From Betaproteobacteria bacterium (GTDB lineage Bacteria; Pseudomonadota; Gammaproteobacteria; Burkholderiales; SG8-41): DNA of 51,152 nt. The notes under the pieces are model-generated. The model did no database searches. It was not told the origin of the DNA and saw nothing but the letters and a program-made list of their open reading frames with translations. Positions 1 to 51,152 of the stretch are shown here, piece after piece (position 1 is the stretch's first letter; each line of letters begins with the position of its first letter). Where the stretch lies: positions 1 to 51,152 of the forward strand of contig JACPTK010000079.1 in the NCBI GenBank assembly GCA_016192825.1, given 5' to 3'. The translations under genes and the position numbers were made by a program.

Positions 1-28
1 CGGAGATGGATGGCATGGAGCAGACTCC

Positions 29-562
29 CTAACTTTTTCGCCCAGCGAGAATGAATCGAACCCCTGCCGGCAGCGAGCGCACGATGCGGGCCGGTGCAGC
101 GCGCCGCGGTTCGGAATAGTGCCTATTAATCAGCAAAGTATAGCAGCCGGCGGCATTCCCGGCAATGATGTCGCCGTCGCGATCGCCGACCATGTAGCTG
201 CGCCGCAGATCGATCTTCCAGCGCCGCGCCGCAGTGATCAGCATGCCGGGTTTCGGCTTGCGGCAGGCGCAGCCTTCATCCTGGCGGTGCGGGCACACGC
301 GGATGTCGTCCACTGCAATGCGCGCCCTCAGCTTCGCGTGCATCGCTTGCACCACCGACGCCGGCACCAGGCCATGACCGATGTCCGGCTGGTTGGTGAC
401 GACCACGACCAGGAAGCCGGCGCGCTTGAGCGCGCCCACCGCTTTCGGCACGCCCGGAAGCAGGCGGAAATCCTGGAGCCGGCGCGGCGCGTAGGGCTTG
501 CCGCCGCGCACTACGGAGCGGCTGATTACGCCGTCACGATCGAGAAAAACGGCGCGGCGCAA
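29..562 (-). CDS. gmhB: D,D-heptose 1,7-bisphosphate phosphatase-like HAD hydrolase
   Basis: Predicted cytoplasmic HAD phosphatase that removes the C7 phosphate of D-glycero-D-manno-heptose 1,7-bisphosphate. The 177-residue protein opens with the HAD nucleophile motif FLDRDGV (Asp8, Asp10), has motif II around VVTNQPD, a KPKPG lysine motif and the acidic motif MVGDRDGD. A zinc-loop pattern C90-P-H92...C98-A-C100 is present; its loop is shorter than the one I recall for E. coli GmhB. It lies 7 bases after the gmhA-like gene on the same strand, so the two are probably co-transcribed. With hddA (30411-31496) and hddC (21359-22060) it would complete a GDP-heptose route; an ADP-heptose role for core LPS is the alternative. 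The family is clear, the anomer preference is inferred. Confidence 0.85.
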   Translation of the reverse strand: MRRAVFLDRDGVISRSVVRGGKPYAPRRLQDFRLLPGVPKAVGALKRAGFLVVVVTNQPDIGHGLVPASVVQAMHAKLRARIAVDDIRVCPHRQDEGCACRKPKPGMLITAARRWKIDLRRSYMVGDRDGDIIAGNAAGCYTLLINRHYSEPRRAAPARIVRSLPAGVRFILAGRKS

Positions 563-569
563 GGACGGG

Positions 570-1154
570 CTACCACTTGGTCGCCTTCTGCTGCAATTTG
601 GGGTGCGACACGAGACAGTGCCAGACGACGGCGTGGAACGCCTCGGTGTGGGGCGTCACGTGCTTCGGGTCCACCGTGGGAACCACCACCACGTGGTCGC
701 CGACCTTCCGGGTGTAGCCGCCGTCGCGTCCGACAACGCCGAAGATGCGGGCGCCGCGCTGCTTCGCGAGGTCGAGCGCCCGCACGATGTTCGGGCTGAC
801 GTTGCGCTCGAGATCGCCTCCGCCCACGGAAAACACGAACACGCCGTCCTTGCCGGACAGCTTGCTCACCTCCAGCCACCCGGAAAAGACCGTTTCCCAG
901 CCTTCATCGTTGGTGCGAGCGGTGAGCTCCGACACGTTGTCGGTCGGCGCATAGGCCTCGAAACCGCACAACTTTCGAAAATCGTTCACCGCGTGCCCGC
1001 AGTTTCCCGCGCTGCCGCCGGCACCGATGAAGAACAATCGGCCGCCGGCCGCGCGGAGCTCGGCGAGCGCGCTGGCCATGGACTCGACGGCGGCGCGGTC
1101 CAGCGACCGGGCGATGGCCGACGCCTGCTCGAAAAACTCCTCTGCATGGGGCAT
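570..1154 (-). CDS. gmhA: Sedoheptulose 7-phosphate isomerase-like SIS-domain protein
   Basis: SIS-domain protein that should isomerise sedoheptulose 7-phosphate to D-glycero-D-manno-heptose 7-phosphate, the first step to activated heptose. From ATG at 1154 it has 194 residues, close to the usual GmhA size, with the phosphosugar-binding segment FIGAGGSAGNCGHA and a C-terminal PHTEAFHAVVWH helix whose His/Glu positions suit the isomerase. The frame stays open upstream to 1403, but that longer version would overlap the divergent methyltransferase start at 1367 and adds low-complexity residues unlike the family. I therefore use 1154. A weak purine stretch precedes that ATG, so a start a few codons upstream is possible. 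First gene of a two-gene operon with gmhB. Confidence 0.82.
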   Translation of the reverse strand: MPHAEEFFEQASAIARSLDRAAVESMASALAELRAAGGRLFFIGAGGSAGNCGHAVNDFRKLCGFEAYAPTDNVSELTARTNDEGWETVFSGWLEVSKLSGKDGVFVFSVGGGDLERNVSPNIVRALDLAKQRGARIFGVVGRDGGYTRKVGDHVVVVPTVDPKHVTPHTEAFHAVVWHCLVSHPKLQQKATKW

Positions 1155-1366
1155 GTTCCAGTATCTCTCGAATCGCTCGAAGACCGGCCGAATTTTACCA
1201 CCTCCGGCCGCGCCCAAATCCTCGTTCGAGCTCGTATCGGCGACCGGCCAAGCTGAAACGTCCACCGTGATAGACTGGGACGCGACAGGTACTCGATCGA
1301 ATATGCGGGTTTCCGATGCGCGGGGCGTGACCCGGCCCGCGGGCGCCAGCTGGATTCGCGAAGAAG

Positions 1367-2518
1367 ATGTCACCGTCCCAACATTGTCAGGCCTGCGGCG
1401 CAATGCGCCTGCACGAGATCGCGGGCTTCCGGCAGCTCCCGAGAGTGACCTCCGACAGCAAGCCGTTCCGGCAGGGCGGCCGGCTCTTCGTGTGCGAGAG
1501 CTGCGGAATGGCGCAGAAGATCGCCGACGCCGAATGGCTGGGCGAGACGGCGGAGATCTACCGCGACTACGAGATGTACCATCAGTCCGCGGCCAACGAC
1601 CAGCCCGTCTTCGATCCGGTCAGCGGCCGCCCGAGCGGCCGCTGCGAGGTGCTGGCGCGGCGCCTGCTGGAGGCCGGCGTCCTCCCCGCTTCCGGCGCGC
1701 TGCTCGACGTCGGCGCCGGCAGCGGCGCCATGCTCGCGGCATTTTCCGCGGCCTGCCGCGGCTGGACGCTGTTCGGGCTGGACCTCGATGACCGCAAGCA
1801 ACAGGCCCTCGCCGCGATACCGCGGTTTGAACGGCTGTTCACGGTGCCGATCGAGCAATTGCCCCGGCAATTCGATCTCGTCACCTTGATCCATTCGCTG
1901 GAGCATTTCCCGGACCCGCTCACGACGCTGCGCGCGCTGCGGGGGAAGATCGCCCCCGGTGGCCGGCTGTTTGTCGAGGTCAATAATGTCGAACGGCAGC
2001 CGTTCGATCTGGTCGTTGCCGACCATCTCTGCCATTTCACCCCGCGTTCGCTGGCGTTCATGGCGGCGCGCGCCGGCTACGGCGCCGAATCGGCAAGGAC
2101 CGATTGGGTAAACAAGGAAATTTCGCTGCTGGCCGCGGCGGAACCCGGGACATCGAAATCCGAATCGAGCGACGCGCGCGCGGCAATCGGGAAAGTCGAG
2201 TCCGAAGTCGCCTGGCTGGGCGGCATGCTCGAGCATGCGCGCGCGTTAGCGGAGGGCGCGCGCTTCGGCATATTCGGCACTTCGGTCGCGGCGACCTGGC
2301 TCGCGGCCGGCCTCGGCGATGCGGTCGCGTTTTTCGTCGACGAGGATCCCGCGCGCGAGGGCCGCGCGCACCTCGGGCGGCCGATTTTCAAGCCGTCCCA
2401 GGTCCCGCAGGGCGCGATCGTCTATCTCGCCTTCGCGCGCGAAATCGCGGACGCGATCCGCGGCCGCCTGGCCGGTCTGCCCGCAACGCTTGCTGCGCCG
2501 CCCGCGGTCGTATCGTGA
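1367..2518 (+). CDS. Zinc-binding class I SAM-dependent methyltransferase of sugar-cluster type
   Basis: A 383-residue protein with the three-part layout of sugar-cluster methyltransferases. An N-terminal zinc-ribbon-like part carries CxxC pairs (C7/C10 and C47/C50). A Rossmann domain has the SAM motif DVGAGSGAM followed by LIHSLEHFPDP. A C-terminal part has a second Rossmann-like motif FGTSVAATWLAAGL. Such proteins methylate NDP-sugars or glycan residues; the exact substrate and C versus O specificity cannot be read here. It is divergent from gmhA (212 bases between starts) and followed after 7 bases by the tandem paralogues, so it probably leads a three-gene transcript. Start is the ATG that gives the first CxxC at the N-terminus. 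Confidence 0.78.
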   Translation: MSPSQHCQACGAMRLHEIAGFRQLPRVTSDSKPFRQGGRLFVCESCGMAQKIADAEWLGETAEIYRDYEMYHQSAANDQPVFDPVSGRPSGRCEVLARRLLEAGVLPASGALLDVGAGSGAMLAAFSAACRGWTLFGLDLDDRKQQALAAIPRFERLFTVPIEQLPRQFDLVTLIHSLEHFPDPLTTLRALRGKIAPGGRLFVEVNNVERQPFDLVVADHLCHFTPRSLAFMAARAGYGAESARTDWVNKEISLLAAAEPGTSKSESSDARAAIGKVESEVAWLGGMLEHARALAEGARFGIFGTSVAATWLAAGLGDAVAFFVDEDPAREGRAHLGRPIFKPSQVPQGAIVYLAFAREIADAIRGRLAGLPATLAAPPAVVS

Positions 2519-2525
2519 AACGCGC

Positions 2526-3623
2526 ATGATCATGTCCGCCCAGACCCTGTGCGCCGTCTACGATTTCGAGCTCATGCCCTACGCGCTGGGGGATGTGCTC
2601 ACGTGGAATGTCCAGACCGCCATCCGCTGTGAGGAGCTGGGCCGCGACCGGGTGGATGTCTTCATTTGCCTGGACGAGCGTTTTCCCGCGAACATTTACC
2701 AGCGGGACCTGGTGACCGCCGAGAATTGCGGACTGTTCTTCAGCGAGCTCTTCGGCGCATTCGGCACCCACCCCAGGCTGGGAAACGTGTATTTATATCG
2801 CCGGCGCGAGGAGGTGCTGCAGCGGTTGCGCGAGCTGGCGCAAGGCGATGCGGCGAATTCGGAATCGCTGGCCGATTACGAGCGGACGCTGGCGCGCCGC
2901 GACGACGACGATGCGTTGATCCGATATTTCACGAAATACGTCCAGCGCCACGAGAAAATCAATGCCTTTGCCCGAGAGTTCGGGCGGATTCCGCTCCTGC
3001 GCCCGAGCGTAGGCTGCGAGGCTGCCGTGGAGCAGCTGCTCGCGAATCAGTTCGCGGGCGTCAGGCTTGTCGCGATTCACACACGACTCCGTCGCGTCGA
3101 TGCGGGCTACGGAGGCGCGGTCACCTACTCGCGGGACTCGGATTTCCTGGAGTGGTACGAATTTCTCAAGGAAGCGGGAAGCAAGCATCCGGACGTGCGG
3201 TTTGTAGTCGTCGGGCGTCTGCAGGAGAAGCCGCAGGAGTTGCTGAGATTGCCAAATGTTACGAGCCTACGCACCCTGGGGTTGGGGTTGGGGCACGAAT
3301 TGACCCTTATGCTCCGATGCGATTTGTTTATCGGTACGTCTAGCGGTTTTGCCGCGATGGCCAACTTTTCGGAAATACCCTATTTCATCACCCGTATGAC
3401 TCAGCGATCGTCTATTGCCTACGACATCGCGCCCGCGGCCGATCGCCTCCCTTTCGCAATTGAGCAGCAACTTTTGGTGTACGAACCAGAGACACTGGAA
3501 TTGCTGACGCGCCTGCTCGATCGCGGATTGGCAGCGGCGCCACGTCGAGGCGGCGCGTGCGGCGCTTCGACCAATCAAGGGTCCGGCACGAGTCCCAGAT
3601 TTCGCGAGATATCGGGCGCATGA
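2526..3623 (+). CDS. Uncharacterised polysaccharide-cluster protein, first tandem copy, possibly a glycosyltransferase
   Basis: I do not recognise this family. The 365-residue protein starts MIMSAQTLCAVYDFELMPY and is closely similar along its length to the next gene. No signal peptide or membrane segment is evident. The C-terminal half alternates predicted strands and helices (IHTRLRR, RFVVVGR, LGHELTLMLRCDLFIG, TSSGFAAMANFSEIPYFI). This recalls the nucleotide-sugar half of GT-B transferases, including O-fucosyltransferase-like folds, but that is only a resemblance. Two in-frame ATGs (2526 and 2532) are possible. Its stop overlaps an ATG of the next frame (ATGA at 3620). It lacks the ~150-residue C-terminal extension of its paralogue and ends in a divergent, low-complexity tail. 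Confidence 0.7.
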   Translation: MIMSAQTLCAVYDFELMPYALGDVLTWNVQTAIRCEELGRDRVDVFICLDERFPANIYQRDLVTAENCGLFFSELFGAFGTHPRLGNVYLYRRREEVLQRLRELAQGDAANSESLADYERTLARRDDDDALIRYFTKYVQRHEKINAFAREFGRIPLLRPSVGCEAAVEQLLANQFAGVRLVAIHTRLRRVDAGYGGAVTYSRDSDFLEWYEFLKEAGSKHPDVRFVVVGRLQEKPQELLRLPNVTSLRTLGLGLGHELTLMLRCDLFIGTSSGFAAMANFSEIPYFITRMTQRSSIAYDIAPAADRLPFAIEQQLLVYEPETLELLTRLLDRGLAAAPRRGGACGASTNQGSGTSPRFREISGA

Positions 3624-3637
3624 GGGGAAAACAAGCC

Positions 3638-5173
3638 ATGATCAGCGACGCTTATTGCGCGGTCTACGATTTCGGCCTCATGCCCTATGCACTGGGAGAT
3701 GTCCTGACCTGGAACGTGCATAGTGCAATCCACTGTGAGCAGCGGGGCCGGGCACGGGTGGACACCTTCATCTGCCTGGACGAATCCATACCTTCGAACC
3801 TTTTCCAGCGTGATTTCGTAACCGCCGAGAACAGCCACCTGCTTTTTAACGAGCTTTTTGGGGCATTTGGCACACACCCCTCGCCTGGCAACGTGCACTT
3901 CTATCGCCGCCGGGAAACGATGCTGGAAAGACTACGAGAGTTGGCAGCCGCCGATGAAGTGATCGCCGAATCGGTCACCGAATATGAGCGGACAATCGCG
4001 GCGCTCGACGATAAAGCCGCGCTAATCCGCTATTTCACGAAGTACGCGTACTCCCATCAAGGGATCAATGCGTTCTTCGAGGCGCGCGGCAGAATACCCC
4101 GGCTGCGCTCGAGCACCGGATGCGCGCCGGACGTGGATAGCGTGGTGACGAAAAGGTTTGCCGGCAAGAGGATCGTCACTATTCACATGCGACATCGCCG
4201 CCTGGACATCGGTTACGGGGGGGAAATCAGCTATACCCGTGATTCGGATTTTCTGGAATGGTACGAGTTTCTACGAGAGGCGGGGAAAAAGCATCCGGAT
4301 GTGCAGTTTGTCGCGCTGGGACGACAGCAGGAAAAGCCGGTTGAGTTGCTAAATTTGCCAAACGTCGCCAGCCTTCGATCCTGGGGCCTCGGCCTCGGGC
4401 ACGAATTGACACTGATGCTTCGCGGCGACCTTTTCATCGGGGCGTCAAGCGGATTCGCCGCCATGGCGTATTTTTCGGAGGTTCCGTATTTCATTACCCG
4501 GATGACCCAAGCGGCCTGCAAAGCCTACACCATCGATTTCGGCGCCAAGCGTTTCCCGTTCGGATCGGAGCGCCAGATTCTGGTATACGAACCCGAGACA
4601 AAGGAGTTGCTGATGCGACTTCTTGAGCAAGGTTTGGAGGCGATTCCGGGGCGTGGCGGTGGTTCAGGTCCCACGCTCGATCCGACCATCGACGTGCGCA
4701 GCTGGGAATGGGAGCGCTCCCAGTGGTTGAGCCCCGGCGCAACCAGCTATCGATTTTTCGATGATGCGGTATTTGCCGACAAGGAGACGGCGTTCCTGAT
4801 ATGGCCGCTGATTAGAGAGGCGCAGGACCATTGGCGCGCCGGCGAATCGGGCCGGTCACTGGCCACCCTGGAGCGCATCGAGGCGAATTTTCCGCGCATG
4901 TGCGAGCGGTTTCCGGAATTCCTGCGGCTCAGGATGGCCCTCGCGTCGTCGCGAAAGGACTTGCGGACTGTTGAGCGCTGCAAAGCGAATCTGATGCAAA
5001 TTAGCGATCGGGACCGAGGATATGCCGGCTTGGTGCGATCGGTAAAACGGTATCTGGCCAGGGGATTTCCAGCGGCGACGCGGCTCAAGTACTTTTGGAA
5101 TCGCAAGCACCGGATTCCTCAAAAACTCGTGAGCCTCCTTCGGCGCCCAGCGTCAACGCAGGGTGGATCCTGA
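3638..5173 (+). CDS. Uncharacterised polysaccharide-cluster protein, second tandem copy with C-terminal extension
   Basis: A 511-residue paralogue of the preceding gene. The first ~345 residues align nearly end to end (shared CAVYDF, LMPYALGDVLTWNV, GAFGTHP, IRYFTKY, YSRDSDFLEWYEF-like and GLGLGHELTLMLR segments). The last ~160 residues are unique, alpha-helical and tetratricopeptide-like in feel (RAGESGRSLATLERIEANF). ATG 3638 is preferred over ATG 3620 because it matches the N-terminus of the paralogue and has a GAGGGG ribosome-binding site 10 bases upstream. No transmembrane segment is visible. Function unknown; a glycosyltransferase or glycan-modifying role is inferred from context only. 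It is convergent with the first E1-beta gene. Confidence 0.72.
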   Translation: MISDAYCAVYDFGLMPYALGDVLTWNVHSAIHCEQRGRARVDTFICLDESIPSNLFQRDFVTAENSHLLFNELFGAFGTHPSPGNVHFYRRRETMLERLRELAAADEVIAESVTEYERTIAALDDKAALIRYFTKYAYSHQGINAFFEARGRIPRLRSSTGCAPDVDSVVTKRFAGKRIVTIHMRHRRLDIGYGGEISYTRDSDFLEWYEFLREAGKKHPDVQFVALGRQQEKPVELLNLPNVASLRSWGLGLGHELTLMLRGDLFIGASSGFAAMAYFSEVPYFITRMTQAACKAYTIDFGAKRFPFGSERQILVYEPETKELLMRLLEQGLEAIPGRGGGSGPTLDPTIDVRSWEWERSQWLSPGATSYRFFDDAVFADKETAFLIWPLIREAQDHWRAGESGRSLATLERIEANFPRMCERFPEFLRLRMALASSRKDLRTVERCKANLMQISDRDRGYAGLVRSVKRYLARGFPAATRLKYFWNRKHRIPQKLVSLLRRPASTQGGS

Positions 5174-5312
5174 TTCGGGCCGAGCAGCTGGGAGCGGGCC
5201 GGGACGCGGCAGACAGGCGTCCACAATATTCAAGCACTTCCATCAAGGGTAGCTGCGTCTGATTCCCGCGCGAGCGACACGTGACGTTGCGCCCGCGCCC
5301 GCCGTGTGCGGG

Positions 5313-6371
5313 TCATCGACAGAGCTTGCGTAGTTGCGCTGCTACATCCACCTCACTTGGATAATAAATTGCCTCGAGGGCAGCGCTCATCGGCGTGTGG
5401 CTGTCCGGATAACCGATCCGCAAAGGATCGGCGCGCAGGCAGCGACCGAGTCGCTCGGCAACGCGCGCGATTACCTCGCCGGACACGCCGAACGACCGCC
5501 ATGCCGGATCGATGACGGCGATGCGTCCCGTTTTCTCGACCGATTTGCAGACGCTTTCCGAGTCGAGCGGCGAGATCGTGCGCAAATCGATAACCTCTGC
5601 TTGCACTTTATGCTGCTCCAGCAAATCAGCAACGCGCAGCGCGAAAGGCACCATGGCACCGACGGCGACCAGCGTGATGTGTTCTCCAGCGCGGCGCACC
5701 GCAGCGCAACCAAAGCGCACACGATATGGCCTTACCGGAACCCGGTCCTTTAGCGCATAAAGGGAACGGTGTTCAACCATGATGACGGGGTTTTCCCCAA
5801 AGATGCTCTCCAGCAGCAATCCCTTGGCGTCGAACGGCGTGGCGGGCATCGCGACTGTCAGTCCCGGCACGTGCGCGTACCAGGCATGCGGGCTTTTCGA
5901 GTGCTGGGGTCCCTGCCCCCAGCCCTTGCCGACGATAGCGCGGATAGTGACGGGCAGCACCGACTCGCAATTGGACTTGAATCGCCACAACGAGAGCCAA
6001 TTCACGATCGCATCCATCGCGTAGAACATGAAGTCAATCCTGTGGTGCACGAGCACCGGCCGCATTCCTGCGACTGCCGCGCCGATGCCAAGCGCAGTCA
6101 TCGCGCTTTCGGACACCGGAAAGTCCCGCACCCGTTCACGGCCAAAACGCTCGGCAAGCCCTCCCGTGGAGCCGAATACCCCGCGGGCAAAATCCACGAG
6201 TTGTCCCATCACCAGGACTTGCTCGCTGAGCTCCATGGCTTGGTACAGGCCCTGCCTGAGGGCTTCAGCGTAGGTAATCTCATTGTGGGCGCGCCCCGAC
6301 ATTCCAGGCGAGTTCGATTGCTCCATTCCAGAAGCTTCGCCCGGTCGAGTTCGCGTTGCGTCGTTTCCCAT
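5313..6371 (-). CDS. E1-beta-like thiamine-diphosphate enzyme subunit, first pair
   Basis: Pyrimidine-binding (beta) subunit of a two-subunit transketolase-like / 2-oxoacid dehydrogenase E1 enzyme, 352 residues. An N-terminal pyrimidine domain has a glutamate (E88 in FPVSESAM) where E1-beta proteins place the cofactor-activating Glu, followed by GIGAAVAGMRPV, GWGQGPQHS and HVPGLTVAMPATP. The C-terminal transketolase domain includes VEHRSLYALK and VIDLRTISPLD. It starts 13 bases after its alpha partner. No E2 or E3 gene is nearby, so it probably transfers a C2 (hydroxyethyl or hydroxyacetyl) unit or makes a ketol instead of feeding an acyl-transfer complex. Internal ATGs at 6326 and 6302 are alternative starts; residues 1-30 are poorly conserved in appearance. 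Confidence 0.83.
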   Translation of the reverse strand: MGNDATRTRPGEASGMEQSNSPGMSGRAHNEITYAEALRQGLYQAMELSEQVLVMGQLVDFARGVFGSTGGLAERFGRERVRDFPVSESAMTALGIGAAVAGMRPVLVHHRIDFMFYAMDAIVNWLSLWRFKSNCESVLPVTIRAIVGKGWGQGPQHSKSPHAWYAHVPGLTVAMPATPFDAKGLLLESIFGENPVIMVEHRSLYALKDRVPVRPYRVRFGCAAVRRAGEHITLVAVGAMVPFALRVADLLEQHKVQAEVIDLRTISPLDSESVCKSVEKTGRIAVIDPAWRSFGVSGEVIARVAERLGRCLRADPLRIGYPDSHTPMSAALEAIYYPSEVDVAAQLRKLCR

Positions 6372-6384
6372 GTCCGAGTCGCCG

Positions 6385-7503
6385 TCAATAGCCTTTCGCC
6401 TGAACCAACTCTTGGTGCGCGTTGAACTCGTTCACATCGACGTCCGTAAGCAATCGGTCTGCCTCCGGGGTTGCGCTAGCGAAATTCAGACTTGCCCAGT
6501 TCGGGGCAACCGGGAAGGGGCTGCCCTTCGCAAACTGAAAGCACGCTTGGATCTCGGCCTCGAATTCACGGGCCAGCGCCGCTTTTTCCGCGTCGTCAAG
6601 CATTCCCTTCGACCGAATCTCGTGCTCAAGCAACGCAATCGGGCAGTTGCGCTTCCAGGCCTCAAGTTCGCCCGGTTCGCGGTAGCCCATGGGGTCATCA
6701 CTGGCCGGTCCATAATGACCGCTCCAGCGATACGTATAGGCCTCCACGAATGTCGGCCCGGCGCCATTGCGTGCTCGGGTGATCGCGGCAGATAGCGTTC
6801 GATGAACCAGCGGAGCGTCGTTGCCGAAGATCGTCGAACTCTCGATTCCAAACGTGGCAACGCGCTCGCTGATATTGTCCGACGAGGTTCGCTTTAATTG
6901 CGGGGAGAATACCGAGTACTTGTTATTCTCACACACCAGCACCAAAGGAAGCTTGGCGAGCGCCGCGTAGTTTATCGTTTCCCAAAAGACACCCTCATCC
7001 GTCGCCGCTTCTCCGAATCCCGCCACCACAACGTGATTGGTTTTCTGCAGCGTCGCGGCGAGCGCGGACCCCGCGGATATCGCCGCCGCTCCGGCAAGCA
7101 CTGCTCCGCTGAAAAATCGCCGAGATGGATAGGAAATATCCTGCGAGCCGGCGAGCCCGGCATTTGCGCCCGTGGACTTTCCATAGAGCTCCGCAAAGAG
7201 AGCGTTCATCGGCGCGCCCTTTGCAAGATAGTAGCCGTGCGAGCGGTGATGCGAATAGAGGTAATCGTCCGCACGAAGCAGCAACGACAGCGCGGCCGGC
7301 ACTGCCTCCTGTCCCACGCAGAAATGCACCGGGCATCGCATCTCGTCGGCGGGATGATATTCTCGCGCAAGCGCGTCCTCGCACATCCGCAAGCGAAGCA
7401 TGAACCGGTACAACGATCTTGCGATTTGCGCCTCGCCGTCCCTAATACTCAGATCACGATAGGGACCAGCAGAGATGATCGATTCATGTGTTATGGTTCT
7501 CAT
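6385..7503 (-). CDS. E1-alpha-like thiamine-diphosphate enzyme subunit, first pair, atypical cofactor motif
   Basis: Cofactor-binding (alpha) subunit, 372 residues, partner of the gene just downstream. It shows the E1-alpha features VHFCVGQEAVPAAL and HHRSHGYYLAKG. The TPP/Mg motif differs from the standard: the GDG position reads GEA (residues 164-166, in AGFGEAATDEGVF), followed by the expected CENNKYS (Asn193/194). The usual GKGGSMH segment is replaced by AGLAGSQDISY. The conserved acid is thus Glu, not Asp, so activity is plausible but altered. The second E1-alpha in this window (29447-30403) has normal motifs. It is the first gene of its operon, divergent from manC across a 662-base spacer. 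Confidence 0.82.
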   Translation of the reverse strand: MRTITHESIISAGPYRDLSIRDGEAQIARSLYRFMLRLRMCEDALAREYHPADEMRCPVHFCVGQEAVPAALSLLLRADDYLYSHHRSHGYYLAKGAPMNALFAELYGKSTGANAGLAGSQDISYPSRRFFSGAVLAGAAAISAGSALAATLQKTNHVVVAGFGEAATDEGVFWETINYAALAKLPLVLVCENNKYSVFSPQLKRTSSDNISERVATFGIESSTIFGNDAPLVHRTLSAAITRARNGAGPTFVEAYTYRWSGHYGPASDDPMGYREPGELEAWKRNCPIALLEHEIRSKGMLDDAEKAALAREFEAEIQACFQFAKGSPFPVAPNWASLNFASATPEADRLLTDVDVNEFNAHQELVQAKGY

Positions 7504-7748
7504 GCTCTCCCACGCGCGTCATTCGGGCGCTGAAGTCCGGCGGTGCAACTGCACCTAAATTGCAATCGAGCCAGGGGGGGTGGTTGCCGACCCGAGTGCG
7601 ATATCCATGACATCCAATCGCCCTCATATCGGCATGCTCGTCTGCATTCTATCGCGACTGGCCTCGACGTGTCAGCGTTTGCATACGCCTTGGACGATGC
7701 ACGCAACACTTGAGTTCATTGTGGTTTCGCGGACTGACGCGGTCCCCT

Positions 7749-7784
7749 AGCAGCCTGTCGGACTTGGTATTCCGACAGGCTGCT
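7749..7784. repeat. REP-like palindrome
   Basis: Perfect 14-bp arms AGCAGCCTGTCGGA and TCCGACAGGCTGCT around an 8-base loop (CTTGGTAT). It is one of several related palindromes here (35010, 35179, 45704, 50996) sharing a GTCGGACTT core but with different stem sequences. Confidence 0.85.
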
Positions 7785-7878
7785 GACAGCAAAACCGCCT
7801 GCGAATTTCGACTAACATTCGGGATGACGACCGTTCTTGGCCTCCAACGGGCGCGCGAGCAGGCTGAAAACAGGGTTT

Positions 7879-8178
7879 TCACTGCCTTTTCCTTTCGCTT
7901 TTGCGCTGGAGCATCGGTTTGCAATCCCATGTAATGGCTTTGGGTAACGTCGCGGTATAGTCGAGACGAGCGCGCTGCGGACGCTCTTCCACAAACACTC
8001 GGTCACCGATCCAGAGTCGGATATCTAGGGGATGAATTGCCGGCACGTCCATGACTTCCGGAGCACTTTCACTGGAAGCCCCGCAATGCCGGCTATGAAC
8101 ATTGTTTTGCGTAATTGGGCGGGTGTATATTGCCAGCGTCTTCCAACTCAGCGTTCCCTTTGGCCATGCCGGACACAT
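7879..8178 (-). other. Possible short gene remnant of unknown identity
   Basis: A 99-codon minus-strand open frame whose middle part (VPAIHPLDIRLWIGDRVF, then RARLDYTATLPKAITWDCK) has ordinary, protein-like composition, unlike the arginine-rich shadows elsewhere. It lies in otherwise non-coding DNA next to the REP-like element and overlaps the manC start. It could be a decayed fragment of a transferred gene or chance. I recognise no family and see no clear ribosome-binding site. Confidence 0.2.
8102..8131 (+). promoter_or_regulatory. Possible sigma-70-type promoter of manC
   Basis: A TTGTTT -35-like box (8102-8107), an 18-base spacer and TATATT (8126-8131) lie about 35 bases before the manC start, in a locally AT-richer stretch. 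This is by eye only. Confidence 0.3.
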
Positions 8179-9599
8179 CCAAGATCTTTCCTGTCATTCT
8201 TTCCGGCGGGAGCGGAACACGACTTTGGCCACTTTCGCGAGCGCTATTCCCGAAACAGTTCCTTCCCCTGGTTTCCGAAAAAACGATGCTGCAGGAAACG
8301 GCGAGCCGAGTGCTCGATCCGGCGCGCTTCCACGCACCGCTGTTCCTGTGCAATCAGGAGCATCGGTTTCTGGTCGCCGAGCAGCTGCGGGAAATGGACG
8401 TCACGCCGCTGGATATCGTGCTGGAGCCGCATTCCCGCAATACGGCACCCGCCATAGCCGCTGCCGCGCTGTTTCTCAGCAACATCGATCCGGAGGCCAT
8501 CATGCTGGTGCTGCCATCGGATCACATCCTTTCGGATCTCCCGGCGTTCCACGCGTCCGTCGCAACAGGGCTCGCAGCGGTCAGGCTGGGCCGTCTGGTG
8601 GTTTTCGGAATACGCCCGCGCGGCCCGGTGTCCGACTATGGGTACATCGCCCAAGGCGACCCGCTTGCGGGCGGCGCAAGATGCTTCAGCGTCGAACGAT
8701 TCGTAGAAAAGCCGCCCCACGCCATTGCCACCGCCCTTCTCGCGGAAAGCCGCCCCTATTACTGGAATGCCGGCATTTTCCTGATGCGCGCGTCGAGCTA
8801 CATCGCGGAGCTCGAGCGCGCAGATCCGTCCACTGTCCGGGCATGCCGCGACGCCATAGACCACGGGCGCCGCGATCTCGATTTCTTCCGCCTCGACGCC
8901 GATGCATACGCGCGCGCCAGGAACGACTCGATCGATTATTGTGTCATGCAAAATACGCGCGCCGCAGCCGTCGTGCCCTCGGAAATGGGCTGGTCGGACG
9001 TAGGATCATGGTCGGTACTGTGGAATATCGGAAGCCGGGACGCGGCGGACAATGTCATCTCCGGCCAGGCAATAGCAGAAGACGCCACCGGGTGCTATAT
9101 CCGCAGCGAAGGGCCGTTGGTGGCGGCAATTGGCGTCAGCGATCTGGTGATCGTTGCGACCACCGACGCCGTGCTCGTCGTTCCCAGGGGGCGAGCCGGA
9201 GACGTGCGTCTCGCCACAACGCGGCTCGCCACCGAAGGCCGCCAGGAACACCTGTCTCATCACAAGGTTCACCGGCCGTGGGGCTCATACCAGGACATTG
9301 ATGCCGGCGACCGATTCAGGGTAAAACGATTGGTGATACGCCCGGGAGGCAAGCTGTCTCTTCAAACTCATGAGCACCGCGCAGAGCATTGGATCGTCGT
9401 GCGCGGAACGGCTCGCGTCACGAGGGGCGAGGAAGCGTTTGTCTTGAGCGAGAACCAATCAACGTATATTCCCCCCCGTGTTCCCCACCGCCTCGAGAAT
9501 CCCGGAAGCGGGCTATTGCACCTGGTCGAGGTTCAGTCCGGCGATTACCTGGGTGAGGATGATATCGTTCGCTACGATGACGTGTATGGGCGCGCCTGA
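8166..9599 (+). CDS. manC: Mannose-1-phosphate guanylyltransferase / mannose-6-phosphate isomerase
   Basis: Bifunctional 477-residue enzyme of the AlgA/ManC type. The N-terminal nucleotidyltransferase domain has the signature GGSGTRLWPLSR (residues 14-25), FPKQFL, RNTAPA, FVEKP and YYWNAGIF. The C-terminal cupin isomerase domain has RPWGSYQDID, RPGGKLSLQTHEHR and EHWIVV. It isomerises fructose 6-phosphate to mannose 6-phosphate and makes GDP-mannose from mannose 1-phosphate and GTP; the phosphomannomutase step is not in this window. The frame is open upstream to 8115, but ATG 8166 gives the family N-terminus. It supplies Gmd, the next gene. Confidence 0.95.
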   Translation: MPDTSKIFPVILSGGSGTRLWPLSRALFPKQFLPLVSEKTMLQETASRVLDPARFHAPLFLCNQEHRFLVAEQLREMDVTPLDIVLEPHSRNTAPAIAAAALFLSNIDPEAIMLVLPSDHILSDLPAFHASVATGLAAVRLGRLVVFGIRPRGPVSDYGYIAQGDPLAGGARCFSVERFVEKPPHAIATALLAESRPYYWNAGIFLMRASSYIAELERADPSTVRACRDAIDHGRRDLDFFRLDADAYARARNDSIDYCVMQNTRAAAVVPSEMGWSDVGSWSVLWNIGSRDAADNVISGQAIAEDATGCYIRSEGPLVAAIGVSDLVIVATTDAVLVVPRGRAGDVRLATTRLATEGRQEHLSHHKVHRPWGSYQDIDAGDRFRVKRLVIRPGGKLSLQTHEHRAEHWIVVRGTARVTRGEEAFVLSENQSTYIPPRVPHRLENPGSGLLHLVEVQSGDYLGEDDIVRYDDVYGRA

Positions 9600-9648
9600 A
9601 GCCGCAGCAAGGTTGAAGTTGCGCCAGCCATCGCAAGGTTTAGAACCC

Positions 9649-9778
9649 GTCTCAAAAACAAGAAATGGACAGGATTTACATGATTAACAGGATTCAATCG
9701 AACAGCTTTTAGTTTTAGTCATGTTAATCCTGTTAATCCTGTCTATTCTGGCCTCAGCTTGCGGTATTTTTGAGATAC
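9649..9778. repeat. Large imperfect palindrome with dispersed repeat arms between manC and gmd
   Basis: The left arm contains ACAGGATTTACATGATTAAC (9667-9694 overall); the right arm (9720-9751) is its near complement, containing TGTTAATCCTGTTAATCC. An outer pair (TCTCAAAAA at 9650-9658 against TTTTTGAGA at 9767-9775) extends the symmetry. The same sequence recurs at 39699-39725 and, inverted, at 41261-41281. As RNA it would fold into a long hairpin that could attenuate readthrough into gmd. Confidence 0.75.
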
Positions 9779-9809
9779 GTTTTAATTGAATTCCCGGGAA
9801 ACACGGACC

Positions 9810-10964
9810 ATGAGCAAGAAAAAAGCGCTGATTACGGGCATTACCGGACAGGACGGAGCGTATCTCGCCGAGTTTCTGCTCGCGAGGAACTATATCGTTC
9901 ATGGCGTAAAGCGACGGTCATCGCTGTTCAACACGGATCGCATTGATCATTTGTACCGCGACCCCCGGGATCCGGAAGAAAAGGACATCAATTTCTTTCT
10001 GCACTATGGTGACATGACCGATTCGACCAATCTGATCCGGATCATCCAGGAAGTGCAGCCCGACGAGATTTACAACCTGGCGGCCATGAGCCATGTGCAC
10101 GTAAGCTTCGATACGCCGGAATACACGGCGAACTCGGACGCGCTGGGAACATTGCGCCTGCTCGAGGCCATCCGACTTCTGGGTCGCGACAAGACCCGGA
10201 TCTATCAAGCTTCCACGAGCGAGCTGTACGGCCTGGCGCAGCAGATTCCGCAAAATGAGCAGACACCGTTCTATCCGCGCAGTCCGTACGGGGTCGCCAA
10301 GCTGTACGCGTACTGGATCACGGTCAACTACCGAGAGGCGTACGGGCTGTTTGCCTGCAACGGCATCCTGTTCAATCACGAATCCCCCACGCGCGGCGAG
10401 ACTTTCGTCACCCGCAAGATTACTCGCGCCGCAGCGCGAATCGCGCTCGGCCTGCAGAATTCGCTCCATCTGGGCAATCTTTCGGCCAAACGCGACTGGG
10501 GACACGCGCGCGATTATGTTGAAGCGATGTGGCTGATGCTGCAACAAGGCGCGCCGGAGGACTACGTCATCGCAACCGGAGTAACCACCGAAGTCCGGGA
10601 ATTTGTGAAGATGGCGTTCGGGGAAATTGGGGTGTCGATCGCGTTCAGCGGCAATGGGTTGAACGAGATCGGCTATGTTCATGCCATGGATCGTGACCGG
10701 TTTGTGTCGGCTGTCGGCAGCGACCCGACTCATCTCAAGCCGAGCAAGGAGATTGTATTCGTTGACCCGGTGTATTTCCGGCCAACGGAGGTGGATATCC
10801 TAATTGGCGACGCGAGCAAGGCCAGGCACAAGCTCGGCTGGCGACCCAAGCGCACGTTGCACGAGCTGATAACCGAGATGGTCGCGAGCGACATCGAGAC
10901 ATTCAAGAAGGAAAAACTGCTCAGGGACGCCGGCCACAGGATACTGTCGCGGCATGAAGGTTGA
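9810..10964 (+). CDS. gmd: GDP-mannose 4,6-dehydratase
   Basis: Short-chain dehydrogenase/reductase that converts GDP-mannose to GDP-4-keto-6-deoxymannose with a tightly cycled NADP(H). The 384-residue protein has the family-specific cofactor loop [12 protein letters not shown] (from residue 10), the Ser/Thr motif STSELYG (135-141) and the catalytic pair Tyr160/Lys164 in YGVAK. It also has [14 protein letters not shown] and the C-terminal [11 protein letters not shown] segment. ATG 9810 is preferred over an upstream TTG at 9786 because it matches the Gmd start. Its product can feed the perosamine-synthase-like enzyme at 14925 and, possibly, the C-methyltransferase at 12903. Confidence 0.95.
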
Positions 10965-11104
10965 GCGGTTGACCCTACCTCATCCCGCCAGGAAATGAGT
11001 CGCTTGCCGGGTCATCAACACACCGGCAGTGTTCGCTTGTCGGTGCGCCGCCAACGTGCGCGTCCCGGCAGTTGTATGGGCTATCGCGATTACTGAGTCA
11101 TCAA

Positions 11105-12781
11105 ATGATGGAAACCATCAGCAATTCCGCGCCATGGATAGCCCTGATCCTTGGGTATGGAACATTGACCCATGGGATCATTTTTCTGAATGACGGGCTG
11201 TATTGGGACGGTTGGCTGGTGGATCTTTGGCAGCAGAACAAGGACAGCAATTCCATGCGCCGCTTCTATTCGGAAGTCGGCATGCCGAGCCTTTACCTTG
11301 AACACTGGACGGTCGGCCGCTTTCCGCGACGTCATTTGGCCTATCGCACAATCTCGTTTTTCTCCCTTTTGCTGATGGCCGTGTCCGTTTTCTTGACGGC
11401 GGTGCATACGAATGCGTTTGATCCACTGCAGGCGTCTGTAATTTCGCTGTTGTTACTCTCGTATCCTGCCTATGCAGTGACATTTGACGGCGTCGTGAGC
11501 CTGCAGTACACGTTCAAGGTCGCCCTGTTTTACGCTGGTTGCTTTCTTGCACTCACAACTGTCAATGCGTTTGACGGAATCGATATCCTCGTATTTGCTC
11601 TCTCCTTGGCCCTCTTTTTGATCGCATTCAATGCCAATTCGTTGTTGGTCTATTTCTGCGGGTTTCTTCTGTATTACGCCTGGGTACTCCATACCACGTC
11701 ACCCGACGGTCTTGATGCTCGTGAATTGGCAAAACTGTTGTCGTTGACGGTGCTGCCACTGGCGTATTGGTTCATTAAAGAAGCGTATGCGCCTCGTCAT
11801 GGCTACTACGATGGCTACAACAGGATACGGGTCACGCCATTATCGCTCCTGAGAGTAGGGCTCCTGTCCTTCCGGCACGGCATCGATGTCCCGATGATCA
11901 AGCCGATCCTGGAACTGATACGATCGAAAAATACGTTCCTCCTCGTCGCCGGCGTTTTGCTGGGATCATTCGTGCACGAAATCAGCGGCAATCGTGCGGC
12001 GATGCCTGCGCTGGAGGCCCTGCAAATTGTCGTAACCGGGTACGCACTCCTGTTCCTTGGCGCCGCGCCGTTCATGCTGGTTGGACAGAGCCCGGCGGAA
12101 GGTGGATGGGCTTCAAAAAATCTAATGCTGTTCCACCTGCCGTTTGCAATGGTTGTCTTCGGCTGGTTGCAGTTCGTGCCCTCCTCATACGGCATCGCGT
12201 TGATCCCCGTCATCTTGCTGGCGAACACACTGTACATCGTCAAGACCCACCTTCTTTACATTGCCGTATCGGTCAAGGACAAGGCGCTTGTCCAATGGTT
12301 GAAGGCGAACGCCCAGCTCAGCACCGCATCCGTGATCAAGATTCGTGATCTCCACTGGATGGCGTACCCTTTTGAGCGCAAGGAAACGATGTTCCGGCCG
12401 GCGTACCTGTCGTGCATGGTGAAGCGAATCTGGCCGGACAGCCGTATTCTCGCGATTCTGGATAACTGGGGCACCTCCGCCCGCCGGGCACTGACACCGG
12501 CAGAAATCGAGCAAGCGCTTGAGGACACGACTATAAGGTATAGTTTCGCGCCGCAGGTTCAGACGGGCCCTCAGTATCTGGTCACGATCACTGCGCCGGT
12601 TGAGGGGCAGGATGCGGCAGGCGGCGATGAAGGTTTCGACGACAATGGTGATGTCGACCCGTCGAAGCAGCGCATCATGATCAAAATGGCGCTTGAATAC
12701 CTGTTCTTGAAATGGATTTCACCGGATCCGCGCAGAAACCTGTTCGGGAAGTACTTTGCGTTCAGCGCATCAAAACTCTGA
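11105..12781 (+). CDS. Polytopic membrane protein, probable GT-C-type glycosyltransferase or polymerase
   Basis: About 559 residues with many hydrophobic helices in the first ~400 and a soluble C-terminal domain of ~140 residues ending in an acidic, Gly/Asp-rich patch. Just after the first helix is an acidic, aromatic loop (NDGLYWDGWLVDLW), which is where GT-C transferases carry their catalytic acid. A large loop follows. No named family is recognised. It may transfer a sugar from a polyprenyl phosphate in the periplasm or act as a Wzy-like polymerase; the Dpm1-like gene at 16830 would make a suitable donor. Starts are uncertain: TTG 11072, ATG 11105 or ATG 11108. Base composition is clearly lower in GC than the eastern half of the window (29 G/C in the 60 bases 11761-11820). 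Confidence 0.7.
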   Translation: MMETISNSAPWIALILGYGTLTHGIIFLNDGLYWDGWLVDLWQQNKDSNSMRRFYSEVGMPSLYLEHWTVGRFPRRHLAYRTISFFSLLLMAVSVFLTAVHTNAFDPLQASVISLLLLSYPAYAVTFDGVVSLQYTFKVALFYAGCFLALTTVNAFDGIDILVFALSLALFLIAFNANSLLVYFCGFLLYYAWVLHTTSPDGLDARELAKLLSLTVLPLAYWFIKEAYAPRHGYYDGYNRIRVTPLSLLRVGLLSFRHGIDVPMIKPILELIRSKNTFLLVAGVLLGSFVHEISGNRAAMPALEALQIVVTGYALLFLGAAPFMLVGQSPAEGGWASKNLMLFHLPFAMVVFGWLQFVPSSYGIALIPVILLANTLYIVKTHLLYIAVSVKDKALVQWLKANAQLSTASVIKIRDLHWMAYPFERKETMFRPAYLSCMVKRIWPDSRILAILDNWGTSARRALTPAEIEQALEDTTIRYSFAPQVQTGPQYLVTITAPVEGQDAAGGDEGFDDNGDVDPSKQRIMIKMALEYLFLKWISPDPRRNLFGKYFAFSASKL

Positions 12782-12902
12782 GCTCGCATTAGCAGGATCT
12801 ATGCGCAAGCGCGCCATGTCATCTGGGCTCGTGTCTGCCGCAGGTGGGGCGTGCATATTCCAGGTCGTGGCTTCGCGCCTTCCATAAAGATCCGCTATCG
12901 GC

Positions 12903-14156
12903 ATGTACCGGAGAATCCGTAAGTGCCGCGTCTGCGGCAATCCCGATCTGGTCCCGGTCGTTGATCTGGGAGAACAGTATCTGACCGGCGTGTTCCCGCG
13001 GCAGCCGTCCGCAGACGCTGTCACCAAAGGCCCTTTGCGGCTGGTCAAGTGCCACGACGGGGAAAATGCCTGCGACCTCCTCCAGCTGGAGCATACGTAC
13101 GATCTCGAGGAGCTGTACGGCGCGAACTACGGCTACCGATCGGGTCTCAACGCCAGCATGGTGCGGCATCTCCATGCAAAAGTCGCGCGCATCCGCAACG
13201 CCGTGGAGCTGCAGCGCGGCGATCTCGTTGTCGACATCGGCAGCAATGACGGGACCACGCTCGGCGCATACCCGGCTGACCTGCTACTTGTCGGGATCGA
13301 CCCTACCGGCGAAAAGTTCCGTAACTACTATGCGGGTCACGTCAAGCTCATTCCCGGTTTTTTCTCGGCGGATTTGCTGACCCGGGCCTTCCCGGGGCGC
13401 AAAGCAAAGGTCGTGACCTCGTTTTCGATGTTCTACGATCTCGAGAGTCCACTCGACTTCGCACGAGAGGTGGCGAGCGTTCTTGACCCCGTCGAGGGCA
13501 TTTGGGTGCTCGAGCAAAGCTACATGCCGCTGATGATGGAACGGAACTCCTATGACACCATCTGCCACGAGCACCTTGAGTACTACGGCCTGAAGCAAAT
13601 CGCCTGGCTGGCGGAGCGGGCGGGACTCAAGATCGTGGATGTGGAGATCAACGATGTGAATGGCGGCAGCTTCTCCGTGACCGCCGCGCCCCTCGGTTCC
13701 CGGCGCACCGATGTGCACGGGATCGTTGCACGGATGCTGGCTGACGAAAAGGCGGCCGGGCTTTCCGATCTGGCGCCCTATCAGGCGTTTTACAATCGCA
13801 TCGAGCAGAGCCGTCGCGCGCTGCGCGATTTCGTCGCCGATGTTCGTGGTCACGGCAAGCGGCTGTGCGGGCTGGGGGCCTCCACCAAGGGCAATGTGGT
13901 GCTGCAGTATTGCCGCTTCAATGCAGGCGACATTGAGGCGATCGGCGACGTCAATCCCGACAAGTTTGGCGCATTCACTCCCGGCACCTGGATACCGATC
14001 GCGCCCGAGGCAGGAGTGCTGGCATCCTCACCGGACTATTTGCTGATCCTGCCCTGGCATTTCCGCGAGTTTTTCCTTCGCAATCCGGCTCTGGCGGGTC
14101 GCCGGCTCGTTTTCCCTCTGCCGCAGCTCGAGGTCGTGATTCCACAGGGTCGCTGA
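12903..14156 (+). CDS. NDP-sugar C-methyltransferase (TylC3/TcaB9-type, three-domain)
   Basis: A 417-residue protein with the layout of sugar C-3 methyltransferases. A zinc-binding N-terminal domain has Cys8, Cys11, Cys50 and Cys57. A SAM domain follows, with DIGSNDGTTL (111-120). A C-terminal Rossmann-like domain has LCGLGASTKGNVVLQ. The conserved catalytic segment YDTICHEHLEYY is intact. Known members methylate C3 of 4-keto-6-deoxy NDP-sugars, giving branched sugars. Here the Gmd product or a derivative is a plausible substrate, in competition with the aminotransferase downstream. First gene of a tightly spaced five-gene set (12903-17561). Confidence 0.85.
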   Translation: MYRRIRKCRVCGNPDLVPVVDLGEQYLTGVFPRQPSADAVTKGPLRLVKCHDGENACDLLQLEHTYDLEELYGANYGYRSGLNASMVRHLHAKVARIRNAVELQRGDLVVDIGSNDGTTLGAYPADLLLVGIDPTGEKFRNYYAGHVKLIPGFFSADLLTRAFPGRKAKVVTSFSMFYDLESPLDFAREVASVLDPVEGIWVLEQSYMPLMMERNSYDTICHEHLEYYGLKQIAWLAERAGLKIVDVEINDVNGGSFSVTAAPLGSRRTDVHGIVARMLADEKAAGLSDLAPYQAFYNRIEQSRRALRDFVADVRGHGKRLCGLGASTKGNVVLQYCRFNAGDIEAIGDVNPDKFGAFTPGTWIPIAPEAGVLASSPDYLLILPWHFREFFLRNPALAGRRLVFPLPQLEVVIPQGR

Positions 14157-14229
14157 TGTGGGGGACAGAAATGCCGAACGAGAATCTGCTTCCCGTTATC
14201 CGCGGGCATCTTCAAGAGAGCACATAGTC

Positions 14230-14928
14230 GTGGCCAGCCCCGAGAAGACGCGGAAGTACTGGGACGAGAACATCGACAAGTGGGCCGACCTTTATCTCGA
14301 CATCTCCCACTCGCATGAGTCCTTGCAGGCGCCGGGCTGGCTGGATTTCATCTATAAGAAATTCATCGTGCCACATGAAGCGAAACTGATGACAGAGCGC
14401 TATCGCCTGACGATGTCGTTCATCGAGCAGTTCATTGGCGAGGGAAGCGTCGCTGTGGACGTCGGTTGTGGCACCGGGATTTTCACGGTGGAGATGCTGC
14501 GCCGCGGCGCGCGAGTTAAAGCCGTTGACTTTGCGCAAAAATCGCTCGACCTCACCCGGGCGCTTGTCGAGCGCATCATTCCCGACAAGGTGGGTAATAT
14601 CGAGTATTTGTTGATGGACGTCTCGAAGCAGCGACTACCCGCTTCCGATGCCGTCCTGGCGATGGGTGTAACGCCTTACTTCCAGGAAATCGCGCCGTTC
14701 TACGACAACGTTCTGCCGACCACAAAGATCTTCTATTGCCTCGTCCTGGATCCAAGTCATTGGGCAAATCGCATCCGTCGCATTCTGCCGTTCCTTAATG
14801 TCCGCGGTATGTATTGGTTCTCGAAATCGGAGGTCGATTCAATACTCGCACGTCATGATTGGCAGCTCATTCAGCGGACGCCGTTCGCCACCGGCTATCT
14901 CGACCTCGCTCGAAACAGGAAGAGATGA
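14230..14928 (+). CDS. Class I SAM-dependent methyltransferase
   Basis: Small cytoplasmic methyltransferase with the SAM motif AVDVGCGTGIFTVEML and the post-motif acidic residue in VKAVDFAQKSLDL; VLAMGVTPYFQE is motif IV-like. From GTG 14230 the protein has 232 residues. This GTG has an AAGAGAG ribosome-binding site 9 bases upstream, and the protein then begins at the start of recognisable structure (SPEKTRKYWDENIDKW). A longer form from GTG 14158 is possible but adds a non-conserved leader. An 18-codon frame at 14171-14227 ends just before the start. The gene ends with ATGA overlap into the aminotransferase. Probably O- or N-methylates a sugar; substrate unknown. Confidence 0.75.
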   Translation: MASPEKTRKYWDENIDKWADLYLDISHSHESLQAPGWLDFIYKKFIVPHEAKLMTERYRLTMSFIEQFIGEGSVAVDVGCGTGIFTVEMLRRGARVKAVDFAQKSLDLTRALVERIIPDKVGNIEYLLMDVSKQRLPASDAVLAMGVTPYFQEIAPFYDNVLPTTKIFYCLVLDPSHWANRIRRILPFLNVRGMYWFSKSEVDSILARHDWQLIQRTPFATGYLDLARNRKR

Positions 14929-16034
14929 ACTCGAAAAATAAGTCTCCGATTCCCTGGGCACAACCGGACTTTTGGGGCCTCGAGGAGCAGTTCCTTGTCG
15001 AAGCGCTTCATTCGACCTGGATATCTGGCGGCGCGTTTGTCGGCCGTTTCGAGCGGGATGTGGCGGCGTTTTCGGGCTTGCCGTTTGCCATCTCCGCCTC
15101 GAATGGCACTACCGCCATCCACCTTGCCTATCTCGGCTTGGGACTTCGACCCGGTGATGAGGTGATCGTCCCGGGTTTTTGCTACCTTGCTGCCGCCAAC
15201 ATTACCCTGCAAATGGGCGCTAAGCCCGTCTTTGCGGAAGTCGACCCGGATACGTTCTGTGTCACCGCCGGGGCGATTGAGGCGGTCCTAACGCGGCGCA
15301 CAAGGCTTGTTGTCGTCGTCCATACCTATGGCAATGTCTGCGAGATGGGCGAGATCATGTCGCTGGCACGGAGTAAAGGGGTTCCTGTGCTGGAGGATGC
15401 CGCCGAGTCGTTTGCGTCGACTTACATGGGCCGGCAATCGGGTGCGATCTCCGGGCTTGGCACTTATAGCTTTCAGGCAACAAAAACGATCACCACGGGA
15501 GAGGGTGGAATGGTCGTGACGGACGACGACGCACTGGCGAAAAAACTGGCCCTGTATCGCAGTCATGGCGTATCCGGTCGTCGTTATTGGCACGAGCTGC
15601 CTGGCCATAATTTCCGGCTCACGAATCTGCAGGCGGCGCTCGGTTGCGCGCAGCTCGAGCGGCTCGACTCGATTGTCAGGGAGCGCAAGCGTATACATCG
15701 AACCTACACAGCCGCGTTGAAGGGCATCGCGGGCATACGTCTTCAGGTCTTCCGCTCCGAGGTCGATCCGGTCTTGTGGACGCTCGCCCTGGAACTCGAC
15801 CCTGCCGCCTATCCGCAAGGGCGCGACAGGGTGATCGAGCAGCTCGCGGTCGAGGGAATCGAAACGCGAAACGGTTTCTATGCGGCGAGCCAGCTTTCCA
15901 TTTATCCTGATTGCGTGTCTCTGCCGAACTGTGAGCGCCTGGCGAACAATGTCATCAGTCTGCCGACGTTTCCGTCGCTCAGTGACCAACAGATCGATTA
16001 CGTCTGCTCGAGACTCGCCGCGTTACGGGCATAG
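14925..16034 (+). CDS. GDP-perosamine synthase-like PLP aminotransferase (DegT/DnrJ/EryC1)
   Basis: PLP-dependent sugar aminotransferase, 369 residues. It contains STWISGGAFVGRFE, SASNGTTAIHLAYLGLG, GDEVIVPGF, VLEDAAESF and the PLP-lysine motif ATKTITTGEGGMV with Lys187. Several stretches (STWIS, TTGEGGMVVTDD, RYWHELPGHNFRLTNLQAALG) match GDP-perosamine synthases such as RfbE/Per, which add an amino group at C4 of GDP-4-keto-6-deoxymannose. With manC and gmd upstream, this gives a complete GDP-perosamine branch. Unlike the ColD-like gene at 27191 it keeps the catalytic lysine. Translationally coupled by ATGA overlap to the gene before and followed after one base by the next. Confidence 0.85.
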   Translation: MNSKNKSPIPWAQPDFWGLEEQFLVEALHSTWISGGAFVGRFERDVAAFSGLPFAISASNGTTAIHLAYLGLGLRPGDEVIVPGFCYLAAANITLQMGAKPVFAEVDPDTFCVTAGAIEAVLTRRTRLVVVVHTYGNVCEMGEIMSLARSKGVPVLEDAAESFASTYMGRQSGAISGLGTYSFQATKTITTGEGGMVVTDDDALAKKLALYRSHGVSGRRYWHELPGHNFRLTNLQAALGCAQLERLDSIVRERKRIHRTYTAALKGIAGIRLQVFRSEVDPVLWTLALELDPAAYPQGRDRVIEQLAVEGIETRNGFYAASQLSIYPDCVSLPNCERLANNVISLPTFPSLSDQQIDYVCSRLAALRA

Positions 16035-16035
16035 A

Positions 16036-16833
16036 ATGCAATTTAACGAGAATATCCTGGAGCGCTACCTGAGTCTGGCGCCCATCCCGCTGGCGTTTGA
16101 ACGCGTCCTGGAGGCACGCATATACCAGCGCCACCCCTTTCGGCGACCGATCCTCGATGTGGGTTGCGGTGAAGGTCTCTTTGCCAAAGTCGTCTTCGGC
16201 GAAAAAATCGATACCGGCATTGACCCGAATCCGCGCGAACTCGAGAGGGCGCGCGCGCTTGACGCTTACGAGGAACTGATCGAATGCGGAGGCGACGCCA
16301 TCGACAAGCCCGACGGATATTACAACACCATCTTCTCAAACAGTGTCCTCGAGCATATTCCGGATATTGAGCCCGTCTTCCGCGAAGCGCATCGGCTTCT
16401 GGCAGACGGAGGGAAGTTCTATCTCACCGTGCCGTCGCACCGTTTTGATGAATACAGCATCGTGAATCAGGCATTTTGTGCGGTGGGATTGCACGGTCTT
16501 GCCCGAAAATATCGCTCGTTCTTCAACAGCTTTTGGCGCCATTATCACTGTTACACGCCGGAAGGATGGACTGCCCTTGCGCAGCGATCCGGATTCGCGG
16601 TGGCCGAAATCCATACGTACGGCACGAAGCGAATCTGTCTGCTGAACGACCTCCTCGCCCCGTTCTGCATTGTCTCTTTCGTGATCAAGAAGCTGCTCAA
16701 TCGCTGGGTGCTCTTTCCCCGTCTGCGTGGGGGGGTCATGACGCCGGTGGCGAGGGCAGGATACCGGCTGCTCGAAGGCGGTGACGCCGCCGCGGACGGG
16801 GGGCTCGTTTTCATGGAATTGACGAAAGCATGA
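16036..16833 (+). CDS. Class I SAM-dependent methyltransferase
   Basis: A 265-residue methyltransferase with SAM motif PILDVGCGEGLFAKVV, the acidic residue in TGIDPNPRELERA and motif IV-like TIFSNSVLEHIPDIEPV. The C-terminal third is hydrophobic and basic (LAPFCIVSFVIKKLL), suggesting membrane contact and perhaps action on a lipid-linked glycan. It starts one base after the aminotransferase stop and overlaps the next gene by ATGA. The substrate is unknown; N- or O-methylation of perosamine or another residue is plausible from position only. Confidence 0.78.
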   Translation: MQFNENILERYLSLAPIPLAFERVLEARIYQRHPFRRPILDVGCGEGLFAKVVFGEKIDTGIDPNPRELERARALDAYEELIECGGDAIDKPDGYYNTIFSNSVLEHIPDIEPVFREAHRLLADGGKFYLTVPSHRFDEYSIVNQAFCAVGLHGLARKYRSFFNSFWRHYHCYTPEGWTALAQRSGFAVAEIHTYGTKRICLLNDLLAPFCIVSFVIKKLLNRWVLFPRLRGGVMTPVARAGYRLLEGGDAAADGGLVFMELTKA

Positions 16834-17561
16834 GGGCCTCGGTCGTCCTGCCCACCTACAACGAGGCCGGCAACATCGTCAGCCTAGTTGAGGAAATCCT
16901 GAGAAATTTCCCGCCGGACGTGGATCCGGAAATCCTCGTGGTCGACGATGACAGTCCGGACAAGACCTGCGAGGTCGCCAGAAAGGCGTTTCAGGCAAAC
17001 CCGAACGTTCGCGTGATTTTGCGAACGGAGGACCGTGGCTTTGCGAAATCGATTCGCGCCGGCATCGAGCTCGCCACCGGCGAGTGGATCATCGTGATGG
17101 ACTCCGATTTCGTGCACGACCCGGCCGAAATCCCGCGCATGCTGCACGTCGCGTGCGTCTACGATATTGTCAGCGGCTCGCGCTTCTGCGCAGGTGGCAA
17201 TATGCAGGACAGGACGCATTACCTCGCCAGTTTGGCGTACAACTGGTTTCTTCGCGCAGTACTGCGCACCCAGCTTCAGGACAACCTCGGCGGCTATTTC
17301 AGCATGAAGCGGGAGACGATGCTTTCGCTTCCGCTGGACGACATTTTCTACGGCTACGGCGAATATTTCTTCCGTCTTCTCTACTTTGCCCAGCGGCGTG
17401 GATTGAAAATCGTCGAGATCCCGGCCATCTACCGCGCTCGCACTTACGGCGCCAGCAAATCGAATTTTCTGAAAATGCTGTTTACCTATTCCAAGGCCGC
17501 GATATTGCTCAGAATGAGCGGCACAGGTCGCGCAAGTGCGCGCGAATCGAACCTGCAGTGA
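16830..17561 (+). CDS. Dolichol-phosphate-mannose-synthase-like GT2 glycosyltransferase
   Basis: GT-A fold family 2 transferase of the Dpm1 type, 243 residues. It has ASVVLPTYNEAGNI at the start, VVDDDSPDKT and the metal-binding region VMDSDFVHDP, followed by SGSRFCAGG. Members transfer a sugar from an NDP-sugar to polyprenyl phosphate, giving a donor for periplasmic transferases. No C-terminal membrane segments are present, so it resembles the short, peripheral forms. The acceptor-using partner could be the GT-C-like membrane protein at 11105. Last gene of the coupled set; its end is only 4 bases from the convergent flippase gene. Confidence 0.83.
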   Translation: MRASVVLPTYNEAGNIVSLVEEILRNFPPDVDPEILVVDDDSPDKTCEVARKAFQANPNVRVILRTEDRGFAKSIRAGIELATGEWIIVMDSDFVHDPAEIPRMLHVACVYDIVSGSRFCAGGNMQDRTHYLASLAYNWFLRAVLRTQLQDNLGGYFSMKRETMLSLPLDDIFYGYGEYFFRLLYFAQRRGLKIVEIPAIYRARTYGASKSNFLKMLFTYSKAAILLRMSGTGRASARESNLQ

Positions 17562-17565
17562 CCTT

Positions 17566-19083
17566 TCACGGCCCGGCATTGGGCTGGGGCTTGCCCGGAA
17601 AATAGTGCATGATCAGCCCGCGGATTTGGTTCGCGGCGAATGCCGCCGCCAGCAAGGTCAGCGCGGACACCGTGACCAGATTGAGCAGCATCCATCCAAA
17701 GGTCTCCGGAACTCCAACGAAGTATCTCCACAGGATGGCTACCGACATCGCTGCCGCGAGCGGTGCAGCGAGATCCATCATGATCCATTGGCGCAAATGA
17801 CCGATAAGCAGGCGTCTGTGCATGATCCTCGGGGAAAACATTACGTATCCGCAATTGAGGACGAGCCATGCCCACGCCGCGCCGACGCCGCCATAATGCA
17901 GCGACAAGAAATAGATGAGCGGCACCAGCAAGATCACTGCGACGGAATGAGTAAGAAATACCAACCGCGTCCAGCCGTCCGCCAGCTGGAGGGTGAACGG
18001 GAGATTCACCAGCCCGTTCATGGCGGTGCCGGTGACAAGTACGCCGAGCATCGTTCCGGTGTTCGCCGCTATCGCCAAATCACGGGTCCAGAGCACGAGG
18101 AAGTCCGTCGAGAAGAATGCGAACACGGCGGCGACCGGGACGAGGACCACCGCCATCAGTTGGCAGCCACGATGGTAGAGACGCGCCAATTCCTGCCAGT
18201 CGCTGGCCGCCAGAAGTTGCGAAAAGCGCGGAAAAAATGCGGCAGATACCGGATTTATCAGATAGTACAGCCCACCTGCTACGCGCGACGCAAGACTGTA
18301 ATAGCCAAAAGCGTCCAGTGGTAAGACGTTGACCAGGATCAGCTTGTCGAGCTGGGTCAGCGCGACCGACATAATGGAAATTCCGGTCATGCCCACGGCA
18401 AATCGCCATAGGTCCGCCAGCAATTGCATATTGAAAGCGGGGCGCGAGCGCGCGCCGGGAAGGGACCTCCACAGCAACCGTCCTGTCAGGAGTGTATCGG
18501 CCAGGCCGATCACTATGTACCATGCAATAAGCGCCTGGATGGTGGGCGAAACCAGCCAGACAATCAGAACGCCGCCGGCACTGTTCAAGGTCCCGGTAAC
18601 CGAGGAAAGCATGTTTAAGGCAACTTGTCTCTGCAGGCCCATGAGGCCGCTGGTGTAAAGCATGCGAGGCCATTGGACGGCGACGGAAATGCCCATCAGC
18701 GCTAGCGCTTGCGTTACGGTTTCGGTCGGGAGTTGCTGAGGCTTGATCCAGCTCGCTGAGATTACCGGCGCCAAGCCAACCATGGCCAAGCCGATGGTGA
18801 TTCCGATCAGCCAATAGACAATTTCGAGGGTGCGCAGCAGATCCCGCATTGCCTGAGCCGAATCGGGCTGCGCCGATAACTTCGCGAATTGGCGATTGAG
18901 TGCCGTTCCGAGCCCAAGGTCGAACAGCGAAAGGATTGCCATCAATGACAGGAAAAACCCGATCAGGCCAAAGGCTTCGATGCCGAGAAAACGGACGTAG
19001 AGCGGGATGAGGGCAAGCGATAACAGCGCCGCCCAGCCTTTCCCGGCGATGTTTGCGAGAACGTTGCGGCGGACTACGGACAC
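17566..19083 (-). CDS. wzx: Wzx-type polysaccharide flippase (MOP/PST superfamily)
   Basis: Inner-membrane lipid-linked oligosaccharide flippase, about 505 residues, with roughly a dozen hydrophobic helices. The N-terminal segment RRNVLANIAGKGWAALL followed by IPLYVRFLGIEAFGLIG is typical of Wzx proteins. The start is uncertain. I choose GTG 19083, which places the conserved RRNVLAN a few residues in. A longer frame reaches 19212 but would run into the GT2 gene. Last gene of the long minus-strand operon and the only flippase seen, so it should export the repeat unit built here (Wzx/Wzy-type pathway, not an ABC transporter). Confidence 0.88.
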   Translation of the reverse strand: MSVVRRNVLANIAGKGWAALLSLALIPLYVRFLGIEAFGLIGFFLSLMAILSLFDLGLGTALNRQFAKLSAQPDSAQAMRDLLRTLEIVYWLIGITIGLAMVGLAPVISASWIKPQQLPTETVTQALALMGISVAVQWPRMLYTSGLMGLQRQVALNMLSSVTGTLNSAGGVLIVWLVSPTIQALIAWYIVIGLADTLLTGRLLWRSLPGARSRPAFNMQLLADLWRFAVGMTGISIMSVALTQLDKLILVNVLPLDAFGYYSLASRVAGGLYYLINPVSAAFFPRFSQLLAASDWQELARLYHRGCQLMAVVLVPVAAVFAFFSTDFLVLWTRDLAIAANTGTMLGVLVTGTAMNGLVNLPFTLQLADGWTRLVFLTHSVAVILLVPLIYFLSLHYGGVGAAWAWLVLNCGYVMFSPRIMHRRLLIGHLRQWIMMDLAAPLAAAMSVAILWRYFVGVPETFGWMLLNLVTVSALTLLAAAFAANQIRGLIMHYFPGKPQPNAGP

Positions 19084-19160
19084 TCGATTGGCCGTTTCAA
19101 CGTAGATGATTTTCCTCGCTAGCTCGACGAGGTTACCCGGAACCGCGATGATATGCTGGA

Positions 19161-20204
19161 TCAGGGCAAGGCTTCGCCGCTTAGTCCGATGCGTAGCCGG
19201 ACGATGACCCAACCAAGCAATCGATTCATCAGCGTCGGCCAGAGATCGAACGGGCTCAATATCGCGAAAGCCAGCGCAACCCGAAGCCGCTCAAGTTTTC
19301 GCGGAACCCAGCGATCGATGAAATCCAGGGCGAGGCGCCGCCAACCCGAAAACCTCGCCGCAACTGTGGAGATCGCCGTGCCAGCGGACTCACGCACAGC
19401 GGCGAATCGGTAACGCAGCACAATGCGCTCGACAAACGCCTTGGTGAACAATTGCGGGGATAACTCGGGGCCGCGTACCGCAAGGCGATCCAGCATTGCC
19501 TCGAGCCGCGCCACGTCGCTGAGGGTGGACGAGGAGTGGCTGCCGGCGTGGATGCGGAAGGCGCCGAAGGGTTCGGGCGTGTATGCCACGCCATGGCGGC
19601 TCGCGACCACGAGCGCCGTGATGAGATCGGCCGCGCCGCGATACGCCGGATCAAAAGCGTCCGCGGCCTGCACGGCGTCGCGCCGGTAAATGAGGGTGGT
19701 GCCCGTGAACCAATTGCCGACGCGATGCGCGAGCTTCACGCACTCCTCCGGAGAAAACACCCGGTCCCGGAGCGCAATCACGGGCGACGGATGCAGGCGC
19801 ACCAGGTTGTCCGCTTCGTCCACGCGCCATACCATCGCCGACCACAGGCCAATGCCCGGAGACCTCGACAGGCAATCCCGGGCGCGAGTGAAAATACCGG
19901 GGAGCACGAAATCGTTGGCTGCCAGAAACAGCACGTAGTCGCTTCGTGCGCGCTCGAGCGCCCTGTCCACCGCCCCGTACACGCCGAGGTTCGACGCGTT
20001 GACGATGAGCTCCGCCCGGCTGTTGCCGGAAATGATCTGCCGAATGAGCGCCACACTGTTGTCGGTCGAGGCGTCATCCACGATGATCAGTTGATCGGCG
20101 GGTGTTTCCTGCTCGAGCACCGAGCGCAGGCAGCGGGGCAGAAAGCGAGCGTCGTTCCAGTTCGGAACGATGACGGCGATGGTGGGCAGCGGCGCGGCGC
20201 TCAT
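19161..20204 (-). CDS. Family 2 glycosyltransferase
   Basis: A 347-residue GT-A transferase with TIAVIVPNWNDARFLPRCL at the N-terminus, VDDASTDNS and FLAANDFVLPG (a DxD-like metal site altered to AND). It is followed by a helical C-terminal region with a hydrophobic segment (VALAFAILSPFDLWPTLM). It probably adds one sugar of the repeat unit at the cytoplasmic membrane face; the donor is unknown, though the operon suggests the GDP-sugar made upstream. ATG 20204 is preferred over ATG 20246, whose extra residues are non-conserved. Confidence 0.82.
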   Translation of the reverse strand: MSAAPLPTIAVIVPNWNDARFLPRCLRSVLEQETPADQLIIVDDASTDNSVALIRQIISGNSRAELIVNASNLGVYGAVDRALERARSDYVLFLAANDFVLPGIFTRARDCLSRSPGIGLWSAMVWRVDEADNLVRLHPSPVIALRDRVFSPEECVKLAHRVGNWFTGTTLIYRRDAVQAADAFDPAYRGAADLITALVVASRHGVAYTPEPFGAFRIHAGSHSSSTLSDVARLEAMLDRLAVRGPELSPQLFTKAFVERIVLRYRFAAVRESAGTAISTVAARFSGWRRLALDFIDRWVPRKLERLRVALAFAILSPFDLWPTLMNRLLGWVIVRLRIGLSGEALP

Positions 20205-20358
20205 CGACGACACCGGACAGATCACGCGCGCAGCGGGTGGCCGCACCCCGTGACGCCCGCCGCCGCATTTGCCCTGGAACCCCCGTAGCTACTGCCTGGA
20301 TTCGGGGGCCGCGGCCCGGTCGAGGGCGGCTGCCGGTCTGCGGGCGCTGCGCACACCT

Positions 20359-21297
20359 TCAGACGTTTCCGTATACGGTGTTGCGGATCATCGCGTAGCC
20401 CTTGATCAGCTCGCGGATGCCGAAATCAAGGGAATGGGCGGGCTTGAACCCGGTCGCCTCGATTTTCGCGTTGGACACGACGTAATTGCGCTGGTCGGGA
20501 TCCTTGGCCACCGGCGCCTCCAGGATCGAGAAATCCGGCACGTGCCTGCGGATCGCCTCGCACAGCTCGCGCTTGGACAGGTTGGCGTCGGACAGCCCGA
20601 CGTTGTAGATCTGCCCGCCCATGCGCTCCACGTTCGAAATGCCGTGCAGGAAGGCGCGCGCCACGTCGCGGACGTGGATGTAATTGCGCTTGAAGTGGCC
20701 CTCGAACAGGACCACGAAGCGGTCGGTCACGGCGCGGTAGGTGAAATCGTTGACCAGCAGGTCGATGCGCATGCGCGGCGACATGCCGAACACCGTCGCC
20801 AGCCGCAAGCTGATCGAATTCTCGCGCGCCATCAGCACCTTCTCCACCTTGACCTTCTCGATCGCGTACAGGGAGATCGGCCGCAACTCCGATTTCTCGT
20901 CGCAGGAGTTGTCGGCGTTGCCGGATCCGTAGGCGCTGTTGGTCGTCGGCATGATCACGATCTGCTCCCGCGACAGGCGCCCGAACAGGTCGATCACCGC
21001 GTCGTGGTTCGTGGTCACCGCCCCGACCGGGTCCCGCTGGCACAGCGGCGCGCCGACGAGGGCGGCCAGCGGGATGACGATGTCGGCGCGCTTGAGCAGC
21101 GGCGCGACCCGCGAGGCATCGCGCACGTCGCCGCGCACGACGTTGAAGCGGGGATGGGCGCAGGCGGCCGCGAGGCTGTTCTGGCCGTACATGAAGTTGT
21201 CGATCACCGTCACCTCGTGCCCGGCGTCGAGCAATGCCGGCACCAGCATCGAGCCGATGTAGCCCGCCCCGCCGGTGACCAGTACCTGGAATGGCAT
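20359..21297 (-). CDS. Extended SDR NAD-dependent sugar epimerase/dehydratase
   Basis: A 312-residue nucleotide-sugar SDR. The cofactor loop GGAGYIGS sits near the N-terminus, with VIDNFMYGQ, a TTNSAYGSG serine/threonine motif and the catalytic YAIEK (YxxxK). FKRNYIHVRDVARAF and YNVGLSDANLSKRELC follow. It could epimerise or reduce a 4-keto-6-deoxyheptose intermediate; specificity cannot be assigned. It lies downstream of hddC (61-base gap) at the end of the sugar-pathway part of the operon. ATG 21297 is preferred over 21318 because it gives the usual short N-terminal lead to the Rossmann strand. Confidence 0.82.
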   Translation of the reverse strand: MPFQVLVTGGAGYIGSMLVPALLDAGHEVTVIDNFMYGQNSLAAACAHPRFNVVRGDVRDASRVAPLLKRADIVIPLAALVGAPLCQRDPVGAVTTNHDAVIDLFGRLSREQIVIMPTTNSAYGSGNADNSCDEKSELRPISLYAIEKVKVEKVLMARENSISLRLATVFGMSPRMRIDLLVNDFTYRAVTDRFVVLFEGHFKRNYIHVRDVARAFLHGISNVERMGGQIYNVGLSDANLSKRELCEAIRRHVPDFSILEAPVAKDPDQRNYVVSNAKIEATGFKPAHSLDFGIRELIKGYAMIRNTVYGNV

Positions 21298-21358
21298 GAC
21301 TCGGAAGTCCCCGCTCAAATGGCCGCGCGCGCGGGAATTATACCGTCCGCGCGGCGCG

Positions 21359-22060
21359 TCACGCCGGCAGCACCTGCGCCGCGCGCGCGTAGTCCTCGGG
21401 CACGCCGATGTCGATGAAGCGCGCCTCGCTCTCGAATCCGAACACGCGGGCGCCGGCGTGCAGCAGCGCCGGCAGCAGTTCGCTCTCGAGCGAGACGCGG
21501 TCGCCCGGCCGGAAGCCGGTGCGCGAAAAGGCTTCGGGCTCGATCAGGTAGACGCCGCCATTCGCCAGGGGCGGAACCCCGGAACCCGGGGCGCGCATCG
21601 CCGTGATGCGGCCTTCCGCGCCGCACTCGACGGGCGTGTAGCGCCCGGCATCCGTGGCGCGGAACAGCGCCATGGTAAACAGCGCTGCGCGCGCGGCGTG
21701 ATACCGGTGCATGGCTGCAGCGTCGAGCGCAAAGAACGTGTCCCCGTTCGCAGCGAATACCGGAGCGTCCGCGCCCGTCCCGGCGAGCGCCAGCAGCAGC
21801 GCGCCACCGGTGTCGAGCGGCTCGCGTTCCACGGCGTACTCGACGGGCAGCGAGCGGTACGCCGCTCCGAAGTGCGCTTCCACCATCTCGTGCTTGTATC
21901 CCACCGAAAGCACGAAGCGCGTCGCGCCCTGCCCGATCCAGTAATCCATCAGGTGCTCGAGAAACGGGCGCCCGGCCACCGGCGCGAGCGGCTTGGGCAC
22001 GTCGGGCACGGCGCCGCGCAGCCGCTGGCCCAGCCCGCCGGCGAGAAGAATGACGTTCAT
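21359..22060 (-). CDS. hddC: D-glycero-alpha-D-manno-heptose 1-phosphate guanylyltransferase-like nucleotidyltransferase
   Basis: A 233-residue nucleotidyltransferase that should couple heptose 1-phosphate to GTP. It begins NVILLAGGLGQRLRG, continues VPKPLAPVAGRPFLEHL, and has EREPLDTGGALLLAL, the metal-binding NGDTFF and the late FIDIGVPEDYARA motif. Size and motifs match HddC of the GDP-heptose pathway; a hexose-1-phosphate transferase is the alternative. Its usual partner hddA is in the same operon (30411-31496), with gmhA/gmhB at the left end of the window. Confidence 0.85.
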   Translation of the reverse strand: MNVILLAGGLGQRLRGAVPDVPKPLAPVAGRPFLEHLMDYWIGQGATRFVLSVGYKHEMVEAHFGAAYRSLPVEYAVEREPLDTGGALLLALAGTGADAPVFAANGDTFFALDAAAMHRYHAARAALFTMALFRATDAGRYTPVECGAEGRITAMRAPGSGVPPLANGGVYLIEPEAFSRTGFRPGDRVSLESELLPALLHAGARVFGFESEARFIDIGVPEDYARAAQVLPA

Positions 22061-22144
22061 GTTCGCGCGGATGTCGCCGATGCCGGGGTCTATCGCCCGC
22101 CACGCAGGCGGCGCTTCTCCCGGTTGAAAGCGGTCATCGCCGCC

Positions 22145-23131
22145 TTACGCCGCTCGCGGCGCGGGCCGCGGCAGCCCCCGCGAGGCGCGGTACCAATCGA
22201 TGGTGCGGCGCAGGCCTTCCTCGAGGCCGATCCTGGCCTTGAATCCGAGCAGCGTCTCGGCGCGCGAGGTGTCGATCAGCCGCACCGGAATCATGGTCGG
22301 CCGGTCGCTGTTGTAGGTCACGCGCGCGTCGCGAAAACCGTCCAGTGCGAGCACCCTGTCGAGGATTTCGCGCACGCGATAGCCGCGCCCCAGTCCGATA
22401 TTGATCGCCGCGTAGGCATCGAGCCGCTCCACCGCGCGCACCATCGCCTCGACCATGTCGTCCACGTAGATCGCGTCCCGCACTTCGCTGCCATCGCCCC
22501 ATACCTCGAACGGATCCCGGCGCTCGACTGCCTTGCGGATGAACGCGGGGATGACGTGCGAGGTGGCGAACTCGAAATCGTCGTTCGGGCCGTAGACATT
22601 GGTCGGGCGCAGCACGATCGTCGCCATGCGGCGCGCGAGCTTCTCGCCGTACATCCGGCACAGCACCTCGGTGAATCGTTTGGCCCAGCCGGCGAAATAG
22701 TATTTCTCGAACGGCTCGCCGTCGAACATCTGCTCCTCGCGCACCGGCCGGTCGGTGACCGGATAGGCGACGGTGCTGGAGAGCCAGAGAAGCTTCTCGA
22801 CCCGCGCCGCGTAGGCGGCCTCGAGCATCTGCGTGTTGATCAGGATGTTCGGCGTCACGTGCACCATCGGAGTGGCGGCGATGGTCGCCGCGCCCGAGGT
22901 GTTGGCGGCGCACAGAAACACGATCTGCATGCCCTCGACGCTGCGCCGGCAGTCGACGCCCTGCGTGAGGTCGCAGCGCAGGTATTCGATGCGCGGATCG
23001 ACGATCAGCGGCTCGCGGCGGTGAAAGGTGGCGCGCACCCGCGCCCCCTCCTCGAGGAGCCGCGCGACGAGGCTGCTGCCGATGAGGCCCGTCGCGCCCG
23101 CCACCAGTACTTTCCTGCCGCGCAAAGACAT
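22145..23131 (-). CDS. GDP-fucose-synthase-like SDR with a displaced catalytic tyrosine
   Basis: A 328-residue extended SDR with VLVAGATGLIGSSLV, LWLSSTVAYP, LRPTNVYGPNDDFEF and WGDGSEVRDAIYVDDM. It resembles GDP-4-keto-6-deoxy-sugar epimerase/reductases such as fucose synthase. In the active-site helix the sequence reads KYYFAGWAKRFTE: the lysine is present, but the residue four before it is Ala, with tyrosines at -6 and -7. This differs from the usual YxxxK. It may be a subfamily feature or a changed activity. Located 4 bases downstream of the aldo/keto reductase, it probably acts on the GDP-4-keto-heptose intermediate. Confidence 0.82.
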   Translation of the reverse strand: MSLRGRKVLVAGATGLIGSSLVARLLEEGARVRATFHRREPLIVDPRIEYLRCDLTQGVDCRRSVEGMQIVFLCAANTSGAATIAATPMVHVTPNILINTQMLEAAYAARVEKLLWLSSTVAYPVTDRPVREEQMFDGEPFEKYYFAGWAKRFTEVLCRMYGEKLARRMATIVLRPTNVYGPNDDFEFATSHVIPAFIRKAVERRDPFEVWGDGSEVRDAIYVDDMVEAMVRAVERLDAYAAINIGLGRGYRVREILDRVLALDGFRDARVTYNSDRPTMIPVRLIDTSRAETLLGFKARIGLEEGLRRTIDWYRASRGLPRPAPRAA

Positions 23132-23134
23132 GCC

Positions 23135-24094
23135 TCAACGCCCCGCGAAAAAGCTCGATTGCCGGTAGATGCCGGCGATCCGGGCGCGCTCCGCCTCGTC
23201 CAGCGGCGGCAGCGCGCTCGCGCCGGCGTTCTCCTCGACGTGGGACGCGGTCAGCATCCCCGGGATTGCGGTCGAAACGCAAGTATAGGAAAGGCAATAG
23301 CGCAGGGCAAACTGCGCCGGGGATTGGCCGGGCAGCTCGGATATCAGGGCCGCGAACCGCTCGGGCGCGCTCGCCCAGCGCTCGCGCTGGTCCGCGCTCC
23401 AGCGGCCCCGGTGATCGCGTTCGTGAAACGGGTCGCGCGCCGTATAGCGGCCGGTGAGAAATCCGAAGCACAGCGGCGTGCGGACGATGATCCCCGTTCC
23501 CTCGCGCGCCGCGAGATCGAACAGCCCGCGCTCGGCCGCGCGCTGGTCGAGCAGGTTGAAATTGATCTGCAGGCAGGCGAAGCCGAAGCGCCCGGCCGCG
23601 GCCCGGCCTTCCTCGGGCGAGCGCGCCGACAGCCCGATCGCGCGCGCCTTGCCTTCGCGTTGCAGGGACTGCAGCGCGTCGAGCGTCTCGTCGCTGAACG
23701 CGCCCGGCGGCGGGCCGTGCAGCTGGTAGAGATCGACGTAGTCGGTGCGCAGGCGCCTCAAGCTCGATTCGAGCGAGCGCCGCAGGTGGCCCGGCGAAAA
23801 GTCGTGGTGCTTTCCGTCGGGGAGCAGCCCGGCCTTGCTGGCGATCACGACTTCGCCGCGCCGCCCCGCGAACGCCTCGCCGATCAATTCCTCGCTGCGG
23901 CCGTGGCCGTAGAAGTCCGCGGTGTCGTAGAAGGTGATCCCGCGATCGAGGGCGGCGCGCAGCGCGGTGAGTGACTCCGCGCGGTCGGTCGGCCCGTAGG
24001 CGACCGCGCCGCCGGCGTCCCCGCCAATGCCCCAGGCCCCGAAGCCGATCTCGGAGACCTCGAGGCCGGTGCGCCCGAGCGCGCGGTAACGCAA
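23135..24094 (-). CDS. Aldo/keto reductase
   Basis: NADPH-dependent oxidoreductase of the AKR superfamily, 319 residues, TIM-barrel type. The catalytic tetrad is visible: Asp57, Tyr62 (DTADFYGHG), Lys87 (ASKAG) and His126 (YQLHGPP). It also has GFGAWGIGG at the start and SEELIGEAF. In sugar operons such proteins reduce keto groups of NDP-sugars, for example C4 or C3 ketones after dehydration or deoxygenation. It lies 3 bases after the radical SAM gene and 3 before the SDR, so it is clearly co-transcribed. A general metabolic AKR is less likely given this spacing. Confidence 0.87.
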   Translation of the reverse strand: MRYRALGRTGLEVSEIGFGAWGIGGDAGGAVAYGPTDRAESLTALRAALDRGITFYDTADFYGHGRSEELIGEAFAGRRGEVVIASKAGLLPDGKHHDFSPGHLRRSLESSLRRLRTDYVDLYQLHGPPPGAFSDETLDALQSLQREGKARAIGLSARSPEEGRAAAGRFGFACLQINFNLLDQRAAERGLFDLAAREGTGIIVRTPLCFGFLTGRYTARDPFHERDHRGRWSADQRERWASAPERFAALISELPGQSPAQFALRYCLSYTCVSTAIPGMLTASHVEENAGASALPPLDEAERARIAGIYRQSSFFAGR

Positions 24095-24097
24095 GGC

Positions 24098-26173
24098 TCA
24101 GTAATGGCCGGCGAGCTCGGGCTCGACCGACTCATTGCCGTAGAGGTAGGCGCCCTTCTTGTTGCCGTACCAGATGACCTCGCGGTACCAGTCTTCCCAC
24201 GAGTGATACACGTGCCGGGTGCGCTCGACGCGGTTGACGGTGCGGCGCTGCTCGAGCGCAACCTTGTCGCCGACCAGCGCGGCGCGGTAGTAATCCCAGA
24301 GGTTGTAGCGCGTCTCGAGCTGCAGGTCCGACGTCTGGAACGGCAGCTTGATGAGGCTGCGGTTGAGCTCGATCGCCTCGTGCAGCACGCCCTGCGGCAG
24401 CGCGCGGTCCCGTGCCGCGAGGAATTCACCGAGCAGCGACTCGGCTTCGTCGTAAAAGGCCTTGATGCGGCCCTCCACGCACAGCTGGATCAGCACGTAT
24501 TCATCGGCCGGCCAGTAGATGTCGAGCCACTCGCTGGAATGGCAGTATTCCGCGCCGCCGGCCTGGATGTCGCGCGCCTTGTCGAGAAAGAAGCGCCGGA
24601 TTCCGGCGATGGCCGGATAGCGCTCCGCGCGCTCGCCGAGGAAGACCTCGATCAGGTCGCGATAGCTTGCGCCGCAGATTTCATGAAACAGGATCAACGG
24701 GATCTGCAGCACCTTGTCGAAATGCAGGAGCGCCGTCATCCAGCTGAAGGTGCGCGCGCGGGCCCAGTCCTCCCCGGGCATGGATGCCGTCGCGACGACC
24801 AGGTCCTGCACCTCGGAGATCTCCTCCCGGGACTCGGCGAGCGACCCGTGGATGTTGATGATCGCGGTTTGCACCGTGACCATGCCGTACTTTCTCCGGT
24901 ATTCCGGATCGCCCATCTCGGCGTTGGGCAGGATCGAGAGGTTGTTGAACTGGATGCGGTTGTGCTGCCCGTTCTCGATCACGCTCGACACGCCGTCGGC
25001 GAACGAGTCGTAGGTCTCGCCCGGCAGGCCGAGGATGAGATCGGTGTAGGTCTCGACCCGGTCGCGGGTGAAGCGGCGCTGCAGCTCCTGGAACGACTCC
25101 GTCGAGATGTTGTGGCGCTTGATCGCATCCAGCGTGCCGGCGTCCACCGACTGCAGCGCGATCGCGACACCCTTGTTCAGCCCGGCGTCCGACAGCAGCT
25201 TCTGGACCCGGTAGGCGCGCTCGGTGCCGTTCTTGGTGTTCTGCACCGAAAGCGCCTTCGGATAGCCGAGGCGCTGCTTGGTGTCGGCGACGTACTGCGT
25301 GATCTCGTAGTCGCGCGCCAGCATCGCGTAGTTGGCGTCGCAGCAGAAAATGAACTCGATTTTCTGCTCGGCGAACCAGTCCACCTCGCGCGTCAGCCGC
25401 TCCATGTCGAACTGGCTCACCTTGGCGGCGACCGCCGAGCCCCAGTCGCAGAACGTGCACTGGAACGGGCAGCCGCGGTTGGTCTCCCACAGGATCAGCC
25501 ATTTTTCATGGGGGTTCGCCCGCATCAGCGGCTCGAAGACGCCGCTGAGGTAGGGCGAGGGGATCACGGAGATGTCGCGCAGCCTCTCGCACCGCGCATT
25601 GTTGGCGAAGCTGCCGTCAGCCCGCAGCCAGCTCGTCGAGGGCACGTTGTCCCAGGTGCGCGAGGGAAAGTTCTCGAGGATGCCGAGGAAGATCGGCTCG
25701 CCTTCACCGTGGCAGGCGATGTCGACGAACGGGTGCTCGCGCAGGAAGGCCTCGGCGCGATCGGGCACCTGCGGCCCGCCGAAGACGATCAGGGTGTGCG
25801 GCCGCGCCGCCTTGAGGCGGCGGGCGATCTCGAGCGAGATGCGGATGTTCCAGACGTAGGCGCTGAAGCCGATGACGTCGGCGCCGAGCAGGCGCTCAAC
25901 CGCAGCCTGCACGGGGAGGCGGGAATACACCGGCAGGGTGAAGGTGTAGCGCTGCGGGTGACGGGCGAATTTCCGCGCATAGGCCTGCAGCAGGCCGGCG
26001 GCATAGGGCAGATAGTTCTGGCCCGAGAAGCTGTTGTTGATCTGGACCAACGCCACCTTGAGCGGCGGGCCGTTGCCCTCCGGCGCCGGGATGGCGCCCG
26101 CGGACGGGGCGTGGGCATGCTCAGGGATGCCCGCCCGGGCGGCACGAAGCCGGAGATTTTGTATGTTGCTCAC
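24098..26173 (-). CDS. B12-binding-domain radical SAM enzyme
   Basis: A 691-residue protein. A cobalamin-binding-type Rossmann domain spans about residues 38-165 (VALVQINNSF, GADVIGFSAYVWN, LIVFGGPQVP). It is followed by a radical SAM domain with the [4Fe-4S] motif CPFQCTFC (Cys235, Cys239, Cys242), and then a ~200-residue helical C-terminal domain. Class B radical SAM enzymes of this architecture often methylate unactivated carbon or phosphorus using methylcobalamin. Some instead rearrange or epimerise. In this operon it could C-methylate or otherwise modify the GDP-heptose or the glycan. No DxHxxG cobalamin-ligand motif is obvious. It generates 5'-deoxyadenosine, which links it to the salvage pair at 36430-39673. 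Confidence 0.88.
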   Translation of the reverse strand: MSNIQNLRLRAARAGIPEHAHAPSAGAIPAPEGNGPPLKVALVQINNSFSGQNYLPYAAGLLQAYARKFARHPQRYTFTLPVYSRLPVQAAVERLLGADVIGFSAYVWNIRISLEIARRLKAARPHTLIVFGGPQVPDRAEAFLREHPFVDIACHGEGEPIFLGILENFPSRTWDNVPSTSWLRADGSFANNARCERLRDISVIPSPYLSGVFEPLMRANPHEKWLILWETNRGCPFQCTFCDWGSAVAAKVSQFDMERLTREVDWFAEQKIEFIFCCDANYAMLARDYEITQYVADTKQRLGYPKALSVQNTKNGTERAYRVQKLLSDAGLNKGVAIALQSVDAGTLDAIKRHNISTESFQELQRRFTRDRVETYTDLILGLPGETYDSFADGVSSVIENGQHNRIQFNNLSILPNAEMGDPEYRRKYGMVTVQTAIINIHGSLAESREEISEVQDLVVATASMPGEDWARARTFSWMTALLHFDKVLQIPLILFHEICGASYRDLIEVFLGERAERYPAIAGIRRFFLDKARDIQAGGAEYCHSSEWLDIYWPADEYVLIQLCVEGRIKAFYDEAESLLGEFLAARDRALPQGVLHEAIELNRSLIKLPFQTSDLQLETRYNLWDYYRAALVGDKVALEQRRTVNRVERTRHVYHSWEDWYREVIWYGNKKGAYLYGNESVEPELAGHY

Positions 26174-26180
26174 GGCTCGA

Positions 26181-27194
26181 TTAACCGGCTTCGGCGGCCG
26201 CTTCGGCGGCCGCGCGCTTGCGCCAGTGCTCGAGCAGGTGCGAGAGGCTCTCGTCGAACGAGTAGCGCGGCTTCCAGCCCGTCGCCGCCGCGAACTTCTC
26301 GACGTTCGGAATCTGCAGCGTCACGTCCGCGGGCCGCAGGAGCTGCGGATCGACCCGGCTCGGTATCGGGCAGCGCGCCATGGCCTTGAGCCGGTCGAGG
26401 ACGTCGCCGACCTTCATGACCGTCGCCCCGCCGATGTTGTAGGCCTCGCCCGGCGCGCAGTGCAGGAGCGCCTCCCAGTAGGCGCGCATGCCGTCGCGCA
26501 CATCCACGAGGGTGCGCACCGAATCGAGGTTGCCGTGCGTGAGCTCGCGCTGCAGGCCCAGCTCGGTGCGCGCGACCTGGCGCGCGAACGAGGTGGCGAA
26601 CAGATCGGTGCGGCGCGGATTGAGGTAGGCGAACATCCGGGTGCGGATGATGCGCATGCCGTAGGCTGCGAAGTAGGTGTAGCCGAGCAGGTCCTGGGCG
26701 ACTTTCGAGACGGCATAGGGACTCGCCGGGCGCAGCGGCGCGTCCTCGCGGATCGGAACGTCCTTCGGGTCCACCTGGCCGTAGACCTCCGAGGTGCTGC
26801 ACAGCTGGATCCACGGGTCGATGCCGGAAAGCCGGATTGCCTCGAACAGGTTGCTCGTGCCGATGATGTTGTTCGAGAGCACCGCGTTCGGCGTCGTGAA
26901 GGAGGCGCGCACGTTGGCGTGCGCCGCGAGGTGAAACACCGCGTCCGGCTTGACGTCGCGGACCACGGCGTACACCGACGCGAAGTCGTTCAGGTCGGCT
27001 TCGTGGACCGTCGCGCGCCCCGTCACCGCGCGCAGGTTGTCCTGGGTCGTGCTGTGCCAGCGCGCCAGCCCGTGCACCTCGACGCCGCGACAGTGCTCCA
27101 GGATGTGTTCCGCGAGATAGCTGCCGCCCGAGCCTCCGATGCCGGTGATGAGGACGCGGCGGAATTCGCGCTGATCGGCCATGGGTCCGCTCAT
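26181..27194 (-). CDS. GDP-mannose/GDP-heptose 4,6-dehydratase-family SDR (DmhA/Rmd-like)
   Basis: A 337-residue SDR of the Gmd/Rmd group. The cofactor loop reads GIGGSGGSYLAEH where Gmd has GITGQDG. FHLAAHANVRASF, the serine motif LCSTSEVYG and the catalytic YAVSK (YxxxK) are present, as are NPRRTDLFATSFARQ and NIGGATVMKVGD. It could be the GDP-heptose 4,6-dehydratase (DmhA function) of this operon or a GDP-4-keto-sugar reductase. A second, canonical gmd is already present at 9810. Start ATG 27194 overlaps the stop of the ColD-like gene (ATGA); an internal ATG at 27182 is also possible. Confidence 0.8.
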   Translation of the reverse strand: MSGPMADQREFRRVLITGIGGSGGSYLAEHILEHCRGVEVHGLARWHSTTQDNLRAVTGRATVHEADLNDFASVYAVVRDVKPDAVFHLAAHANVRASFTTPNAVLSNNIIGTSNLFEAIRLSGIDPWIQLCSTSEVYGQVDPKDVPIREDAPLRPASPYAVSKVAQDLLGYTYFAAYGMRIIRTRMFAYLNPRRTDLFATSFARQVARTELGLQRELTHGNLDSVRTLVDVRDGMRAYWEALLHCAPGEAYNIGGATVMKVGDVLDRLKAMARCPIPSRVDPQLLRPADVTLQIPNVEKFAAATGWKPRYSFDESLSHLLEHWRKRAAAEAAAEAG

Positions 27195-28393
27195 CCCGTC
27201 GGCAAGGCGTTGAGGATCTCGCACAGGCGCAGGATCTTCCCGCGGTCGAGATCCGGGTAGTTGCCGATATAGAAGCCGAAGAAGTGGACGTGATCGACGC
27301 GCGGGTATTTCTCGTGCTCGCGCTCGCCGACCACGCGCTTCAGGTACGGCTGGCGCAGCTGGTTGCCCCCGCCCGAGGCACCGCGGCGGAATTCCACGCC
27401 GTGCGCGCGCAACGCCGCCTCGACGTGGTCGCGCAGCACCGCGTCGGCGCGCCCGAGCACCAGCGTCAAGGCGTAATTGCAGCTGCCCTCGGTCGCAAAC
27501 CCGGTCTGGTAGCGCGCGGGGTCGAGGTGATCCAGAAACACGCGCAGGTTGCCGGCGCGGATGGCGTTGTTCGCGTCCAGGCGCTTCAGCTGCGAGCGGC
27601 CGATGAGGGCGTTGATCTCGGTGCTGCGCATGTTGTAGGCGGGAAACGCGAAAATGAACTCCGGGTTGAGGTCGGGATGCGCCTCGCGGTAGCGCCGGCG
27701 CAGCGCCTCCGAGCCCGCCTCGCGCACCATCCCGTGGGAACGGAACATGCGCACCGCTTCGTGGAGCTCCGCGTCGTCGGTGCACACCATGCCGCCCTCG
27801 ATGGTACTCAAGTGGTGGGCGTAGTAGAAGGAGAAATTCGAGGCGAGGCCGAAGGTGCCCAGCTTGCGTCCCTTGAATGTCGCGCCGTGCGATTCGCAGG
27901 CGTCCTCGATCAGCGGGATGCCGCGCGCGGTGAGCTCGTCCAGCAGACGCTGGGTGAGGCCGTTGTAGCCGAGGATATGGGTGAGAAACACCGCACGCGT
28001 GCGCGGCCCGAGCTTGCGCAGCACTTCCTCGTTGTCCATGCCCAGGGTGCGCGGATCGATGTCGACGAACACCGGCTGGTATCCGCACTGCAGCGCCGCC
28101 GCCACGTCGGAAACCCAGGTGAGCGGCGGCACGATGATTTCTCCGCCCCCGTGGAGCTCGCGCAGCGCGGCGAGCGTCAGGAGATTCGCCGAGGAGCCCG
28201 AGTTCACGAACACGCTGTGCCGCACGCCGAGCCAGGCCGACCATTCCTCCTCGAAGGCGCGCACGTTTCCCGACTGCGTGAGCATCACGTCCTCTCCCCG
28301 CAGATAGTCGATCACGGCGTCGAGGTCGGCGCGGGTGATGTTGTTCTTCATCAGCGGCCAGTCGAGCGCGGCCGGCGCGGCGCGGACGTTCAC
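27191..28393 (-). CDS. ColD-like PLP-dependent GDP-4-keto-6-deoxysugar 3-dehydratase
   Basis: A 400-residue DegT-fold protein in which the PLP lysine is replaced by histidine: SFYYAHHLSTIEGGMV, His193 at the lysine position. This matches ColD (E. coli SHHIATMEGG), which removes the C3 hydroxyl of GDP-4-keto-6-deoxymannose. Further shared features are VNSGSSANLL, EDACESHGATF, FPAYNMRSTEINALIG and the C-terminal FGFYIGNYP. The CWC iron-sulfur cysteines of RfbH/E1 enzymes are absent, so it should not need a ferredoxin-reductase partner. Predicted product: a 3,6-dideoxy-4-keto GDP-sugar. GTG 28393 overlaps the E1-beta stop by one base. An internal ATG at 28351 falls inside the conserved N-terminus and is unlikely. 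Confidence 0.88.
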   Translation of the reverse strand: MNVRAAPAALDWPLMKNNITRADLDAVIDYLRGEDVMLTQSGNVRAFEEEWSAWLGVRHSVFVNSGSSANLLTLAALRELHGGGEIIVPPLTWVSDVAAALQCGYQPVFVDIDPRTLGMDNEEVLRKLGPRTRAVFLTHILGYNGLTQRLLDELTARGIPLIEDACESHGATFKGRKLGTFGLASNFSFYYAHHLSTIEGGMVCTDDAELHEAVRMFRSHGMVREAGSEALRRRYREAHPDLNPEFIFAFPAYNMRSTEINALIGRSQLKRLDANNAIRAGNLRVFLDHLDPARYQTGFATEGSCNYALTLVLGRADAVLRDHVEAALRAHGVEFRRGASGGGNQLRQPYLKRVVGEREHEKYPRVDHVHFFGFYIGNYPDLDRGKILRLCEILNALPTG

Positions 28394-29439
28394 TAGAATG
28401 GCCCCTTGAACTCGATCAACTTAAGGTCGGCGCGCGCGGCCGGCAGCCACCCCTGTGGCGCGCCCTTCACGAGGTCGAAGGCGGCGGCCGCGATGGTCCG
28501 CGCATTCGGGTAGAACAGCGCCTCGAGGCTCGGCGTGGTGGGGCACGGCACGGGCGCGAACCCCATGCGCCGCAGCTTCCAGCCCGGCGCATCCTGCATC
28601 CGCTCGGCGAGGCTCGCGACGATCTCCGCGCCGGCGCCGCAGGTCATCCAGCCGTTGTCGACCACGATCAGCCGCCCGGTGCGGCGAACCGACGCCTCGA
28701 TGGTGCCGATATCGAGGGGGGCGAGCCATATCGGGTCGATGACCTCGGCGCTCACGCTGACTTCCTCGAGATAACGCTGGGCGCGAAGGCATTCGACCTG
28801 CATGTACGAGATGCCGACCAGCGTCACCTCGCGCCCCGGCACGGCGACGCGCGCCTTCCCCGGAGCGACGACATAGTCGCCTTCCGGCACGCGACCCTTC
28901 TGGTAATAGAGGATACGGTGCTCGACGAACATGACGGGATTATCGTCGCGCACCGCCGCCGCCAGACAGCCCTTGGCGTCGTACGGGGTCGAGGGCGCGA
29001 CCACCTTGAGGCCCGGCACGTGCATGAACAGGGGATAGAGCCCCTGCGAGTGCTGCGCGCCCTGGCCCCAGCTCTTGCCGATGATCGAGCGCACCACCAG
29101 CGGCACGTGCTCCTGCCCGCCGAACATGGAATGCGTCTTCGCCGCCATGTTGACGAGCTGGTTCATCGCCAGCAGCACGAAATCCATCCGGATGTGGACG
29201 TGAATCGGGCGCAGGCCCGCGAGCGCCATGCCGATCGCCGCGCCGCACATCGCGTCCTCCGACAACGGCGTGCCGAATACCCGGTCGCCACCGTACTTCC
29301 CGGCGAGTCCGCGCGTCGTGCCGAGAATGGCCTTCGGATCGTCGACGTCGAGGCCGAACAGCACGACGCCCGCGTCGCGCGCCATTTCCAGGTCGGTGGC
29401 CTCGCGGATCGCGTCGACGTAGGAAAGCGTTCGCTCCAC
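28393..29439 (-). CDS. E1-beta-like thiamine-diphosphate enzyme subunit, second pair
   Basis: A 348-residue beta subunit with Glu61 (GTPLSEDAM) at the cofactor-activating position, GAAIGMALAGLRPIHVH, SWGQGAQHSQG, HVPGLKVVAPSTPYDAKG and FVEHRILYYQKG. The C-terminal domain has VIDPIWLAPLD and VVDNGW. It begins at GTG 29439, 7 bases after the alpha subunit, and ends overlapping the ColD-like gene. With its alpha partner it should form an alpha2beta2 thiamine enzyme. Lacking E2/E3, and placed beside a 3-dehydratase, it is a candidate for adding a two-carbon branch to a 4-keto-3,6-dideoxy sugar, as YerE does with a different protein in yersiniose synthesis. That role is inferred. Confidence 0.87.
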   Translation of the reverse strand: MERTLSYVDAIREATDLEMARDAGVVLFGLDVDDPKAILGTTRGLAGKYGGDRVFGTPLSEDAMCGAAIGMALAGLRPIHVHIRMDFVLLAMNQLVNMAAKTHSMFGGQEHVPLVVRSIIGKSWGQGAQHSQGLYPLFMHVPGLKVVAPSTPYDAKGCLAAAVRDDNPVMFVEHRILYYQKGRVPEGDYVVAPGKARVAVPGREVTLVGISYMQVECLRAQRYLEEVSVSAEVIDPIWLAPLDIGTIEASVRRTGRLIVVDNGWMTCGAGAEIVASLAERMQDAPGWKLRRMGFAPVPCPTTPSLEALFYPNARTIAAAAFDLVKGAPQGWLPAARADLKLIEFKGPF

Positions 29440-29446
29440 GGCCGGC

Positions 29447-30403
29447 TCAACGATAGAGGTGCATCAACAATTCGCCGGCAGGCGGAAAGGGGCTCGCCTC
29501 GGCAAACGCGAAGGCTTCGGCGATCTCGGCTTCGATCGCCTCGTCGATGACGGAGCGCTGCGGCGCCGGGAGCATTCCTCCCAGCCGCGCGACCTGGTCG
29601 TTCTTCCTCCACGCCTCGGTTTCCTCGCGGCTGCGAAAGCCGAGCTCGAAATCCTCGCCCGGACCGACGTGCTCGAGCCAGCGGCTGGTGATGCACTCGA
29701 TGTAGCGCGGGCCCGGGCTGCCCGAGCGAACCGCGGCCGCGGCTGCGCGCGCAGCCTGGAATATGCGGAAGACGTCGCCGTCCTCTATCGTTTCAGCCGG
29801 TATCCCGTAGGCGCGCACCCGCGTGCAGATATCCAGCGTCGCCTGCCGGCGGCTCTGGTGCGTGTGGATCGCGTAGCCGTTGTTCTCGCATACGAACAGG
29901 ATCGGCAGCTGCTTGAGCGCGGCAAAATTGAGGCTCTCGGCGAACACGCCCTCCTCGGTGGCGCCGTCGCCGTGAAAGCTGACGGCGATCCGGTTTTCGC
30001 GGCGGTGCTTCAGGGCATAGGCATAGCCGACGGCATTCGGGATCGTCGTGCCGACCACGGCCGAGGTGCCCATCACGCCGCGCTCGACGTCGACCAGGTG
30101 CATGGAACCCCCCTTGCCGCGGGCGCAGCCGTCGGCTTTTCCGTAGAGCTCCGCAATCATGCGGGGGAGGCTCCCGCCCTTGGCAAGATACATGGCATGG
30201 CCGCGGTAGGAGCCGAACACGACGTCGCGGGGCTCGAGCGCTTCGCACACGCCCGTCGCCACCGCCTCCTGCCCGATCGACAGGTGGACGGGACTCTTGA
30301 TGCTGTCGCTCGGATAGACGCGCACGATCTCTTCCTCGACGCGCCGGATGCGGCGCAGCGAGCGGTAAAGGCGGACCGTGAGCTCGAGCTCGTCGCGTTT
30401 CAT
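29447..30403 (-). CDS. E1-alpha-like thiamine-diphosphate enzyme subunit, second pair
   Basis: A 318-residue alpha subunit with intact motifs: VHLSIGQEAVATG, GSYRGHAMYLAKGG, RGKGGSMHLVD and the TPP/Mg motif GDG (residues 145-147) followed by CENNGYAIH (Asn174/175). ATG 30403 matches the family start; an upstream frame to 30571 overlaps hddA and encodes low-complexity residues. It lies 7 bases after hddA and 7 before its beta partner. The motifs are canonical, unlike the first E1-alpha at 6385-7503, so this pair is the more likely to act by conventional chemistry. The donor (pyruvate or a ketose phosphate) is not readable from sequence. Confidence 0.88.
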   Translation of the reverse strand: MKRDELELTVRLYRSLRRIRRVEEEIVRVYPSDSIKSPVHLSIGQEAVATGVCEALEPRDVVFGSYRGHAMYLAKGGSLPRMIAELYGKADGCARGKGGSMHLVDVERGVMGTSAVVGTTIPNAVGYAYALKHRRENRIAVSFHGDGATEEGVFAESLNFAALKQLPILFVCENNGYAIHTHQSRRQATLDICTRVRAYGIPAETIEDGDVFRIFQAARAAAAAVRSGSPGPRYIECITSRWLEHVGPGEDFELGFRSREETEAWRKNDQVARLGGMLPAPQRSVIDEAIEAEIAEAFAFAEASPFPPAGELLMHLYR

Positions 30404-30410
30404 GGCCTGA

Positions 30411-31496
30411 TCAGGTCGCCTTCGCCCCGGGGCGCGCCGGGCCGGGGCGATCGGCGTCGCGGAAAGGCTCGATCGCGCGCAGCGCCCTGCCGCGCGCCTC
30501 CTCGGAAAAATCCTCCTCGTGGTCGAAGAAGACGATCCGGCTGCCGGAGAAATCGAAGCGAAAGGGGACATGGATCAGCTTGTGGAGCGCTTTCTTGATT
30601 CGTGGCTGGTCGGCGGGGCGCGCGAACAGCAGCAGAAACCCGCCGCCGCCGGCCCCCAGCAGCTTGCCGCCCAACGCGCCCGCCAGGCGGGCAGCCTCGT
30701 AGAGCTGGTCGACGTAGTCGGTCGAGATGCCGCGGTCGAGGGAGCGTTTGGCCTGCCACGTCTCGTGCAGCAGCGCTCCGAAGCGCGGGAGATCGCCGCG
30801 GCGAAGGATGTCGAGCGCCTCCTCGACCATCTGGCCCATGAGCCGCAACTGCGGCTGCTTCGCGCCCAGGTTCTCGACGTAAGTACTCGCGACCGCCGAC
30901 GCGGTGCGGCTGATGCCGGTGAAAAAAAGCATCAGGTGGTCGTTCAGCTCGTGCAGGCGTTCGGCGTGCAAGGTGAGCGGCGTGACGACGATCTCGTCGT
31001 TGCGGAGGAATTCGACGTGGTTCAGGCCGCCGTGCGCCGCGAACACCTGGTCCTGGGAACCGACCGTGTCGCGCAGCCGTTCCTGCTCGACATGAATCGC
31101 CTCGCGCACCAGCTCGACCCGGGTGGGCATGTAGCCCTTGAGCGCGTGGACCGCGTGCAGCAGGCCGACGGCGAACGACGAGCTCGAGCCGATGCCGCTG
31201 CGGGCCGGAAGATCGCCGTCGTGATGGATCTCGACGCCCTGCTCGACGCCGAGGTGGCGCAGCACCTCGCGCACCGCCGGATGCGCGATCTCGTCCACGC
31301 TCATGCGGTCCTCGATCTTCGAGTAGACGACGCGAAAGCGGTGCTCGAAAAAGGGCGGCAGGTAACGGCAGGTGATCCAGCAGTACTTGTTGATCGCGGT
31401 GCCCAGGACCCGCCCGCCGTTTTCGCGATACCAGGCGGGATAGTCGGTGCCGCCTCCAAAAAAGGAAATGCGGAAAGGCGTGCGGCTGATGATCAT
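30411..31496 (-). CDS. hddA: D-glycero-alpha-D-manno-heptose 7-phosphate kinase-like GHMP kinase
   Basis: GHMP-family kinase, 361 residues, that should phosphorylate heptose 7-phosphate at C1 in the GDP-heptose route. It starts MIISRTPFRISFFGGGTDYP, a hallmark of HddA-type kinases, and has the ATP loop PARSGIGSSSSFAVGLL and the C-terminal GAGGGGFLLLF motif. Fucokinase-like activity is the main alternative. First gene of the twelve-gene minus-strand operon; an AT-rich stretch 35-55 bases upstream probably holds the promoter. I see no strong ribosome-binding site before ATG 31496. Confidence 0.87.
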   Translation of the reverse strand: MIISRTPFRISFFGGGTDYPAWYRENGGRVLGTAINKYCWITCRYLPPFFEHRFRVVYSKIEDRMSVDEIAHPAVREVLRHLGVEQGVEIHHDGDLPARSGIGSSSSFAVGLLHAVHALKGYMPTRVELVREAIHVEQERLRDTVGSQDQVFAAHGGLNHVEFLRNDEIVVTPLTLHAERLHELNDHLMLFFTGISRTASAVASTYVENLGAKQPQLRLMGQMVEEALDILRRGDLPRFGALLHETWQAKRSLDRGISTDYVDQLYEAARLAGALGGKLLGAGGGGFLLLFARPADQPRIKKALHKLIHVPFRFDFSGSRIVFFDHEEDFSEEARGRALRAIEPFRDADRPGPARPGAKAT

Positions 31497-31538
31497 GACG
31501 CGCCGTCTGGCCAGATTGGCGTTAAGAATTAAGAAGTT

Positions 31539-31544
31539 ATTATA
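31539..31544 (-). promoter_or_regulatory. Possible -10 element of the hddA operon
   Basis: A perfect TATAAT on the minus strand inside an AT-rich island (about 31520-31550) that stands out from the GC-rich surroundings. Transcription would begin some 36 bases before hddA. No good -35 is seen at the expected distance. The overlapping plus-strand TATACT (31541-31546) with TTGGCG 19 bases upstream could serve the other direction. Confidence 0.35.
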
Positions 31545-31805
31545 CTAGTGACGGGTTGCCTGCGCGACCGGCTCCGGGAGCCGGCCTGCCGCAGCGGCCC
31601 GCGCAGGCTTTGCGGCGCCGGCACGGTCGAAGGGCATGCCCGGTTGACGGAAAAACCGCAACGCGCGGCGGCAAGGCGCATCCGCGGCTCGCTCGGGGCC
31701 GGTCAAAGCGGTTCCGGCCGATCGCTTCTCCGTCGCTCGATGTCGAGCAGGCGCCCGCGCGTCGCCCCTGCAACCGTGCCGACGGATGCCGGCCGGAGCG
31801 CCCTC

Positions 31806-31811
31806 TATAAT
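31806..31811 (+). promoter_or_regulatory. Possible -10 element of the GT4/UDP-aminosugar operon
   Basis: A perfect TATAAT 38 bases before ATG 31849, implying a leader of about 30 bases. The -35 region is GC-rich and does not match TTGACA, so an activator or a weak promoter is possible. Confidence 0.4.
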
Positions 31812-31848
31812 GCGTTGCCATGCACCACCTGCCGAGCACGGCGGCGTC

Positions 31849-33087
31849 ATGAAGATACTGCTGGTAACCCAATACTTCTGGCCGGAGAATTTCCGCATCA
31901 ACGATCTCGCGCTCGGCCTGCTCGGCCGCGGGCACGAGGTGACGGTATTCACCGGCAAGCCCAATTATCCGGGCGGGCGGTTTTTCAGCGGCTACGGCTT
32001 CTTCGGGCGCGCGCGGGAGGACTATCACGGCGTGAGCGTCATCCGGGTTCCGTTGATACCCCGTGGCGCGGGCGGGCCGCTCGCGCTGGCTCTCAATTAC
32101 CTCTGGTTTGCGCTGATCGGCTCGCTGCTCGCGCCTTTCCGCTGCGGTGGAAACTACGATGCGATCCTGGTCTACGAGGTCTCCCCCGTCACGGTGGGAC
32201 TGCCGGCACTGGTCCTGAAATGGGTGAAGCGCGCGCCGGTGCTGTTCTGGGTGCAGGACCTGTGGCCGCAGACCCTGTCCGCAACGGGCGCCGTGCGCGC
32301 GCGCTGGATGCTCGCGCTGGTGGACCGTCTGGTGCGCTTCATCTACCGCCATTGCGACCTCGTGCTGGTCCAGGCGCGGGCGTTCACGCCCCATGTGCAG
32401 GCGCAGGGCGTGTCGGCCGACCGGATCCGCTACTACCCCAACACGGCCGAGGCGTTGTACCGGCCGGTCACCGTGGAGCCGCAGGCGCCCGAGCGCCGAT
32501 TGCTGCCGGAGGGCTTCCGCGTGATGTTCGCCGGCAACATCGGCGCGGCGCAGGATTTCGAAACCATACTCGGTGCCGCCGAAATGCTCGGGGACGAGCG
32601 CGGCGTGCACTGGGTGGTCCTCGGCGACGGGCGCGAGTACGACCGGGTGGCGCGGGAAATCGCGCAGCGTGACCTGGGCGGGACCGTGCATCTGCTGGGC
32701 AGGCATCCGGTAGAATCCATGTCGCGCTTTTTCGCCCTCGCCGACGTCATGCTCGTCACATTGCGCAAAGAACCGATCTTCGCGTTGACCATTCCCTCCA
32801 AGGTCCAGTCCTATCTTGCCTGCGGGCGCCCGATCGTCGGCGCGCTCGACGGCGAGGGCGCGAACGTGATCGGGGAGTCCGGGGCGGGCGTCGCGGTGGG
32901 CGCCGGCGACGCGCGCGCGCTGGCGCAGGCGGTGCGCGATCTGCACCGCATGCCGGCGCCGGAGCGCGAGGCCATGGGCGCGCGCGGGCGGCGCTATTTC
33001 GAGCAGCACTTCGAGCGTGAGCTTCTGTTGACGCGCCTTGAGCAGTGGCTGCAGGGCCTGGCGAAGGGACACCAATGCGCATCCTGA
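31849..33087 (+). CDS. WbuB-like family 4 glycosyltransferase
   Basis: GT-B transferase, 412 residues. It has KILLVTQYFWPENFRINDLA at the N-terminus, FTGKPNYPGGRFF, WVQDLWPQTL, FAGNIGAAQDFETI and the donor-site region IPSKVQSYLACGRPIVGALD. These segments are typical of WbuB/WcaI-type enzymes, which transfer L-fucosamine-like residues and usually sit with UDP-L-FucNAc or UDP-L-QuiNAc genes, as here. ATG 31849 is chosen because the frame upstream is not conserved and the -10 at 31806 suits it. It overlaps the reductase gene by 13 bases. It probably adds the L-aminosugar made by the next three genes. Confidence 0.88.
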   Translation: MKILLVTQYFWPENFRINDLALGLLGRGHEVTVFTGKPNYPGGRFFSGYGFFGRAREDYHGVSVIRVPLIPRGAGGPLALALNYLWFALIGSLLAPFRCGGNYDAILVYEVSPVTVGLPALVLKWVKRAPVLFWVQDLWPQTLSATGAVRARWMLALVDRLVRFIYRHCDLVLVQARAFTPHVQAQGVSADRIRYYPNTAEALYRPVTVEPQAPERRLLPEGFRVMFAGNIGAAQDFETILGAAEMLGDERGVHWVVLGDGREYDRVAREIAQRDLGGTVHLLGRHPVESMSRFFALADVMLVTLRKEPIFALTIPSKVQSYLACGRPIVGALDGEGANVIGESGAGVAVGAGDARALAQAVRDLHRMPAPEREAMGARGRRYFEQHFERELLLTRLEQWLQGLAKGHQCAS

Positions 33088-33947
33088 TCTTCGGCGGAGA
33101 CGGGATGCTGGGGCATCGCCTGCTCAGGCAGCTCGCCCCGGCGCACGAAGCGCGCGTGACGCTGCGCCGCGGGCTCGCGGACTACGACCGGTGGGGACTC
33201 TTCAACCGGCAAAACGCGTTCGACGCGGTGGACGTGCGCGATCTCAGGCGCGTTTCCGCGGTCGTTGCGGAATTCAGGCCGCAGGCCGTGATCAACGCCG
33301 TCGGCATCGTCAAGCAACGGCCCGAGGCACAGGAGCATGTTGCCTCGATCGAGATCAACGCGCTGTTTCCGCACCGCCTGGCCGCGCTATGCCGTGCCAG
33401 CGCCGCCCGGCTCCTGCAGCTCGGCACCGATTGCGTTTTCTCGGGGGAGAAGGGAAACTACGCGGAATTCGACCGGCCCGACCCGCTGGACCTCTACGAT
33501 CGGACCAAGCTGCTGGGCGAGGTGGACGGGCCGGGGGCGCTCACCCTGCGCACCTCGATGATCGGACCGGAGCTGGAACGCAAGACGGGGCTGGTCGAGT
33601 GGTTTCTCGCGCAGAAGGGGAAGACGATTAAGGGCTATCGCAAGGCGATTTTTTCCGGTTTCACGACGGCGGAGCTTGCGCGCATCATCGAACGGATCGC
33701 GACGGGAGATCCGGATGCGCACGGCATCTACCACGTTTCGAGCGCGCCGATCAGCAAATTCGACCTGCTGGCGGGCCTCAACCGCCGGCTCCGGCTCGGC
33801 ATCGAGATCGTGCCGGACGACGCCGTGCGTTGTGACCGCAGTCTCGACTCCGCCCGTTTCCGCAAGGCGTTCGGCTACGCCCCGCCGGCATGGGGCGCCA
33901 TGCTGGACGAGCTCGCGGCCGATATCCTGAAAGGCGCCGCACGATGA
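33075..33947 (+). CDS. RmlD-like SDR reductase for UDP-L-aminosugar synthesis
   Basis: A 290-residue RmlD-type SDR. It has RILIFGGDGMLGHRLL, INAVGIVKQRPEAQ, LGTDCVFSG and the active-site YDRTKLLGE (YxxxK), followed by LRTSMIGPE. It reduces the 4-keto group after the dehydratase/5-epimerase step. FnlB/WbjC of the L-FucNAc route, as I recall it, is longer with an added cupin domain. The short RmlD form here is more like QnlB/WbvR of the L-QuiNAc route. Ribosome-binding site GAAGGGA lies just before ATG 33075, within the end of the GT4 gene. It overlaps the next start (ATGATG at 33944). Confidence 0.85.
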   Translation: MRILIFGGDGMLGHRLLRQLAPAHEARVTLRRGLADYDRWGLFNRQNAFDAVDVRDLRRVSAVVAEFRPQAVINAVGIVKQRPEAQEHVASIEINALFPHRLAALCRASAARLLQLGTDCVFSGEKGNYAEFDRPDPLDLYDRTKLLGEVDGPGALTLRTSMIGPELERKTGLVEWFLAQKGKTIKGYRKAIFSGFTTAELARIIERIATGDPDAHGIYHVSSAPISKFDLLAGLNRRLRLGIEIVPDDAVRCDRSLDSARFRKAFGYAPPAWGAMLDELAADILKGAAR

Positions 33948-35011
33948 TGCTGCACGGAAAGCGCGTACTGGTGACGGGCGGCACCGGCTCGATGGGCAGG
34001 ACCTTCGTGCACCGCGCGCTCTCGGGCGCGCACGGAACCCCGAAGAAAGTCATCGTGTTCTCGCGCGACGAAGCCAAGCAGCACGATATGCGCATGGGCT
34101 ACCTGCACCGCGCGGCAGCCACCGACGAGGTGATCTTCAACAACTTCCGCAACGTGCTCGAGTTCCGCATCGGCGACGTGCGCGATTATGGCGACGTCTG
34201 CTCGGCGCTGAAAGAGACCGACATCGCGATCAATGCCGCGGCGCTGAAGCAGGTGCCGACCTGCGAGTACTTCCCGGCGCAGGCGATCCTGACCAACTGC
34301 CTCGGCGCGCAGAACATCGTGCGCGCGATCGGGGAGAACGGCTATCCGGTCGAGACCGTGGTCGGCATCAGCACCGACAAGGCCTGCAAGCCGGTCAACG
34401 TCATGGGCATGACGAAATCGCTGCAGGAGCGCATTCTGGTCGCGGCCAACGTGCTCGTCCGCCGCACCCGCTTCATCTGCGTGCGCTACGGCAACGTGCT
34501 CGCGTCGCGCGGTTCGGTGATCCCGCTGTTCCACGATCAGATCCGCAACGGCGGGCCGCTCACCGTTACGCACCCGAAGATGACGCGTTTCCTGCTGTCG
34601 CTCGAGGAGGCGGTGGACACGGTGCTCGCCGCGCTGCGCGGCGCGCGCGCCGGCGAAACCTTCGTTCCGCGCGCGCCCGCCGCCTCCGTCATGAACATCG
34701 CCAAGGCGCTGATCGGCGATCGCCGCATTCCGGTCCGCATTACCGGCATCCGGCCCGGCGAAAAACTGCACGAGGTGCTGGTATCGGAGGAGGAGGTGCA
34801 TCACTGCGTGAAGCGCGGCGACTACTACGTGATCCGCCCGATGCTGCCCGAGTTGCGCAGCGGGAAGGCGCGCGAGGCGAACGCCCCCGCTCGCGAGTAC
34901 AGCTCGGGAGACAACGTGCTCAACCTCGCGGCGACCGTTCGGCTGCTCAAGCGCGCCCGGCTGATGCCCGACGATCGCGGCGCGGCCGGGCGCGAGGAAT
35001 TCCTGCGCTAG
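33944..35011 (+). CDS. UDP-GlcNAc 4,6-dehydratase/5-epimerase (FnlA/WbjB/CapE type)
   Basis: A 355-residue SDR that should convert UDP-GlcNAc to a UDP-2-acetamido-2,6-dideoxy-L-hexos-4-ulose. It has VLVTGGTGSMGRTF, FSRDEAKQHDMR, AALKQVPTCEYFP, the STDKACKPVNVMGMTK active site (Asp/Lys with Met in place of the usual Tyr, as in inverting CapE/WbjB enzymes), RYGNVLASRGSVIPLF and TRFLLSLEEAV. The stop codon lies inside the first base pairs of a REP-like palindrome (35010-35044), which could form a terminator-like hairpin before the 2-epimerase gene. Confidence 0.9.
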   Translation: MMLHGKRVLVTGGTGSMGRTFVHRALSGAHGTPKKVIVFSRDEAKQHDMRMGYLHRAAATDEVIFNNFRNVLEFRIGDVRDYGDVCSALKETDIAINAAALKQVPTCEYFPAQAILTNCLGAQNIVRAIGENGYPVETVVGISTDKACKPVNVMGMTKSLQERILVAANVLVRRTRFICVRYGNVLASRGSVIPLFHDQIRNGGPLTVTHPKMTRFLLSLEEAVDTVLAALRGARAGETFVPRAPAASVMNIAKALIGDRRIPVRITGIRPGEKLHEVLVSEEEVHHCVKRGDYYVIRPMLPELRSGKAREANAPAREYSSGDNVLNLAATVRLLKRARLMPDDRGAAGREEFLR

Positions 35012-35215
35012 GAGCTTGTCGGACTTGCGATGCGACAAGCTCCTTATGCAAAACCGGCCAGCCGAATGAGGTCGAAAACAACATTCAGTGCCGCGAACCG
35101 CGAGGAAAGTGCGTGCTTGTGCTGCGATTGAGGCGGTTTGAAACGATATTTTGCGGAAATCCGGCCGGTTTTGCTTTTAGCAGCCTGTCCCGACTGGTAA
35201 GTCCGACAGGCTGCT
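35010..35215. repeat. Composite REP-like element with nested inverted repeats
   Basis: The left end is a palindrome with 12-bp arms (AGGAGCTTGTCG, 35010-35021, and its complement at 35033-35044). The right end is one with 11-bp arms (AGCAGCCTGTC, 35179-35189, and complement 35205-35215). Between them, GCAAAACCGGCC (35048-35059) is exactly complementary to 35163-35174. The interior ~100 bases has no gene. A related, shorter arrangement lies at 45704-45851. MITE-like or BIME-like. Confidence 0.8.
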
Positions 35216-35238
35216 AGCAATCTCCAGCGGGACCCGGC

Positions 35239-36363
35239 ATGCCTATCAAAGTGATGACCGTCGTCGGCACCCGCCCGGAAGTGATCAAGCTCTCGCGCGT
35301 GATCGCGGAGCTCGACCGCCGCGTCTCCCACGTGCTGGTTCACACCGGGCAGAACTACGACCACGAGCTCAACCAGGTGTTCTTCGAGCAGCTTGGCATC
35401 CGCAAGCCGGACCATTTTCTCGAGTGCGCCGCCGGGTCCGTGGCCGAGACGATCGCCCACGTCATCAGCCGCTCCGACCGCGTCCTGGCGAAGGAGAAGC
35501 CCGACGCCCTGCTCGTGCTGGGCGACACCAACAGCTGCCTCGCGGTGATCGCCGCGAAGCGCCGCAAGGTCCCGGTGTTTCACATGGAGGCCGGCAACCG
35601 CTGCTTCGACGAGCGGGTGCCCGAGGAGATCAACCGCCGGATCGTGGACCACACGGCCGACATCAACCTGGCTTACACAGAGCACGCGCGCCGCTACCTG
35701 CTCGCGGAGGGCTTGCGGCCGGAAACCGTGATGAAGACCGGCTCCCCCATGTTCGAGGTGCTGCGGCACTACCAGCCCCGCATCCGGCGCTCCCCGGTCC
35801 TGCGGACGCTCGGCCTGGCGCCCGGGCGCTATTTCGTCGTGAGCGCGCACCGCGAGGAGAACGTGGACAATCCGCGCAACCTGCGGGGCCTGCTCGACGC
35901 CCTGGCGGCGGTCTCGAAGCGCTACGGCCACAAGATCATCTTCTCGACGCACCCGCGCACCCGCGCGCGGCTGTCCGGCGCGGGCGCGCGCCGCTCCTCC
36001 CGGATCGAGTTCCTCAAGCCGCTCGGCTTCCTCGATTACGTCAAGCTGCAGATGAACGCGCGCTGCGTGCTCTCGGACAGCGGCACACTGACCGAGGAAT
36101 CCTCGATCCTCGGCTTTCCCGCGGTGATGATCCGGCAGGCGCACGAGCGCCCGGAAGGCATGGACGAGGCGGCGGTCATCATGGCCGACCTCAAGCCGGC
36201 GCGGGTGATGGACGCGATCGAACTCGCCGTCGCCCATTATTCCGGGCGCAAGCGGCCGTTCCGGGTGGTGGGCGATTACACCGCGGACAACGTCTCGCAA
36301 AAAGTCGTGCGCATCATCCTGAGCTACACGGATTACGTCAACCGCACGGTGTGGCGGAAATGA
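35239..36363 (+). CDS. UDP-GlcNAc 2-epimerase-like enzyme (FnlC/WbjD type)
   Basis: A 374-residue non-hydrolysing 2-epimerase of the WecB fold. It has VMTVVGTRPEVIKLSRVI, VHTGQNYDHELN, LVLGDTNSCLAVI, FHMEAGNRCFDERVPEEINR, SAHREENVDNP and LSDSGTLTEESSILGFP. The family members FnlC/WbjD/QnlC complete UDP-L-FucNAc or UDP-L-QuiNAc synthesis by inverting C2; its place after the FnlA-like and RmlD-like genes supports that over UDP-ManNAc formation. It is separated from them by the composite repeat element. A GGCAGCCGGCTGCC palindrome (36364-36377) follows the stop. Confidence 0.9.
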   Translation: MPIKVMTVVGTRPEVIKLSRVIAELDRRVSHVLVHTGQNYDHELNQVFFEQLGIRKPDHFLECAAGSVAETIAHVISRSDRVLAKEKPDALLVLGDTNSCLAVIAAKRRKVPVFHMEAGNRCFDERVPEEINRRIVDHTADINLAYTEHARRYLLAEGLRPETVMKTGSPMFEVLRHYQPRIRRSPVLRTLGLAPGRYFVVSAHREENVDNPRNLRGLLDALAAVSKRYGHKIIFSTHPRTRARLSGAGARRSSRIEFLKPLGFLDYVKLQMNARCVLSDSGTLTEESSILGFPAVMIRQAHERPEGMDEAAVIMADLKPARVMDAIELAVAHYSGRKRPFRVVGDYTADNVSQKVVRIILSYTDYVNRTVWRK

Positions 36364-36429
36364 GGCAGCCGGCTGCCGCCGGCCATCGCCAGGCCCAGCC
36401 GGTTATCAAGAGGGGAGCCGATCGTCGGG

Positions 36430-38406
36430 ATGAAAAGCCTGTGGAGCGACGCTGAAGCCGCCCGGTTCGCGACCGACGCCGGACTGCGTGTATACACGTC
36501 GCGATTGCTGGGCCGGGATGCCACCCTCGTCCTGCACGGCGGCGGCAACACCTCGGTCAAGCTGAAGCAGCGCAACGCCCTCGGCGAGGAGGAGGACATC
36601 CTGCTCGTGAAGGGCAGCGGGTGGGACCTCGAAACCATCGAGGAGGCCGGTTTCGCGCCGGTGCGCATGGCGCACCTCACCCGGCTCGCCCGGCTCGAGT
36701 CGCTCACGGATCCGCAGATGATGAACGAGCTTGCCACCCAGGTGACGCGCGCGGGGTCGCCAGCGCCTTCGGTGGAGGCGATCCTGCATGCGATCCTGCC
36801 CTACAAGTTCGTCGACCATACGCACGCCGACGCGCTGCTCGCGGTGACCAACACGACCGACGGCGAGCATCGCGCGCGGGAGATCTACGGCGGGGACACG
36901 GTCATCGTTCCGTACGTGATGCCCGGATTCGATCTCGCCAGGCAGTGTGCGCGGCTATTCGCCGCCGAGTCCGGGCCGGGCACGATCGGCATGGTGCTCG
37001 TGAACCACGGCATCTTCTCCTTCGGCGGCACCGCGCGGGAATCCTACGAGCGCATGATCGCGCTGGTCGCCCGCGCCGAGGCGTATCTGGCGCGGCACGG
37101 CGCCTGGGCGCTGCCGCAGCCAAAGTCCGACGCGGGCGCACAGACTTTGCGTCTCGATCTCGCGCGCCTGCGCCGGGAGATTTCAGACTGCGCCGGCTTC
37201 CCGCTCGTGCTCGCGACCCATGCCGCTCCGAAATTCCTCGATTTCGCGCGCAGAAAGGATATCGTCACACTCTCGCAGCAAGGGCCGGCGACGCCGGATC
37301 ACGTGATCCGCACCAAGCGCATCCCGATGCTCGGCCGGGACGTCGGCGCTTATGCCGCAGCCTATCGCGAGTACTTCAACCGGCACGCGCCTGCGGCCCG
37401 GGAGCCCAAGACGATGCTCGACCCGGCGCCGCGCTTGATCCTCGACCCGGAATTCGGGATGGGCTGCGTCGGGCGCACGGCGAAAGACGCGCGCATCGTG
37501 CACGACATCTATTCCCATACCCTCGACGTCATCCTGCGGGCGGCGGCGCTCGGCGGTTACCGCGCCCTGCCGGAGCGGGACATCTTCGACGTCGAATACT
37601 GGGACCTCGAGCAGGCCAAGCTGAAGAAGGCGGGAACGCCGCCGGTATTCGCGGGCGAGGTGGCGCTCGTGACCGGCGCGGCTTCGGGAATCGGCAAGGC
37701 CTGCGTGGAGTCGCTGCTCCACCGCGGCGCCGCGGTGATCGGTCTCGACGTCAACCCCGGCATCGCGCAGCTCATGGGCGCGCGCGCGGATTTTCTCGGT
37801 CTGCGGTGCGACGTGACTTCCGAGCGGGAGCTCGCCGATGCGCTGGAATCCGGTGTGCGCGCTTACGGCGGGCTCGACATGCTGGTCCTCAACGCGGGCG
37901 TCTTCCCCGGCGGGCAGCGGATCGACGCGCTCGCCTCGGACGAATGGCGCCGCGTCATGCGGGTCAACCTCGACGCCAATCTCGCGCTCATGCGTGAATG
38001 CCATCCGCTGCTCAAGCTCGCCCCGCGCGGCGGGCGCATCGTGGTCATCGGCTCCAAGAACGTGCCCGCCCCGGGCCCCGGCGCCGCCGCCTATTCGGCG
38101 TCGAAGGCGGCGCTTACCCAGCTCGCGCGCGTGGCCGCGCTCGAGTGGGGCGCGGACGGCATCCGCGTGAACACGCTGCATCCGAACGCCGTGTTCGACA
38201 CGGCGGCCTGGACCGACGAGGTGCTCGCCGCGCGCGCCGCGCACTATGGCGTCACGGTCGAGGAGTACCGCAAGGGCAACGTGCTCCGGGTGGAGGTGAC
38301 GAGCCGGGACGTCGCCGAGTTGGCCGCCGAGATGTGCGGCCCGCTGTTCGCCAAGACCACCGGCGCGCAGGTGCCGGTGGACGGCGGCAACGAGCGCGTC
38401 ATCTGA
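36430..38406 (+). CDS. Bifunctional class II aldolase / short-chain dehydrogenase
   Basis: A 658-residue fusion. Residues ~1-400 form a class II (zinc) aldolase-like domain with HGGGNTSVK, VDHTHADALLAV and VNHGIFSFGG, which supply histidine metal ligands. Residues ~410-658 form an SDR with VALVTGAASGIGKA, LNAGVF and YSASKAALTQLAR (YxxxK). Characterised relatives cleave rhamnulose 1-phosphate to DHAP and lactaldehyde and oxidise the aldehyde. No rhamnose-catabolic gene is near, but mtnA follows, so 5-methylthio- or 5-deoxyribulose 1-phosphate is an attractive substrate (inferred). An AGGGGAG ribosome-binding site precedes ATG 36430. Not an obvious glycan gene. Confidence 0.87.
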   Translation: MKSLWSDAEAARFATDAGLRVYTSRLLGRDATLVLHGGGNTSVKLKQRNALGEEEDILLVKGSGWDLETIEEAGFAPVRMAHLTRLARLESLTDPQMMNELATQVTRAGSPAPSVEAILHAILPYKFVDHTHADALLAVTNTTDGEHRAREIYGGDTVIVPYVMPGFDLARQCARLFAAESGPGTIGMVLVNHGIFSFGGTARESYERMIALVARAEAYLARHGAWALPQPKSDAGAQTLRLDLARLRREISDCAGFPLVLATHAAPKFLDFARRKDIVTLSQQGPATPDHVIRTKRIPMLGRDVGAYAAAYREYFNRHAPAAREPKTMLDPAPRLILDPEFGMGCVGRTAKDARIVHDIYSHTLDVILRAAALGGYRALPERDIFDVEYWDLEQAKLKKAGTPPVFAGEVALVTGAASGIGKACVESLLHRGAAVIGLDVNPGIAQLMGARADFLGLRCDVTSERELADALESGVRAYGGLDMLVLNAGVFPGGQRIDALASDEWRRVMRVNLDANLALMRECHPLLKLAPRGGRIVVIGSKNVPAPGPGAAAYSASKAALTQLARVAALEWGADGIRVNTLHPNAVFDTAAWTDEVLAARAAHYGVTVEEYRKGNVLRVEVTSRDVAELAAEMCGPLFAKTTGAQVPVDGGNERVI

Positions 38407-38602
38407 CTGCCGTGAGTCGTGAGTCGCAACAGCCGGGAGATCGTGAGATCGGGAAATCGGGAGATGGAAAGACCATGAGATCGGTAGGTCGGGAAATCGT
38501 GAGGGAGTCTTACTCCGCGCCAACGCCCTCACGGATTTTGTCGCCCTCCCGCTCTCACGCCCTCCCGCTCTCACGATCATTATCCCTTATCCCTCATCCC
38601 TG
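38407..38602. repeat. Low-complexity intergenic region before mtnA
   Basis: A purine-rich stretch with degenerate, recurring GAGATCG/GGGAAATCG-like units (about 38430-38505) is followed by a pyrimidine-rich stretch of CTCACGCCCTCCC-like units (about 38528-38600). The two halves are partly complementary and could form a long imperfect hairpin. No gene seen. Confidence 0.6.
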
Positions 38603-39673
<1,071 letters not shown>

Positions 39674-39698
39674 ATCCAAGGGCGGTGAAAAGCGAATA

Positions 39699-39725
39699 GA
39701 CAGGATTTACATGATTAACAGGATT
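39699..39725 (+). repeat. Dispersed repeat, left flank of the ATPase gene
   Basis: Contains ACAGGATTTACATGATTAAC and continues to AGGATT; identical over 27 bases to the left arm of the palindrome at 9667-9694. The complementary copy lies at 41261-41281, so the ATPase gene sits between inverted copies. Confidence 0.8.
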
Positions 39726-39771
39726 GACCCACTTACCGTACCCGATCGTCGCGGGTAACAGAGCCACGATT

Positions 39772-40989
39772 TCAAGACAGTTGCTGTCCCCTAAAGCCTT
39801 GCCCTCGACGGATCCTGGTCCCGCTTCGACGCGGCTTCGGGAAGAGCTCGTCCATGCCGGCCCCGGCTACCTTGGCGAGAGGCACGACGCGAACGCGCTC
39901 GGAAAGAGCATATTCCCGGGCGCCGGGATAAAGCACTACGAGTTGCTCCAGCTTCAGATCCTCCGATGCGATGCGCATGGAGGGTGTGAGGCGCGGCGCA
40001 TCCAGCCGCTTGAATTCGACGCCCACGCGCCGCCCGCGCTTGAGCATGAGCAGGTCCAGCTCGGCGCCGGCGTGCGTCGCCCAGAAGAAGGCCTCGTCCG
40101 GGTCGGCGGCCCGCAGCGTCTGCTCGAGTGCGAAGCCTTCCCACGAGGCGCCCGAGCGGGGATGACCGAGGAGGCCCTTCATGCCCGCGATCCCGAGCAG
40201 TTCGTGCAACAAGCCGGTGTCCCTGAAATAAATCTTCGGCGCCTTGATCTGCCGCTTGCCGAGGTTCTCGTGCCAGGGCGGGAGCTGGCGGATCATGAAA
40301 GTCTGAGTCAGCCAGTCGAGATACTTGCGCACCGTCGGCTCCGATACGCCGAGTGAGCGGGCCGGGTCGGCGGCGTTCCACACCTGCCCGTGGAAGTGCG
40401 CGAGCATCGTCCAGAAGCGGCGCATTGCCGGCGCGGGAACGGTCAGGCCGAGCTGCGGCAGATCGCGCCCGAGGAAGGTTGCGATGAACTGCCTGCGCCA
40501 GGCCGTGCCCGCGGCCTCCGTTCTCGCGATGTAGGACCGCGGAAGCCCGCCCACGCGCCAGAGCCGCGTCGCCTGCGCGGCGCCGACCTCGCCGATCGTA
40601 AAGCCGCCGATCTCGATCACCTCGACGCGTCCCGCGAGCGATTCGCCCGTTTGCCGCAGCAGCGCGAGGCCAGCGCTGCCGAGCAGCAGGAACCGCGCCG
40701 GCAGCCCGGGGCGGTCCGCCAGCACCCGCAGTGTCTGGAACAACCCGGGCGCGCGCTGCAGCTCGTCGATGACCACCAGCCCCCGCCGCTCGCGCAGCGC
40801 GGTCAGCGGCTGCGCCATCAAGGCCTCGGTTTCGTGGTTCTCCAGGTCGAAGTAGTTCGGATCGTCAGAGGGCAGGAACCTGCGGGCGAGCGTGGTCTTG
40901 CCGGTCTGGCGGGCCCCGATCAGCACCACCACGCGCGCCCGGCGCAGCGCGGCGCGGATGCGTCCCTCGAGTTGCGGGCGGGCGATCAT
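39772..40989 (-). CDS. AAA ATPase with C-terminal DUF4143-like domain
   Basis: A 405-residue protein. The N-terminal AAA_14-type ATPase has Walker A GARQTGKTT and Walker B LVVIDELQRAP, followed by LLGSAGLALL (sensor-like). The C-terminal half has the DUF4143 pattern (KAPKIYFRDTGLLHELLGI, WEGFALEQTLR, ELDLLMLKRGRRVGVEFK). That last motif resembles a PD-(D/E)xK nuclease-like core, in which E-K pairs recur. Function of the family is unknown; it is common, patchy in distribution and often a lone gene. It interrupts the plus-strand gene order and is flanked by inverted dispersed repeats, suggesting independent acquisition. It is not an obvious glycan gene. Confidence 0.87.
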   Translation of the reverse strand: MIARPQLEGRIRAALRRARVVVLIGARQTGKTTLARRFLPSDDPNYFDLENHETEALMAQPLTALRERRGLVVIDELQRAPGLFQTLRVLADRPGLPARFLLLGSAGLALLRQTGESLAGRVEVIEIGGFTIGEVGAAQATRLWRVGGLPRSYIARTEAAGTAWRRQFIATFLGRDLPQLGLTVPAPAMRRFWTMLAHFHGQVWNAADPARSLGVSEPTVRKYLDWLTQTFMIRQLPPWHENLGKRQIKAPKIYFRDTGLLHELLGIAGMKGLLGHPRSGASWEGFALEQTLRAADPDEAFFWATHAGAELDLLMLKRGRRVGVEFKRLDAPRLTPSMRIASEDLKLEQLVVLYPGAREYALSERVRVVPLAKVAGAGMDELFPKPRRSGTRIRRGQGFRGQQLS

Positions 40990-41326
40990 GCCGGCATCCT
41001 ATGCCTTGAAAATCGAAACTGCAATATTCGATATTCAATGCACTAAAACCGGAGGCAGGCCACCTTTCCGGTGGCGCCACCAACCTCAACCAGCGGCTTG
41101 AGCGGGCTCGGATTCAAGACCGTTGCTGCCGCCCAAAAATTATCCCGGACTGTATCTTGTGCGGGTCGTGGTGGATATCGGATCGCAGGCGGATACCGTG
41201 GTTACCGTGTATCGTACGAGCCGGATCGACAGGTAGGATGGGGGCAACCTCGCTAGAGCTTGTTAATCCTGTCCGTTCTGGTTTTGACTCTTCGAATCAC
41301 GACTTACGCCTCTTACGGCACTCGAA
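40990..41326. other. Intergenic region right of the ATPase gene
   Basis: A 337-base spacer. It holds an AT-richer patch just upstream of the ATPase (about 41010-41045; TTGCAG and TAGGAT 17 bases apart on the minus strand could be a promoter), a GGTGGCGCCACC palindrome (41070-41081) and the dispersed repeat at 41261-41281. No gene seen. Confidence 0.5.
41261..41281 (-). repeat. Dispersed repeat, right flank of the ATPase gene
   Basis: TGTTAATCCTGTC then CGTTCTGG; matches the right arm of the palindrome at 9720-9751 with two differences and is inverted relative to 39699-39725. Confidence 0.75.
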
Positions 41327-42289
41327 ATGGGCTCTGACAACACCGTACTGGTGACCGGTGCGAACGGTTTCGTCGGCCGCGCGCTCTGCGCTGTGCTCGC
41401 CGCATCCGACCGCGGGTTCCGCAGGACCGTCCGCGCACCCCATCCCGATTTCCCCGGCGCCGTCGCGGTCGGCGAGGTCGGCCCCGATACTGACTGGCGC
41501 GCCGCGCTGGACGGCGTGCATTGCGTGGTGCACCTGGTGTCGCGCACCCACGTGCTGCGCGAAACCGCGGCCGATCCGCTGGCCGAGTACCGGCGCATCA
41601 ACGTCGAGGGCACGCTCAGGCTCGCGCGGCAGGCGGGCGCGGCCGGCGTGCGGCGGCTGGTGTTCGTCAGCAGCGTGAAGGTCAACGGCGAGGCGACGGC
41701 GATTCCCTACACCGAGGACGACGCGCCGCGGCCGGAGGACGCCTACGGCCTCACGAAATGGGAGGCCGAGCAGGCGCTGGCCCGCGTCGCCGCCGAAACC
41801 GGACTCGAGGTCGTGGTGCTGCGCCCCCCCCTCGTCTACGGGCCGGGCGTCAAGGGCAATTTTCTCCGGCTGATGGAGTTCGTCGGGCGCGGAGTGCCGC
41901 TGCCGCTCGCCTCCGTCGCCAACCTGCGCAGCCTGGTCTACGTCGGCAATCTGGTCGACGCCATCGCCAGGGCGATCGACGCGCCGCAGGCCGCGGGGCG
42001 GACCTATCTGGTAAGCGACGGCGAGGATGTGTCCACGCCCGGCCTGGTGCGCGCGCTCGCGCAGGCGCTCGGCGTCAAGGCGCGCCTGTTTCCCTGTCCG
42101 CCCGCCGCGTTGAAGTTCGCCGCTGCGTTGACGGGAAAGAGCGCGGAGATCATGCGACTCACCGGCTCGCTGCAAGTCAGCACCGCGAGAATCCGGGATG
42201 AGCTCGGTTGGCGGCCACCCTTTACGCTCGCGCACGGGCTGGAGCGCACCGCACAGTGGCGCCTGGGCAAGGCAGACACCCACGCGTGA
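41327..42289 (+). CDS. WbpV-like NAD-dependent sugar epimerase/reductase
   Basis: A 320-residue SDR with VLVTGANGFVGRALC, VHLVSRTHVLRE, FVSSVKVNGE, the catalytic YGLTKWEAEQ (YxxxK), LRPPLVYGPGVKGNFLRLM and RSLVYVGNLVDAI. These features are common to WbpV/WreQ-type enzymes, which reduce UDP-4-keto-6-deoxy-GlcNAc to UDP-QuiNAc, and to UDP-GlcNAc 4-epimerases of O-antigen clusters. WbpV genes are usually next to the initiating transferase and WbpM, neither of which is in this window, so the assignment stays open. It starts the plus-strand group ending at 45655. Confidence 0.85.
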   Translation: MGSDNTVLVTGANGFVGRALCAVLAASDRGFRRTVRAPHPDFPGAVAVGEVGPDTDWRAALDGVHCVVHLVSRTHVLRETAADPLAEYRRINVEGTLRLARQAGAAGVRRLVFVSSVKVNGEATAIPYTEDDAPRPEDAYGLTKWEAEQALARVAAETGLEVVVLRPPLVYGPGVKGNFLRLMEFVGRGVPLPLASVANLRSLVYVGNLVDAIARAIDAPQAAGRTYLVSDGEDVSTPGLVRALAQALGVKARLFPCPPAALKFAAALTGKSAEIMRLTGSLQVSTARIRDELGWRPPFTLAHGLERTAQWRLGKADTHA

Positions 42290-42323
42290 CCGGCGAGCGA
42301 ACTTCGGCGGCGAAGACCGTGGT

Positions 42324-43568
42324 ATGTTGATGCGCATGGAGAATCAGGCGCTCACGAAGCTCCAGGAAGGCATCGAGAAGACCGGACGCTTTTCCGCCAT
42401 CGCGCTGGGGTTTTCCATCCCGGTGTCGGTTGCGCTGGACAACGTTCTTCTATTCGTCATCCTGCTCTGCTATCTCGCCGGCGGCCGCTACCGGGAGAAA
42501 GGCATCGCGATTGCGTCCAACCCCGTCGTGACGGCAGCCCTTGCCCTGTTTGGCATGATCGCGCTGGCCGCCGCCTACGGCCCGGCAACCCGGAGCGAGG
42601 CGGCCCATTACTTGTTGAAGTACGTTGACCTGTTATTCGTCCCCGCCATCGCCGCGTTCTTCGGAAGCGCGCGCACGCGCGAGCTGGGTCTGTATGCCCT
42701 GGCCGCGGCGATCGGCTTGAGCGTGCTGCTCTCGTTGTCGTTCTTCGCCGGACTGCTGCCGCAGGCGCTTAGCAAGCCCAACGTCTTTGGATACCCCCTC
42801 GCCTTCAAGCACAATCTGACGCACTCGATACTGGTGGTGTACGGCGCATTCTTGTTCGCCCTGTATGCGGCAGAGTCGGCCTCCCCGCGCAAGCGCCTTG
42901 TTTACCTCGTGCTCGCGGCGCTGGCCGCGGCAAACGCGTTGTTCATGGTGCCGAGCCGTACCGCCTACCTGGTTCTCGGAGCTCTGGTGCTTTATGCCGG
43001 TTTCTCCTGGTGGCGCTGGAGGGGCCTGCTGTGGGCGATCCCGGCTGCGGCGCTCGCCGCAACCATTGCGTTCAGCGCCTCGGATTGGGCGCGCGACCGC
43101 CTCGACCTGACGCTCCAGGAGTACTCCGCCTCGGATCCCTCGGTCGCCGCGAGACAGGACAGCTCCGTCGGGATGCGGCTCGAGTTCTACCGCAATTCGC
43201 TCGCCATCGTGCGCGAGCACCCGTTCGCCGGGGTGGGCACCGGCGGATTTCCCGGGGCCTACGCGGAGCAGGTGAAGGGAACGGGCATGTCGCTCACGCA
43301 GAATCCCCACAATGAATACCTGTTGCTCATGGCCCAGACCGGGGTCATCGGGCTCGTGCTGTTCCTGTATCTCCTGTGGCGGCAGTGGCAACTGGCGCCG
43401 CGGCTTCCCGTCTTGGAATCCCATCTCGCGCGGGGCCTCGTCGTCATGGTCGCGGTCGGCTGTCTCTTCAACTCTTTCCTGCTCGACCATACCGAGGGCC
43501 TGCTCTACGCCTGGCTCACGGGCCTGCTCTTCGGCGGGCTGAAGGTAGACAGGGGTTCGGCAACTTAG
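42324..43568 (+). CDS. O-antigen ligase (WaaL/Wzy_C family) membrane protein
   Basis: About 414 residues, some 10-12 membrane helices. The periplasmic loop signature LTQNPHNEYLLLMAQTGVIG near the C-terminus is diagnostic of the O-antigen ligase/polymerase (Wzy_C) family; a basic stretch (SVGMRLEFYRNSLAIVREH) precedes it, as is usual. It either transfers polymer to lipid A-core (WaaL) or polymerises repeat units. Three in-frame ATGs (42324, 42330, 42336) are close together; the first is used. It lies between the WbpV-like gene and core-type transferases, which favours ligase. Confidence 0.87.
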   Translation: MLMRMENQALTKLQEGIEKTGRFSAIALGFSIPVSVALDNVLLFVILLCYLAGGRYREKGIAIASNPVVTAALALFGMIALAAAYGPATRSEAAHYLLKYVDLLFVPAIAAFFGSARTRELGLYALAAAIGLSVLLSLSFFAGLLPQALSKPNVFGYPLAFKHNLTHSILVVYGAFLFALYAAESASPRKRLVYLVLAALAAANALFMVPSRTAYLVLGALVLYAGFSWWRWRGLLWAIPAAALAATIAFSASDWARDRLDLTLQEYSASDPSVAARQDSSVGMRLEFYRNSLAIVREHPFAGVGTGGFPGAYAEQVKGTGMSLTQNPHNEYLLLMAQTGVIGLVLFLYLLWRQWQLAPRLPVLESHLARGLVVMVAVGCLFNSFLLDHTEGLLYAWLTGLLFGGLKVDRGSAT

Positions 43569-43759
43569 CATTCGAGAATTGGTAAGATGCGATACGCCAT
43601 CCGTTCATGTAATCGCGCGAATGCGAACTCGCCGACCTGCCCCCACGGGGCCGCTTTTCCGAACTCAACGGATGAAAAGCGTCACCGGTCGGTGCGTGAA
43701 CTTCGAAACCGGCTGCAACGCCAGCGGTTCGTGATCCCGCGCCCGTCCGCCGTCGCCCC

Positions 43760-44524
43760 GTGACGCTTTCGGTCATCATCATCACCCGGAACAACGAGGC
43801 CACGATACGCCGCTGCGTCGAGTCGGTGGCGTGGGCCGACGAGATCGTGGTGGTGGATTCCGGCAGCGGCGATCGCACCGTGGAAATCTGCCGCGAATTC
43901 ACCGCCAAGGTCAGCCGGACGGCGGACTTTCCCGGTCATGGCCCTCAGAAGAACCGGGCGCTCGATCTCGCCACCGGCGACTGGGTGTTTTCCCTCGACT
44001 CCGATGAATGGGTCACGGCGGAGCTGCGCGCCGAGCTCGAGCGCGCCGTGGCCGCTCCCGGAGACAGGGCCGCGTTCATGATGCCGAGGCGCTCGAGCTT
44101 CTGCGGGCGGTTCATGCGCCATTCCGGGTGGTGGCCGGACTACGTCACGCGCTTGTTCCGGCGCGGCGCAGCGCGCTTCTCCGAGGACCACACCCACGAC
44201 CGGCTGATCGTCGAGGGCAGGCGCGGGCGGTTGAAGCCCCCCATCCTGCACGAAGCCGTCACCGATCTCGAGCAGGTGCTCGTCAAGGTCAACCTGTACT
44301 CTTCCAGCAGCGCCGCGCTGTTTCACCGGGACGGACGCCGGGCCTCGCTCCTGACGGCGCTGTTCCACGGCGGCTGGGCGTTTTTCCGCACCTACTTCCT
44401 GCGCCTCGGCTTTCTCGACGGCCGCGAGGGTTTCCTGCTGGCCGTGACCAATGCCGAGGGCTCCTATTACCGCTACGCCAAGCTCATGCTTCTCGCGGAG
44501 CGCGAGAAGCATGAAAAACAATAG
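43760..44524 (+). CDS. WaaE/KdtX-like family 2 glycosyltransferase
   Basis: A 254-residue GT-A transferase with LSVIIITRNNEATIRRCVES, WADEIVVVDSGSGDRT, GPQKNRALDLATGDWVFSLD and the DSDEW metal site, then RLFRRGAARFSED. It resembles the WaaE group, which modifies LPS inner core, and the C-terminal hydrophobic helix region (WAFFRTYFLRLGFLD) suits membrane association. The start is GTG 43760, needed to retain the first beta strand. The 191 bases upstream show nothing definite. One base separates it from the GT9 gene. Confidence 0.87.
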   Translation: MTLSVIIITRNNEATIRRCVESVAWADEIVVVDSGSGDRTVEICREFTAKVSRTADFPGHGPQKNRALDLATGDWVFSLDSDEWVTAELRAELERAVAAPGDRAAFMMPRRSSFCGRFMRHSGWWPDYVTRLFRRGAARFSEDHTHDRLIVEGRRGRLKPPILHEAVTDLEQVLVKVNLYSSSSAALFHRDGRRASLLTALFHGGWAFFRTYFLRLGFLDGREGFLLAVTNAEGSYYRYAKLMLLAEREKHEKQ

Positions 44525-45655
44525 ATGAAGAAATACGGCGATCCGGCGCTGCCGGCTTTCGCGAGCGGCGGATCGCCGCCGCGCAGCGTCCTCATCATCG
44601 TCACGCGTCGCATCGGCGACGTGCTGCTCGCCACCCCGCTCGCGCGCTCGGTCAAGCGGGCCTGGCCGGAAACGGCGCTGGACATGCTGGTGTTCGAGGG
44701 CACGCAGGGCGCGATCGACGCGAATCCCGATATCCGGCGCGTGCTCGCCGTGCCCGAGCGTCCCGGCGGCCTCGAGCATCTTGCGTTTGTGGCCGGGCTG
44801 GTGCGGCGCTACGACGTCGCGCTCTCCACCCTCCCCGGAGACCGGCCGACGCTCTACGCGTTTCTCGCGGGCCGGTGGCGCGCCGGGCTGCTCAACGCCA
44901 CGCCCAAGGAGCGCTGGAAGCAGCCGCTGCTGCACCGCTGGGTGCCGTTCGACAACTGGAACACCCATACCGTCCCGATGAATCTCGCGCTCGCCGGCGC
45001 GCTGGGCGTCGAGCCGCGCGGCGAGGTCGTTGTCTCATGGCGCGCGCAGGATGCTGAGCGGGTGGACGCGCTGCTCGGGCGCGGGTCCGCGCCGCCGCTG
45101 GCGGTGCTGCATCCCCACCCGAAGTTCAACTACAAGATGTGGCATCGCGCCGGCTGGCTCGAGACGGCCGGGTGGCTCTCGGCGCGCGGCCACCGCGTCG
45201 TCCTGTCCGGCGGTCCCGATCCCGCCGAGATCACCCACGTCGCCGGCCTTGCGCGCGCCATGCCCCCCGGCACCCTCAACCTCGCTGGCCGCCTGTCGCT
45301 GGCCCAGTCCGGCTGCCTGGTCTCCCGCGCCGCCGTCTTTCTGGGCCCGGACACGGCGCTCACGCACATGGCGGCGGCGCTGGGCGTCCCGACCGTCGCG
45401 CTCTACGGACCGACCGACCCGGTCAAGTGGGGCCCGTGGCCGAAGGGCCACGCCCCTACCGCCAACCCGTGGCGGCGACTGGGGCGTCAGGCCGCGGGAC
45501 GCGTCAGCCTGGTCCAGGGCAACGCGCCCTGCGCGCCGTGCCACAAGGAAGGCTGCGAGCGGAACGTGGAGAGCTACAGCGACTGCCTGCAGCAACTACC
45601 GGCGGCGCGAGTCATTGCCGAGATCGCGCAATTGCTCGATCAGGGGAAATCGTGA
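44525..45655 (+). CDS. Heptosyltransferase-like family 9 glycosyltransferase
   Basis: A 376-residue GT-B protein of the WaaC/WaaF/WaaQ family. It has VLIIVTRRIGDVLLATPLARS at the start of the first Rossmann domain, LAVLHPHPKFNYKMW and GHRVVLSGGPDP. The donor region FLGPDTALTHMAAALGVPTV follows, then ALYGPTDPVKWGP. Such enzymes usually transfer heptose from ADP-heptose to LPS core. It starts directly after the WaaE-like stop. Its stop codon lies inside the first unit of the 15-bp repeat array at 45651. Confidence 0.88.
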   Translation: MKKYGDPALPAFASGGSPPRSVLIIVTRRIGDVLLATPLARSVKRAWPETALDMLVFEGTQGAIDANPDIRRVLAVPERPGGLEHLAFVAGLVRRYDVALSTLPGDRPTLYAFLAGRWRAGLLNATPKERWKQPLLHRWVPFDNWNTHTVPMNLALAGALGVEPRGEVVVSWRAQDAERVDALLGRGSAPPLAVLHPHPKFNYKMWHRAGWLETAGWLSARGHRVVLSGGPDPAEITHVAGLARAMPPGTLNLAGRLSLAQSGCLVSRAAVFLGPDTALTHMAAALGVPTVALYGPTDPVKWGPWPKGHAPTANPWRRLGRQAAGRVSLVQGNAPCAPCHKEGCERNVESYSDCLQQLPAARVIAEIAQLLDQGKS

Positions 45656-45701
45656 CGTGATGAAGCGTGACATGGTGCTACGTGACATGATCAGGCGTGA
45701 C
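45651..45701 (+). repeat. 15-bp tandem array, left arm of an inverted pair
   Basis: CGTGAC recurs at 45651, 45666, 45681 and 45696, exactly 15 bases apart, with partly conserved ATGGTGCTA/ATGATCAGG spacers. The array overlaps the end of the GT9 gene. Bases 45665-45687 are perfectly complementary to 45918-45940. Confidence 0.85.
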
Positions 45702-45703
45702 CT

Positions 45704-45737
45704 AGGAGTTTGTCGGACTTGGCTCCGACAAACTCCT
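45704..45737. repeat. REP-like palindrome between convergent genes
   Basis: Perfect 14-bp arms AGGAGTTTGTCGGA and its complement around CTTGGC. It is followed by TTATGCAAAACCGCCTGC, as at 35045, and by a half unit GACAGGCTGCT at 45841-45851, so it looks like a shorter or decayed version of the composite element at 35010-35215. It could terminate transcripts from both sides. Confidence 0.85.
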
Positions 45738-45903
45738 TATGCAAAACCGCCTGCACGAAAAGGGAGGCAAAAAGCAATGAAAACTTCATTTCGAGCCTAC
45801 TCGTCCGCCTTTTGCAGGGCAATAAGGGTCGCTATCCCGGGACAGGCTGCTAGTGAGGCGTTGATGGTGTCCAGGTGTTACTTCAAATAACACGCATTGT
45901 CGC

Positions 45904-45954
45904 GTCACGCAGCACCCTGTCACGTAGCACCATGTCACGCCCTTTCAGGTCACG
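45904..45954 (-). repeat. 15-bp tandem array, right arm of an inverted pair
   Basis: GTCACG recurs at 45904, 45919, 45934 and 45949, again exactly 15 bases apart, inverted relative to 45651-45701. It runs into the 3' end of the convergent methyltransferase gene. Confidence 0.85.
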
Positions 45955-46687
45955 CTTTTTCAAGCACGAGAATCAGCGACCGGCTGAACAGCATCGGCGC
46001 GCGGAACGCGTGCTCCCATAGCTGGCGGTTGCGTTGCCCGTGGCGCGTGTCTCCTCCTCCCACGAAGAGCAGCCGGGACGCGACCCAGGCAAAGGGAAGC
46101 AGCAGGAGATAGAGCGGCATCAAGGCCTTTTTCTTGTAGCGGTCCCCCAGTATTTTCTCGACACGCGCGCCGTGCTGCCCGAACAGGTAGCGCAATTGAT
46201 AGTAGGACAGCGGAAAGATGTGGCCCCGGTCGGCCGCGGCGCCCGGCGCGATCTCCGGCGCCGCCGCGGGGTTGAACTGGTAGGGCACGCCCGTGAACAG
46301 CTGGTGCAGCCTCGAATAGAGACTCATCACGTTCGGGGTCGAGACGACGATCCTGCCGCCCGCGCGCGTCACGCGCGCGAGCTCGCCGATGAGCCGCACC
46401 GGATCCACCAGATGCTCCAGCCCCTCCAGGCAGATCGCCGCGTCGAACTGGCCGTCCCCAAAAGGCAGGGGGCCAGCCATGTCCAGGTACTGGTAGTCGG
46501 ACCGCTCGCGGTTGATGTCACCGCACACCACCTCGTGTCCCATGGCGCGCAGAGCGTCCGCCAGCAGCCCGTTGCCCGCGGGAAGATCGAGGATCCTGAG
46601 TCCTTTCGGCAGCTCTGCGAAATGCCGCGCGACGACCTTCATGTAGCCGGTGAAGTTGGCGACATGGCTGAATACTTTTGCGTTCAT
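45950..46687 (-). CDS. Class I SAM-dependent methyltransferase
   Basis: A 245-residue methyltransferase with RILDLPAGNGLLADAL (SAM motif), CGDINRERSDY and AAICLEGLEHLVDPVRLIGE. The C-terminal part carries a hydrophobic segment (ALMPLYLLLLPFAWVASRLL) suggesting membrane association, so a lipid or lipid-linked glycan substrate is possible. Convergent with the GT9 gene across the 15-bp arrays; 92 bases after the GT39-like gene on the same strand. Last gene of the right-hand minus-strand group. Confidence 0.8.
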   Translation of the reverse strand: MNAKVFSHVANFTGYMKVVARHFAELPKGLRILDLPAGNGLLADALRAMGHEVVCGDINRERSDYQYLDMAGPLPFGDGQFDAAICLEGLEHLVDPVRLIGELARVTRAGGRIVVSTPNVMSLYSRLHQLFTGVPYQFNPAAAPEIAPGAAADRGHIFPLSYYQLRYLFGQHGARVEKILGDRYKKKALMPLYLLLLPFAWVASRLLFVGGGDTRHGQRNRQLWEHAFRAPMLFSRSLILVLEKA

Positions 46688-46779
46688 GGCACGGTGTTGG
46701 GGAGCATCACTGGACGTTTGCAGCGGACAGTGGACAGTTTACTGCCAACTGACGGCCGCCAACTGCCGCCGTGCCGCCA

Positions 46780-48198
46780 TCACCGGTTGCGGCTGGCGGC
46801 CCCGCACGCCGCCCCGCGGCAGAGCAGATACAGATTGTTGCCGCCCAGGCGGTACTCCGCGGCCATGCGCCCCAGCTTCGCATCCGGCGCATAGGACAGC
46901 ACAAACCCCGACTCCCACTGCGCGGGCGGAAACACCAGCGGCGGCGCGGGCAATCGCAGGAGGTCGAGGTGCGCGGTCACGGACAGTCCGCTTGCGCTCA
47001 CGTTGTTGGCATAGAGCGGCTGTCCGGCGGTGCGCTGCAGGATGTCGCGCGCGGCTGCTTCGTAGTTCCGGCCGCGGTAATGGCTCTGGTAATACGGAAA
47101 TACCGCCACCACGACGATCAGCTTGATCACGATCGCCGCGATCAGCCAACGCCGGGTGCTCGCGACGGCCGCGATGCCCGCGCTCCACAGCATTCGCGCG
47201 ATCACGAGACCCGCCAACGGGTAGAGCGGCATGAGGTAGCGGATCGAGCTTTGCGGCGCGAGCCAGTACGGCAGGTAGTTGACGAGCGCGATCCACAGCG
47301 CGATGCGAGCGTGGCGATCGTCCGCTTCCACTACGGACACGCGCCCCCGCCATGCATAGTACACGGCCAGGAACAATGCCGGCGCCAGCCGTGCCGCCGT
47401 ATCGAGCGGATAGGTGACGAGCTTCAGCGCGTATTCCGCCACCCCCTCGGGCGAGAGCTTGGCGAGGATTTCCGCGAACATGCGCGTCCCCTGGCCCACG
47501 TTGGAGGGCGTGAGCGCCAGCCATGCCGCGGGGAGCGCGGCGCCGAGCGCATGCAGGGCCCAGGACGACGGCGCCAGCAGAAACGACCGGTACTCGCGGC
47601 GCATGGCGAGCAGCGTGAGCGCGGCCGCCCCGTAGAACACGTACGCGGTGAACGCCTTGGTCATGAAGGCGCAGGTGAGCGAGCCGACGGCAAGCGCCAG
47701 CAAGCCCGCGCTGCCCCGCTCGCACGCGAGCCACAGGCAGGCCAGCGCGGCGAACACGAAGAAGGCGAACAGCGGATCCGCGTAGGCAAGCCAGCCACGG
47801 TAGAAGAAAAGATCGGCGAGCGTCAGATAGACCAGTGCCGCGAAAGCGGCGAACGCCGCGTCGCGGTAGAGCGCGCCGCATAACCACGCCAGCACCAGCC
47901 CGATGCCGACCGAAGCGACGATCGCGACGCCGCGCGTGACGCCGAGAACGTGCTCCCAGCCCAGCGCGCTCGCGAACGGGATGATCAGCCAGTTGAGCAG
48001 CGGGTTGTGCTTGAGGCTGCCCCCGTAGAGCAGTTGCTCCGCCCACTCGCCGCGGAACCACATCTCGAGCGAGGAAATCGGAAAGATCGCTTCCTCGCCG
48101 ACGTAATGGAAGCCCAGCGCCGGCAGGAAGCTCGCCGCCGCGACGGCGTAGAGCGCCCACAGAGGGGCGGCGCCCGGAAGACGGGATGCGGGGCTCAC
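46780..48198 (-). CDS. GT39/ArnT-like polyprenyl-phosphate-sugar glycosyltransferase
   Basis: A 472-residue polytopic membrane protein with about ten hydrophobic helices. After the first helix comes FHYVGEEAIFPISSLEM, an acidic pair at the position of the catalytic acid in GT-C/PMT enzymes, then GGSLKHNPLLNWLII and TKAFTAYVFYG. The C-terminal soluble part has cysteines (YLLCRGAACGAAS). It probably moves a sugar from undecaprenyl phosphate to lipid A, glycan or protein on the periplasmic side. It lies between the acetylation pair and a methyltransferase. Confidence 0.78.
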   Translation of the reverse strand: MSPASRLPGAAPLWALYAVAAASFLPALGFHYVGEEAIFPISSLEMWFRGEWAEQLLYGGSLKHNPLLNWLIIPFASALGWEHVLGVTRGVAIVASVGIGLVLAWLCGALYRDAAFAAFAALVYLTLADLFFYRGWLAYADPLFAFFVFAALACLWLACERGSAGLLALAVGSLTCAFMTKAFTAYVFYGAAALTLLAMRREYRSFLLAPSSWALHALGAALPAAWLALTPSNVGQGTRMFAEILAKLSPEGVAEYALKLVTYPLDTAARLAPALFLAVYYAWRGRVSVVEADDRHARIALWIALVNYLPYWLAPQSSIRYLMPLYPLAGLVIARMLWSAGIAAVASTRRWLIAAIVIKLIVVVAVFPYYQSHYRGRNYEAAARDILQRTAGQPLYANNVSASGLSVTAHLDLLRLPAPPLVFPPAQWESGFVLSYAPDAKLGRMAAEYRLGGNNLYLLCRGAACGAASRNR

Positions 48199-48254
48199 GG
48201 CTGATCGTGAAATGGCGGGCCGCCGCGCGCAGTGCCGCGGCCGGCGTGGCTATT

Positions 48255-49430
48255 CTATCGGTTCCCCGCGGTGAGGACAGCCGGGTTGTCGCGGAAGAAA
48301 CGCAACAGCACCTTGCGGTAGCACTCGGGCAGCGCATGGTGCGGGTCGACGAATTCGGCCGCGACGCAGCCGTAGCCCTCGGAGCGCCCCGCGTCGAGCA
48401 GCGGGATCCGCTCGCGTACGCTCCAGGCCGTGAGCGCGTCCTTCGTCGCGCGCAGCAGCGCGGCGCTGTGCGGCGCCCGCGCGAGCCCCTCCTCCACGCC
48501 CGGCGCGAGCGGCGGCAGCAGCAGCAGCACCGTTCCCCCCTGCGCCTGCGCGCGGCGCGCCAGCCGCGCAAGCCGCTCGAGCAACACCGGGTTCGGCTTC
48601 CCGCGGCCGTCCCGGAGCGCCGCCGCATACTGCCCGTTCCCGGAGACGGCCGCAGCCAGCACCCCGGGGGCGCGGCCCACGTCGAGCCGTTTCTGGTCGG
48701 CAAAGGTCGCGCTGCCGTCGTAGCGAAAGCCGTTGCACATCCCGCGGTACACCACGTCGAAATCGCGCGCGGGTGTCCCGTCGGCGCAGCGGTACTCCGG
48801 CCCCGCCGGCTCGAGAAAAACCTGGCGGAATGCCGCGGCCGGCGACGGCGCCTTCAGGACGTCGCGCGCGATGCCCGCGAGTATCTTCAGTCGGGGCGCC
48901 GACAGGGCGTCGGTCAGTTGCGCGAGCCCCGACGGGCGGGCCGCGGCGGCCTCGCGCTGCACGGCCTGCGGCGACAACTCGGCGCGCGCCGGCTCGCCGC
49001 GCTCGAAGACGAAACCCAATGCCCAGTCGAGCGGCACCACGAGCAGTCTTGCGCTTGCGCCCCAGCGCTCGACGATATACTCGGCCTCGCCGATCATCGC
49101 CCGCAACGCGTTTCCGCTTTGCGCGAAGTTGTAGCTCTTGAGCGGCGGCGGGAACGCGTCCTCGACGATCCCCATGGTGGTCGAGGAACCGAGGACCACC
49201 GTGTTGATTTCCCCGATGCGATCGTTCAGGCGCAGCGTCTTGAACGGCCGGTTGTACGAGATCGGCGGCGCGTAGGTCACGCCGCGGCGCGCCTGCTGCC
49301 ACTCGCTCGCGAGGCGGTTCCTGTCCGCGCCCAGGCTGTTGGCCGAGAGCTGGAGGTTGAGCCCGATCACGGGCGCGAGGAAGCCCGCGCACAGCGCGAG
49401 CACCAGCCATACGTAGGTCCGCGCGCTCAT
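48255..49430 (-). CDS. SGNH/AlgJ-like periplasmic partner of an MBOAT acyltransferase
   Basis: A 391-residue protein with an N-terminal signal anchor (YVWLVLALCAGFLAPVIGL). The SGNH-type nucleophile block is VVLGSSTTMGIVED (Ser at ~82-83) and the C-terminal DPHH (362-365) supplies the Asp-x-His pair. Such proteins take an acetyl group passed by the MBOAT protein and place it on a periplasmic polysaccharide. Its ATG overlaps the MBOAT stop (TGATG at 49430), so the two are translationally coupled. This supports a two-component O-acetylation system. Confidence 0.83.
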   Translation of the reverse strand: MSARTYVWLVLALCAGFLAPVIGLNLQLSANSLGADRNRLASEWQQARRGVTYAPPISYNRPFKTLRLNDRIGEINTVVLGSSTTMGIVEDAFPPPLKSYNFAQSGNALRAMIGEAEYIVERWGASARLLVVPLDWALGFVFERGEPARAELSPQAVQREAAAARPSGLAQLTDALSAPRLKILAGIARDVLKAPSPAAAFRQVFLEPAGPEYRCADGTPARDFDVVYRGMCNGFRYDGSATFADQKRLDVGRAPGVLAAAVSGNGQYAAALRDGRGKPNPVLLERLARLARRAQAQGGTVLLLLPPLAPGVEEGLARAPHSAALLRATKDALTAWSVRERIPLLDAGRSEGYGCVAAEFVDPHHALPECYRKVLLRFFRDNPAVLTAGNR

Positions 49431-50986
49431 CAGAACTGGAAGTAGAGAAATTCGGAGTGGCGGTTGAGATTGGCGATCACCGCGAGCGCCATGCCCGCCA
49501 CGAGCGCCGCGCTCGCCGCCGCGGGACGCCACTGCCAGCGGGACGAAGCCGAGTCCGCCGGGATGCCCAGCGCGGGGCGGGTCGCCGCCATGATCTGCTG
49601 CGTGTTGGGCGCGAGCCAGACGACCGCGAGCAGGATCCAGATCCAGTGCACGACGCCGGTGCGCGCCAGCGCCGGCGTCGCGCCGAAGATGACGCCATGC
49701 TGCGCGAGCCACTCGCCGAAGCCGCCCCACCGCGCGAGCCAGACATCGGGGAGCACCATCCCGTTCAGCCCCGCCATCGCGCGCAGGATGGCGCCGGCGG
49801 TGCCGAGGCTATCGGCGCGGAAGACGACCCATGCCGCGACCACCGCGGCAAAGGTGACCGCACAGCCCGCCGCGCGGCCCCATGCGGTCGAGCGCCCGAG
49901 GTCGTGTCCGAGGCGCGCGCGCAGCGCGCGCCACGCGTGATTGATCACGAGGTAGACCCCGTGCAGTCCGCCCCACACGACGAAGGTCCAGCCGGCGCCG
50001 TGCCAGAGCCCGCCCAGCAGCATCGTCGCCATGAGATTGAGGTAGCGCCGCGCGGGCCCCTTGCGGTTGCCGCCGAGGGGGAAGTACAGGTAGTCGCGCA
50101 GGAAGCGCGACAGCGTCATGTGCCAGTGCCGCCAGAACTCGATGATGTTCGCCGCCTTGTACGGGGAATGGAAGTTGATTGGCAGGCGGATGCCGAACAG
50201 CAGCGACAGCCCCACCGCCATGTCGGAGTAGCCGGAGAAGTCGAAGTACAGCTGAAACGTGTAGGCGAGCGCCCCGCACCAGGCTTCGAGAAAGGTGAGC
50301 GTCAGCCCCGCCTGCGGCGCGTCGAACACCGGCGCGACATAGGCCGCGACGCCGTCGGCGATGATCACCTTCTTGAACAGGCCGATCACGAAAATGGTGA
50401 GGCCGGCCGCGATGTTGCCGTAGTCGGGACGATAGGTTTCCGCCAGCCCGAACTGCGGCATCATCTCGCGGTGGTGCAGGATCGGGCCCGCGATGAGGTG
50501 CGGGAACCAGGTCACGAACAGCCCGTAGTGCACGAAGCTGTACTCGCGCGCCTTGCCTTCATAGGCATCGGCCAGGTACGCGATCTGGGTGAAGGTGAAG
50601 AACGAGATGCCGAGCGGCAGGATGATCTCGCCCAGGCTCGCGGAGCTGCCGAGCGCCGCGTTGACGGTGTCGAGGAAGAAGTTCGCGTACTTGTAGTAGC
50701 CCAGCAGCGCCAGGTTCGCGGCGACCGCGATGGCGAGCAGGCGCTTCCCGCGCCACGCGGCGCGCGCCGCGTTCGCGCGCGCGATCGCGATGCCCATGCG
50801 GTAGTTGAACAGCATCGAAACCGCGAGCAGCGCGACGTAGACCGGGTTCCACCAGCCGTAGAAGAACAGCGATGCCGCGGCGAGCCAGCCTGCCGCGAGC
50901 CGGGCGTTCACCCGGCCGAGCTGGAAAAAGACGAGCAGCGTCGCCGGCAGGAAGAAGAAGATGAAGGCGTAGGAATTGAACAGCAT
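49430..50986 (-). CDS. MBOAT-family polysaccharide O-acyltransferase (AlgI-like)
   Basis: A 518-residue membrane protein, about 11-12 helices. It starts MLFNSYAFIFFFLPATL, as AlgI-type proteins do, and has LPLGISFFTFTQIAYL, FDFSGYSDMAVG and EFWRHWHMTLSRFLRDYLYF. The catalytic region LLGGLWHGAGWTFVVWGGLHG (quoted in part; His329 and His342) is intact. It moves acetyl groups across the inner membrane for transfer by the SGNH partner downstream. ATG 50986 is preferred; the frame is open to 51076 but crosses the REP-like element. First gene of the right-hand minus-strand group. Confidence 0.92.
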   Translation of the reverse strand: MLFNSYAFIFFFLPATLLVFFQLGRVNARLAAGWLAAASLFFYGWWNPVYVALLAVSMLFNYRMGIAIARANAARAAWRGKRLLAIAVAANLALLGYYKYANFFLDTVNAALGSSASLGEIILPLGISFFTFTQIAYLADAYEGKAREYSFVHYGLFVTWFPHLIAGPILHHREMMPQFGLAETYRPDYGNIAAGLTIFVIGLFKKVIIADGVAAYVAPVFDAPQAGLTLTFLEAWCGALAYTFQLYFDFSGYSDMAVGLSLLFGIRLPINFHSPYKAANIIEFWRHWHMTLSRFLRDYLYFPLGGNRKGPARRYLNLMATMLLGGLWHGAGWTFVVWGGLHGVYLVINHAWRALRARLGHDLGRSTAWGRAAGCAVTFAAVVAAWVVFRADSLGTAGAILRAMAGLNGMVLPDVWLARWGGFGEWLAQHGVIFGATPALARTGVVHWIWILLAVVWLAPNTQQIMAATRPALGIPADSASSRWQWRPAAASAALVAGMALAVIANLNRHSEFLYFQF

Positions 50987-50995
50987 CGGGCGATC

Positions 50996-51083
50996 TAGCA
51001 GTGTGTCGGACTTTGGGTTCCGCACGGGTTCTCGGCGGGCGGGGTCATCATGATCGCCGATGCCGGCGGGCGACACACTGCTA
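50996..51083. repeat. REP-like element with long loop
   Basis: Perfect 13-bp arms TAGCAGTGTGTCG (50996-51008) and complement (51071-51083) around a 62-base interior that starts GACTT, as in the other family members. It lies directly upstream of the MBOAT gene, so it is within or next to its promoter region. The remaining ~70 bases to the window end show no feature. Confidence 0.8.
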
Positions 51084-51152
51084 TAGGCAACGCCAGTTTA
51101 CAGGCGGGGGCGGTCAACCTGAATGGGTGTGGTAGGTTGGGTAGGTAGGGCA

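Follow-up and report, generated by a model that had tools for sequence, protein, structure and literature searches.

Which sugar is made by the ten-gene operon at 20359–31496? The operon occupies the minus strand of a 51,152-nucleotide stretch of DNA, which was analysed whole and is called the window here. All ten open frames were re-found, with gaps of −4 to 84 bases. Specifically, from the HddA-like gene to the last SDR gene, the inter-gene gaps are 7, 7, an overlap of 1, an overlap of 4, 7, 3, 3, 84 and 61 bases, which bears out the layout in an earlier note on this DNA (ten consecutive minus-strand genes with short gaps or overlaps and wider spacers around hddC). Pfam and NCBIfam searches agree with the family names given there to the ten genes, and none of the ten proteins reaches a curated NCBIfam cut-off. 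The first gene after the operon, on the same strand, encodes a GT2 glycosyltransferase (19161–20246; PF00535), and a Wzx-type polysaccharide flippase (17566–19212; PF13440/PF01943) is encoded on that strand too. No Rfam family matches the window at gathering threshold, and promoter and terminator patterns in 17000–32000 show no excess over shuffles. The window also holds ManC and a canonical Gmd.

The operon opens with a gene for an HddA-like GHMP kinase (30411–31496, minus strand), a predicted heptose 7-phosphate C1-kinase. It matches PDB 3k85, a D-glycero-D-manno-heptose 1-phosphate kinase, at 137 bits, and scores 133 bits against NF049969, below the curated cut-off of 600. The HddC-like nucleotidyltransferase (21359–22060, minus strand), a predicted heptose 1-phosphate guanylyltransferase, scores 148 bits against NF049965 (cut-off 300), and its best structures are 6jq8/5xhw, a putative 6-deoxy-D-mannoheptose pathway protein. 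The proposal that hddA and hddC activate heptose as GDP-heptose thus has sequence support, in that the closest solved structures of both proteins bear heptose-enzyme names.

The last gene encodes an SDR (20359–21297 from an ATG start, minus strand; a longer frame starts from TTG at 21318). Its profile scores 488 bits against PDB 6vo6, compared with 104 bits for the next PDB family, and its AlphaFold2 model (mean pLDDT 90) superimposes in Foldseek on the Cj1427 structures 6vo6/6vo8 with a TM-score of 0.91–0.95 and 52–55% identity. The Tyr-xxx-Lys motif is present, with Y144 and K148 invariant across alignments A1 and A2. On profile and fold comparison, the protein is an orthologue of Cj1427 (MlghA type), the Campylobacter GDP-D-glycero-D-manno-heptose C4-dehydrogenase, whose structure title includes GDP-D-glycero-D-mannoheptose; heptose is therefore the likely substrate. 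Such an enzyme would likely yield a 4-ketone with O6 retained, so that neither a 4,6-dehydratase for the ketone nor a 6-deoxy product has to be assumed.

Absent from the earlier note is a pair of genes at the contig end, at the left edge of the window and on the operon strand. One encodes a GmhA-like SIS protein (570–1157; sedoheptulose 7-phosphate isomerase; TIGR00441 54 bits, below the cut-off of 209), and the other a GmhB-like HAD phosphatase (29–562; TTG start; TIGR00213 86 bits, below the cut-off of 150). The GmhB-like frame starts 7 bases past the stop of the GmhA-like gene, and its protein carries FLDRDG and CPHRQDEGCACRKP, which we take to be signature motifs of a GmhB-like HAD phosphatase.

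The ColD-type protein (27191–28393, minus strand; 170 bits to 2gms) is a predicted PLP-dependent sugar 3-dehydratase with His at the position of the PLP-binding Lys. This catalytic His aligns with that of ColD in 2gms, where 2r0t and 3b8x have a different residue, and is also kept in relatives. The earlier assignment as a ColD-like 3-dehydratase is in line with these alignments, and an aminotransferase identity was ruled out by the His.

The adjacent genes encode a ThDP-dependent E1 alpha subunit (29447–30403, minus strand; PF00676 210 bits; GDG..NN motif) and an E1 beta subunit (28393–29439, minus strand; PF02779/PF02780; 212 bits to the pyruvate dehydrogenase 1ik6). The ThDP motif pattern matches the operon E1 alpha, but neither the other alpha subunit encoded in the window nor two viral ones. 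No E2 gene lies on the operon's contig, and four E2 matches lie elsewhere in the genome; a role in a pyruvate dehydrogenase complex is disfavoured by the contig without E2. On three Azospirillum plasmids, E1 alpha proteins 56–57% identical to this one are encoded near a Cj1427-type SDR and a His-type DegT. The two-subunit TPP enzyme that had been put forward as a brancher is present, and by analogy a sugar-branching role for it is plausible. Its use in a nucleotide-sugar pathway is not unprecedented: the available excerpts of the literature describe AviB1/B2, Pau11/12 and the aKADH2 type, acting on antibiotic sugars.

Co-inheritance of the gene set had been named beforehand as a test. The C4-dehydrogenase gene occurs in 20 of 399 genomes of the order and in 18 of 398 genomes of a phylum sample, own genome included in each. 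We took 19 further Cj1427-type genes of the order, each with the 20 kb around it, and compared these loci with 52 control loci (other SDR matches of 25–42% identity among the matches listed, including seven loci at 40–42%). The fragment L167 was counted neither among core loci nor among controls. A His-type ColD homologue is found at 18/19 order loci vs 1/52 controls, HddC at 16/19 vs 2/52, HddA at 12/19 vs 0/52, and a B12 radical SAM gene at 13/19 vs 0/52, in every case rS506, our label for the ~505-residue B12 radical SAM enzyme of the commoner module. The E1 pair proper is present in the main 20 kb at 13/19 loci, and either it or a split transketolase, another two-subunit ThDP enzyme, at 16/19 (15 in the main stretch) vs 8/52. 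Elsewhere in the phylum, where the comparison covered 14 loci out of 16 beyond the order (8.5–28.5 kb each; G516 and G544 left out), the latter proportion is 10/14 vs the same 8/52. The core thus recurs far above the control loci.

In a further set of 27 loci, E1 alone is found at 6/27 vs 3/52 controls among the matches listed, a non-significant difference (p 0.056); Lys-type DegT genes lie near the core at 3/27 loci among the matches listed, one beside a His-type gene, with two in L122. Across four pooled sets, a split transketolase is present at 28 of the 71 loci lacking the E1 pair, and in several (L232, L240, L257, L258) it is flanked by the dehydratase gene on one side and by HddA or Fcl on the other. 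A ThDP enzyme was not seen in 3/19, 4/14, 17/27 and 19/80 loci, some of which are truncated at a contig end. The core is also present in IMG/VR contigs: six ColD-like peptide patterns found at least 80 viral loci (56 after removal of identical dehydratase ends), and the His in all of these at least 80 loci is partly selection, as the pattern NFSFYYAH spans it. None of seven plasmid or annotated-phage regions examined has all ten genes.

The remaining genes of the operon constitute what appears to be a rarer variant of the module, comprising the Gmd-like, TokK-like, aldo/keto reductase (AKR) and Fcl-like genes. The B12-binding radical SAM enzyme (24098–26173, minus strand) is of the TokK/KedN5/CysS type, with 331 bits to TokK (7kdx), 215 bits to CysS and 280 bits to KedN5, the last below the curated cut-off of 700. 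With these C-methyltransferases it shares the B12-binding and radical SAM domains and the YVWN and CxxxCxxCDWG motifs, present here as SAYVWN and CPFQCTFCDWGSA, and it is probably a C-methyltransferase, as its annotation in the earlier note would fit. TokK, KedN5 and CysS act on natural-product scaffolds, whereas the operon enzyme belongs to a sugar cluster. This genome is not alone in having a B12 radical SAM gene next to the core, but elsewhere the gene usually belongs to another family, rS506; the TokK type is found only here among the 399 order genomes (0/398 others at E 1e-60). The AKR (23135–24094, minus strand; PF00248 223 bits) is a candidate reducer of an acetyl branch, by comparison with Pau7. 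It lies near the core at only 1/19 order, 1/14 phylum and 0/27 loci, and acetyl reduction is therefore no conserved part of the module. In Azospirillum sp. TSA2s, a radical SAM gene (52% identical) is followed by an AKR gene (47% identical). The Fcl-like, GDP-fucose-synthase-like SDR (22145–23131, minus strand; NF047922 164 bits, cut-off 500; PDB 8du0/7ll6 136 bits) may serve as a C4-reductase and/or C5-epimerase.

We propose, with a probability of about one half, that the product of the operon is a heptose carried on GDP, deoxygenated at C3 and branched at C4, and destined for a surface polysaccharide. Published enzymes provide precedents for making GDP-heptose, for oxidising C4 and for deoxygenating C3. 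The Cj1427-type SDR would oxidise GDP-heptose at C4, and the ColD-type enzyme would remove the C3 hydroxyl to give GDP-3-deoxy-4-keto-heptose, a conversion achieved in vitro with Cj1427 and a ColD-like C3-dehydratase according to the excerpted report (PMC10680097). For the substrate of the E1 pair, the branch position, the methylation site, the order of steps and the product, we infer the following. E1 alpha/beta, without E2/E3, would act as an aKADH2 carboligase and extend the sugar at its C4 ketone by an acetyl unit derived from pyruvate; the AKR would reduce the acetyl branch to 1-hydroxyethyl; and, in the window, the TokK-type enzyme would then C-methylate the sugar or the branch, and the Gmd-like and Fcl-like SDRs would lead to a 6-deoxy or epimerised product, or to a second heptose. 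In the excerpts available, Pau11/12 and AviB1/B2 are put forward as the enzymes that place a C4 acetyl on hexose sugars, and the AKR Pau7 is shown to reduce it (PMC4753412; PMC12247030). Several points count against the proposed pathway: a Gmd-like gene next to a C4-dehydrogenase is redundant in a single linear route, the HddA, HddC, GmhA, GmhB and radical SAM scores lie under curated cut-offs, part of the loci show no ThDP enzyme, an AKR is seldom near the core, and at viral loci the E1 beta distances do not track those of the heptose unit.

In the route of the earlier note, the Gmd-like SDR (26181–27194, minus strand) would make a 4-keto-6-deoxy sugar and ColD a 3,6-dideoxy sugar, followed by branching, C-methylation and reduction; the Cj1427-type SDR would then be left to a side step. 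The Gmd-like protein is probably a GDP-heptose 4,6-dehydratase, with an RMD-type reductase as the alternative: its top PDB score goes to the RMD-type reductase 2pk3 (204 bits, vs 189 bits for the Campylobacter GDP-heptose 4,6-dehydratase 7us5), whereas its active-site and substrate-region motifs CSTSEVYG, PRRxDxF and SVRT are closer to 7us5. Loci L245 and L270 combine a strong Gmd-like gene, an AKR gene and the core, and C. jejuni HS:5 makes 3,6-dideoxyheptoses in this way, as described in the portion available of PMC10440746. However, a Gmd-like gene lies near the core at 1/19 order loci, with a strong match at 1/14 elsewhere in the phylum, whereas the module is defined by its Cj1427-type gene. 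The 3-dehydratase of that scheme has sequence support, its 6-deoxy step is not required given the overlooked Cj1427-type SDR and the rarity of the Gmd-like gene, and we consider the route as a whole unlikely.

We give similarly limited credence to two separate products: the core (HddA, HddC, C4-dehydrogenase, dehydratase and E1 pair) would make a branched heptose, and the Gmd-like, Fcl-like, TokK-type radical SAM and AKR genes would form a second sub-module for another GDP-sugar, a methylated one. Nearly all order loci carry the core without the sub-module, and a 42-kb stretch of plasmid p2 from Azospirillum sp. TSA2s carries a Gmd-like gene and two Fcl-like ones together with radical SAM, AKR and split transketolase genes, with no match for HddA, the dehydratase or the Cj1427-type gene. 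On the other side, the ten genes form a single tight run in the window, and genes of the two sets occur together in L090, L139, L245, L262 and L270.

It is improbable that the E1 pair acts off the sugar, supplying an acyl or acetoin-type product elsewhere and leaving a plain 3-deoxy-heptose. Consistent with such a role, L150 (18 kb) combines the C4-dehydrogenase and the His-type dehydratase with HddA and HddC and gives no ThDP match, and viral E1 genes evolve separately from the heptose unit, as E1 beta distances are uncorrelated with heptose-unit distances (r 0.08–0.16). Against it, E1 and split transketolase swap within the same gene clusters, and a branching role of aKADH2 enzymes is already known from the excerpted accounts. 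Very improbable is GDP-mannose or another hexose as substrate, for which ManC, the canonical Gmd and the sub-cut-off HddA/HddC scores could speak, against the Cj1427 match with its heptose-titled structure, the GmhA-/GmhB-like genes in the window, a further GmhA-like gene at L121 and an HddC-GmhB fusion in Azospirillum.

The C4-branched heptose reading combines features of known systems. As far as the excerpted sources go, the Campylobacter jejuni capsule pathways (Mlgh, Ddah, HS:5) share with the operon GDP-heptose, a Cj1427-type C4-dehydrogenase, a ColD-like C3-dehydratase, probably a GDP-heptose 4,6-dehydratase, and GFS-like reductases, but, unlike the operon, are described as working without any ThDP carboligase, any AKR or any B12 radical SAM enzyme. 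The aKADH2 systems (AviB1/B2, Pau11/12, KbDH; AKR Pau7) resemble the proposal in a PDH-E1-like pair, a 4-keto acceptor and an AKR-reduced acetyl group, as far as their descriptions go; in the same partial accounts they act on antibiotic sugars, whereas the operon pair is found among GDP-heptose genes and near that of a polysaccharide flippase. Yersiniose A is alike in branching, since YerE attaches an acetyl branch to C4 of a 4-keto-3,6-dideoxy sugar of an O-antigen, and, in the excerpted description, unlike in using a CDP-hexose and a single ThDP flavoprotein.

A doubtful extension concerns the module in its commoner form (heptose activation, C4-dehydrogenase, His-type 3-dehydratase, E1 pair and rS506), which might make a caryose-type carbocyclic sugar. 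Read from its chemical name, the caryose of Pseudomonas (Trinickia) caryophylli resembles the proposed product: C1–C7 correspond to a 3-deoxyheptose keeping O6 and C8–C9 to a methyl-ended two-carbon unit on C4, while an extra C7–C8 bond closes a five-membered ring and the ido pattern needs C5 epimerisation. All skeleton steps bar the C7–C8 bond have matching module enzymes; rS506 would close the ring, and in the variant of the window the branch would remain an open 1-hydroxyethyl group and be methylated. At viral loci, E1 beta distances correlate with those of rS506 (r 0.94, n = 18). No caryose gene appears among the matches listed. In the family of G158 (presumed Burkholderiaceae), the C4-dehydrogenase occurs in 3/388 genomes. 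Two of one genus, G809 and G858 (6.4 and 6.6 Mb), have HddA, ColD-like, HddC and split transketolase genes (both transketolase halves matched in G809, one half in G858), with no rS506 or E1 match within 40 kb; this result neither supports nor refutes caryose, and leans slightly against it. Caryophyllose was set aside as a product, being a 3,6-dideoxyhexose with a six-carbon branch that the available excerpt ties to a YerE-like enzyme in M. marinum, as was bradyrhizose as a guide, its gene roles past the 4,6-dehydratase not being named in the portion of the source at hand.

No description of the product of the core was found in the literature. If the proposal is true, GDP-heptose remodelling and ThDP two-carbon branching, found described only apart, are joined in one conserved module, carried by bacteria and virus-like contigs. 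Such a module could account for orphan branched or carbocyclic O-antigen sugars, and would be a source of new carboligases and of B12 radical SAM enzymes with nucleotide sugars as possible substrates.

The ten genes of the operon lie in tandem on the minus strand (31496 to 20359) with successive gaps of 7, 7, −1, −4, 7, 3, 3, 84, and 61 bases, which bears out the tight run described in the earlier note, the 84- and 61-base spacers being the only wider ones. The family names proposed there agree with Pfam and NCBIfam, and none of the ten genes reaches a curated NCBIfam cut-off. The window is one entire contig of a 5.1 Mb source genome. Adjacent to the left contig end, GmhA-like (570–1157) and GmhB-like (29–562) genes, both on the minus strand and scoring well under the curated cut-offs, would on paper round off the heptose supply; the source genome carries a further GmhA-like gene on contig C98 (201 bits) and a further GmhB-like gene on contig C13 (96 bits). 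The G+C content is 56–62% at 2001–18000 versus 65–72% at 20001–50000, and from this step, at about 19 kb, the glycan genes to its left may have been acquired separately.

The last gene of the operon (20359–21297) encodes an SDR of the Cj1427 type, a predicted GDP-heptose C4-dehydrogenase. A profile of this SDR and seven relatives matches PDB 6vo6 (6vo8 has the same sequence) with 488 bits, compared with 104 bits for the next entry. The AlphaFold2 model (14 sequences, mean pLDDT 90.3) matches the 6vo6/6vo8 chains with TM scores of 0.91–0.95 and identities of 52–55%; both entries are titled Cj1427, the title of 6vo8 also naming NADH and GDP-D-glycero-D-mannoheptose as its ligands. PMC10680097 and PMC7949155 describe Cj1427 as oxidizing GDP-heptose at C4, with 2-oxoglutarate reoxidizing the enzyme-bound NADH; the former also describes L-2-hydroxyglutarate as the by-product, and GDP-3-deoxy-4-keto-heptose as the in vitro product of Cj1427 and a ColD-like C3-dehydratase. 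This product implies that the 4-ketone for ColD can arise without any 4,6-dehydratase. The operon as read here resembles the Campylobacter Cj1427 pathway in combining predicted C4 oxidation with predicted C3 dehydration of GDP-heptose. Of the proposed route from GDP-heptose through a 4-keto-6-deoxy to a 3,6-dideoxy intermediate, the 3-dehydration is supported by the enzyme's signature, but the 4,6-dehydratase step may be dispensable, the Cj1427-type SDR having been overlooked. An annotated L-2-hydroxyglutarate oxidase gene (lhgO, L121:18122–19324) lies near the Solidesulfovibrio cluster and may recycle 2-oxoglutarate. One Azospirillum protein adjoining the C4-dehydrogenase (L118:10316–11614) fuses HddC-like and GmhB-like domains.

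The ColD-like protein (27191–28393) has histidine at the ColD position, which is lysine in 2r0t and asparagine in 3b8x. Among 135 DegT homologues in the loci compared, including two from the window, 103 have histidine, 30 lysine, and one alanine, the position being uncovered in one. Among the genome-contig matches listed, a lysine form is present in 16/52 control SDR loci and a histidine form in 1/52; in core loci the figures are 3/27 for lysine and 10/27 for histidine. The operon E1 alpha subunit keeps GDG..NN and the beta subunit SE and QHS, which we take to be catalytic signatures. Close to ManC and a canonical Gmd there is a second E1 pair (5313–7503, minus strand), in whose alpha subunit the ThDP motif is altered (GFGEAATDEG versus GDGATEEG in the operon); GDG..NN-type patterns are unmatched in this subunit and in two viral E1 alphas. 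The best match of the Gmd-like SDR is an RMD-type reductase (2pk3, 204 bits), followed by 7us5, the Campylobacter GDP-heptose 4,6-dehydratase (189 bits); its CSTSEVYG (CSSSEVYG in 7us5), PRRxDxF, and SVRT stretches are of the 7us5 type, unlike 2pk3, and we lean to a dehydratase rather than a reductase. The radical SAM protein (24098–26173) is TokK-like (331 bits). A viral TokK-type gene (L090:7974–11105) contains an intein-like insert at the iron-sulfur cysteine motif (LAGLIDADG_3, with a weak intein splicing domain).

Several of the core genes recur together far above control SDR loci, which supports co-inheritance of the core. The C4-dehydrogenase is present in 20 of 399 same-order genomes (13 of 159 genera) and 18 of 398 genomes of the phylum sample, the source genome included in both. 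Among the 19 other same-order loci (main stretch 20 kb or less), we found His-type DegT in 18, HddC in 16, E1 alpha, E1 beta, and rS506 (a B12 radical SAM family of about 505 residues) in 13 each, HddA in 12, GmhA in 9, Fcl in 8, GmhB in 6, Gmd and AKR in one each, and TokK-type radical SAM in none; adjoining stretches add one each for E1, rS506, and HddA. The typical order is rS506-HddA-E1a-E1b-ColD-HddC-GmhA-C4-dehydrogenase (L231, L233, L234, L237). In 14 of the 16 phylum loci outside the order, the counts are HddA 10, His-type DegT and HddC 7 each, rS506 6, Fcl 4, Gmd 4 (three weak), other DegT 3, and TokK-type 2. Among the matches listed for 27 genome-contig orthologues (identity at least 47%; several contigs stop near the gene) versus 52 control loci under the same scan, the counts are HddA 17 versus 0, HddC 14 versus 2, Fcl 13 versus 6, B12 radical SAM 11 versus 0, His-type DegT 10 versus 1, SIS 7 versus 3, E1 alpha and E1 beta 6 versus 3 each (p = 0.056 each), Gmd 4 versus 12, and AKR 0 versus 1. 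At least 80 viral loci were found through the ColD-like protein; histidine is present in 80/80 listed, partly by selection, one search pattern spanning this residue. In the loci listed, 56 distinct viral ColD-like proteins accompany HddA (46), C4-dehydrogenase (44), B12 radical SAM (44), E1 beta (29), and E1 alpha (28). Named carriers of related loci include Azospirillum plasmids, and a single stretch of Solidesulfovibrio magneticus RS-1 plasmid pDMC1 holds rS506, kinase, E1 pair, Fcl, DegT, C4-dehydrogenase, nucleotidyltransferase, and SIS genes.

An E1 pair or a split transketolase, likewise a two-subunit ThDP enzyme, is present in 16/19 order loci (one counted from an adjoining stretch), 10/14 phylum loci, and, among the matches listed, 10/27 genome-contig and 61/80 viral loci versus 8/52 controls (Fisher p = 1e-7 for the order and 1e-4 for the phylum). 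In the loci listed, split transketolase and an E1 pair never occur together; of the 71 loci that lack the pair, 28 have the split transketolase. Under distance correlations that ignore shared descent, viral HddA, dehydratase, and C4-dehydrogenase are concordant (r 0.91–0.95), while E1 beta follows rS506 (r 0.94) and hardly these three (r 0.08–0.16); for the six genes compared across bacterial loci, every one of the 15 pairings is correlated (r 0.40–0.82). We read the module as a putative heptose unit plus a putative branching unit, with an exchange of thiamine enzymes. The heptose unit also occurs in phage-like IMG/VR contigs (L011, L023, L054, and others) amid genes judged by eye to be replication- or recombination-like. 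In viral, SAR86, SAR116, and Omnitrophota loci, very short E1-type pairs (about 200–230 and 180–205 residues; L011:5886–7012, similar in L133, L134, L140, and L144) take the place of full-length ones; the L011 beta subunit matches the pyrimidine-domain family only, and the pair lacks the transketolase C-terminal domain.

The branching proposed for the operon E1 pair has a counterpart in AviB1/B2 and Pau11/12, two-subunit PDH-like enzymes that are the proposed installers of a C4 acetyl branch whose reduction by the AKR Pau7 is demonstrated (PMC4753412); the aKADH2 sugars listed in a review counting about 120 clusters all carry a C2 branch (PMC12247030). By analogy with these enzymes, the operon would make either GDP-3-deoxy-4-C-(1-hydroxyethyl)-heptose or a C-methylated 6-deoxy version of it. 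The extra set (Gmd-like, Fcl-like, TokK-type radical SAM, and AKR) is rarer than the core, is mixed with it in L090, L139, L245, L262, and L270, and stands alone, with split transketolase, in an Azospirillum sp. TSA2s stretch. The earlier note knew of no GDP-heptose route with TPP and B12 radical SAM enzymes, and among the best-ranked matches of a search in mostly open-access literature no paper linking GDP-heptose to either a thiamine carboligase or a radical SAM enzyme of the B12 type was found. The operon is followed on the same strand by genes for a GT2-family glycosyltransferase and a flippase of the Wzx type, which points to a surface polysaccharide as the predicted destination of its product.
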